Below, in pieces: positions 1-36,543 of a stretch of 36,543 bases of DNA (the first letter of the stretch is position 1; every line of letters starts with the position of its first letter). The DNA lies in the NCBI GenBank assembly GCA_902778275.1, contig CACYXE010000017.1, positions 1-36,543 of the forward strand, in the 5' to 3' direction. The position numbers and the translations under genes are program-made. The DNA comes from Oscillospiraceae bacterium (lineage in GTDB: Bacteria > Bacillota > Clostridia > Oscillospirales > Oscillospiraceae). A model generated the notes under the pieces. It was not told the DNA's origin, did not search any database, and saw only the letters and a program-made list of their open reading frames with translations.

Positions 1-470
1 CGGAAAACTATGAGATCGCCTCCGCCGCCACCAGCACGGAGGAGATCGGCAGCCCGGTCTATCCCCCGGTGCGCCGCCTGCTCAATGAGCACGGCATCGA
101 CTGCTCGGGCAAGACCGCCCGGCAGATCCGCCGCAGCGATTATGAGTATTACGATCTGCTCATCGGCATGGACGAGGAGAATCTCTGGAACATGCGCCGT
201 CGCTTTGGCGGCGATCCGGCAGGGAAGCTGCGCAACATGCTGGAGTACGCGGGCCGGCCCCATGACGCCATCCCGGACCCCTGGTACACCCGGGACTTCG
301 TCAGCGCCTGGGACGATATCTATGAGGCCTGTCTGGGTATGCTGGAGGCCCTGTCCGACACGGTCCTGCTGGACTTCCTGGTACGGGGAAAACCTGGACG
401 CCCTCTACGACGTGCTCACCGGGCTTCCCCACAAGGGGCGCCGCTTCGTGATCACCATGCCGGAGGATGA
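1..470 (+). CDS. Low-molecular-weight protein tyrosine phosphatase, 5' cut by window, 3' end out-of-frame fusion
   Basis: Reading from base 3, the frame gives the body and C-terminal part of an LMW-PTP: the IGSPVYPP segment, the conserved IGMDEEN segment, and the DPWYTRDF loop carrying the catalytic general-acid Asp. The N-terminal CX5R phosphate loop lies left of the window. The family normally ends just after the helix read here as IYEACLGMLEAL (near base 357), but this frame runs on for about 35 residues with no family resemblance and stops at 468-470. The extra tail is out-of-frame reading of a barstar-like gene, so the normal stop appears lost by a deletion. The role would be dephosphorylation of phosphotyrosine proteins in the cytoplasm. 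The family call is firm; whether the product works is unknown. Confidence 0.8.
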   Translation, partial: ENYEIASAATSTEEIGSPVYPPVRRLLNEHGIDCSGKTARQIRRSDYEYYDLLIGMDEENLWNMRRRFGGDPAGKLRNMLEYAGRPHDAIPDPWYTRDFVSAWDDIYEACLGMLEALSDTVLLDFLVRGKPGRPLRRAHRASPQGAPLRDHHAGG

Positions 471-570
471 CGCGCCCGCCGAGGTGCGGCTCTACGCCCG
501 GCGGATCCTCAAGGTCTTCAAGGTGGCCGGGTCCGAGCTGGTCCTCCCGGAGGAGGTTGAGACGCCGTGA
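379..570 (+). pseudogene. Barstar-like fragment missing its N-terminus
   Basis: In the frame starting at base 1, residues from 379 read WYGENLDALYDVLTGL and continue to a TGA at 568-570 (about 63 residues). The W/YYGxNLDAL motif is the hallmark of the barstar (barnase-inhibitor) family, and the remaining length matches the rest of that roughly 90-residue fold. The first strand and its start codon are absent: upstream of 379 the same frame is nonsense, while the phosphatase frame is coding. The simplest reading is a deletion that removed the phosphatase stop and the barstar start and joined the two genes out of frame. An assembly error is the alternative. A barstar would bind and inhibit a cytoplasmic RNase; no RNase gene is visible in the window. 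Confidence 0.65.
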
Positions 571-1142
571 GTGAAAAACAGATCGTTCTTGCGGGCGGCT
601 GTTTCTGGGGCATGGAGCGGCTGTATCGGGGCCTGCCCGGCGTGCTGGACGCCACCGTGGGCTATGCCAACGGAGACGCGGAGAGCCATGCCGACTATGA
701 GACCGTTTGCACCGGCTTCACCGGCTTTCGGGAATCGCTGTATCTGCGTTACGATCCCACGCGGATCTCTTTGCGAAAGCTGCTGTTTTTCTTTTTCGCC
801 GTGATCGACCCCACCATGTTCAACCGTCAGGGCATGGACATCGGCACCCAGTACCAGACAGGTATCTACTGGCTGGATGAGGAGGCCGAAGCGGAGGTCC
901 TTGCCGTGGCCGCCATGGAACGCGCCGCCCGCCGGGAATTCTATGTGGAGCTGAAGCCGCTGGAGAACTTTTATCCGGCGGAAGAATATCACCAGCGCTA
1001 TCTGGAAAAGAACCCGGACGGCTACTGCCACATTTCTCCGGCCAGGATGGCCGCTCTGCGGCGCTATCCCTACCGGGATGAACTCTATACCGTCCCCGCC
1101 GCCGAATTGCTGGCGGCATACCGAAAACAGACGGAAGAATAA
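567..1142 (+). CDS. msrA: Peptide methionine sulfoxide reductase MsrA
   Basis: Reduces the S-epimer of methionine sulfoxide in proteins and free methionine, using thioredoxin-type reductants in the cytoplasm. The N-terminus carries the MsrA signature GGCFWGMERLY with the catalytic cysteine at residue 12, and GYANGD, FNRQGMDIGTQYQTGIY and the Tyr/Glu-rich substrate pocket follow in order. At 191 residues it is a normal MsrA domain without a fused MsrB. The start is a GTG whose GTGA overlaps the stop of the upstream barstar fragment, with GGAGGAGG at about 548-555, so translational coupling to the upstream gene is likely. A strong terminator follows directly. Confidence 0.95.
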   Translation: MSEKQIVLAGGCFWGMERLYRGLPGVLDATVGYANGDAESHADYETVCTGFTGFRESLYLRYDPTRISLRKLLFFFFAVIDPTMFNRQGMDIGTQYQTGIYWLDEEAEAEVLAVAAMERAARREFYVELKPLENFYPAEEYHQRYLEKNPDGYCHISPARMAALRRYPYRDELYTVPAAELLAAYRKQTEE

Positions 1143-1150
1143 ACGACGCC

Positions 1151-1187
1151 AACACGCGGGAGTCAGTCTGCTCCCGCGTGTTTTTGC
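1151..1187 (+). terminator. Rho-independent terminator after msrA
   Basis: An 11-bp perfect stem (1152-1162 with 1171-1181) is followed by a run of five T residues. Confidence 0.9.
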
Positions 1188-1215
1188 TTTACATCACAGA
1201 CGCTTATGATACAAT
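1188..1215 (+). promoter_or_regulatory. Sigma-A promoter for the PI-PLC-like gene
   Basis: TTTACA at 1188-1193, a 16-bp spacer and TACAAT at 1210-1215, placed just after the msrA terminator and about 37 bp before the start codon. The ribosome binding site is ACGGAGGT at 1238-1245. Confidence 0.7.
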
Positions 1216-1251
1216 AGAAGGCAGGAAACCGCAAAGAACGGAGGTCGGGTC

Positions 1252-2262
1252 ATGTTCGGAAAGAGAAAGCGAAACCGGGGCAGCTTCTTTCTGTGGGCGG
1301 TGTTTGCCCTCATGATGCTGTTGATCCTGCTGGTGTCGGTGCTGTTGGTCGTGCCCCTGCTGGAGCGGGGAGACCGCACCGCAGTGGACGGCTCCGCAGC
1401 CTGGATGGCCCGGCTGGACGACGGGCTCCCGCTCAACCGGCTGACCATCCCGGGCACCCACGACAGCGCCACCCAATACGTGCAGCTGGCCTTTTTCTCC
1501 AAATGCCAGGCCTTGAGCGTGGGCGAGCAGCTGGAGGCAGGCTTCCGCTATCTGGATATCCGCCTGGGCGAGGACGGGGAAGGCGGTTTGAAGCTGATGC
1601 ACGGCTTCACCGACTGCAAGACCGGCTTCGGCCCTCAGAGCGAGGTCCTGACCCTGGACGCTGTGCTGGAGCAGTGCTACGGCTTTCTGGCCGCCCATCC
1701 CACAGAGACGGTGCTCTTTGCGGTCAAGCAGGAGCACGGGGAATTGAGCGTGGCGGAGTTCCAGACCTTGCTGGACGGCTATATCCAAAAGGCGCCCAAC
1801 GGCTGGCTGCTCACCGACAGCGTCCCAAGCTTGGGACAGGCCCGGGGCAAGCTGATCCTGCTGCGCCGCTATGCCGACGAGGCCGGGCTGGGCAGCCGGG
1901 CGGGCATCCCCTTTCTATGGCCGGATCAGCCCGGGACGGAGGACCGCTCCCTGAACACCGCCGCCAGCGACAACGGCGGCTATACCCTTTGGGTGCAGGA
2001 TCGCTTTGAATACGACAGCGCGGATAAATGGAACGCCTTCCGCGCCGGCATGGACAACGGGGCCGGCGTCAAGGATATCTCCCTGAACTTTTTAAGCACC
2101 AAGGGCAGCCAGACCTACGGACATCCCTATCGTTACGCCCGGGTGCTGAACACCCGGCTCCTGGGGACGGCTCTGCCGGCCGGCAGCTTCCACGGCTGGA
2201 TCGTGGTGGATTTCGGCAGCGCCCCCCTGGCCAGCCATATCTACCGAGCCAATTTCGGATGA
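1252..2262 (+). CDS. Membrane-anchored phosphatidylinositol-specific phospholipase C-like protein
   Basis: 336 residues: a basic N-terminus, one membrane segment at about 12-37 (signal anchor, catalytic part outside), then a PI-PLC X-type barrel. Family residues visible are the first catalytic His in TIPGTHDSA (His70-Asp71), Arg104 in YLDIRLGED, and the second His117 in LMHGF, followed by the HPTETVLFAVKQEHG strand that parallels the bacterial PI-PLC strand ending in KKE. Bacterial PI-PLCs cleave phosphatidylinositol or GPI lipids by an inositol cyclic-phosphate mechanism; the substrate here cannot be told from sequence. The gene has its own promoter, and its stop is followed closely by an MGMT-family gene that may be cotranscribed. 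Confidence 0.85.
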   Translation: MFGKRKRNRGSFFLWAVFALMMLLILLVSVLLVVPLLERGDRTAVDGSAAWMARLDDGLPLNRLTIPGTHDSATQYVQLAFFSKCQALSVGEQLEAGFRYLDIRLGEDGEGGLKLMHGFTDCKTGFGPQSEVLTLDAVLEQCYGFLAAHPTETVLFAVKQEHGELSVAEFQTLLDGYIQKAPNGWLLTDSVPSLGQARGKLILLRRYADEAGLGSRAGIPFLWPDQPGTEDRSLNTAASDNGGYTLWVQDRFEYDSADKWNAFRAGMDNGAGVKDISLNFLSTKGSQTYGHPYRYARVLNTRLLGTALPAGSFHGWIVVDFGSAPLASHIYRANFG

Positions 2263-2280
2263 ATGCGCCATGTAGTCATT

Positions 2281-2613
2281 ATGGAAAACAGCTTTGAAAA
2301 AATCTATGCCGTCGTCCGGCGCATCCCCTTCGGCCGCGTCACCAGCTACGGACAGATCGCCCGCATGCTGGGCGATCCCCGCATGTCCCATGTGGTGGGC
2401 TACGCCATGCACGCGGCGCCCGATCCCCTGCCCTGCCACCGGGTAGTCAACCGTTTCGGCGGCCTGAGCGACGCCTTCTCCCCGGCCGGCAAAGAGACCC
2501 ATCGGCTGCTGCTGGAGATGGAGGGCGTGACCTTCACGCCCGACGGCTGCGTAGATATGCCCCATTTTTTCTGGGACGGCAGCGAGGAAGCGGAACAGAC
2601 GCTTGATTCGTAA
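2281..2613 (+). CDS. MGMT-family (alkyltransferase DNA-binding domain) protein
   Basis: About 110 residues that correspond only to the C-terminal winged-helix domain of O6-alkylguanine-DNA alkyltransferases: the IPFGRVTSYGQIA recognition-helix region and PCHRVV, with the acceptor-type Cys52. Alkyltransferase-like (ATL) proteins of the same size usually carry Trp at that position, so this protein keeps the residue needed for suicidal transfer but lacks the N-terminal domain. It could be a minimal repair enzyme or a lesion-binding protein. I start at the ATG at 2281 because homologs begin with xxxFFExVYxVV; an in-frame ATG at 2263 directly abuts the preceding stop. Neither start has a clear ribosome binding site. 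Confidence 0.85.
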   Translation: MENSFEKIYAVVRRIPFGRVTSYGQIARMLGDPRMSHVVGYAMHAAPDPLPCHRVVNRFGGLSDAFSPAGKETHRLLLEMEGVTFTPDGCVDMPHFFWDGSEEAEQTLDS

Positions 2614-2631
2614 ATTCCAATCTGCTATAAT
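2603..2631 (+). promoter_or_regulatory. Sigma-A promoter for the DivIVA-like gene
   Basis: TTGATT at 2603-2608, a 17-bp spacer and a consensus TATAAT at 2626-2631. It overlaps the 3' end of the MGMT-family gene, so the downstream gene can be expressed independently. Confidence 0.85.
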
Positions 2632-2673
2632 CGACAGAGAACGACAGGGCTTGCGGCGCAGCGGGAGAATAAA

Positions 2674-3201
2674 ATGGCACTGGATAAAGAGTACTTCGAC
2701 GCGATCCATATCGACGTCGTAAAGAAAAAATACTATAACGCCAACAAGGTGGAGGCCGTTTTCGAGGACATCCGCCGGGAAGCGGCCGCCCTCATCCAGG
2801 AGAACGAGCGGCTGCGGCAGGAGTTGAACGCCCGCTCCAGTCATCGGGAGGAGCTGCGGGAGTCCGTGATCTCCGCCCAGGCGATCTATCAGCGGATCAT
2901 CGAAAAGGCCCAGCTGCGGGCCGATGCCATTTTGAGCAAGGCACGGCAGGAGAGCGAGGAGATCCGCCGCAACAACGAGGCCCAGCAGGATCTGGCCGTC
3001 AAACAGTTGGAGGCCTGTCTGAGCCGTGTCCGCCAGCTGCAGGAAGCCGCCATTGAGGAGATCAATACCCAGTGGCAGAATTTCCTGATTGGCCTGTACC
3101 CCGAGGAGGAGCCCGATTCCGACAAGGTTCCTGCGGACCTGTCGGACAAAGTAGGCAGCATCGCCCGTGAACTCCGGGCCATCAACCGCTCCGATGATTA
3201 A
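2674..3201 (+). CDS. DivIVA-like coiled-coil protein
   Basis: 175 residues, strongly helical and charged. A long coiled coil runs from about residue 25 to 135 (heptads in EDIRREAAALIQENERLRQE and in the following segments), and a short acidic tail with an AREL helix ends the protein. The order resembles DivIVA/GpsB-type scaffolds of Gram-positive bacteria, which mark membrane curvature or organise division and wall synthesis, but the N-terminal lipid-binding motif of classical DivIVA is not clear, so it is a DivIVA-domain-like protein at best. No membrane segment or signal peptide is seen. The gene has its own consensus promoter and terminator and is monocistronic. Confidence 0.6.
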   Translation: MALDKEYFDAIHIDVVKKKYYNANKVEAVFEDIRREAAALIQENERLRQELNARSSHREELRESVISAQAIYQRIIEKAQLRADAILSKARQESEEIRRNNEAQQDLAVKQLEACLSRVRQLQEAAIEEINTQWQNFLIGLYPEEEPDSDKVPADLSDKVGSIARELRAINRSDD

Positions 3202-3211
3202 AACATATATT

Positions 3212-3249
3212 AAAAGCCCAGACTGACCCTCGTCAGTCCGGGCTTTTAT
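3212..3249 (+). terminator. Rho-independent terminator after the DivIVA-like gene
   Basis: GCCC-A-GACTGA at 3216-3226 pairs with TCAGTC-C-GGGC at 3233-3243 (one internal mismatch), followed by TTTTATT. Confidence 0.85.
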
Positions 3250-3353
3250 TGTCCCGCGGCGGGCTGGTCCGGCGGACCGGCAAAGTGATCAGCGCAAGCA
3301 AGAAACCATTTGCAAGAATACCGGATGAGGAACGGAGAAAGAAAGGAGTAATT

Positions 3354-4628
3354 ATGGATCAAAACATATACAACAGCTATCTGGATATCCTGGAAGAAGA
3401 GTTGGTCCCGGCTATGGGCTGTACCGAGCCCATAGCCGTTGCCTACGCGGGGGCGCTGGCCCGGCAGACGCTTGGCGCCGAGCCGGAGCGCACGGTGTTG
3501 ACGGTCAGCGGCAACATCATCAAAAATGTAAAAAGTGTGATCGTCCCCCACACCGGCGGGCGAAAGGGACTGCGTACCGCCGTGGCGGCCGGCATCTGCT
3601 TCGGCCAGGCTGACAAGGAACTGGAAGTGCTGTCCGAGGCCACAGAGGAGCAGCTCAAAGAGCTGGACGCCTGGCTCAGCAAGGCGGAGATCGAGCTCCG
3701 GGACTCCAGCGCCAACTGTCCCTTTGATCTGCACGTGGAACTGTTCCGGGGCAATGACAGCGCCTATGTGCATATCATCGGCCACCACACCAATGTGGTT
3801 TGCATCCGCCGCAACGAGGAGATCCTGTTTTCCAAGCCCTTCTCCGACGACGCGGTACAGGCCCCGGAGAACCGCAGCCTGCTGAACGTGGAGGACATCG
3901 TGGCCTTTGCCGACTGCGTGGAGATCGACCGGGTCAAAGACCTGCTGCAGCGGCAGATCGACTACAACCTGGCCATCGCGGAGGCAGGCCTCACCGGGGA
4001 ATATGGCGCGGCCATCGGCAAGATCCTGCTGCTCTCCTACGGCAACAGCGTGCAGAACCGGGCCAAGGCCTGGGCTGCCGCCGGATCTGACGCCCGTATG
4101 GACGGCTGCGAGCTGCCTGTGGTCATCAACTCCGGCAGCGGCAACCAGGGGCTCACCGCCTCCGTGCCGGTGATCGTCTACGCCCGGGAGTGCGCCGTCT
4201 CCGACGAGATGCTGTATCGGGCCCTGGTGGTCTCCAATCTGGTGACCATCCATCTGAAGACCGGCATCGGCAGCCTCTCCGCCTACTGCGGCGCCACCAG
4301 CGCAGGCGCCGGGGCGGGCGCCGGCATCTGTTATCTGTATGGCGGCAAATATAAGGAGATCGCACACACCATCGTCAACGCCCTGGCCATCAACTCCGGC
4401 ATGATCTGCGACGGCGCCAAGGCCAGCTGCGCCGCCAAGATCGCCTCCGCGGTGGAGGCGGGCATGCTGGGCATGCGCATGAACATGCACGACAGCCAGT
4501 TCTACGGCGGCGACGGCATCGTGGTCAAGGGCGTGGAAAACACCATCCGCGCCGTCAGCGTCATCGCCCGGGACGGCATGCGCAGCACCGACAAGGAAGT
4601 CATCCGTCTTATGATGGAAAACGAGTGA
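3354..4628 (+). CDS. L-cysteine desulfidase family protein (CyuA/YhaM-like, Fe-S dependent)
   Basis: 424 residues, full length for the CyuA/YhaM (UPF0597, serine-dehydratase-alpha-like) family, which breaks L-cysteine to pyruvate, ammonia and sulfide with a labile [4Fe-4S] cluster. Candidate cluster cysteines are Cys23 in the signature PAMGCTEP, Cys312 in SAYCGATSAG, and Cys352 and Cys359 in MICDGAKASC. The ATG at 3354 is preceded by AAAGGAG; upstream in-frame codons lack family resemblance. About 170 bp downstream lies a LysR gene in the same orientation. PGAP-style annotation often calls such proteins L-serine ammonia-lyase alpha subunit, but the MGCTEP start and single-chain length favour the desulfidase group. 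Substrate preference, cysteine or serine, is not decided by sequence. Confidence 0.85.
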   Translation: MDQNIYNSYLDILEEELVPAMGCTEPIAVAYAGALARQTLGAEPERTVLTVSGNIIKNVKSVIVPHTGGRKGLRTAVAAGICFGQADKELEVLSEATEEQLKELDAWLSKAEIELRDSSANCPFDLHVELFRGNDSAYVHIIGHHTNVVCIRRNEEILFSKPFSDDAVQAPENRSLLNVEDIVAFADCVEIDRVKDLLQRQIDYNLAIAEAGLTGEYGAAIGKILLLSYGNSVQNRAKAWAAAGSDARMDGCELPVVINSGSGNQGLTASVPVIVYARECAVSDEMLYRALVVSNLVTIHLKTGIGSLSAYCGATSAGAGAGAGICYLYGGKYKEIAHTIVNALAINSGMICDGAKASCAAKIASAVEAGMLGMRMNMHDSQFYGGDGIVVKGVENTIRAVSVIARDGMRSTDKEVIRLMMENE

Positions 4629-4636
4629 GTTTTATC

Positions 4637-4686
4637 AACGGCGAAGGGGCCGGGACTGCTTGTACAGCCCCAGCCCCTTCGCCGTT
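4637..4686. other. Long perfect hairpin between the desulfidase and lysR
   Basis: Fourteen bases (4637-4650) pair perfectly with 4673-4686, and the 22-base loop can extend the stem further (GGG-A-CTG with CAG-CCC). No T-run follows on either strand, so it is not a classical intrinsic terminator. It may be a factor-dependent terminator, an RNA-stability element or a protein site. Confidence 0.6.
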
Positions 4687-4802
4687 AAACGTGTTGCAAA
4701 CGAGCTTGCATGAAAGGGAAAACGCTCATAAATAAGGATAAGGAAACAGATACCGCATTTTCTGCATCCTGTATCTATCCGGCATGTGCAAGGGAGGGCG
4801 TA

Positions 4803-5747
4803 ATGGAACGAGATCTTGAGTATACTTACACGGTCTATAAGACCGGCAGCTTCTCAAAGGCGGCGGATTTTCTCTACACGACCCAGCCCACCGTGAGCAT
4901 GGCCGTGCAGCGGGTGGAAGAAGACATCGGCAGTCAGATTTTTGACCGGAAGGCAAAACCGCTGCGGCTGACGGAGGCCGGACAACAGCTGATGAAGCAC
5001 ATCGAGCGCGTCCGTGAATCGGAACTGCTTCTGCATGGGGAGCTGGACCGATTAAAGCATCCGGAAACCAGACGGCTGCGTATCGGCTGTACGCCGGTCC
5101 ACGCCCATTACCTGTTCCCGGAGGTCCTCTCCAAATTCAGGGAGCTGGCGCCGGACGTGGAGATCACTCTCATCAACGGGGTCCCGTGGGAGATGAACCG
5201 GGATCTGCGGGATTTCAAGATCGACATCGCGGTAAACATCATGTCGGAAACGGACCCGACGGATTTTCTGTATATTCCGGCGTTTGTGGTCCGCTACCTG
5301 CTGGCGGTGCCCCCCGCTTTTCCGATCAACGAGGAACTGAAGGCATACGCGTTTACGGCCGAGGAGGTCGTAAGCGGCAAAGCGCTGAGCCCCCAGGGGC
5401 CCTTTGTCCCCATCTCCGCTTTTCAAGACATACCGTTTGTCGATTTCACCGAGGGAAGCGAGTTTTACGAGCAAAGCAGAAAGATCGCCGACGAGTGCGG
5501 CTTTATGCCGCGCACCAGCCTGTCGGTCTACAACCCGTCCATGGCGCAGGAACTGGCCAAAGTGGGAATGGGTGCGACCCTCACAAGCAACTACATGGTC
5601 AAAAAAGGCTCTCCCCTGCTGTACTACCGGCTGCGTACCGCCTGGGAAGAGAGGGCCTTCTATTTCGTCCTGCGGAAGGATTATTCCATACAGGAACATC
5701 AGAAGCTGTTTCTGAAAACCTTTCTGGATGTTCTGGACGGAAAATAA
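4803..5747 (+). CDS. LysR-family transcriptional regulator
   Basis: 314 residues with the LysR layout: an N-terminal winged helix-turn-helix (residues 1-60, including SFSKAADFLYTTQPTVSMAV and the wing through FDRKAKPLRLTEAG), a linker helix, and a periplasmic-binding-like effector domain from about residue 88 (RRLRIGCTPVHAHYLFPEVL). It binds DNA as an oligomer and responds to a small ligand. The start ATG at 4803 follows AGGGAGGGCG; the longer frame from 4710 has no ribosome binding site and gives nonsense. It ends tail-to-tail, 22 bp from the TDT transporter gene. Plausible targets are the upstream desulfidase or the TDT/cooS intergenic region; neither is shown by the sequence. Confidence 0.92.
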   Translation: MERDLEYTYTVYKTGSFSKAADFLYTTQPTVSMAVQRVEEDIGSQIFDRKAKPLRLTEAGQQLMKHIERVRESELLLHGELDRLKHPETRRLRIGCTPVHAHYLFPEVLSKFRELAPDVEITLINGVPWEMNRDLRDFKIDIAVNIMSETDPTDFLYIPAFVVRYLLAVPPAFPINEELKAYAFTAEEVVSGKALSPQGPFVPISAFQDIPFVDFTEGSEFYEQSRKIADECGFMPRTSLSVYNPSMAQELAKVGMGATLTSNYMVKKGSPLLYYRLRTAWEERAFYFVLRKDYSIQEHQKLFLKTFLDVLDGK

Positions 5748-5769
5748 ACAGACGCTGCGCGCAATGGCG

Positions 5770-6690
5770 TCAAACGGCGGCCTTCTCCCGCGCAAACAGG
5801 AACTGGCAGTATTTCCACGCGGTAAAGCCGCAAAAGACAAGGGCAGACGCGATTTCCACCTGGATCAGAAACCGCAGGGAAGCGGTGACGGTCAGGAACG
5901 CGGCTGCCCTTTTGCATGCCGTCGCCACGATCACGAAGGGGAAGGAAAAGGCTGCGAAGGAAGGCGCAAACGGGTCCCGAAACGTTTGAAAGAAGCGAAA
6001 CAGCGCCGGGATATACAGGAGCTGTGAGAGGAGCAGCAATCCCAGGACCAGCGGTCCGGAAGGCTGCGGCGCGACGCTCAAATACCCGACCAGCCAGATG
6101 CTGACCGGCGCCGCGGTAATACAGAACAAGGGGCGCTGCGGCTGCGGGATCGGTGCAAGATGATCGGCACGGCAGACCAGCGGAAGCAGAACGACAGCGC
6201 CCAGCGCGGCGGGGATCAGCAGGATCCTGCCGACGGTCTCCGCGGAAAAAGCGGGCGCTGAGATCGCGGCGGCGGCGATGCCCACATAGACCAGCAGCCA
6301 GCTGCCGCGCACATCGGAGAGGGCGGTACGCTCCCGCAGGAGCTTCACGCTGAAGGCGATTATGAGCGCAAGGTGGAGCAGCAGGCCGGCGCCCCAGTAC
6401 AGGGCGGCGATCCGCAGATGCAGGACTGTGCGCATAGGCGCTGCCGTCAGCATCATGGCCATACTGGTTCCCGCCAGTGTGCTCAGGGAGGCGCGGTCGG
6501 CATACAGGCGCTTCAGGCTTCCGGAGCGCAGCAGCTTCATAAGCACGCAGATCTGGATCGCGAAAGAAAGCAGCCCGAGAAGAAAAAGAAACAGCCGGGA
6601 ATAGGCGCCCAGCAGCGTGCCCAGACCGATCAGGCCAAGGGCGACACAGCCGGCCGGGATCGGAAGTCGGTTCCAGCAATTGCGGAGCAT
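5770..6690 (-). CDS. TDT-family (TehA/SLAC1-like) anion transporter
   Basis: 306 residues, almost entirely hydrophobic, with about ten membrane helices. The opening LPIPAGCVALGLIGLG matches the PxPMxGLALGLxALG start of the tellurite-resistance/dicarboxylate transporter (TDT) family, and PVSIWLVGYLSV matches its APxSICLVGYL helix. Members act as anion channels or efflux carriers for dicarboxylates, sulfite or tellurite. GGTAAGGAGGTGAT directly precedes the ATG, an excellent ribosome binding site. The gene is divergent from cooS and shares a compact, AT-rich control region with it, so it may export or import an anion linked to CooS function. Substrate is unknown. Confidence 0.85.
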   Translation of the reverse strand: MLRNCWNRLPIPAGCVALGLIGLGTLLGAYSRLFLFLLGLLSFAIQICVLMKLLRSGSLKRLYADRASLSTLAGTSMAMMLTAAPMRTVLHLRIAALYWGAGLLLHLALIIAFSVKLLRERTALSDVRGSWLLVYVGIAAAAISAPAFSAETVGRILLIPAALGAVVLLPLVCRADHLAPIPQPQRPLFCITAAPVSIWLVGYLSVAPQPSGPLVLGLLLLSQLLYIPALFRFFQTFRDPFAPSFAAFSFPFVIVATACKRAAAFLTVTASLRFLIQVEIASALVFCGFTAWKYCQFLFAREKAAV

Positions 6691-6714
6691 CCCTTATCAC
6701 CTCCTTACCCCTGC

Positions 6715-6743
6715 AGTATATCGCGTCCCGGGGCAAATGTCAC
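6715..6743 (-). promoter_or_regulatory. Promoter for the TDT transporter gene
   Basis: On the minus strand GTGACA (complement of 6738-6743), a 17-bp spacer and TATACT (complement of 6715-6720). The -35 box lies inside the left arm of the 9-bp inverted repeat described next. Confidence 0.7.
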
Positions 6744-6794
6744 ATCAATAGTATTTATGCCACTATTTGTTTATACAATTTGACCGATGTGACA
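6738..6794. promoter_or_regulatory. Nested inverted repeats between the divergent TDT and cooS promoters (candidate operator)
   Basis: A perfect 9-bp inverted repeat, TGTCACATC at 6738-6746 and GATGTGACA at 6786-6794, spans 57 bp. Inside it is a second perfect dyad, AATAGT at 6747-6752 and ACTATT at 6762-6767. The left outer arm contains the TDT -35 box; the right outer arm lies in the cooS spacer. The arrangement suggests one regulator bridging both promoters. TGTGA/TCACA-like arms are reminiscent of Crp/Fnr sites and the inner dyad of LysR sites, but neither has the standard spacing. Confidence 0.6.
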
Positions 6795-6808
6795 AAGAAT
6801 GAGATAAT
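6780..6808 (+). promoter_or_regulatory. Sigma-A promoter for cooS
   Basis: TTGACC at 6780-6785, a 17-bp spacer and GATAAT at 6803-6808, 40 bp before the cooS ATG. GAGGAGG at 6835-6841 is the ribosome binding site. Confidence 0.8.
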
Positions 6809-6848
6809 CAAGCTGCAAGATTAAAACAATTATTGAGGAGGAACGGCC

Positions 6849-8867
6849 ATGAGCGAGCATATGCACACCCATGTTGACCAATTCGGCAACATCATGGAAC
6901 ACTGCCATCACCACGATGTCGACGACATCACCGACTACAACGAGGCTGTAAACGCCTACCGCAAGACCTTCCCCAACAAGCAGAGAGTGATCGACGAGAC
7001 CCCGGACCCGGCCGTGAAGGCCATGCTGCTGCGCATGGAGCAGCTGGGCATCGACAACGCCTTCGATCGTTTCGACAAGCAGCAGCCCCAGTGCAACTTC
7101 GGCCTGGCCGGCATCTGCTGCCGCATCTGTCATATGGGTCCATGCCGCATCACCAAGAAAAGCCCGCGGGGCGTCTGCGGCGCCGACGCTGACCTGATCG
7201 TGGCCCGCAACCTGCTGCGCGCCGTGGCCGCCGGCACCGCGCAGCACGGCATGCACGCCAGAGAAGTGATCCTCTCCCTGAAGTGGGCCGCCGAGGGCAA
7301 GCTGCCCCTGCCCATCCTGGGCGAAGAGAAGATGCTGGCCACCGCCGCCGCCTGGGGCATCCCCACGGAGGGCCGCAGCGTCAACGAGGTCGCCATAGAC
7401 TTTGCCAACGTGCTGCTGGCCGACCTGTCCCGTCCGGAGGCCACCGAGGAATACCAGACCATCAAGTTCGGCGCGCCGCCCGAGCGGCAGCAGGTCTGGA
7501 AGGATCTGGACATCATGCCCATCTCCACCTATCATGAGGTCTTTGAGTCCATGCACAACTCCGGCGAGGCCACCGACGGTGACTGGAAGAACATCATGAA
7601 GCAGTTCCTGCGCACCGGCCTGACCTTCGTGTTCGGCACGGTGGTGGACACCAACCTGGCCACCGACTCCCTGTTCGGCGTGGGCCAGCGCAGAAAGACC
7701 ATGGTCAACATCGGCGCTCTGAAAAAGAACAGCGTCAACATCGCCGTGCACGGCCACATGCCCACCCTGGTCAGCGAGATCGTCCGTCTGGGCCAGAGCG
7801 AGGAGTACATCGAGAAGGCCAAGGCCGTGGGCGCCGACGGCATTCAGTTCTACGGCATCTGCTGCACGGGCCTGTCCGCCATGTACCGCTACAACAACGT
7901 CATCCCCCTGTGCAATCCTCCCGGAGCGGAGCTGGTGCTCTCCACCGGCGCGCTGGATCTGTGGGTCGCCGACGTGCAGGACATCTATCCCTCCATCATG
8001 AACGCGGCCAACTGCTTCAAGACCGTGGTCGTCACCACTGAGGATTCCACCAAGCTGCCCGGCGCCGAGCATATCGCCTATGACCACACCCACTCCAACA
8101 TCGGCGAGACCACCGAGATCGCCCGCAGGATCGTGGAGCGCGGCATCGAGAGCTTTGTTGCCCGCAAGGGAATCTCCAAGTTCATCCCGCCCTACGAGGT
8201 GGAGGCCGAGCTGGGCTTCAGCGTGGAGAGCGTGACCAAGGATCTTGGCGGCAGCTTCCAGCCTTTGGCCGACGCTCTCAAGAGCGGTCAGATCCGCGGC
8301 GTCGTGAACCTGGTGGGCTGCACCAATCCCAAGACCGTCTATGAGCGCTGCATCGTGGATGTGGCGGACATCCTTCTGAAGAACAACATCCTCATCCTCA
8401 CCAACGGCTGCGCCTCCTTCCCGCTGCTGAAGCTGGGCTACTGCAACATGGAAGCCGTGGAGACCAAGTGCGGCGAGGGGCTCAAGGCTTTCCTGAAGGA
8501 ACACAACATGCCGCCGGTGTGGCACGTTGGTGAATGCGTGGACAACACCCGCTCTACCGGCATCCTGGTGGGCGCGGCCAGCCTGCTGGGCAAGGCCCTG
8601 CGTGAGATGCCCTACGCCCAGTCCAGCCCCGAGTGGGCCAATGAGAAGGGCGTCGGCGCCGCTCTGGCCTTCCGCCTGCTGGGTCTGAACTCCTACCACT
8701 GCGTGGAACCGCAGGCCTTCGGTTCCGAGAACGTCATGCGCTTCCTCAAAGAGGACACCGGCAAGATGGGCCTGGGCGTCATGGTGGTCGACACCGATCC
8801 GCAGGTCCTTGGCAATCGCATCGTATCCGACTTTGAAGCCAAGCGCAAAGCCCTCGGCTGGGATTGA
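6849..8867 (+). CDS. cooS: Anaerobic carbon-monoxide-dehydrogenase-type catalytic subunit CooS, C-cluster variant
   Basis: 672 residues with the full CooS fold. The D/B-cluster cysteines are present at Cys82, 90, 91, 94, 99 and 110 (GICCRICHMGPCR). Against the C-cluster ligands of Carboxydothermus CODH-II (His261, Cys295, 333, 446, 476, 526, with Lys563), the matches are His301 (VHGH), Cys339 (GICCTG), Cys491 (VGCTNP), Cys521 (TNGCAS), Cys563 (GECVDN) and Lys600. At the Cys333 position, canonical YQCIMPS, this protein reads VQDIYPS: Asp378, with exactly the expected 113-residue distance to Cys491. It may therefore not hold the normal Ni-Fe-S cluster. CooS-V of Carboxydothermus, also lacking one ligand Cys, holds an Fe/S/O hybrid cluster, does not oxidise CO, and slowly reduces hydroxylamine. 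The N-terminus is His-rich (residues 4-22). No cooC, cooF, acs or hydrogenase gene is nearby. Confidence 0.9.
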   Translation: MSEHMHTHVDQFGNIMEHCHHHDVDDITDYNEAVNAYRKTFPNKQRVIDETPDPAVKAMLLRMEQLGIDNAFDRFDKQQPQCNFGLAGICCRICHMGPCRITKKSPRGVCGADADLIVARNLLRAVAAGTAQHGMHAREVILSLKWAAEGKLPLPILGEEKMLATAAAWGIPTEGRSVNEVAIDFANVLLADLSRPEATEEYQTIKFGAPPERQQVWKDLDIMPISTYHEVFESMHNSGEATDGDWKNIMKQFLRTGLTFVFGTVVDTNLATDSLFGVGQRRKTMVNIGALKKNSVNIAVHGHMPTLVSEIVRLGQSEEYIEKAKAVGADGIQFYGICCTGLSAMYRYNNVIPLCNPPGAELVLSTGALDLWVADVQDIYPSIMNAANCFKTVVVTTEDSTKLPGAEHIAYDHTHSNIGETTEIARRIVERGIESFVARKGISKFIPPYEVEAELGFSVESVTKDLGGSFQPLADALKSGQIRGVVNLVGCTNPKTVYERCIVDVADILLKNNILILTNGCASFPLLKLGYCNMEAVETKCGEGLKAFLKEHNMPPVWHVGECVDNTRSTGILVGAASLLGKALREMPYAQSSPEWANEKGVGAALAFRLLGLNSYHCVEPQAFGSENVMRFLKEDTGKMGLGVMVVDTDPQVLGNRIVSDFEAKRKALGWD

Positions 8868-8888
8868 TCGATCTTTTCTCCCCCCTCC

Positions 8889-8922
8889 CTGCCAAACAGC
8901 CGGTCCGCCGGCTGTTTGGCAG
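8889..8922 (+). terminator. Strong hairpin downstream of cooS
   Basis: A 15-bp perfect stem (8889-8903 with 8908-8922) around a four-base loop, 21 bp after the cooS stop. It has no T-run and may stabilise the mRNA 3' end ahead of the true terminator. Confidence 0.6.
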
Positions 8923-8983
8923 GCTGTTCCGCTCCTGACGCGGGATCTTGCAAAACGCGCAGCCGGAATCGCCAAAGCAAGCG

Positions 8984-9022
8984 AAACGCCCTGTTTTCGT
9001 CTAACGAAAACAGGGCGTTTTT
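8984..9022. terminator. Rho-independent terminator between cooS and the hydrolase
   Basis: A 16-bp perfect stem (8984-8999 with 9005-9020), followed on the plus strand by TTTTT. It ends cooS transcription and can also serve the convergent hydrolase gene. Confidence 0.85.
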
Positions 9023-9071
9023 CACCGCCGGGCGGGGGATCATGCTCTTTTCTGTCCTGCGCCCACTGCGC

Positions 9072-9860
9072 TCACCGCAGGCCGAAAAAGGAAATGATCC
9101 TCTCGTTGAACGCATTCATTTTCGCCGGGTCCAGGAAGCGGTGATCCCCGCCTTCCACCGGGATATACGTGATGGCGTTGGCCCGGGCGAAGGCTTCGAC
9201 CGCGTCCACGGGGACGACCTCATCCAGGGTCCCGTGGTGGATCAGCATGACGTCCGCGTACTGCGCAAAGCTGCGCCGGGTGATGTCCGTCTGCTTCAGG
9301 CTCTCAAGAAAGACTGCGTCCACATCGATCTTTCTGTCGAAGCCGACCTGCACCGTGTTCCCCTCCAGCACCCGGGCCAGCTCCTCTTCGCTCATAACGG
9401 ACCTTGTGAGCACGTCATACATGTTCACCGCCGGACTGCGCAGGGCGATCTTTTGAAACGGATTCCCGTGCTCGGAGATATACTTTAAAAACAGGTAGGC
9501 CCCAAAGCTGTTCGCGTAGGCGTAAAGGGCCGGCGGGATGTGCTCGCCCGTGCGCGGATCCGCCCTCCCGTATTCCTCCAGAATGTGCGCGATCATCAGC
9601 CGCAGATAGCTGTCGCAATCCGCCAGGCGCAGCTGCCGGCAGGTATCGTCCCCATGGCACGGCCAGTTGAAGGTCATAAGCGCAAGGCCTTCGTTTTGGG
9701 AGATGACCCGCTCGGCAAACTTTTCTGCCGCCAGATTGTCTTTGTGCCCGCCAAAGCCGTGGCCGAACAGGATGACCGTCCGGATATCCCCGCGGTCTCC
9801 GCAGTACAGCTTACCGCGAATGCTGTGGCCTTCCCGCTTGTATTCAAAATATTCTGTCAT
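9072..9860 (-). CDS. Alpha/beta-fold hydrolase
   Basis: 262 residues, single domain, no signal peptide. The oxyanion region is VILFGHGFGGHKDN; the nucleophile elbow is AYANSFGAY (Ser118, with Ala-Asn in place of the first Gly of GxSxG); the acid is Asp213 in HHGTLDEVVP and the base His240 in GGDHRF. This is the serine-hydrolase layout of esterase or acyl-peptidase-like enzymes (COG1073-type). The substrate is unknown. An AGAGAGGG ribosome binding site precedes the ATG. It stands alone, convergent with cooS. Confidence 0.85.
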   Translation of the reverse strand: MTEYFEYKREGHSIRGKLYCGDRGDIRTVILFGHGFGGHKDNLAAEKFAERVISQNEGLALMTFNWPCHGDDTCRQLRLADCDSYLRLMIAHILEEYGRADPRTGEHIPPALYAYANSFGAYLFLKYISEHGNPFQKIALRSPAVNMYDVLTRSVMSEEELARVLEGNTVQVGFDRKIDVDAVFLESLKQTDITRRSFAQYADVMLIHHGTLDEVVPVDAVEAFARANAITYIPVEGGDHRFLDPAKMNAFNERIISFFGLR

Positions 9861-9999
9861 ATCGACTTTTCCCTCTCTTCCCCTGTTCGCCCCGGTCCTG
9901 CCTGTACGCTTTCAAATCCAAGCCGGACGCTCTTTTCCGCCTCGTTGTTCATCACCCGCAGCTTCCTTTTTGCTCACCATATAATACGCAACATATATT

Positions 10000-10018
10000 G
10001 ACAAGAATCATTAGTATC
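10000..10018 (-). promoter_or_regulatory. Possible Fur-box-like dyad upstream of the hydrolase gene
   Basis: The minus strand of this 19-mer matches the 19-bp Fur consensus (GATAATGATAATCATTATC) at 13 positions by eye. It lies about 140 bp upstream of the hydrolase start. AT-rich intergenic DNA gives such matches by chance, so this is weak. Confidence 0.2.
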
Positions 10019-10093
10019 ATAAATCCTTGTCCTGTCCTTTGCGGCGGACAATGAATCGCGGGAACTGGCGCGTATCGCCGCTGCCATAAAACA

Positions 10094-10124
10094 AGCAGCC
10101 TCTCCGTCATCCGGAGAAGCTGCT
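10094..10124 (-). terminator. Terminator downstream of the Pro/Thr-linker surface protein gene
   Basis: A 13-bp stem with one mismatch (10094-10106 with 10112-10124) is followed on the minus strand by TGTTTTATGG. On the plus strand it is followed by six T residues, so it could work in both directions. Confidence 0.7.
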
Positions 10125-10228
10125 GTCTGTTTTTTGAGTAGGCTCTCACAGATCGGAAAGTCGGAGCGTTTCACGCTCTCAACGGCTCCGCAAAAACGGA
10201 AGCGCTCAGCAAGAGCCCTATCCTCCCG

Positions 10229-11287
10229 TTATTTTGACAGCGCATAAAGATCGCCGAATTCTTTGACCAGCTGGTTATATTCATCGCTGCCCGCATATAC
10301 CATGTCGTGACCGCTGCCGCGTCTGTCATGTGCGGAAACCAGCTGATCTCCCCAGAAGTAGAAGGTCACAGCCGGTGAGCTCCCCTTGACATAGGCTTCC
10401 GCGTAGAACAACAAGCCATCGGCATAATAAAACCCGATCGTATATCCTGAGCTGTGGTTGTTTATATGCGACGAGGTGTACCAGGATCTGTGATTGCCGG
10501 AGGAATCTTTCCGAGCATAATATGTCTGTACATCCACATCCTTTTTCTGCACGTCAGAATAAGCGACACCGTCGATCAGATTTTCTCTCAAGGCCTTCCC
10601 ATATGGGGACTCCGGATACCTGGGTATGCTGAAGGACGGGGCCGGCTTGGGTGTCGGCGCGGGAGTAGGCTTGGGTGTCGGCGCAGGCGTCGGCTTGGGC
10701 GTGGGCGCAGGCGTCGGCGCGGGCGTCGGGGCCGGCGTCGGTGTGTCATCCACCAGGTATACTGTCAACGTTTTTGTAAAGCTGTCGCAGATGACGTGCA
10801 GCTTCACGCCGCCCTCTTTTGCCCCCAGCATGACGCAGGTGCAGCTTTGGGTATCGTTTGAAGGCACCAGTCTCAACAGATTGTCATCCTCGCTGATCCA
10901 CGTAAATGTTGCATCCGCATACTTCTCCGACGGATATGCAGCGGCCGTCAGCACTACCGGGTCATCGCTCTTATGCATCGTGAAGTCCGTTCGGATCTCG
11001 TTGTTGAAATTGTATACTCGGATCTCCGTTACTTCCGCGGGTATAATTACGCTTGAGGATGAAGACGACACAGTTTCCACAGAAGGCACGGGCGAAGGCG
11101 CTGCTCCCTCGGGTTTCCCGGGATCCCTGTGAGCGAATTTCCAAAGGGAAAACACAACGGCAAGCGCCAGAACGCCTGTAATGATCGCAAAGATGAGCTG
11201 CATATCGGGATGCTTGGGCGGAATTTGGTCTTCATTCTCGAGAGATTTGCGTCTCTCCTCTCTATCATATGTGCTGATGCGTACCAC
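10229..11287 (-). CDS. Membrane-anchored extracellular protein with Big2-like domain and Pro/Thr linker
   Basis: Up to 352 residues. A charged N-terminus is followed by one membrane helix (about 30-49), a Ser-rich stalk (70-80), an Ig-like bacterial Big2-type domain (about 81-180: IPAEVTEIRVYN, LTAAAYPSEKYADATFTW, then LTVYL), a TPAPTPKP linker (182-217), and an unrecognised 135-residue C-terminal domain rich in Tyr, Ser and Gly. The orientation is predicted as inside N-terminus, outside remainder. The start is unsure: the GTG at 11287 sits directly inside GGAGGTG, too close to serve as both ribosome binding site and start; Met29 would cut into the pre-membrane segment. The role is probably at the cell surface; function is unknown. 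Confidence 0.75.
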   Translation of the reverse strand: MVRISTYDREERRKSLENEDQIPPKHPDMQLIFAIITGVLALAVVFSLWKFAHRDPGKPEGAAPSPVPSVETVSSSSSSVIIPAEVTEIRVYNFNNEIRTDFTMHKSDDPVVLTAAAYPSEKYADATFTWISEDDNLLRLVPSNDTQSCTCVMLGAKEGGVKLHVICDSFTKTLTVYLVDDTPTPAPTPAPTPAPTPKPTPAPTPKPTPAPTPKPAPSFSIPRYPESPYGKALRENLIDGVAYSDVQKKDVDVQTYYARKDSSGNHRSWYTSSHINNHSSGYTIGFYYADGLLFYAEAYVKGSSPAVTFYFWGDQLVSAHDRRGSGHDMVYAGSDEYNQLVKEFGDLYALSK

Positions 11288-11336
11288 CTCCGAAAGTTAC
11301 GAAAATGAGAACGGCATTTTCCCTGCAATTTTTTAC

Positions 11337-11365
11337 ATTTTATCACAATCCGGGAAAATACTCAA
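11337..11365 (-). promoter_or_regulatory. Sigma-A promoter for the surface-protein gene
   Basis: On the minus strand TTGAGT (11360-11365), a 17-bp spacer and TAAAAT (11337-11342), about 50 bp before the presumed start. Confidence 0.7.
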
Positions 11366-11413
11366 TCGGTTTTGCCCATTTTCAAGTTTTTTGGTGCAGA
11401 AAAACAAATAAAC

Positions 11414-11450
11414 AAGAGCCGACTGATCAAAACATAATCAGTCGGCTCTT
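11414..11450 (-). terminator. Terminator downstream of guaA
   Basis: A 14-bp perfect stem (11414-11427 with 11437-11450), followed on the minus strand by a T-rich tract. It lies about 140 bp after the guaA stop. Confidence 0.8.
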
Positions 11451-11586
11451 ATTCGATCGAGGATACAAAGAGACTGCCGCAAAACACAGGTATTAGTCTG
11501 GTTTTACTATGTTGTTTTAGGCTGTCACAAGCTCATTCGATTTGTCATTTTCAGGCTCATCGTGAGTGTCACGCGACGACGGAAAA

Positions 11587-12567
11587 TCACTCCCACTCGA
11601 TGGTTCCGGTCGGCTTCGGCGTCAGGTCATAGAGCACGCGGTTGACGCCCGCCACCTCATGGGTGATACGGTCGGTGATGTGCTGCAGCAGGGCGAAGGG
11701 CACGTCCTCCACTGTGGCGGTCATGGCGTCTCGGGTGTTGACGGCGCGGATGACCACGGGCCAGTCATAGGAGCGCAGACCCTCCTTCACGCCGGTGGAC
11801 TTGAAGTCCGGCACGATGGTGAAATACTGCCACACCTTCCCGGCCAGGCCGTTCTTGGCAAACTCCTCCCGCAGGATGGCGTCGGATTCCCGCACGGCCT
11901 CCAACCGGTCGCGGGTGATGGCGCCCACACAGCGTACGCCCAGGCCGGGGCCGGGGAAGGGCTGACGATAGACCATGCCGTCGGGCAGGCCCAGCTCCTT
12001 GCCCACCACGCGTACCTCGTCCTTGAACAGGAACTTCAGCGGCTCCACCAGCTCAAACTGCAGATCCTCCGGCAGACCGCCCACATTGTGGTGGGCCTTC
12101 ACCGGGCCGCTCTCCAGGATGTCCGGATAGATGGTTCCCTGGGCCAGGAACTCGATGCCGTCCAGCTTGCGGGCTTCCTCCTCAAACACGCGGATAAACT
12201 CCGCGCCGATGATCTTGCGCTTGGCTTCCGGGTCGGCCACGCCGGCCAGCTTGTCCAGAAAACGGTCCACCGCGTCCACATAGACCAGGTTCGCGTTCAT
12301 CTGGTTGCGGAACACCTCGATGACCTGCTCGGGCTCGCCCTTGCGCAGCAGGCCGTGGTTGACGTGCACGCAGGTCAGCTGCTTGCCCACCGCCTTGATG
12401 AGCAGGGCCGCCACCACGGAGGAGTCCACGCCGCCGGACAGGGCCAGCAGCACCTTCTTATCGCCGATCTGCTCCCGCAGCGCGGCAAGCTGCTCGTCGA
12501 TGAAGGCTTTCGCCAGTTCAGGGGTGGTGATACGCTCCATGTTCTCCGGACGTTTGTTATCTGCCAT
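11587..12567 (-). CDS. guaA: GMP synthase, ATP-pyrophosphatase and dimerisation domains only
   Basis: Converts XMP to GMP in purine biosynthesis: the ATP-PPase domain adenylates XMP and ammonia displaces AMP. The PP-loop is [10 protein letters not shown] (residues 42-51), followed by HVNHGLLR, the QGTIYPD motif, HHNVGGLP, the [12 protein letters not shown] segment and the C-terminal dimerisation domain ending [16 protein letters not shown]. At 326 residues it lacks the roughly 190-residue N-terminal class I glutaminase domain of normal bacterial GuaA. It therefore resembles the archaeal two-subunit form (GuaAb), which needs a separate glutamine amidotransferase or free ammonia. No such subunit is in the window. 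AGGAGGAAC precedes the ATG, and the sequence upstream of it is non-coding, so the short form is not an artefact of start choice. Confidence 0.93.
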
Positions 12568-12602
12568 AGAAAGTTCCTCCTGTATCTTTTTTCGTCGGAA
12601 AT

Positions 12603-12631
12603 ATTATAGCTTGCCTGCGGCCCTCGCGCAA
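12603..12631 (-). promoter_or_regulatory. Promoter for guaA
   Basis: On the minus strand TTGCGC (12626-12631), a 17-bp spacer and a consensus TATAAT (12603-12608), about 36 bp before the ATG. Confidence 0.65.
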
Positions 12632-12748
12632 CAAAAACTTGCGCCGCCCTTGAGAAAGCAGGACGGCGGCGGGCCGTCCCCAGGCATCCGGTGCCGCCGG
12701 GGCCTTTGAAAATACTTGGGTTTTCCCTTAAGCATGCGAATTTTCGGC

Positions 12749-12777
12749 TTTACTTCTGCATTTTCCGGGTATATACT
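12749..12777 (+). promoter_or_regulatory. Sigma-A promoter for the aminotransferase gene
   Basis: TTTACT at 12749-12754, a 17-bp spacer and TATACT at 12772-12777. It gives a leader of about 100 nt before the ATG at 12883. Confidence 0.75.
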
Positions 12778-12882
12778 ACGTGCATGGAAAAAACATGCAG
12801 GCGGCTGGGCTGCCCTTTCCGCCCCGGCGCCGGCCTCAGGTTAACCATGTAATTCTATTCAGATCCGAAAGGAGCGTACATC

Positions 12883-14082
12883 ATGCAATTCAAACTGTCC
12901 ACCATGATCACGAAGCCTGATTTCCAGGGCGAGTTCACCGCCAGCATCCTGGCGGCTGCCGCCTCCCCCGACATCATTTCCTTTGCCGGCGGCCTGCCCA
13001 ACCCGGTGTCCTTCCCCATCCCCGAGATGGAGGCGGCCACCAAGAAGGTCCTGGAAGAGAACGGCGTCGTGGCTCTGCAATACAGCTCCACCGCCGGCTG
13101 GCCTGCCCTGCGCCAGTGGATCGCCAAGCGCTATGAGACCATGGGCGTCTCCGGCGTGAAGCCCGAAGATATCATCGTCACCAACGGCTCCCAGCAGGCT
13201 CTGGCCATGGTCGGCGCCGCCATGCTGGATCCCGGCGACAAGGTCATCGTAGAGGATCCCACCTATCTGGTGGCGCTCCAGTCTTTCCACGTGTTCGATC
13301 CCGAAGTGCTGCCCGTGACCATCAACGCCGACGGCATCGACTGCGACATGCTGGCCGAGACCGTGAAGGCCAATCCCGACGCCAAGTTCGCCTATCTGAT
13401 CCCCAACTTCCAGAACCCCACCGGCCTGAGCTATTCTCAGGAAGTGCACGACAAGGTCGTGGAGATCTTCAAGGGCACCAACATCATGCTTCTGGAGGAC
13501 AACCCCTACCGTGAGCTGCGCTTCGCCGGCACCGCCACCGACAGCTTCGGCGCCGACCTGGGCGAGCAGTGCTGCATGCTGGGCACCTTCTCCAAGATCG
13601 TCACCCCGGGCATGCGCATCGGCTGGATCTGCGTGCGCAACGAGGAACTGCGCGCCAAGCTGCTCAGCTACAAGGCCACCGCCGACCTGCATACCAACAT
13701 CTTCAGCCAGATGGTGCTGGCCCAGTACCTGGCCGACAACGACGTGGACGCCCACATCGAGAAGACCAAGGTCCTGTACAAGGCCAAGGCCGAGTTCATG
13801 ATGGACTGCCTGCGCAAGTACCTGCCCGCGGATGTGACCTTCACCCCCACCGAGGGCGGCATGTTCCTGTGGGTCACCCTGCCCGAGGGCATCACCGCGG
13901 TGGATCTGTACCGCAAGGGCCTGGAAAAGGGCGTCGCCATCTGCCCGGGCGACCCCTTCTATGAGGTCCAGCGCAACGTGCGCACCTTCCGCGTCAATTA
14001 CTCCAACAGCACCGACGAGGCCATCGAAAAGGGCGTCAAGATCCTTGGCGAGGTCTGCGCCGAGCTGATCGCCCAGGCCTGA
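12883..14082 (+). CDS. PLP-dependent aminotransferase, class I/II (aminoadipate/MocR-domain-like)
   Basis: 399 residues, fold type I. The N-terminus FAGGLPNPVSFP and the GSQQALAMVGAAMLDPGD segment are typical of the 2-aminoadipate/aromatic aminotransferase group that also supplies the MocR effector domain; there is no DNA-binding domain here. Active-site residues visible are Asn178 (NFQNPTG), Asp206 and Tyr209 (LEDNPYRELRF), the Schiff-base Lys238 (GTFSKIVTPGMRIGW) with Arg245, and the carboxylate-binding Arg in FRVNYSN. It transfers an amino group between an amino acid and 2-oxoglutarate in the cytoplasm; the exact substrate is not clear. AAAGGAGCG precedes the start. It is monocistronic, with its own promoter and terminator, and its codon use is very GC-rich, suggesting high expression. 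Confidence 0.9.
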   Translation: MQFKLSTMITKPDFQGEFTASILAAAASPDIISFAGGLPNPVSFPIPEMEAATKKVLEENGVVALQYSSTAGWPALRQWIAKRYETMGVSGVKPEDIIVTNGSQQALAMVGAAMLDPGDKVIVEDPTYLVALQSFHVFDPEVLPVTINADGIDCDMLAETVKANPDAKFAYLIPNFQNPTGLSYSQEVHDKVVEIFKGTNIMLLEDNPYRELRFAGTATDSFGADLGEQCCMLGTFSKIVTPGMRIGWICVRNEELRAKLLSYKATADLHTNIFSQMVLAQYLADNDVDAHIEKTKVLYKAKAEFMMDCLRKYLPADVTFTPTEGGMFLWVTLPEGITAVDLYRKGLEKGVAICPGDPFYEVQRNVRTFRVNYSNSTDEAIEKGVKILGEVCAELIAQA

Positions 14083-14110
14083 GCCGAAGCGAAAAACCTG
14101 TAAAACCAAG

Positions 14111-14139
14111 AACCGCCCTCCGTTGACCGGAGGGCGGTT
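14111..14139. terminator. Bidirectional terminator between two convergent genes
   Basis: A 12-bp perfect stem (14111-14122 with 14128-14139) lies between the aminotransferase and the phosphate acyltransferase-like gene. T-rich sequence follows on both strands. Confidence 0.8.
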
Positions 14140-14154
14140 CTGTGCCGTTTTGCT

Positions 14155-15096
14155 TTATTTGCCTTTGTAATAATGCTTCTCGGAATTGAGCATGGCGCTG
14201 CAGGTGGCCAGGGACAGATAGGTCTGCTCCGGGGGATCGCTGCGGCCGCTGATGGCGATGGGGATATTACAGCCCACCAGGATGCCGAAGCCGGTAGCCT
14301 TGGCGTTGCGCTGCAGGACCTTGACCAGCAGGTTGCCGGACATCAGATTGGGCACCACGATACCGTCGAATTCGCCGCAGTAGGGGCAGTCGTAATTCTT
14401 CAGGCGGGCAGCCTCCTTGCTGACGATCAGGTCATAGGAGATGGGGCCTACCAGGTTGCAGTCGGCGATGGGACGCATCTTGTGGTTGCGGACGATGGTC
14501 TGATCCTCCACGGTGTCGCGCATCTGGAAGCTGGGGGTCTCCACCAGGGACAGCAGGGCGATGTTGGGAGTCGTGATCTCAAAGACGCTCAGAGCCTTGA
14601 CCATGTTCTTGGCCACTTCCACGCGGGCGTCGGCCGGGGGATTGATCAGCAGCGTCACGTCGGAGATGGCCATCACCTTCTCGTACTCGGGCACTTTCAG
14701 GAACACCACATGGGTGACCAGCTCATCTTCTCTGACCAGGTGGTTGGCCCGGTTGAGAACGGGCATCAGGAAATCGCGGGTCTGGGTATTGCCGCGCACC
14801 AGGCAGTCCGCGCTGCCGGCCTTGATCATCTCGATGGCAAACTGCACCACATTGGTGTCGTCGGGCACCGGCTGCAGCACATAGTCCCGCTCGGTCATGC
14901 CCAGCCGCTCGATCACGGCCATGATTTTCGCCTCGTTGCCGATCAGGATGGGCTCCACAAAGCCGTCCTCCTGGGCGTCGAACACGCCCTTCAGGATGTT
15001 CTCGGCATCCGCGCCGGCAACGGCCACGCGCATGACCTTCTTGCCCGCCTTGGCTTTCTCCACGATGCCGGCAAATTCTTTTTCAAAATAGTCCAT
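14155..15096 (-). CDS. Phosphate acetyl/butyryltransferase family protein
   Basis: 313 residues of the PTA_PTB family, which interconverts acyl-CoA and acyl phosphate. The fold is recognised from AVAGADAENILKGV at the start, the EPILIGNEAKI strand, ADCLVRGNTQTRDFLMPVLN (substrate loop), the ISDVTLLINP strand, and the C-terminal GFGILVGCNIPIAISGRSD phosphate-binding region. Size and the RxDP segment suit a phosphate butyryltransferase or the similar stand-alone domain of bifunctional enoyl-CoA hydratase/phosphotransferases. No butyrate or acetate kinase gene is adjacent, so the pairing and acyl chain are unknown. An unusual CPYCGEF motif (CxxC) lies before the conserved DGIVVPNLMSG segment. 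GAAGGAG precedes the ATG. Confidence 0.88.
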   Translation of the reverse strand: MDYFEKEFAGIVEKAKAGKKVMRVAVAGADAENILKGVFDAQEDGFVEPILIGNEAKIMAVIERLGMTERDYVLQPVPDDTNVVQFAIEMIKAGSADCLVRGNTQTRDFLMPVLNRANHLVREDELVTHVVFLKVPEYEKVMAISDVTLLINPPADARVEVAKNMVKALSVFEITTPNIALLSLVETPSFQMRDTVEDQTIVRNHKMRPIADCNLVGPISYDLIVSKEAARLKNYDCPYCGEFDGIVVPNLMSGNLLVKVLQRNAKATGFGILVGCNIPIAISGRSDPPEQTYLSLATCSAMLNSEKHYYKGK

Positions 15097-15144
15097 TACG
15101 ATATTCTCCTTCGTTAAGCTTTATTCCGAACTCGATGTGATCAT

Positions 15145-15173
15145 ATTCTATCATCCGCGGCACCACATTACAA
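15145..15173 (-). promoter_or_regulatory. Promoter for the phosphate acyltransferase-like gene
   Basis: On the minus strand TTGTAA (15168-15173), a 17-bp spacer and TAGAAT (15145-15150), about 50 bp before the ATG. Confidence 0.65.
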
Positions 15174-15183
15174 GGGAAAACCG

Positions 15184-15237
15184 CAGTTTTGGCGAAAGAA
15201 AACTGACTTTTGCCGCCCCCTTGGGGCCTTGGCGGCA
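15184..15237 (-). terminator. Weak terminator-like hairpins after tagA
   Basis: TGCCGCC (15211-15217) pairs with GGCGGCA (15231-15237). A second hairpin, CAGTTTT (15184-15190) with AAAACTG (15199-15205), follows on the minus strand. The T-run is poor. Confidence 0.4.
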
Positions 15238-15250
15238 GTTCGCTGCCCGA

Positions 15251-15982
15251 TCAATCCCGCCGGTCCAGGCCGCCGATGCGGCGCACCTTGCCCAGGAAGC
15301 GCACATTGCTGCGGAAGAAGCGGCCGAAGCGCTTGGGCTCCTTGGCGATCCGGTACAGCCACTCCAGATTCAGCTTCAGGAAGATCTCCGGCGCCCGCTG
15401 CTTTTGGCCGCTGAGCACGTCGAAGGAACCGCCCACGCCGACGAACACGCCCTTGTCGAACTCGTCGAGCCAGCGGGCGATCAGCAGCTCCTGCCGGGGC
15501 ACGCCCAGGGCCACCAGCACCAGATCCGGCCGCTGCTCCAGCACGTCCCGGAACACCGCGTCGTCCTCATGGTCATAGCCGTTTTTCGCGCCTGCGATCA
15601 CAGCGCCGGGCACCTCTGTCCCGATGCGTCTGACCAGCGCCTGCAGCACTTCCTCCCTGGCACCGTACAGGTAAATGCGCCGGCCCGTCTGCCCCGCGTG
15701 ACAGATCAGCTCCCAGGCCAGCTCCACACCGGTCACCCGGCCGGGCAGTTCCAGCCCCAGGCCGCGCGCCGCCCGGACCACGCCGATCCCGTCGGGCACG
15801 ATGGTAGCCGCATCCGAGCAAAGCACCGCGTCCAGCTCCGGCGTCGCCTGGGCGATCATCATGACCTCCGGGTTGGCCGTCACCACGAACAGTCGTTCCT
15901 CCCGATCCATGGCCCCGTCGGCCAGCCGGAAAAAGTCTGCCTGGCTGCCGGTATACAGTTTTTCAAAATAGTCCTTCAGCAT
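15251..15982 (-). CDS. tagA: WecG/TagA/CpsF-family glycosyltransferase (probable ManNAc transferase)
   Basis: 243 residues, full length for the GT26 family. TagA transfers ManNAc from UDP-ManNAc to undecaprenyl-diphosphate-GlcNAc, an early step of teichoic-acid-type wall polymer synthesis at the inner membrane face. Signature parts in order are VVTANPEVMMIA, the catalytic-Asp loop IVPDGIGVV, GVELAWELI, RIYLYGAREEVL, LVLVALGVPRQELLI and GVGGSFDVLSGQKQRAP, then a basic C-terminal tail (IAKEPKRFGRFFRSN) of the kind that contacts the membrane. It lies 11 bp downstream of wecB, which makes its donor substrate, so the pair is an operon with matched function. No tagB/tagF or flippase is seen in the window. 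Confidence 0.92.
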   Translation of the reverse strand: MLKDYFEKLYTGSQADFFRLADGAMDREERLFVVTANPEVMMIAQATPELDAVLCSDAATIVPDGIGVVRAARGLGLELPGRVTGVELAWELICHAGQTGRRIYLYGAREEVLQALVRRIGTEVPGAVIAGAKNGYDHEDDAVFRDVLEQRPDLVLVALGVPRQELLIARWLDEFDKGVFVGVGGSFDVLSGQKQRAPEIFLKLNLEWLYRIAKEPKRFGRFFRSNVRFLGKVRRIGGLDRRD

Positions 15983-15993
15983 AGCCGTGTTCC

Positions 15994-17106
15994 TCAGGCT
16001 TTCCGAAAGCGCTCCACGATGGCGTCGGCGATGCGGCGGCTGGCATACCCGTCCCCGTAGGGATTGCTGGCATGGCTCATCCGCTCATATTCCTCCCGGT
16101 CGCTGAGCAGCTCATCCACGATCTCAAAGATCTTCTCCTCGTCCGTCCCCGCCAGCTTCAGCGTACCGGCCTCGATGCCCTCGGGCCGCTCGGTGGTGTC
16201 CCGCAGGACCACCACGGGCTTGCCCAGGGACGGCGCCTCCTCCTGGATGCCGCCGCTGTCGGTGAGGATCAGGTAGGAGTGGGCCAGCAGATTGTGGAAC
16301 TGGATCACCTCCAGGGGCGGAATGAGCTTGACCCGCTCGCAGTCGCCCAGGCATTCCTCGGCCACGCTCTTCACCCTGGGGTTGAGGTGCACCGGGTAGA
16401 TCACCTTGATGTCCTCATACTTGTCCAGGATGCGGCGGATGGCCCGGAACATGCCCCGCATGGGGTCGCCCAGGTTTTCCCGGCGGTGGGCCGTCAGTGT
16501 GATGAGCCGGCTGCCCGCCGCCCAGTCGCTAAGCTCATCGGCGTAGTCCGGGCGGACGGTGGTCCGCATGGCGTCGATGGCGGTGTTGCCGGTGACGTAG
16601 ATGCTCTCGGCCCTGCGGCCCTCCCGCAGCAGGTTGTCCCGGCTCTTGGCGGTGGGGGCAAAGTTCATGTCCGCCATGGCGCTGACGAACTGCCGGTTCA
16701 TCTCCTCCGGATAGGGGGAATATTTGTTGTAGGTCCGCAGCCCCGCCTCCACATGGCCGATGGCCACCTGCTGATAAAAGGCGGCCAGGGCGCCGGCGAA
16801 GGTGGTGGTGGTGTCCCCGTGGACCAGCACGATGTCCGGCTGCACCTCGCGGATCACATCCTCCAGGCCTTTGAGTACCCGGGCGGTGATGTCCGACAGG
16901 GTCTGCCCATGCTGCATGATGTTCAGATCGTACTCCGGCACGATGGCGAAGGCCTCCAGCACCTGATCCAGCATCTCCCTGTGCTGGGCGGTGACGCAGA
17001 CGGTGCAGGAGATCTCCGGCCGGCTTTTCAGTTCGATCACCAGCGGCGCCATCTTGATGGTCTCCGGCCGGGTGCCGAAGATGGTCAGGACCTTGATCTT
17101 TTCCAT
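15994..17106 (-). CDS. wecB: UDP-N-acetylglucosamine 2-epimerase (non-hydrolysing)
   Basis: 370 residues. It interconverts UDP-GlcNAc and UDP-ManNAc in the cytoplasm. The family markers are all present: FGTRPETIKMAP at the N-terminus, VHGDTTTT (Asp), GHVEAGLRT (Glu), YPEEMNRQ (Glu), TAHRREN (His/Arg), and the C-terminal LTDSGGIQEEAPSLGKPVVV nucleotide-binding stretch. The product is the donor for the TagA-like transferase encoded just downstream. A TTGAAA-N17-TATAAT promoter precedes it, and a 7-bp stem hairpin (17120-17126 with 17132-17138) lies in its short leader, close to the ribosome binding site AGAGGA. Also named MnaA in Gram-positives. Confidence 0.95.
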   Translation of the reverse strand: MEKIKVLTIFGTRPETIKMAPLVIELKSRPEISCTVCVTAQHREMLDQVLEAFAIVPEYDLNIMQHGQTLSDITARVLKGLEDVIREVQPDIVLVHGDTTTTFAGALAAFYQQVAIGHVEAGLRTYNKYSPYPEEMNRQFVSAMADMNFAPTAKSRDNLLREGRRAESIYVTGNTAIDAMRTTVRPDYADELSDWAAGSRLITLTAHRRENLGDPMRGMFRAIRRILDKYEDIKVIYPVHLNPRVKSVAEECLGDCERVKLIPPLEVIQFHNLLAHSYLILTDSGGIQEEAPSLGKPVVVLRDTTERPEGIEAGTLKLAGTDEEKIFEIVDELLSDREEYERMSHASNPYGDGYASRRIADAIVERFRKA

Positions 17107-17151
17107 ATCGTCCTCTTTCCGCCCGGCCTGTCCGGGCGTTTCGTTTTTCCT

Positions 17152-17180
17152 ATTATACTATGCCGCCGCCCGGGTTTCAA
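17152..17180 (-). promoter_or_regulatory. Sigma-A promoter for wecB-tagA
   Basis: On the minus strand TTGAAA (17175-17180), a 17-bp spacer and TATAAT (17152-17157). This is close to consensus. Confidence 0.85.
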
Positions 17181-17202
17181 CAAATGAATTTTTTGCCCAG
17201 GC

Positions 17203-17230
17203 GCAACCGGATCGCTTTTTCCGGTGTTAG
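17203..17230 (+). promoter_or_regulatory. Candidate ECF-type autoregulated promoter of the sigma operon
   Basis: GCAACC at 17203-17208 resembles the ECF -35 element (GGAACC/TGAAAC type), with TGTTAG 16 bp further on. A perfect 6-bp dyad, ACCGGA (17206-17211) and TCCGGT (17220-17225), lies across the spacer. TATAAG at 17231-17236 is an alternative -10 without a good -35. Confidence 0.35.
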
Positions 17231-17273
17231 TATAAGTGAAAGGCCTTTCAAGACAACACAAGGAGGTGAATGC

Positions 17274-17834
17274 ATGGAGGATCGAGAGATCGTCACCTTG
17301 TTCTGGCAGCGGGACGAGCGGGCGCTGCAGGCCGCGGCGGACAAGTACGGCGGCTACTGCCGCGCGGTGGCCCGGAATATTCTGGCCGACGAGCAGGACG
17401 CGGAGGAGTGCCTCAACGACACCTGGCTGAACGCCTGGAACAGCATCCCGCCCCACAGGCCGGAGACCCTGGCCGGATACCTGGCCAAACTGACCCGCTA
17501 TGCCGCCCTGAAGCGCTGGCGGGACGAGCGGGCCCAGAAGCGCGGCGGCGGAGAGGCCGCCCTGGTCTATGAGGAGCTGGCAGACTGCATCCCCGCCCGG
17601 TGCGGCCCGGACGAGGCGCTGGCAGAGAAGGAGCTGGCGGAACTGCTTCGGCGCTTTCTGGCGCAGCTGCCCGCGACGCAGCGGCGGGTCTTTCTCTGCC
17701 GCTACTGGTACTTTGACAGCATCGCCGCCATCGCGGCGCAGTTCGGCTTCAGCGAGAGCAAGGTGAAATCCATGCTGCACCGCAGCCGCAAAAGGCTGCG
17801 GGATCTGCTCAACAAGGAGGGTTTTGCGATATGA
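17274..17834 (+). CDS. ECF-type RNA polymerase sigma factor
   Basis: 186 residues. Region 2 spans about 5-75 (ADKYGGYCRAVARNIL, DAEECLNDTWLNAWNSIPP), and region 4 about 120-180 (LPATQRRVFLCRYWYFDSIA followed by the FGFSESKVKSMLHRSRKRLR helix-turn-helix); there is no region 1 or 3, as in ECF sigma factors. The ATG at 17274 follows AAGGAGGTG. The stop overlaps the start of the membrane protein gene by ATGA, the normal arrangement of a sigma factor with its anti-sigma factor. It should direct RNA polymerase to a small regulon, probably including its own operon, when the partner releases it. Confidence 0.92.
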   Translation: MEDREIVTLFWQRDERALQAAADKYGGYCRAVARNILADEQDAEECLNDTWLNAWNSIPPHRPETLAGYLAKLTRYAALKRWRDERAQKRGGGEAALVYEELADCIPARCGPDEALAEKELAELLRRFLAQLPATQRRVFLCRYWYFDSIAAIAAQFGFSESKVKSMLHRSRKRLRDLLNKEGFAI

Positions 17835-18583
17835 CAAGCGATCAGATCCTGGACGCCATCGGTCTCGCGGACGAGACCTGGGTGGCCGACGCAAAAGCAA
17901 ACATCGCGGCTCAGCCGCGGAAAACGACGGTCTCTGTCCACCGGCGGGTGCGGCGCGTAGCGCTGCTGGCTGCCGTGGTCAGCCTGTTCTTCACCGTCAC
18001 CGCCTACGCCCTGGGCAGCCCCGCGGGGATCCTGTCCTGGTCCCTGTCCCGGGGTCTGGGTCAAAACGATTTCCGGTTCCTGCCCGCCTATGAACGGCAG
18101 GTGGGCTTTCCTGTCTCGGCTGTGGAGGAATTCTCCAACGGCTACCGCTTCCGGGAGCTGTCCCTGGTCCACAGCTCGCCGGTGGACGCGGAGGGCAACG
18201 CCCTGGCGGAATACCTGGGCCTGGACCTGGCCTATGAAAAGGCAGACGCGCCGGACGTATATCTGGACGTGGAGCCGGCTGCGCTCTCCAACGAGGAGAA
18301 CGCCCCGCCCGCCACGGAAACGCGGGAGGTCGGCGGCGTGACGGTGCGCTATCACTACAGCGTCTACATGGCCGTGCCCGCAGACTACCGTCCCACTGCG
18401 GAGGAGGAGGCGCGGGTCGCCTCCGGCGAGCTGCAGATCGGCTACGGCAGTGACGCTGTGCAGGTCAATCCCTGTGCCACCATTGGCTTTGTTATAGGCG
18501 ACGTGCGATACACCCTGCTGTGTTTTGCCGACTATGACGCCGACTACATGTTCCAAATGGCAGCGGAGCTGCTGGCCGCCTGA
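17831..18583 (+). CDS. Probable membrane anti-sigma factor
   Basis: 250 residues: a short cytoplasmic N-terminus (1-41; MTSDQILDAIGLADETWV then a basic stretch), one membrane helix at about 42-62, and a roughly 190-residue extracellular domain with no recognised family. It is translationally coupled to the ECF gene (4-bp ATGA overlap). The size and layout fit an anti-sigma factor that holds the sigma factor at the membrane and senses an envelope signal, although the N-terminus is short and no zinc-binding ZAS motif (HxxxCxxC) is present. A signal-transducing partner other than an anti-sigma factor remains possible. A strong terminator follows. Confidence 0.7.
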   Translation: MTSDQILDAIGLADETWVADAKANIAAQPRKTTVSVHRRVRRVALLAAVVSLFFTVTAYALGSPAGILSWSLSRGLGQNDFRFLPAYERQVGFPVSAVEEFSNGYRFRELSLVHSSPVDAEGNALAEYLGLDLAYEKADAPDVYLDVEPAALSNEENAPPATETREVGGVTVRYHYSVYMAVPADYRPTAEEEARVASGELQIGYGSDAVQVNPCATIGFVIGDVRYTLLCFADYDADYMFQMAAELLAA

Positions 18584-18594
18584 CGAAGGCCCAG

Positions 18595-18625
18595 GGCCGC
18601 GGAGAAGTACTCCGCGGCCTTTTTT
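18595..18625 (+). terminator. Rho-independent terminator of the sigma operon
   Basis: A 10-bp perfect stem (18595-18604 with 18610-18619) with a five-base loop, followed by six T residues. Confidence 0.92.
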
Positions 18626-18876
18626 ATTTACAACGGATAAAGGATTCGTTAAAACGGCATCATCCCCGCAGGCTGCATGCGGGAACCGGAAAAAGAACGC
18701 CGCGGCGAGCGGGAAAAGCTGGACGCGCAGCAAATGAAGCTCTGACAAATACAGTCAGCGCTTTTTCTTTGGCCGAGGTTCCATATTTTATAGAAATTGC
18801 CCGTATTCAAACCCCTCAGACCTGTGATATAATTGATTCGGAATCCTGTAACGACTTCGCCGGGGATGGTTTGCGC
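18626..18876. other. Intergenic region upstream of the zinc-ribbon gene
   Basis: It holds the promoter at 18805-18833. A short charged ORF at 18677-18745 (22 codons, ending in a TGA) has no ribosome binding site and may be a gene remnant. Nothing else is recognised. Confidence 0.5.
18805..18833 (+). promoter_or_regulatory. Extended -10 promoter for the zinc-ribbon membrane protein
   Basis: ATTCAA (18805-18810), a 17-bp spacer and TGATATAAT with consensus TATAAT at 18828-18833. Its position decides the start of the next gene: in-frame codons before it (from 18769) cannot be translated from this promoter. Confidence 0.7.
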
Positions 18877-20520
18877 ATGGACGTTTTGACCGAACAATTG
18901 AATCTTGACGTTTTGCCGCTGCCTGTCCGCTGCGTCCATTGCGGCGCAGAGGCGAACTACGATCTGGCCCGGCAGAACTACCACTGCCTGTTTTGCGGCA
19001 AATCCACCCCGGTGCAGCAGCCCCTGCGCTATGCGCAAGCCTGGCAGGAGCGGCAGCTGGGCCTGCTGCGGCGGCAGCTTTGGGATGCGGAGGCGGCGCT
19101 GTACCGCTGCCCCGGCTGCGGCGCGGTCACGCTCAGCGCCAGAGCCACCCCGGCTGACTGTGCTTTCTGCGGCAGCGAGCTGCAGCGGGGCGCCATGTCT
19201 CGGGATCTGGATCTGCCCACGCTGGCCCTGCCCTTCGTTTTGTCGGCGGAGGACGCCAGGCGCGCCCTGAAAAGCTGGGTCGGGAAAAACCGCCTGCAGA
19301 AGGAGGCCCGCCGGGTGGAAAAAGCGGCGGACCGGCTGGAGGCCTGTTATCTGCCCTGTGAGCTGCTCCGGGGACCGATGCGCTTCCAGGTCACGCGCCG
19401 GGCCTGCGCGCGCAGCTACAGCTGCCGCGGCAATGCAGAGGACGTGCTGGTCAACAGCTCCGCCCAGGTGGACAGCCTGCTGCTGAGCGCGGTGGAGCCT
19501 TTCGACTGGCGGCCCGTCCGGGCCTTCGGACCGGAGCTGTTGGGCGAGGCCAGGCTCAAGCTCCGGGACCTGCCGGAGGCTCTGTTGGAGCATCGCATCG
19601 ACGGAGAGCTGGCCACGCACCAGCTGGGCGCGGTGGAGCGGAAGCTGCGCAGCAGCGACCTGCAGCTGCAGCCGGACCGCGGCCAGGCCCTGTGCCTGTC
19701 GGTGCTGGTGCCGGTCTATCTGCTGACTGTAGAGGGCACCCGTGTGATGATCAACGGCCAGACCGGCCGCGTCGCCGTCAGCCGGGACAAGCGCGTCCGC
19801 TCCCATCAGTGGCTGATGGAGCCGCTGATCCTGTCCCTGCTGGCCACCCTGTTCTGGATCTACGCATCCGCCGGGAACCTGGAGCTGTTTATTCTGGGCA
19901 CAGCCGCCAGCGTGGTGCTGATCTTTGCGCTGCTGGGCGGTGAGCGGGGCGAACGCCTGCACAGAAGGCTGTTTCGCATCCGGGATCCGCTGACCGAGCG
20001 CTATGAGGGGCGCTTCTTTACCTCGGCCCCGCCGGAGACCGACGGAGGAAGCACCGATGGCCTGCGCTTTTATGAGGCGCCGGACGGAGAAGCCGTCCCG
20101 GTGGAGATCCGCTACTACACGGCCAGGCGCATCGGTCTGTTCCTGCTGTTTACCCTGGGTGTGCTGGCCCTGCCCTGGCTACTGAGCGTCGCGATCACTG
20201 CTTTGCGCGCGCTGTTCGGCGCGGAGGTCCGGCTGGCCGGGATCGAGACCGCCTATGGCGCGGTATGGTATGTGCTTGCCCTGGCCGCTGTTTTCCTGGG
20301 CTGTCTGAGCCTGGGCCGCAGCCTGCTGTTTGATCACCCGATCCTGTACAGGATCCTGCCTGACGGCAGCAGCCGGCCCATCCCGCCGGACAAGAGCGCG
20401 CCCGGCAGGCTCTCCCTCTGGGTGCGGCTGCGCCGGATCTTCAGCGCTGACACCATCGTGGGTCTGGCCTTTGCCGCCCTGGTGGTGTTGATCGGATCGG
20501 TATTGGCTATGATGCCGTAA
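18877..20520 (+). CDS. Double zinc-ribbon multi-pass membrane protein
   Basis: 547 residues from the ATG at 18877. The N-terminus has two treble-clef/TFIIB-like zinc ribbons: Cys19/22 with Cys37/40 (CVHCG, CLFCG), and Cys78/81 with Cys95/98 (CPGCG, CAFCG). A helical region follows, then a conserved-looking soluble stretch (about 160-300) and membrane helices at roughly 314-331 and 335-354, two more pairs in the last third, and a terminal helix ending at the C-terminus. The layout resembles Clostridia proteins annotated only as TFIIB-type zinc-ribbon-containing; function is unknown. The ribbons would lie in the cytoplasm. The next gene follows after 23 bp and is probably cotranscribed. Confidence 0.75.
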   Translation: MDVLTEQLNLDVLPLPVRCVHCGAEANYDLARQNYHCLFCGKSTPVQQPLRYAQAWQERQLGLLRRQLWDAEAALYRCPGCGAVTLSARATPADCAFCGSELQRGAMSRDLDLPTLALPFVLSAEDARRALKSWVGKNRLQKEARRVEKAADRLEACYLPCELLRGPMRFQVTRRACARSYSCRGNAEDVLVNSSAQVDSLLLSAVEPFDWRPVRAFGPELLGEARLKLRDLPEALLEHRIDGELATHQLGAVERKLRSSDLQLQPDRGQALCLSVLVPVYLLTVEGTRVMINGQTGRVAVSRDKRVRSHQWLMEPLILSLLATLFWIYASAGNLELFILGTAASVVLIFALLGGERGERLHRRLFRIRDPLTERYEGRFFTSAPPETDGGSTDGLRFYEAPDGEAVPVEIRYYTARRIGLFLLFTLGVLALPWLLSVAITALRALFGAEVRLAGIETAYGAVWYVLALAAVFLGCLSLGRSLLFDHPILYRILPDGSSRPIPPDKSAPGRLSLWVRLRRIFSADTIVGLAFAALVVLIGSVLAMMP

Positions 20521-20543
20521 CAAAAATCTAAGGAGGAGTCCCC

Positions 20544-20786
20544 ATGCGCGTCAAAGTTTACGGGACCAGGGAATGCCCCGACACCCGGGAGTGCCTGGCT
20601 ACCTACGAGGAGAAGAAGCTGGAATTTGACTTTGTGGATATTTCCCATCTGGACGGACTGAAGGCCTTTCTGGCCATCCGGGATACGGATCCGCTGTATG
20701 CTCCCATCCGGGGCGCGGGACGGGTCGGGATCCCGATGATCGAGATCGGAGAACGCCGCACCCTGGATTGGGAATCCCTGCTCTGA
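20544..20786 (+). CDS. Glutaredoxin-like small protein
   Basis: 80 residues with a thioredoxin-like start: strand VKVYGTRECPDTREC, helix, strand FDFVDIS, then GRVGIPMIEIGE with the cis-Pro segment (VGIPMI), and a short C-terminal helix. The redox motif is Cys11-Pro-Asp-Thr14, a monothiol-type CxxT in place of CxxC, with an additional Cys17 three residues later. It probably acts as a thiol oxidoreductase or an Fe-S or thiol-sensing protein in the cytoplasm. AAGGAGGAG precedes the ATG, and it follows the zinc-ribbon gene closely. Confidence 0.8.
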   Translation: MRVKVYGTRECPDTRECLATYEEKKLEFDFVDISHLDGLKAFLAIRDTDPLYAPIRGAGRVGIPMIEIGERRTLDWESLL

Positions 20787-20796
20787 CGGAGCGATA

Positions 20797-20833
20797 AAAG
20801 AGGACCGCAGATATACCATCTGCGGTCCTCTTT
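20797..20833. terminator. Bidirectional terminator after the glutaredoxin-like gene
   Basis: A 16-bp perfect stem (20797-20812 with 20818-20833) followed by T-rich sequence. It also lies just downstream of the convergent gene ending at 20845. Confidence 0.92.
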
Positions 20834-20844
20834 CTTTTTGTGCT

Positions 20845-21525
20845 TCACAGCCGGTCACCCAGCATCTTTGCCAACATACGATCCTCCGCTCCGGTCAGCT
20901 CTCGCAGATACGCGTAGACCCGACGCCGGGATTCTTCCGGCTCCTGCCGGTAGGCCTCCTCCATCAGTGCCTCCCCGAACTGAGCCTCGGGCGTGCTGTA
21001 GCGGGCCACGCCCCAGCCATAGGGTCGGCCGCAGCGGTCCATCTGGTACTCGAAATCGGCGATGCTCACATAACTGCGCATCTGCAGCCGGGTAATGACC
21101 GTGTCAAAGCCCTTGCCGCCGTCTTTCCCATAGCCGCAGCGCCGCTTGAGCTCCCTGGACAGCAGCGAGCCCGCCGCCTGCAGCGCGTCATAAACCGCCT
21201 TGTCCTTGTGCGCGGCGAAGCCGTCCTCATACAGGGCGTCAAAATCGTAGCCGTCACGGCGGTAGTTGGCAAAGGCAGGAAACCAGCGCAGGCTGATGAA
21301 GCCCGCACGGCCCTTGAAGAATTTGCCGTATACACAGCGGCCGTTGGAGGCCACCGGCCCCTTCCACTCCCAGGGCCCGTCCTCCGTCTCAGAGAACCAA
21401 AGCCGCGCCGGGGTGTGCTCCTCGATGGAAAAACCGGGGATCTCGTTGCGGAAAAAGGGCAGAAAGCCCAGCTCCTCCACCCGCTCAGCGAGGGCCTGTA
21501 AGCTGTCGATCCGGTCAATATGCAT
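20845..21525 (-). CDS. AlkZ-related protein of unknown function
   Basis: About 226 residues. The segments ERVEELGFLPFFRNEIPGFSI, WEWKGPVA and FFKGRAGFISLRWFP match a group in Clostridia that is annotated AlkZ-related; AlkZ/YcaQ are winged-helix DNA glycosylases that unhook crosslinks. The C-terminal part has a charged helical segment (ITRLQMRSYVSIADFEYQMD) and a tail rich in Glu/Arg. The catalytic Gln-x-Gln motif of AlkZ is not seen, so glycosylase activity is not supported. I start at the ATG at 21525 (Met of MHIDRID), with ACGGAGG 13 bp upstream; an in-frame ATG at 21567 and a TTG at 21591 are alternatives. It is convergent with the glutaredoxin-like gene. Confidence 0.6.
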   Translation of the reverse strand: MHIDRIDSLQALAERVEELGFLPFFRNEIPGFSIEEHTPARLWFSETEDGPWEWKGPVASNGRCVYGKFFKGRAGFISLRWFPAFANYRRDGYDFDALYEDGFAAHKDKAVYDALQAAGSLLSRELKRRCGYGKDGGKGFDTVITRLQMRSYVSIADFEYQMDRCGRPYGWGVARYSTPEAQFGEALMEEAYRQEPEESRRRVYAYLRELTGAEDRMLAKMLGDRL

Positions 21526-21612
21526 AATTTTTGTTTTGCCTCCGTCTGTTTCCTTTGTTTTAAGCATGCTCTTTTTTCCCGATTTTGACAATGCCGGGGA
21601 GAGAATTTACAC

Positions 21613-21641
21613 TTTACACATGCTTTTTCCAAGAATATAAT
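21613..21641 (+). promoter_or_regulatory. Sigma-A promoter for the nitrilase gene
   Basis: TTTACA (21613-21618), a 17-bp spacer and a consensus TATAAT (21636-21641), about 49 bp before the GTG start. Confidence 0.85.
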
Positions 21642-21690
21642 ATATCTTGTATCTTGCAAAGGCCAGCACACCATAAATGGAGGTCCTGCC

Positions 21691-22611
21691 GTGAAAGAAC
21701 TGAAACCCGTCTGCCGCGTCGCGGTGGTGCAGGCTGCGCCTGTGATGTTCGACAAGGCCGCCTGCCTGGAAAAGGCGCTGGCGCTGACTGCCGAGGCCGC
21801 GCAAAACGGCGCGGAGCTGGTGGTGTTTCCCGAGCTGTTCATCCCCTGCTACCCTTACGGAATGACCTTCGGCTTCACCGTGGGGCACCGGGAGGAAGCC
21901 GGCCGCAGGGATTGGCTGCTCTACTACGACAATTCCCTCCTGGTCCCCGGGCCGGAGACGGCGCAGCTTGCCGCCGCCGCCAGGGAGAACAAGGTCTGGC
22001 TCAGCATCGGCGTCTCGGAGCGGACGCTGAACACGGCCACGCTCTATAACAGCAATCTGATCTTCTCCCCCGAGGGGGAGCTGGTCTCCGCCCACCGGAA
22101 GCTCAAGCCCACCGGGGCCGAGCGGGTGGTCTGGGGAGACGCGGATCAGGGCTACTTCCCCATGGCGGACACGCCCTGGGGTCCCATGGGCAGTCTGATC
22201 TGCTGGGAGAGCTACATGCCCCTGGCCAGGGTGGCCCTGTACGAAAAGGGTGTGGCGCTCTACCTCTCCCCCAACACCAACGACAACGAGGAATGGCAGG
22301 CCACCATTCGCCACATTGCCATTGAGGGCCACTGCTATTTTATCAACTGCGACATGTTCTTCACCCGGGACATGTACCCCGCCGCGCTCCAGGCCCAGGA
22401 TGAGATCGCCCGCCTGCCGGAGCTCACCTGCCGGGGCGGCAGCTGTGTGGTGGATCCCTTCGGTCACTATGTGACCGAGCCGGTCTGGGACCGGGAGGCA
22501 ATCATTTACGCGGACCTGGATATGCAGAAGGTCCCCGCCAGCCGTATGGAGTTTGACGCCTGCGGGCACTATTCACGCCCCGACGTTTTAAGCTTGGAGA
22601 TCCATGAATAA
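21691..22611 (+). CDS. Nitrilase (carbon-nitrogen hydrolase superfamily)
   Basis: 306 residues. The Glu-Lys-Cys triad is visible: Glu48 in VVFPELFIPCYPYG, Lys137 in HRKLKPT, and Cys171 in LICWESYMPLAR. The CWExxMPL form and the HRKLxPTxxERxxWG segment belong to the true nitrilase/cyanide hydratase branch, which hydrolyses nitriles to carboxylic acid and ammonia in the cytoplasm, rather than to amidase or carbamoylputrescine branches. The start is a GTG with ATGGAGGTC upstream. It lies 18 bp before the secreted repeat protein and probably shares its transcript. The substrate is unknown. Confidence 0.92.
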   Translation: MKELKPVCRVAVVQAAPVMFDKAACLEKALALTAEAAQNGAELVVFPELFIPCYPYGMTFGFTVGHREEAGRRDWLLYYDNSLLVPGPETAQLAAAARENKVWLSIGVSERTLNTATLYNSNLIFSPEGELVSAHRKLKPTGAERVVWGDADQGYFPMADTPWGPMGSLICWESYMPLARVALYEKGVALYLSPNTNDNEEWQATIRHIAIEGHCYFINCDMFFTRDMYPAALQAQDEIARLPELTCRGGSCVVDPFGHYVTEPVWDREAIIYADLDMQKVPASRMEFDACGHYSRPDVLSLEIHE

Positions 22612-22629
22612 ACGTGAAAGGAGAATGCC

Positions 22630-24162
22630 ATGAAACTGAAAAAACAGGGTCTGGCCCTGCTGCTGGTCCTGATGCTGCTGCTGAGCCTGCTGCCCGCAAC
22701 AGCGCTGGCCGCCCCCAAAGGCCCCAAGGAGGATGCTGAGGAAGCGGCCGAGATCGAGGCCGTGGCCGAGGCGGTAGAGGCGGAAGAAGCCGAGGCGGAA
22801 GAATTCGCCGGAGAGACCGCCGAGGAGATCGCGGCAGAGCTGGACGCAGCCATTGAGGCGCTGGAAGAACAGACCGAGGAAGCGCCCGACGCTGAGATCT
22901 CCGCGGAGGAAGCCGAGACGGAGGAAGCCGCGAAAGAAGCCGAGGATGCGGAGCCTGCCGAAGAAGAGGAACTGCCGCCCCTGCCGGATGCCATCTACAA
23001 CGAGGCGGAGGAGACCCTCTACGCCAGGGAGGGCGACCTGGTCTTCAACAACGCGGGTACCGTCTACAACAATGCCGGCACCGTCTACAACAACAACGGT
23101 CTGGTCTACAACAATGGCGGTCTGGTCTACAACAACGGCGGCACCGTGTACAGCAACGGCGGCATCGTCTACAACAACGGCGGCAAGGTCTACAGCAACG
23201 GCGCCGTGGTCTACGCCTTCGACGGCGATGTGGAGACCAGTCTGATCGCCGGCTACTTCCGGGTGACCCTGGCCGGGGATTACAGCGCCTTCGCGCAGAT
23301 CGACGGACTTGAGCCGGAGCCGGGCACGGAGGATTCCCTGATGATGTCCAGGGACAGCCTGGTCACCATCACCCCCAAGGAGGGCTTCTCCATCGTATCC
23401 GCCCGGGCGGATGGCGCCAAGCTCAGCAAGAATGAGGACGGCAGCTACACCCTGTCCGATCCTTCCGCCGCTCTGGAGCTGGCCCTCAGCTTCCGGGCCG
23501 ACGCCCCGGTGTTCAGCCTGGCCGAGGGTACTTACGCCAGCGCCCAGAGCCTGGAGCTGACAGCCCCGGAGGGCGCGGCGATCTATTACAGCGTGGACGG
23601 CCAGCTTCCCGACGAGGAGAACAGCTTCCTCTATGATGAGCCCATCGCGCTGGAGGAAGGCGCCGTTGTCACGGCCGTTGCGCTCTTTGAGGGCGCGGAA
23701 GTCAGCGAACCGGCCAGCGCCTCCTATGCCATCGTCACCGTGACGATCCCCAGCTTTGAGGCCCAGGAGGAGGGCTACAGCACCCCCGCAGCCCAGGCCA
23801 TCCGGGTGGAGAACCCCGGCCCTGTGGTCGCCCATGTGGAGAGCGTAGAGCTGTCCGGTGAGGACGCCTCCTGCTTCACGCTCAACCGCGGCAGCAGCGG
23901 GCGCGTGGGCGCCGCCGCCGTCAACGACAGCACCTGGGTCCTGCGTCCGGCCGCCAAGCTGGAAGCCGGCACCTACACCGCGCTGGTCACCCTGAGCTTC
24001 GACAGCGGCGACAGCTATGAAGCCGAGCTGAGCTTTGAAGTGACCGCCCCTGCGGAGCAGCCGGAGGCTGACGAGGCGGAAGCGTCCGTTGAAGACGCAC
24101 CGGCGGAAGCGGTCGAAGCCGAAAGCGACGCCGAGGCCAAGGAGGCCCCTGACGCCGCGTAA
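22630..24162 (+). CDS. Secreted acidic protein with YNNGG heptad array and chitobiase-like domain
   Basis: 510 residues. Residues 1-27 are a Sec signal peptide (basic start, Leu-rich core, cleavage near ALA-A). A very acidic Ala/Glu-rich region (about 30-118) follows, then eight seven-residue units of the type GxVYNNG (about 137-191), then a beta-rich region, a chitobiase C-terminal-like Ig domain (about 295-370; PVFSLAEGTY, IYYSVDGQLP), another beta domain, and an acidic tail. No lipobox, LPxTG or transmembrane anchor is visible, so it is probably secreted or loosely held at the wall. The heptads would suit a short beta-solenoid. GGAGAATG precedes the ATG. It lies 18 bp downstream of the nitrilase gene. 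Function is unknown; adhesion or wall binding is a guess. Confidence 0.8.
   Translation: MKLKKQGLALLLVLMLLLSLLPATALAAPKGPKEDAEEAAEIEAVAEAVEAEEAEAEEFAGETAEEIAAELDAAIEALEEQTEEAPDAEISAEEAETEEAAKEAEDAEPAEEEELPPLPDAIYNEAEETLYAREGDLVFNNAGTVYNNAGTVYNNNGLVYNNGGLVYNNGGTVYSNGGIVYNNGGKVYSNGAVVYAFDGDVETSLIAGYFRVTLAGDYSAFAQIDGLEPEPGTEDSLMMSRDSLVTITPKEGFSIVSARADGAKLSKNEDGSYTLSDPSAALELALSFRADAPVFSLAEGTYASAQSLELTAPEGAAIYYSVDGQLPDEENSFLYDEPIALEEGAVVTAVALFEGAEVSEPASASYAIVTVTIPSFEAQEEGYSTPAAQAIRVENPGPVVAHVESVELSGEDASCFTLNRGSSGRVGAAAVNDSTWVLRPAAKLEAGTYTALVTLSFDSGDSYEAELSFEVTAPAEQPEADEAEASVEDAPAEAVEAESDAEAKEAPDAA
23056..23202 (+). repeat. 21-bp tandem repeat array (seven units) coding GxVYNNG
   Basis: Seven consecutive 21-bp units each encode Gly-x-Val-Tyr-Asn/Ser-Asn-Gly/Ala/Asn. 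The preceding unit DLVFNNA and the following AVVYAFDG are degenerate copies. The units differ at silent positions, so the array is old or under protein-level selection rather than newly expanded. Confidence 0.9.
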
Positions 24163-24180
24163 AATCCCCATATCAAAAAA

Positions 24181-24208
24181 ACCTCTGCCGCCTGGCAGAG
24201 GTTTTTTT
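24181..24208. terminator. Bidirectional terminator after the secreted protein gene
   Basis: A 9-bp perfect stem (24181-24189 with 24194-24202) with A-run before and seven T residues after. It serves the two convergent genes. Confidence 0.92.
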
Positions 24209-24212
24209 GCGT

Positions 24213-26117
24213 TCACATTTCACCGAACAGGGTCAATTGGCCGCTGTCCCGGTCCACTGCGTAGATCCGCTGCGGGCCGATCTGGTCGGGGTCGGAAAAG
24301 AGCGCCCAGAAGCGCTGTGCGAAATCGTCATTCATGCGATAGACGACCACGAAATCATACTCCGCTTTCAGCTTCTCCCGCAACTGCTCCGGGGAACAGG
24401 CGCGCGTCCACACGTCGCCCTCATAGAAGGGCTCGCCCAGGCTCCAGCCCAGAGGCGAGGATACCGCGTGGGGCCGGAAGCTGTACTTGGTCATATAGAA
24501 AGCATACTCCGCGTCCTCCTGGGACAGGAAATAGATCCGGGCCGGCGCGCCGCTGTAGTCTTCTTCAAAGCGCTGCTCCAGCGCGGTGATAGGCGCGCGC
24601 AGCTCCCTGGACTGCGCCACGGAAGCACGATTGCTCAGATTGATGAGGCTCTGGGGCGGCGTGCCGATCAACACCGCGCAGAGAACAGCCGCCGCCAGGA
24701 GGTTCTTGTCCCCTTTGCCGCTCCGGATCAGGGCGATGACCAGAAACAGCGTCAGCAGCCAGACGGACAGAAGCGGGACCGCCATATAACGTTCCAGCGA
24801 CGCCAGCTGCAGCGCCTCATAGGCGGAGAACTTGAACAGATACATGACCAGCAGGCTGAACACGTACAGCACCAGCTCCGCCAGCTTCAGCCAAAACACC
24901 CACTTGAACAGGTCCGCCCGCTCCGGGAAGCGCCTGCGGCAGCGTTTGAGCGCAAACAGAAACGCCGTCAACAGCAGGGCGATCAGCACGATATAGGTCA
25001 GACCGATCCCGGAAATGGCGGCGGAAGAGCCGTTTTCCAGAAGAGCCGTCCAGAACAGATCCCGCACGTCCTTGCGGTAGCTCTGATCCTGGAACAGCAG
25101 GACCTTCAGCAGCGCCGTCAGCGGGACCTTGTCGGGATAGGCCACCGCCGCGTTGTTCATCAGGATGTTCAGCTTCCAGCTGCCCCAGGGCAGCAGCACC
25201 GCAGCCACCGAGACCAGCGCCGCCCACTTTCTCTCCCTGAGTCTCTGCCCAAAGCCCTGTCTGTCCGGCCCCAGCTGGGACACCAGATAGAGCGCCGCCA
25301 GTACGATGGCATAGGCAAGACCTGCATCCTTGATCAGCACCAGCATGGCCGCGCAGAGGGCAACATAGGCGCACAGATACGGGCCGTTCCAACGCTTTTC
25401 CAGCAGGATCATGGCAAGGCCGGAGGCCGCAACCACGCCCAGCACCGGGTCCACGTAGATAAAGGTATAGATGTTGGCGAACAGGAAGGTGGGCGCCAGC
25501 AGCACCGCAGCAGCCAGCAGCCAGGCATAGATCTTTCTGAAATCCAGCTCCCGGAGGAAGGGCAGCAGGAAGGCCAGAAAGAAGACCTGAAAGGCGTGGT
25601 ACAGCCGCCAGTCCGCATATTCCCCGCCGAGAAGGACCTCCAGTTCTTCCGACAGATACTGGAACAGAGACAGGCCGGGGGGGTAGGACTGGAAGGCGGA
25701 ATGGGCCAGCGGATCTGTGGAGAGCCGCCCGGTCTGCACCATGGCCTTGACCACGTCCGCCCAATGGGACAGCGCGTCAAACTCCCAGGCCATGCGCCCG
25801 TAGTTGAGCACTGCCAGATAGCCAAACAGCAGCAGATACAGGAAAAAGGCCGGCGTGAAGAAGCGGCGCGCCGCCGCCCGCCAACTGCACTTTTTTTGCA
25901 GCAGCAGGCGCAGTGCATGCAGCAGGCACAGCAGGCACAGGCAGATCGCCGCCGCGATCCCCATATGCCGCAGACCCAGCAGCGCCGTCAAATACAGCGT
26001 CAGCGCCAGGGCCGCGCAGCTGAGAGGCAGCGTCTCTTCAAATTTTCGATCAGAAGCCACCGCGCAAAGGGCCGGCAGCGCGCCGATCATCAGAAAGAAG
26101 ATCAACAAGGACAGCAT
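24213..26117 (-). CDS. Polytopic membrane protein, GT-C glycosyltransferase-like
   Basis: 634 residues with a dozen or more membrane helices and a C-terminal soluble domain (about 500-634). Between the early helices lies WEFDALSHWADVVKAM (Glu112, Asp114), followed by SYPPG (about 144-148). Acidic residues in this first external loop are typical of GT-C enzymes that use lipid-linked sugar donors, such as PMT/ArnT/DUF2029-type proteins. The rest shows TFLFANIYTFIYVDPVLG and many Leu/Ala-rich helices. It would act at the outer membrane face in decorating wall polymers or proteins, but the exact family and substrate are not recognised. It follows the MBL-fold gene by 25 bp, so they form an operon. 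The start ATG follows AGGAGGG. Confidence 0.7.
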   Translation of the reverse strand: MLSLLIFFLMIGALPALCAVASDRKFEETLPLSCAALALTLYLTALLGLRHMGIAAAICLCLLCLLHALRLLLQKKCSWRAAARRFFTPAFFLYLLLFGYLAVLNYGRMAWEFDALSHWADVVKAMVQTGRLSTDPLAHSAFQSYPPGLSLFQYLSEELEVLLGGEYADWRLYHAFQVFFLAFLLPFLRELDFRKIYAWLLAAAVLLAPTFLFANIYTFIYVDPVLGVVAASGLAMILLEKRWNGPYLCAYVALCAAMLVLIKDAGLAYAIVLAALYLVSQLGPDRQGFGQRLRERKWAALVSVAAVLLPWGSWKLNILMNNAAVAYPDKVPLTALLKVLLFQDQSYRKDVRDLFWTALLENGSSAAISGIGLTYIVLIALLLTAFLFALKRCRRRFPERADLFKWVFWLKLAELVLYVFSLLVMYLFKFSAYEALQLASLERYMAVPLLSVWLLTLFLVIALIRSGKGDKNLLAAAVLCAVLIGTPPQSLINLSNRASVAQSRELRAPITALEQRFEEDYSGAPARIYFLSQEDAEYAFYMTKYSFRPHAVSSPLGWSLGEPFYEGDVWTRACSPEQLREKLKAEYDFVVVYRMNDDFAQRFWALFSDPDQIGPQRIYAVDRDSGQLTLFGEM

Positions 26118-26142
26118 CGTGTCCCTCCTAACTTATACTCCC

Positions 26143-26766
26143 TTATGCTTCCACCGGGCAGCGCAGCACAGCCGTCACCGGGGTCGTCAGCTTGTCCGGC
26201 TCCAACACGTTGCTGTCCAGCCGCCGGACGTTTTTCGCCAGGGCCAAAAAGTCCTCCACCGGGGACAGCACGTCAAAGCCAAAGCCTGCGCCCCGATAGT
26301 GCATGGGGACCAGGATCTTCGGCCGGATCGCCCGGGCCAGCTCCCAGGCCGTCTCCGGTCCGATGGTGTAGAAGCCGCCCACCGGCAGCAGCAGCACGTC
26401 GACCGCGCCCAGCTGCTCCAGCTGTTTCCCGCTGAGCATATGGCCCAGGTCGCCCATGTGGACCACCCGCAGGCCCTCCGCCTCCAGCACCGTAACGGCG
26501 TTGGCGCCCCGGCGCAGGCCGCCGACCTCGTCGTGCCAGGTGTCCAGCCGCGAGACGGACAGGGCCGCGTTCCTGCCGGTCAGAGTCACGCCGTCTCTCC
26601 AGTTGTGATCCCCATGCTCATGGCTGCACAGCACCAGGTCCGCCGTCAGCGCAGGCAGGCGCAGACCCGGCACGCTCCCGGGGCTGTAGGGATCCAGGAC
26701 CGCAGAGCCCTCCGCTGTCTCCACCAGAAAGCAGGCATGGCCATACCACGTGATTTTCAAATACAC
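26143..26766 (-). CDS. Metallo-beta-lactamase-fold hydrolase (UPF0173/UlaG-like)
   Basis: 207 residues: an N-terminal strand WYGHACFLVE, then the metal-binding HEHGDH motif at residues 49-54, a further metal ligand Asp in VVHMGDLGHML, and a final His in ILVPMHYRG. This is the short MBL branch of the UPF0173/L-ascorbate-6-phosphate lactonase type; the substrate cannot be told. The GTG start is set by GGGAGGTG. It is the first gene of an operon with the GT-C-like protein and is divergent from the first M15 peptidase. Confidence 0.88.
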   Translation of the reverse strand: MYLKITWYGHACFLVETAEGSAVLDPYSPGSVPGLRLPALTADLVLCSHEHGDHNWRDGVTLTGRNAALSVSRLDTWHDEVGGLRRGANAVTVLEAEGLRVVHMGDLGHMLSGKQLEQLGAVDVLLLPVGGFYTIGPETAWELARAIRPKILVPMHYRGAGFGFDVLSPVEDFLALAKNVRRLDSNVLEPDKLTTPVTAVLRCPVEA

Positions 26767-26795
26767 GCACCTCCCGACAGGTTATTGTTTTTACT

Positions 26796-26824
26796 ATTAT
26801 AACAGATGCCCAGGGCGGGTTCAA
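26796..26824 (-). promoter_or_regulatory. Sigma-A promoter for the MBL-fold/GT-C operon
   Basis: On the minus strand TTGAAC (26819-26824), a 17-bp spacer and TATAAT (26796-26801). Confidence 0.85.
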
Positions 26825-26834
26825 CAAAATAATG

Positions 26835-26863
26835 TTGACCGAAATGAAGCAAAATGCTATTAT
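26835..26863 (+). promoter_or_regulatory. Sigma-A promoter for the M15 peptidase pair
   Basis: TTGACC (26835-26840), a 17-bp spacer and TATTAT (26858-26863). Its -35 box is only 10 bp from that of the divergent operon, so the two may affect each other. Confidence 0.8.
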
Positions 26864-26907
26864 TGTTCTGTATGTTATCGTACGCTTTGAATCGGAGGTA
26901 AGCCAAG

Positions 26908-27852
26908 ATGAGGCCCAAGTTTTTCGGTCGGATCGTGCTGGCGTTATTCGCGCTGGCACTGCTGTTCGTTTATTCATATTATCATTTTTCCAATGCCGCT
27001 TTCAGTGACGATATCGGTGCGCCGGGTGAGACCTACGTGCCCTGGACCGCTGCGGAATCCACGGTAAAGCCCCTCTTCGGCGTCGAGGTCGGCGCCGGTT
27101 CCAAGACGGAGCCCACGCCCGAGCCTACAGAGGAGGTCACACCGGAGCCCACGCCCGAGCCCACACCGGAGCCCACGCTGGATCCCAACTCGCCTGAGGC
27201 CAAGGCCCTGGCGCTTGGGCTGCCCAAGCCGCCGGAGATCGACGTGACCCTGCCCCAGTACATGCTGGTCAACGGCGATCACCCCATGGATCCGATCGAC
27301 TACGAGCCGGAGAACCTGGTCTATCTGAACATGGTGGGCGACGATACGGACATCCGCACCGTCTATGACGGCAACCGCCAGGTGGTGGACGAGCTGATCG
27401 CTCAGCCGCTGATCGACATGACCCAGGCCTGCAAAGAGGCGGGCAATCCCATCTTCCTGTCCTCCGGCTATCGCAGCTACTACATCCAGTACCAGAATTT
27501 CCAGCGGGTCTGCGCCAACAACGGCATTTCCGACGGCAAGGACGGCGAAGGCAACTACATCACCATGCCCGCCGGCTGCAGCGAGCACCAGAGCGGCCTG
27601 TGCTGTGACATCACCGACAAGTACTATGAGGTCAAGAACGACTCTATCGTGGATACGCCCACCGTTCATTGGCTGGCCGAGCACTGCGCGGAATACGGCT
27701 TCATCCTGCGCTTCCCCGTGGAGAAGAAAGCCATCACCCATGTCATGAGCGAGTCCTGGCACTTCCGCTATGTGGGCGTGGAGGCCGCGACCTACATGAT
27801 GGAAAACGATCTCTGTCTGGAGGAGTTCCTGGCGCTTTACGGCGTTGAATAA
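26908..27852 (+). CDS. M15-family D-alanyl-D-alanine carboxypeptidase (VanY/DacB-like), membrane-anchored
   Basis: 314 residues. One membrane helix (about 8-25) is followed by a Pro/Thr/Glu linker (EPTPEPT type, about 68-92) and an M15B peptidase domain. Family features: Arg189 in LSSGYRSYYIQYQ, zinc ligands His227 and Asp234 in SEHQSGLCCDITD, catalytic Glu282 and zinc ligand His285 in SESWHFRYVG (usually EPWHFRYVG). It should trim the terminal D-Ala of peptidoglycan stem peptides outside the membrane. GGAGGT precedes the ATG. It is followed after 27 bp by a paralog with an altered active site. Confidence 0.9.
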   Translation: MRPKFFGRIVLALFALALLFVYSYYHFSNAAFSDDIGAPGETYVPWTAAESTVKPLFGVEVGAGSKTEPTPEPTEEVTPEPTPEPTPEPTLDPNSPEAKALALGLPKPPEIDVTLPQYMLVNGDHPMDPIDYEPENLVYLNMVGDDTDIRTVYDGNRQVVDELIAQPLIDMTQACKEAGNPIFLSSGYRSYYIQYQNFQRVCANNGISDGKDGEGNYITMPAGCSEHQSGLCCDITDKYYEVKNDSIVDTPTVHWLAEHCAEYGFILRFPVEKKAITHVMSESWHFRYVGVEAATYMMENDLCLEEFLALYGVE

Positions 27853-27879
27853 GTTCAGCATCATCTGGGAGGCGGGCCT

Positions 27880-28740
27880 ATGAACCGCAAAATGAAATAT
27901 AAATGCGCTGTTTCTCTCCTGCTGCTGGCCGCCATGCTGTGCATGCTGCTGGGCCTGGCCGCCTGCGGCGCTGGGGCTGCCCCCGCGGTCGAGGCTGCTG
28001 CCCCGGCCGTTCCGGCTGAGTCGGAGCCTGTCGAAGAGGCCGAACCCACGCCCACCCCGGAGCCGACCCCTACCCCGGAGCCGACCCCCGATCCCAACAC
28101 CCCGGCCGGCAGGGCCTATGCCAAGGGCCTGCCCGAGCCGCCGGACGTGGACATCGACAGTTGGGAATTCAAGCTGGCCAACACCAACAACGGCATTTCC
28201 GAATACCACATCCCCGAATACGGCGGGATCGAGGGTCAGGGCATCGATCCGCGGATCATGGACCAGGCCTACGCCTTCGTCCAGGGCGCCCGGGCGGCCG
28301 GGTATCACGCCTACATTGCCGTAGCTTACCGGAACTTTGAATTTTTGTTCATGCTGTATCAGAGCATGATCGCCCAGTATGGCAGCGCCGCCGCCGTGGC
28401 GGAGATCTATCCGGGCGCCGGCGTCAGCGAGCACCAGCTGGGCCTGGCGCTGGACTTTACCGATCAATACGGATACAGCGCCTTCTACCAGTATTTTGAC
28501 AACACCGGCTTTAAGGATACCGAGCTGTATCAGTGGCTCCACGAGCACTGCGCGGAGTACGGCTTTATCGACCGATACCCCGAAGGGAAAGAGTATTATT
28601 ACGGCACCCCCTGCACGGAAGGGCACTTCCGCTACGTGGGCGAGGAGGCCGCCCGTTACATCATGGACAACGGGATCTGCTTTGAGGAGTTCCTCATGCT
28701 GTACGACCCGGACCGTGTATTCATCCCCGGCGCGGATTAG
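27880..28740 (+). CDS. Lipoprotein paralog of the M15 carboxypeptidase with altered active site
   Basis: 286 residues. The signal peptide ends in a lipobox (GLAACG, lipid-attachment Cys29), so it is a lipoprotein, unlike the neighbour's helix anchor. The Pro/Thr/Glu linker and the domain match the upstream gene: zinc ligands His185 and Asp192 in SEHQLGLALDFTD and His249 in TEGHFRYVG. The ExWH motif is changed: at the catalytic Glu position (three before His) there is Thr246, and a Glu (247) lies two before. The SSGYRSY segment is AVAYRNFEF (Arg151 kept, Ser lost). Activity may be changed or lost. It shares about the same C-terminal FEEFLxLY ending with its neighbour. GGGAGGC precedes the ATG. 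Confidence 0.85.
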   Translation: MNRKMKYKCAVSLLLLAAMLCMLLGLAACGAGAAPAVEAAAPAVPAESEPVEEAEPTPTPEPTPTPEPTPDPNTPAGRAYAKGLPEPPDVDIDSWEFKLANTNNGISEYHIPEYGGIEGQGIDPRIMDQAYAFVQGARAAGYHAYIAVAYRNFEFLFMLYQSMIAQYGSAAAVAEIYPGAGVSEHQLGLALDFTDQYGYSAFYQYFDNTGFKDTELYQWLHEHCAEYGFIDRYPEGKEYYYGTPCTEGHFRYVGEEAARYIMDNGICFEEFLMLYDPDRVFIPGAD

Positions 28741-28831
28741 GCGTTTGTATCTGTCAAATCGCGATCTGTTCAGGGCGTGCTTCGGCGCTGTGGCCGCCGG
28801 ACTGCTGCATACTCCCCCCGAAAACCGCAAA

Positions 28832-28868
28832 ACGGACAGGGACCCGATCGGTCTCCTGTCCGTTTTTC
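28832..28868. terminator. Bidirectional terminator between the M15 pair and the GHMP kinase
   Basis: ACGGACAGG (28832-28840) pairs with CCTGTCCGT (28855-28863), and the inner bases GACC/GGTC can add to the stem. T-runs follow on both strands. Confidence 0.88.
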
Positions 28869-28880
28869 TTTTTTATGCGC

Positions 28881-29957
28881 TCAGGCCAGCCTGATCTCCC
28901 GGCAGCTGCCTGCGCCGAAGTCCTCCTCCATGGCCGCCTTGTAGGCCGGAAAGTACTCGCTGGGCATCAGCGCCTGCACGCAGCCGCCGAAGCCGCCGCC
29001 GTGTACCCGCCACGCGCCCTTCCCTCGCAGGAGCTGCGCGCTTTTCTCCAGGCCCTGGGCCAGCTTGGTGTCGCCGCTGGCGCTGGTGATGATGTTGTTG
29101 AGCAGCTCCTCGGAGGAACGGCCCGACTCGTTCATCAGCCGCATATAGGTCTCCCCGTCGCCCGCCTTCAAAGCGTCACGCATTTGGGGGACCCGTTCGT
29201 TTTCATCGAAAAAGTGCATGGCGCGGCGGACGGGACGGTTGGCGGGGTCCCAGCCCTTGCTGCGAAATTCCTCCGGGTCCACGTCGCCAAGCACGCCCTT
29301 GTCGAAGAGATTGGCAATATAGACCATGTCCGCGGGAATGCGGGCGTAGGAGGTGGACAGCCCGGCATGGCTGCCGCCGGTATCAGTCAGGCACAGGGTC
29401 AGCCCCATGGCGGAGAAGTCTGCCTGGATGGGCTCGATCAAGCGGGTCTTGAAGTCGGCGTACACGGTGTGGCCCATGGCGCAGACCAGCTGGCTCATCA
29501 GCCCGCAGGGCTTGCCGAAGTAGCGGTTCTCCGCCTGCTGGGCTGCCCGGGCGATCACAATGGGCTCCACCTTCCCGTCGTTGTACAGCTCGCTGAGGAT
29601 CCGGCCGATCAGCACCGAGAAGGCGGCGGAGGAGCTGAGCCCCGCGCCCACCGGCAGCGTGCTGGTGACCTCCGCGTCAAAGCCGCCGATCTTCAGGCCC
29701 AGCGCGTCGAAATTGGCCGCCACGCCCCGGACCAGGGATTTGGGCGTGCCGAATTCCTGGGTGCGGATGGACAGGTGATTGGTCCTCACTTCAAAGGGCT
29801 CGTGTCCTTCAGAGCGCACGCGCATCACGCCCGCGCCGTTGGCCTCGACCCGGGCGGTCACGCCCAGATCGATGGCGGCCGCCAGGATGCGCCCGTTCTG
29901 ATGATCCGTATGGTTACCGGCCAGTTCGGTTCTGCCGGAGACAAAAAATTTCTTCAT
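28881..29957 (-). CDS. Galactokinase-like GHMP kinase with substituted active-site residues
   Basis: 358 residues from the second in-frame Met. It has the GHMP layout: the N-terminal sugar loop GRTELAGNHTDHQNG (family GRxNLIGEHTDY), the ATP loop LPVGAGLSSSAAF (residues 101-113) and a C-terminal VHGGGFGGCVQAL motif. Two changes stand out. The Glu of GEH is Asn15, and the GIMDQ motif, whose Asp is the catalytic base in galactokinases, reads GLMSQ (Ser155). Sugar specificity or activity may therefore differ. I choose the ATG at 29957: the promoter -10 box is at 30014-30019, so the ATG at 29999 would have a leader of only about 8 nt and no ribosome binding site, whereas the inner ATG has AAGAGGG. 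It is monocistronic; no galT/galE is in the window. Confidence 0.85.
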   Translation of the reverse strand: MKKFFVSGRTELAGNHTDHQNGRILAAAIDLGVTARVEANGAGVMRVRSEGHEPFEVRTNHLSIRTQEFGTPKSLVRGVAANFDALGLKIGGFDAEVTSTLPVGAGLSSSAAFSVLIGRILSELYNDGKVEPIVIARAAQQAENRYFGKPCGLMSQLVCAMGHTVYADFKTRLIEPIQADFSAMGLTLCLTDTGGSHAGLSTSYARIPADMVYIANLFDKGVLGDVDPEEFRSKGWDPANRPVRRAMHFFDENERVPQMRDALKAGDGETYMRLMNESGRSSEELLNNIITSASGDTKLAQGLEKSAQLLRGKGAWRVHGGGFGGCVQALMPSEYFPAYKAAMEEDFGAGSCREIRLA

Positions 29958-30013
29958 TAAAGCCCTCTTATCATCCAAAAACACGTTGTTTTCCTTCATT
30001 TGCTTACCTAATC

Positions 30014-30042
30014 AGAATATACCAAGTCCCGCTCAAAGTCAA
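30014..30042 (-). promoter_or_regulatory. Sigma-A promoter for the GHMP kinase gene
   Basis: On the minus strand TTGACT (30037-30042), a 17-bp spacer and TATTCT (30014-30019). Confidence 0.75.
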
Positions 30043-30084
30043 CCGCCGATCCCCGACAAGAGTTTAACGCAAGGCACAAATTTC

Positions 30085-30113
30085 TTGCCTTTCCCCGGGG
30101 CAGAATATATAAT
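30085..30113 (+). promoter_or_regulatory. Sigma-A promoter for pncB
   Basis: TTGCCT (30085-30090), a 17-bp spacer and TATAAT (30108-30113). AGGAGGG at about 30146-30152 is the ribosome binding site. Confidence 0.82.
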
Positions 30114-30157
30114 AACTGCAGACAGTCCTATTTATTCTGACAACAGGAGGGCTATGC

Positions 30158-31618
30158 ATGAAAAGCGCAAACGGGATCAACCTGACCATGCTCTGCGACT
30201 TCTATGAGCTGACCATGGGCAACGGTTATTTTGAAAGCGGCATGTGGGACCGCATCACCTATTTCGATGTCTTTTACCGGGATGTTCCGGACGGCGGCGG
30301 CTTTGCCATCGCCGCGGGCCTGGAGCAGATCGTAGACTATATCCGGAACCTGCACTTCGACGAGGAGGATATCGCCTATCTCCGCGGCCGCGGCATGTTC
30401 AGCGAGGAATTTCTGGATTACCTGCGTCATTTTGAATTCACCGGCGACGTGTGGGCCGTGCCCGAGGGCACGCCGATCTTCCCCCGGGAACCGGTCATCA
30501 CGGTCCGCGCCCCTGCCATCCAGGCCCAGCTGCTGGAGACCTATATGCTGCTGGAATTCAACCACCAGAGCCTGATCGCCACCAAAGCCAACCGGGTCTG
30601 CCGGGCGGCGGACGGCCGGGCCGTGCTGGAGTTCGGCTCCCGCCGGGCCCAGGGCATCACCGGCGCCGTCACCGGCGCCCGCGCCGCGTTTATCGGCGGC
30701 TGTGCGGGCACCGCCTGCACCGTGTCCGACCAGATCTACGGTGTGCCCGCCGCAGGCACCATGGCCCATTCCTGGGTGCAGATGTTCGACTCGGAGTATG
30801 ACGCCTTTACGGCCTACTGCAGGATCTACCCCACCAACGCCACCCTGCTGGTGGACACCTACAACACCCTCAAGTCCGGCATCCCCAACGCCATCCGCGC
30901 CTTCAACGACGTGCTCAAGCCCCTGGGCATCACCAAGTGCGGCATCCGGCTGGATTCCGGCGACATCGCCTATCTGACCCGTCAGGCCCGCAAGATGCTG
31001 GACGAGGCCGGCTGGACCGAGTGCGCCATCACCGCCTCCAATTCCCTGGATGAGCGGCTGATCACGGAGCTGCTGCGTCAGGACGCCAAGATCAACTCCT
31101 TCGGCGTGGGCGAGCGGCTGATCACTTCCAAGAGCGACCCTGTGTTCGGCGGCGTTTACAAGCTCTGCGCCGTGGAAGAGCCCGACGGCACCATCGTCCC
31201 CAAGATCAAGGTCAGTGAGAACGTGGGCAAGATCACCAACCCCGGCTTCAAGAAGCTCTACCGTTTCTATGACCGGGAGACCGGCATGGCCGAGGCGGAC
31301 TATATCTGCCTGCGGGATGAGGTGGTGGATGACAGCCAGCCTCTGGAGATCTGTGATCCCCAGGCCCGCTGGAAGCGCAAGCTCATAGAGAACTTCCAGG
31401 CGGTGGAGCTGCAGGTGCCCGTGTTCCTGGGCGGCAAGCAGGTCTATGAGCTGCCCAGCCTGAAGGAGATCAAGACCAACTGTGCTTATCAAGTCAGCAC
31501 CCTCTGGCCGGAGGTCAAGCGCTTCGATTATCCCCACCAGTACTACGTGGATCTGTCGGAGAAGCTCATGGAACTGAAAGACCACATGCTGGCCGAGCAC
31601 GGCCGCAAGGCGGATTGA
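30158..31618 (+). CDS. pncB: Nicotinate phosphoribosyltransferase
   Basis: 486 residues. It forms nicotinate mononucleotide from nicotinate and PRPP with ATP, the entry step of the Preiss-Handler NAD salvage pathway, in the cytoplasm. The N-terminus LTMLCDFYELTMGNGYF and the central EFGSRRAQG (with the conserved phosphate-binding Arg and the phosphorylatable His in the AHSW segment) are diagnostic; GIRLDSGDIAYL, ITASNSLDE and GVGERLITSKSDP complete the phosphoribosyl-binding barrel. The length is in the normal range for the longer bacterial group. It is followed after 18 bp by an aminotransferase gene and has its own promoter. Confidence 0.96.
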   Translation: MKSANGINLTMLCDFYELTMGNGYFESGMWDRITYFDVFYRDVPDGGGFAIAAGLEQIVDYIRNLHFDEEDIAYLRGRGMFSEEFLDYLRHFEFTGDVWAVPEGTPIFPREPVITVRAPAIQAQLLETYMLLEFNHQSLIATKANRVCRAADGRAVLEFGSRRAQGITGAVTGARAAFIGGCAGTACTVSDQIYGVPAAGTMAHSWVQMFDSEYDAFTAYCRIYPTNATLLVDTYNTLKSGIPNAIRAFNDVLKPLGITKCGIRLDSGDIAYLTRQARKMLDEAGWTECAITASNSLDERLITELLRQDAKINSFGVGERLITSKSDPVFGGVYKLCAVEEPDGTIVPKIKVSENVGKITNPGFKKLYRFYDRETGMAEADYICLRDEVVDDSQPLEICDPQARWKRKLIENFQAVELQVPVFLGGKQVYELPSLKEIKTNCAYQVSTLWPEVKRFDYPHQYYVDLSEKLMELKDHMLAEHGRKAD

Positions 31619-31636
31619 ACCGAAAGGAACTCGGAT

Positions 31637-32818
31637 ATGGTATCTGAAAAAAGCCTGGCCTGGGGCCGCAGCGACAATGTGATCCGGGTCCTGACCGCCT
31701 ACGGCCTGGCCCGCAAGGCGGAGATCGGCGCGGACAAGGTGTTTGATTTCAGCATCGGCAATCCCAGCGTCCCCGCGCCTCCCGCAGTGGACGCGGCCTT
31801 TGCCCGTCTGCTCCAGGGCGACAGCGTGGAGCTGCACGCATATACCGCCGCCCCCGGTCTGATGAGCTTTCGCAAGGCCATTGCCGCGGATTTGAACCGG
31901 CGCTATGACGCCGGAGCAGAGGCGGATCTGGTCTACGTCACCTGCGGGGCCTCCGCGGGGCTCTCCATCTGTGCCCATGCGCTGATGAACCCCGGAGACA
32001 AGGCCGTGGCCTTTGCCCCCTTCTTCCCGGAATACCAGGTGTTTGCAGAGCGTGCCGGGGGCGAACTCATCAGCGTGCCCCCCGCCGCCGGGCTGCAGCC
32101 GGACCTGGACGCGCTGGTGCAGCGTCTGGACGAGAAGGTCACCATGGTCATCATCAACACCCCCAACAATCCCTCCGGCGTCATCCTCTCCGCCGAGAGT
32201 CTGTCAAGGCTTTCGAATATCCTCCGCGGGGCGGAAGAGAAATACGGCCATCCCATCTATCTCATCTCCGACGAGCCTTACCGGGAACTGGTGTATGACG
32301 GAACGCCCGTCCCCTGTCCCCTGCATTTTTACGACGACACCATTCTCTGCTATTCCTTCAGCAAATCCCTGTCCCTGCCCGGTGAGCGCGTAGGCTATCT
32401 GGCCGTGGGCAGCAGGGCCGCGGACAAGGGCGACGTGTTCGCCGCCATCTGCGGCGCCGCCCGTTCCCTGGGCTATGTGAACGCCCCCAGCCTGATGCAG
32501 CGGGTCATTGAGAGCTGCCTGGATCAGACCGCGGATATCTCCGTCTACAAAGAGAACCGGGACCTGCTCTACAACGGGCTGAAGGAGCTGGGCTTTGACT
32601 GCGTCTACCCCGACGGTGCCTTTTACCTGTTCGTCAAGAGCCCGGAGCCGGACGCCATGGCCTTCAGTGAGCGGGCCAAGAAACACGAGCTGCTCCTGGT
32701 CCCCAGCGACGCCTTCGGCGTGGGCGGCTACGTGCGCCTGGCCTACTGCGTCTCCACGGATATGATCCGCCGCTCCCTGCCCGCCTTCGCAGCGCTGGCA
32801 AAGGAATACGGACTGTAA
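31637..32818 (+). CDS. Pyridoxal-phosphate-dependent aminotransferase (class I/II)
   Basis: 393 residues, fold type I. Active-site parts are IGNPSVPAPP near the N-terminus, Tyr69 in LHAYTAAPG, NTPNNPSG (Asn178), Asp212 and Tyr215 in ISDEPYREL, the Schiff-base Lys243 in FSKSLSLPGERVGY with Arg251, and the carboxylate-binding Arg in VRLAYC. It resembles aspartate/aromatic aminotransferases of Clostridia. GAAAGGAAC lies upstream, and the 18-bp gap to pncB indicates an operon, which could link amino-acid metabolism with NAD supply but does not identify the substrate. Confidence 0.92.
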   Translation: MVSEKSLAWGRSDNVIRVLTAYGLARKAEIGADKVFDFSIGNPSVPAPPAVDAAFARLLQGDSVELHAYTAAPGLMSFRKAIAADLNRRYDAGAEADLVYVTCGASAGLSICAHALMNPGDKAVAFAPFFPEYQVFAERAGGELISVPPAAGLQPDLDALVQRLDEKVTMVIINTPNNPSGVILSAESLSRLSNILRGAEEKYGHPIYLISDEPYRELVYDGTPVPCPLHFYDDTILCYSFSKSLSLPGERVGYLAVGSRAADKGDVFAAICGAARSLGYVNAPSLMQRVIESCLDQTADISVYKENRDLLYNGLKELGFDCVYPDGAFYLFVKSPEPDAMAFSERAKKHELLLVPSDAFGVGGYVRLAYCVSTDMIRRSLPAFAALAKEYGL

Positions 32819-32834
32819 AAACTCGCCAACATAC

Positions 32835-32871
32835 AAAAGCACCTGCCAACAGGCAGGTGCTTTGTTTTTTG
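32835..32871. terminator. Bidirectional terminator after the pncB operon
   Basis: A 12-bp perfect stem (32836-32847 with 32852-32863) with a four-base loop, then TTTGTTTTTT. It also ends the convergent HAD gene. Confidence 0.93.
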
Positions 32872-32931
32872 TTTACCTTGTCTTGTATATTCTGCGCATT
32901 TTGGTAAGCCGGCAATGTTTCCCACACCGGA

Positions 32932-33747
32932 TCATATCAGCTTCTGCAGTGCGGCTTTCACGCCATCCTCGTCGTTGGAGGGGCAGATCAGGTCGGCGCG
33001 CTTTTTGGCCTCTTCCGTCCCATTTTCCACGACCACCGCCAGACCCGCCGCATCCAGCATCGTCAGGTCGTTTGCGGCGTCTCCGAAAGCGATCGTTTCT
33101 TCCAGCGGGATGTTCAGCATCCTGCAGAAATTGCCGAGCGCTTTTCCCTTATCCACGCCCTTCACGTTGACCTCGATGTAGATCGGTCCGGAAGACGAGA
33201 TCTCCAGCTGGGGAAAGCGCTCCCGCAGATCCCGGATGACTGCCTCCCTGTCGGCCCTGTCGTCCAGATACAGCAGAAGCTTCTGCGCGTCCTGCTTTTT
33301 TGCGGCGAAGGCCGCTTTGACGTCGCAGGTGCCGGTGAAGTTGAACAGGATATCCTTGACCGCCCGTTTCCGGATGTATTCGCAGATATTCCCGTCCTCG
33401 TCGCCCTTGCAGATCCTTTCGCCGTTGACAACGACCGATTCATAGACCGGAATGCTTTTGGTATACTCCAGCAGTTCCAGCGCCAGTTCATAAGGAATGG
33501 TCTCCTCGTAGATGTAGCGCTTCTCTTTGTAGTCATACACCGCTGCGCCGTTGCAGCAGAGGGCGTAGTGCAAAAACGGAAGATCCCTGATGGCCGCCGG
33601 CAGTTCCCGATGCGTCCGGCCGGTAGAGGGTATAAACAAGACGCCTTTCTGGCTGATCCTTGCAAGCTCGGCCATCAGCTCCTCCGAGATAGTCTTGTCC
33701 GTTCTGAGAAGCGTTCCGTCCAAATCTGTTGCTACGACTCTGTACAC
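32932..33747 (-). CDS. Cof-type HAD-IIB family hydrolase
   Basis: 271 residues. Motif I is VVATDLDGTLL with the nucleophile Asp and the general-acid Asp; a Ser/Thr motif lies in FIPSTGR; a Lys (GVDKGKAL) and the acidic motif FGDAANDLTML complete the phosphatase site, with a type IIB cap between. These enzymes dephosphorylate sugar phosphates or flavin/cofactor phosphates in the cytoplasm; the substrate is not clear. The start is the GTG at 33747, seven bases after GGGAGGT; longer in-frame readings have no ribosome binding site. Confidence 0.92.
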   Translation of the reverse strand: MYRVVATDLDGTLLRTDKTISEELMAELARISQKGVLFIPSTGRTHRELPAAIRDLPFLHYALCCNGAAVYDYKEKRYIYEETIPYELALELLEYTKSIPVYESVVVNGERICKGDEDGNICEYIRKRAVKDILFNFTGTCDVKAAFAAKKQDAQKLLLYLDDRADREAVIRDLRERFPQLEISSSGPIYIEVNVKGVDKGKALGNFCRMLNIPLEETIAFGDAANDLTMLDAAGLAVVVENGTEEAKKRADLICPSNDEDGVKAALQKLI

Positions 33748-33782
33748 ATTTTTACCTCCCGATGTTTCTTGTGCATAAGAAG

Positions 33783-33900
33783 CTCCGAAATCGTGTGACA
33801 CCGGGGATTGGGCATGTCAATGCTTGCTGAATCGGGGCTTGCGGCAGGCGGTTTTAAAGCCGTTCTTTCAAGTATGGCAGGTTTGAAGCCCTTGTATTTT
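33783..33900. repeat. Intergenic repeat copy A
   Basis: It aligns without large gaps to 34788-34904, about 1 kb away in the same orientation, with the best block GGGCATGTCAATGCTTGCTGAA against GGGCATGTTAACGCTTGCTGAA. The two copies flank the LRR gene. The hairpin half of this copy is degenerate. No gene is seen here. Confidence 0.65.
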
Positions 33901-33912
33901 GCAGGGGGGCGC

Positions 33913-34755
33913 TTACCAATTGCCATAAAACGTGCTGCCAAATCGGGATAACGCCGCTGAAAGACCGTTGTCCGCATCGTCATATCCTCCGAAGGCAATC
34001 GCCTCGGCAAATTTATGCATGATATGAACCTTCTCCCGATGCCCATCGATCCGGTGTGCTTCCGAAATGGGAAATGATCTTAAATCGTTTTCATTCGCCC
34101 TTCTGATCGGCTCATCAAACAGCTCGGCACTCGTATCATAGATGAAATAACCCGTCTTTTCTCCAAAAGACAGAAACCGGCAGTACTCGCCCCGGATGGC
34201 CAGCAGGTATTCCGACTCTTTTTTATAGACGCTCACCATTTCGGGGAAGTCGATCTGGGCGCAGGCCCGGAACGCAAATTCTTCAATGCTCGTGCCGTCT
34301 TGAAAAAAGATTTGTTCCAGGTGTTCCACATTTAAAAACGCTTCTGCCCCTATCGTTTTGACTTCCGCGGGCACAGAATAGGATCTGTCCGGTTTTCCGC
34401 AGGGATAGCATATCAGTTTATCCAGGCTTTTTGTAAACAGGACTCCCTCCCGAGACGCGTAATTCGGATTGTCTTCAGAAACCACGACCGCTGAAAACGG
34501 GTTGTTTGGATACCCATAAGGACCCGAACTATGGTCTCCTCTCATGGAGGCGATCCTTGTCACGGACGAAGGTATAACCAAAGTGTGCACCTTTGGCAGA
34601 TCCTCTCGGACGACAAAAAACGCAAAATCAAAATCCAGAGAAGTTTTGCCCTCGGGAATGACCAGGATCCCGTCCCTGACGCCGGCAACGGCCTCCGCCC
34701 TTGTGAAGCGCGTGGATTCAGAATGCGGAACTTTACCATATTGTTTATACATCAT
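33913..34755 (-). CDS. BspA-type leucine-rich-repeat protein
   Basis: 280 residues. The middle has BspA/LRR_5 units: TLVIPSSVTRIA, FSAVVVSEDNPNYASREGVL, LFTKSLDKLICYPCGK, YSVPAEVKTIGAEAFLNVEH, and LEQIFFQDGTSIEEFAF. There is no signal peptide, so the protein appears cytoplasmic, unlike most BspA proteins, which are on the surface. The C-terminal 100 residues are unrecognised. Base composition is more AT-rich than in the rest of the window, and the gene sits between two copies of an intergenic repeat and next to integrase genes, so it may be acquired. No good ribosome binding site was seen at the first ATG; a second ATG follows directly. Confidence 0.65.
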   Translation of the reverse strand: MMYKQYGKVPHSESTRFTRAEAVAGVRDGILVIPEGKTSLDFDFAFFVVREDLPKVHTLVIPSSVTRIASMRGDHSSGPYGYPNNPFSAVVVSEDNPNYASREGVLFTKSLDKLICYPCGKPDRSYSVPAEVKTIGAEAFLNVEHLEQIFFQDGTSIEEFAFRACAQIDFPEMVSVYKKESEYLLAIRGEYCRFLSFGEKTGYFIYDTSAELFDEPIRRANENDLRSFPISEAHRIDGHREKVHIMHKFAEAIAFGGYDDADNGLSAALSRFGSTFYGNW

Positions 34756-34781
34756 AAAAATGCTCCGGTCTTCTCATATGG

Positions 34782-34814
34782 AAAAACCCCGGAATCTTGT
34801 GATTCCGAGGTTTT
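34782..34814 (-). terminator. Terminator upstream of the LRR gene, within repeat copy B
   Basis: A 10-bp stem with one mismatch (34787-34796 with 34801-34810) is followed on the minus strand by five T residues. It would end transcripts from the integrase gene that stops at 34986. Confidence 0.8.
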
Positions 34815-34904
34815 GGGCATGTTAACGCTTGCTGAACTGCGGAGCACGACGTGCGGCTTTGAGGCCGTACTCGAGCAAAATCAAACTCTGTATCCCTTGA
34901 TTTT
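34788..34904. repeat. Intergenic repeat copy B
   Basis: The second copy of the element at 33783-33900. In this copy the hairpin is intact. Confidence 0.65.
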
Positions 34905-34985
34905 ACTGGGTTTTCAAGCCTTGGGCTTTCCCGTTAGCCCCTTCGTTAACTAAGCGCCTGCCTCACAAAAACAGGCCCCCTGTAT

Positions 34986-36216
34986 TCACTTTTCGAGAGC
35001 CTCATTGACGACAGCAGATAACTGTTCGGGCTTATTATACTTGACCTTTGCGTAAATGTCCATTGTAACCTTGCTGTTCTTATGCCCTGCTAGGTGCTGG
35101 ACCGTTTTGGGATCCACTCCGGCGTGGATCAGGTTCGTGATATACGTGTGGCGCAGCAGGTGAGGTGTTACCGGGAAATCGATGGTATAAACAAATACTC
35201 GGCTTGTTCCTGCACTTCTGACCGAGCTCCAGAGTGACCTTCTTCTTAATGGACTGTCCGTTCACGTATTTGTAGAGCGTCCTTTCTCCTGTGCTGCGGA
35301 CCTTGATATAGTTCCAGATCCGGACGAACTGAGAATAGGAAAGGGGCTGGCCTTCGCTGTCTGCAATCACGTAATCTGATGTCGTCTTTGCTTTCTCTTC
35401 GCGGAGGCAATCCACGAGGACCTTCGGGATGGGAACATCCCTTCTTGCAGACTTCGTTTTCAGTTCGGTATTGATCACCGGCCTGTTGCTTTCCTCATGC
35501 CATGCCCTTCTCACGGAAATGTAGGGCGTTGGAGCATCGAGAAACACGCAGTCCCACTGAAGGGCGAGGATCTCCTCGCGGCGCAGCCCGGAATACAGGC
35601 CTATCATAACGAACACATAAGGCGGAAGGCCTCGGATCGTATCCAGAAGCGTTTTGGCTTGAGCATCAGTCAGAGGCTCCTTTTTGGCTTGAGCATCAGT
35701 CAGAGGCTCCTTTTCCTTCTTGGGCGTCCCACCTTTTGCATTCAGCTTTTTCGTGGGATTATCCTCAATCAGGTTGCTGTACTCAGCAGAGTAGAAAATG
35801 CTCTTGAGCAGCATATTCACGGTGCTGTAAACAGCCTCGGACTTCTTCGAGACCGACACCATCGCCAGCTTGATGTCATCAGCCGTGACTTCAGACATAT
35901 ACATATCGCCAAGCGGTTCGATTATGTATTTCCTCGCGGCGTAGGTATAGCCTTCCAGCGTCGTGGGCTGAATATGAGCCGACTGCATGACCAGCCATTT
36001 CTCAGTGTATTCGGCAACAGTTGGATTGTACTTGCGGAATCTGGCATCTTCAATCTCACCCCTGGCCATAGCGAGTTTAACAACCAGCTCTTTCTCCGTT
36101 CTGGCATACAGGCTGACACGCTTGCCGTCTGCATCTTTGATACGGGTCCTGTAATAAGGGATCCCCTTGATCATCACCCTTGAGAAGGTGGGCTGGGCTA
36201 CTTGTTTGTTTTCCAT
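34986..36216 (-). pseudogene. Tyrosine recombinase (phage-type integrase) with frameshift
   Basis: From the ATG at 36216 (AAGGAGGAAC upstream), the frame encodes an N-terminal arm-type domain, a core-binding SAM-like domain (YTEKWLVMQS, TLEGYTYAARKYI) and the first catalytic Arg in YSGLRREEILAL. Near 35193-35195 the frame is lost: it then runs to a false stop at 35080. Skipping one base at a T-run there restores VYTIDFPVTPHLLRHTYIT and HLAGHKNSKVTMDIYAKV, with the second Arg/His and the nucleophile Tyr, ending at a stop at 34986. So the protein is cut before its active site unless the shift is a sequencing error. There is also a 30-bp tandem duplication (EPLTDAQAKK doubled) in the middle. Confidence 0.85.
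35652..35711. repeat. Perfect 30-bp tandem duplication inside the integrase gene
   Basis: Two identical 30-bp units (35652-35681 and 35682-35711) encode a repeated ten-residue segment. The duplication stays in frame, and the identity indicates a recent event. Confidence 0.95.
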
Positions 36217-36316
36217 TGTATGTTCCTCCTTGGTAGATTCTATCCGGTATGGATTGATTACATTCTCTTGTGACACCTGAGCTTTCGCAAGGATGTCACC
36301 CTTATGTATAAAGAAA

Positions 36317-36354
36317 GAGCGAGGATCCTGGGCTTTTCCCCGATCCCCGCTCTG
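36317..36354 (-). terminator. Terminator downstream of the second integrase
   Basis: Imperfect stem (about 36318-36330 with 36340-36354, with GAGCG/CGCTC at its base) followed on the minus strand by TTCTTT. It separates the two integrase genes. Confidence 0.6.
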
Positions 36355-36372
36355 TTTTTCTCTGGTTTTGAA

Positions 36373-36543
36373 TTACTCATTCCACATGGCAAAGGCATCC
36401 GCGAGTGCCGGCGCAACATCCTCCGGCCTGTTGTATTTTGCCTTCGCATAAATGTCCATGGTAATCTTGCTGTTCTCATGACCGGCCAAATACTGAACCG
36501 TCTTAGGATCGACTCCGGCAGCAATCAGATTCGTGATATAAGT
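36373..36543 (-). CDS. Second tyrosine recombinase, C-terminal end only (runs off the window)
   Basis: Read from the right edge on the minus strand, the frame gives TYITNLIAAGVDPKTVQYLA, then GHENSKITMDIYAKAKYNRP, and ends at a TAA at 36373-36375. The catalytic His of LAGH and the nucleophile Tyr of DIYAK are present. It is closely similar to the C-terminus of the neighbouring frameshifted integrase (TYITNLI, AGVDPKTVQ and DIYAK shared), so the two are paralogs in tandem. The rest of the gene lies outside the window. Confidence 0.85.
   Translation of the reverse strand, partial: TYITNLIAAGVDPKTVQYLAGHENSKITMDIYAKAKYNRPEDVAPALADAFAMWNE

Follow-up and report, generated by a model that had tools for sequence, protein, structure and literature searches.

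The closest described relatives of the protein considered here belong to clade B of the carbon monoxide dehydrogenases (CODHs). Three of its groups, B-1 to B-3, carry Asp or Glu at the position of Cys333 of Carboxydothermus hydrogenoformans CODH-II (Inoue et al. 2019, PMC6344411, Table 2). Group B-1 has Asp or Glu together with a His-rich N-terminus, which holds 4 to 48 His residues with His-X-His repeats; group B-2 has Asp, group B-3 has Asp and a C-terminal His-rich region, and group B-4 has Cys at this position (PMC6344411). The 2026 survey of Bohm and Land (PMC13056359) reports clade B genes mostly with ABC transporters (64%) or with no neighbours (24%), places the clade B maturases in a small early-branching cluster only, and describes the biochemical characterisation of any clade B CODH as still awaited. 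Clade B accounts for 493 of 1380 putative human-gut CODH genes (PMC11338639).

We analyzed a stretch of 36,543 nucleotides from a ruminant-gut Oscillospiraceae bacterium (contig CACYXE010000017.1), called the window in the following, which carries a cooS gene. The features in and around this gene are:

3249-4628, + strand: relative of L-cysteine desulfidase (PF03313; PDB 9he0, 3.6e-26), immediately upstream of the LysR gene
4710-5747, + strand: LysR-family regulator (profile), found at the same place in the congeneric loci L002, L003 and L006, 51-57% identical
5770-6690, - strand: SLAC1/TehA-family anion channel, divergent from cooS (PF03595, 32.8 bits, cut-off 27.9)
6715-6743, - strand: oppositely oriented promoter-like site, pointing to the SLAC1 gene (consensus match alone)
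6780-6808, + strand: predicted sigma-70-like promoter, TTGACC-17-GATAAT, the second hexamer being preceded by TG (consensus match)
6849-8867, + strand: cooS, CODH-like protein of clade B structural group B-1, ATG start, 672 aa (profile and alignment)
6849-6926, + strand: His-rich N-terminal extension, residues 1-26, with 7 His from residue 4 to 22 (HMHTH and HCHHH)
7980-7982, + strand: GAC codon of Asp378, at the CODH-II Cys333 position (position map, alignment)
8984-9020, no strand assigned: 17-pair stem-loop after cooS, candidate terminator (listed on the - strand by the scan; a T-run follows on the + strand as read)

The window CooS is a member of the nickel CODH family, most probably of clade B (group B-1), with the usual CODH fold and scores 515 bits in the profile search with TIGR01702 (cut-off 478). 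The position map assigns C82 and C90 to the D-cluster, in the type II motif C82-X7-C90-C91, and C91, C94, C99 and C110 to the B-cluster. Five of the six C-cluster ligands are kept, namely H303, C339, C491, C521 and C563 (H261, C295, C446, C476 and C526 in CODH-II), as are the acid-base residues H133 (H93) and K600 (K563), and the sixth ligand, Cys333, is replaced by Asp378. The initial annotation had described this same set of B-, D- and C-cluster residues with ligand spacings of 113, 30 and 37 residues, all of which the position map bears out. Its placement of Asp378 is confirmed as well: this residue stands opposite Cys in all four chains among the phmmer matches listed (6t7j, 6elq and two CODH-II chains), and the 74-row alignment described below puts no Cys of the protein there. 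Compared with CODH-II, a clade F enzyme, the fold, the five C-cluster ligands, the B- and D-cluster cysteines and the equivalents of His93 and Lys563 are shared, whereas Cys333 is changed to Asp and Ile567 to Ala at 32-33% identity in the structure alignments, and no CooC, CooF or hydrogenase gene was recognised beside the window cooS. In the predicted model pLDDT falls below 50 at residues 78-107, the loop of the B- and D-clusters, and in most of the His tail.

Relatives were collected from named genomes (21 loci), from the genus (61 genomes) and from a sample of 398 genomes of the phylum. The search of the named genomes used patterns taken from the window protein and is biased to close relatives; the less biased phylum sample yielded 23 genomes at E 1e-160, which comprise 9 Asp-type rows, 12 B-4-like ones (10 read as Cys, 2 with no closed ORF) and 2 other Cys rows. 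Not counted were L090 and L092 (no closed cooS ORF), L018 and L019 (cooS split between two frames), L006, L021, L025 and L026 (partial), L001, L023 and L024 (duplicates) and L068-L078 (mostly partial matches). The split cooS of L018 and L019, from Selenomonas artemidis and an Epulonipiscium MAG, is due to a frameshift or an assembly error. The resulting 74 rows fall into 26 Asp/Glu rows, 10 B-4-like rows, 23 D-1 rows with Glu at position 295 and 15 other complete-motif rows; position 333 is Asp in 24 rows and Glu in 2, all in one clade; the remaining 48 rows have Cys.

In the tree of these 74 rows, which does not include the published reference sequences, the 26 Asp/Glu rows form a single clade (SH-aLRT 100), and the 23 D-1 rows, which are of the CooS-V type, stand on a separate branch. 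The residue classes at positions 333 and 295 need three changes on the tree, the minimum possible, and Asp/Glu at position 333 has a single origin. The question whether the Asp is conserved in a clade, raised with the initial annotation, is thereby answered positively, and this state has been in print since 2019 (PMC6344411): Asp378 is a published group mark and the window CooS is a new protein of an already described group. The 10 Cys-bearing B-4-like rows, which have a distinct N-terminus, join the Asp/Glu clade between long branches (0.91 and 1.21), a join that may be false in a tree made by a quick method with SH-aLRT as the only support value. Inside the Asp/Glu clade the deepest branching order is unsettled, with a pair of CooC-bearing rows as one of the basal branches.

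The Asp-type cooS is patchy in the genus (4 of 61 genomes, its own included), and Asp-type relatives also occur in Helicobacter and Selenomonadaceae among the named genomes, a distribution that would be in line with transfer between lineages. The nearest named relatives include a goat-abomasum genome and genomes of the RUG series, which we take to be rumen-derived.

For the window cooS dN/dS is 0.043 and 0.045 against two congeners (dS 0.84) and 0.175 against L005; against L004 and L007 dS is saturated. Since Asp or Glu is found in 26 rows of one clade and dN/dS is low, Asp378 is not a product of chance or of a sequencing slip. A misalignment of Cys333 with a nearby cysteine was considered and rejected, because the nearest downstream cysteine, C389, is common to both kinds of rows, being Cys in 26/26 Asp/Glu, 10/10 B-4-like and 14/15 other complete-motif rows. 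A replacement cysteine elsewhere was rejected too, as the 12 cysteines invariant in the 26 rows are all found in Cys333-bearing rows as well. C618 is Cys in 23 of the 26 Asp/Glu rows (Ser in the other 3) and in 0 of the 48 other CODH rows; not being invariant, this clade-enriched cysteine is probably no ligand, and it may speak a little against the verdict that there is no replacement.

As its N-terminal tail holds 7 His residues, the window CooS, with its Asp, fits group B-1. It shares with the published group the Asp/Glu at the second C-cluster cysteine, the His-rich N-terminus, the type II D-cluster and the acid-base pair. With group B-4 it shares the joint clade, with the long branches mentioned above, and an Asn at residue 598; in contrast, group B-4 keeps Cys333, has Gln at position 567 where the window protein has Ala, lacks the His tail and is encoded in a cysK-cooS-ABC operon.

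We consider it probable that the window CooS contains a nickel-bearing C-cluster with an Asp ligand and acts on CO/CO2 or something close to them. In CODH-II Cys333 holds an iron of the C-cluster and Cys526 the nickel. In the window protein Asp378 would most likely bind this iron and the retained Cys563 the nickel of a Ni,Fe,S cluster; Asp and Glu are the only replacements seen at position 333, which fits a carboxylate ligand to iron. With His133 and Lys600 kept, the protein would be expected to carry out two-electron chemistry on CO/CO2 or a close small molecule, perhaps slowly or with altered specificity, and the electrons would pass through the B- and D-clusters. Nickel would most likely reach the cluster by way of the protein's His-rich N-terminal tail and not through CooC.

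The distribution of tails and maturases is consistent with the last step. The two Asp rows without a His tail (L081 and L082) adjoin a CooC relative (loci L125 and L126), and the N-terminal extension of the remaining 24 Asp/Glu rows contains between 4 and 49 His; thus nickel seems to be supplied either by CooC or by the His tail. The CooC relative of L125 matches solved CooC at 1e-34, the copy of L126 is 57% identical to it, and the CYC motif and the P-loop are kept in both. CooC is adjacent to cooS in 2 of the 28 Asp/Glu loci compared, and this pair may be the small early-branching maturase cluster that PMC13056359 mentions. In Clostridium thermobutyricum (L007) a CbiM/CbiQ/CbiO-type cobalt or nickel importer lies upstream of cooS at a gap of 514 bp. 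HypB exceeds its cut-off in 19 of the 20 genus genomes tested, among them the window's own, whether or not they carry cooS (the exception, G028, is 57% complete), and being nearly everywhere it says little. In another locus of the genus (L002, 10488-12634) HypD and an AIRS-domain protein, probably HypE, follow the Asp-type cooS, a pair that was not seen beside the window cooS. The window's own genome (84% complete) has one CODH and no detected ACS N-terminal domain, and its best CooC-like match, at 30% identity, could instead be a MinD-type ATPase.

The initial annotation had likened the protein to CooS-V (group D-1 type) and suggested another non-CO enzyme, perhaps in nitrosative or oxidative stress. 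On this reading it would be a nickel-free hybrid-cluster-like enzyme, as in CooS-V or the hybrid cluster protein (HCP), that reduces hydroxylamine or NO, which we regard as unlikely. One C-cluster thiolate is indeed lost, as in CooS-V, and one substitution is reported to have converted a Ni-CODH to a hydroxylamine reductase (Heo 2002, as cited in PMC7000372). The likeness fails, however, on which residues are changed: the 23 D-1 rows keep Cys333 and have Glu at position 295, Tyr at the His93 position and Glu two residues before Lys563, and in this group the D-cluster Cys47 is Ser. In the 26 Asp/Glu rows Cys295, His93 and Lys563 are all present, and the residue two positions ahead of the Lys is Asn. 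The window protein itself has Cys339, His133, Asn598 and a type II, not a type III, D-cluster, and the rows with the Glu pattern form a branch of their own. Measured against the hybrid-cluster ligand list in PMC10502027, 3 of 7 positions differ (Cys339 is not Glu, Asp378 not Cys and Asn598 not Glu), against 1 of 6 for the C-cluster. The same source equates HCP Cys261 with CODH-II Cys333, has class III HCP keep this cysteine, and states that neither the Glu at 295 nor the His of CooS-V is a ligand of Fe. HCP is a distant member of the same superfamily (Prismane, PF03063); it retains a cysteine at the Cys333 position, and its two Glu ligands are missing from the window CooS, which scores 19 bits with the HCP profile TIGR01703 (cut-off 360.8). 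The CODH fold is common to CooS-V and cannot tell the cluster type.

Nor does the genomic setting argue for a reductase of nitrogen oxides. A cooS near oxyR and nar genes is reported for Veillonella, the clade not being specified (PMC11338639), but no nitrogen-oxide gene was recognised among the annotated ORFs of the window, within positions 10-32818, so that the proposed role in nitrosative stress finds no support. HCP was not found in the window's own genome (84% complete), as would be expected if CooS took its place. The idea that CooS replaces HCP is not supported, however: in the genus HCP is above its cut-off in one of 61 genomes, which also carries an Asp-type CooS, and a second genome has a 33-residue HCP fragment. 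Of the claim of a non-CO role, the hybrid-cluster version is thus disfavoured by the ligand mismatch, and there is still room for another non-CO substrate in a clade that is uncharacterised.

The gene neighbourhood and the pocket bear on such a substrate. With the predicted promoter, the opposing site towards the SLAC1 gene and the trailing stem-loop, cooS looks like a transcription unit of its own. Both promoter hexamers are kept in the window and the three congeneric loci aligned with it; the scans found 3 promoter-like sites against 0.6 in shuffled sequence, and 5 terminator-like sites against 2.3. The statement that no maturation or partner genes are adjacent holds for maturation; as to partners it has to be revised, because the conserved SLAC1 and LysR genes adjoin cooS. 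A comparison with solved structures gave no match for the SLAC1 protein. Farther along the window, at 14173-20520, long ORFs without Pfam matches surround an ECF-type sigma factor (17160-17834).

Clade B as published is mostly accompanied by ABC transporters, whereas the window has SLAC1 and LysR in place of a NitT/TauT ABC transporter. The gene beside cooS in the 28 Asp/Glu loci is a NitT/TauT ABC gene in 9, SLAC1 in 7, cysK in 2, an MFS transporter in 2, a CbiM system in 1 and a second CODH with an ACS domain in 1, and 6 loci have none of these kinds. This count omits L006, where cooS runs off the contig and LysR and SLAC1 are present, and includes the near-copies L119/L120, L121/L122, L009/L010 and L014/L022 and the short contigs L003 and L014, which end soon after cooS. 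In most gene groups a profile gave the name of one member, which BLAST clustering extended to the others; the neighbours of L018 are unnamed. ORFs were picked mechanically; the SLAC1 gene of L005 was masked by a longer overlapping ORF and recovered by BLAST, and other neighbours may be hidden likewise. In this genus the SLAC1 gene points away from cooS; in L005, L009, L010 and L124 it lies downstream on the same strand. The SLAC1-bearing rows share one part of the tree, so a single gain of the association is possible. Our literature search found nothing pairing CODH with SLAC1.

The locus with the second CODH, L004 (Lachnospiraceae bacterium UBA7182, 378-6285), has an operon-like order of LysR, a complete-motif CooS (1458-3350), a stand-alone ACS N-terminal domain (3274-4257, 327 aa) and an Asp-type CooS (4279-6285). 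Of the 728-aa ACS frame of L101 the domain covers residues 17-312 and no more, and a further ACS frame of 725 aa is present at another place in the L004 genome. ACS matches occur in 23 of 200 family genomes, and apart from that of L004 those listed are in frames of at least 500 aa, except for one 298-aa frame (G521). Such a free-standing ACS domain flanked by two CODHs seems unusual.

In the Cys-type clade B loci the order cysK-cooS-binding protein-permease-ATPase with short gaps is found in 10/10 cases; the cysK-cooS gap measures 9-192 bp, with the ABC binding protein on the other side. These are the loci with a called cooS; L134, with an uncalled cooS, also has cysK (76% identical). In L127 the CysK copy is above its cut-off, and the binding protein finds its closest match in 3un6, followed by nitrate, bicarbonate and sulfonate binders. 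The residue at the position of CODH-II Ile567 is Ala in 26/26 Asp/Glu rows, Gln in 10/10 Cys-type clade B rows, Asp in 23/23 D-1 rows and Ile in 15/15 other complete-motif rows. A pocket altered in both kinds of clade B hints at another substrate than CO, and together with the cysK operon this change is the best ground for suspecting one, though it remains a lead.

A sulfur-bearing small molecule such as carbonyl sulfide, carbon disulfide or thiocyanate might be that substrate of a nickel enzyme, with the sulfide passing to cysteine synthesis and the transporter importing the anion, a reading to which we give little credence. It is favoured by the cysteine synthase and binding protein genes that flank cooS in all 10 Cys-type loci, by the change of residue 567 in all 36 clade B rows and by the desulfidase relative upstream of the window LysR gene, and the title of Ensign 1995 names carbonyl sulfide and carbon disulfide in connection with the CODH of R. 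rubrum (reference entry in PMC5745022). However, 26 of the 28 Asp/Glu loci have no cysK beside cooS, the window desulfidase clusters with no gene of the 39 other loci compared, the SLAC1 and NitT/TauT families carry many anions, and CysK could simply supply sulfide for cluster building. Calderihabitans cooS4, which has a cysteine synthase and ABC context, is given as somewhat higher with CO, not significantly, in PMC7306483, which rather favours CO. A literature search for work joining CODH, cysteine synthase and carbonyl sulfide found nothing. Equally doubtful is a wider scheme in which clade B is a nickel enzyme for a non-CO small molecule, most plausibly one containing sulfur: it would have arisen in an operon of cysteine synthase and a sulfonate/nitrate-type transporter with Ile567 changed to Gln, after which the cluster Cys became a carboxylate, the pocket residue Ala and the nickel supply the protein's own by way of the His tail, with SLAC1 taking over from the importer in the window lineage.

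A degenerate or regulatory CODH-fold protein, for instance a redox or CO sensor with no useful turnover, would suit a gene that appears to be its own transcription unit but is very improbable, given the dN/dS of 0.043-0.045 against the congeners and the acid-base pair and remaining ligands, none of which varies among the 26 rows.

A carboxylate within a Ni,Fe,S C-cluster, if our preferred reading of a nickel enzyme acting on CO/CO2 or something close is true, would be a natural test of which thiolates the chemistry of CO/CO2 needs, in a clade that is common yet uncharacterised (PMC11338639, PMC13056359). The window cooS should be convenient to express, being seemingly its own transcription unit with no maturation genes adjacent, and the residue comparison sets the order of assays, with nickel and CO ahead of hydroxylamine. 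The conserved cysK, ABC, SLAC1 and CooC neighbours point to candidate substrates and helpers.
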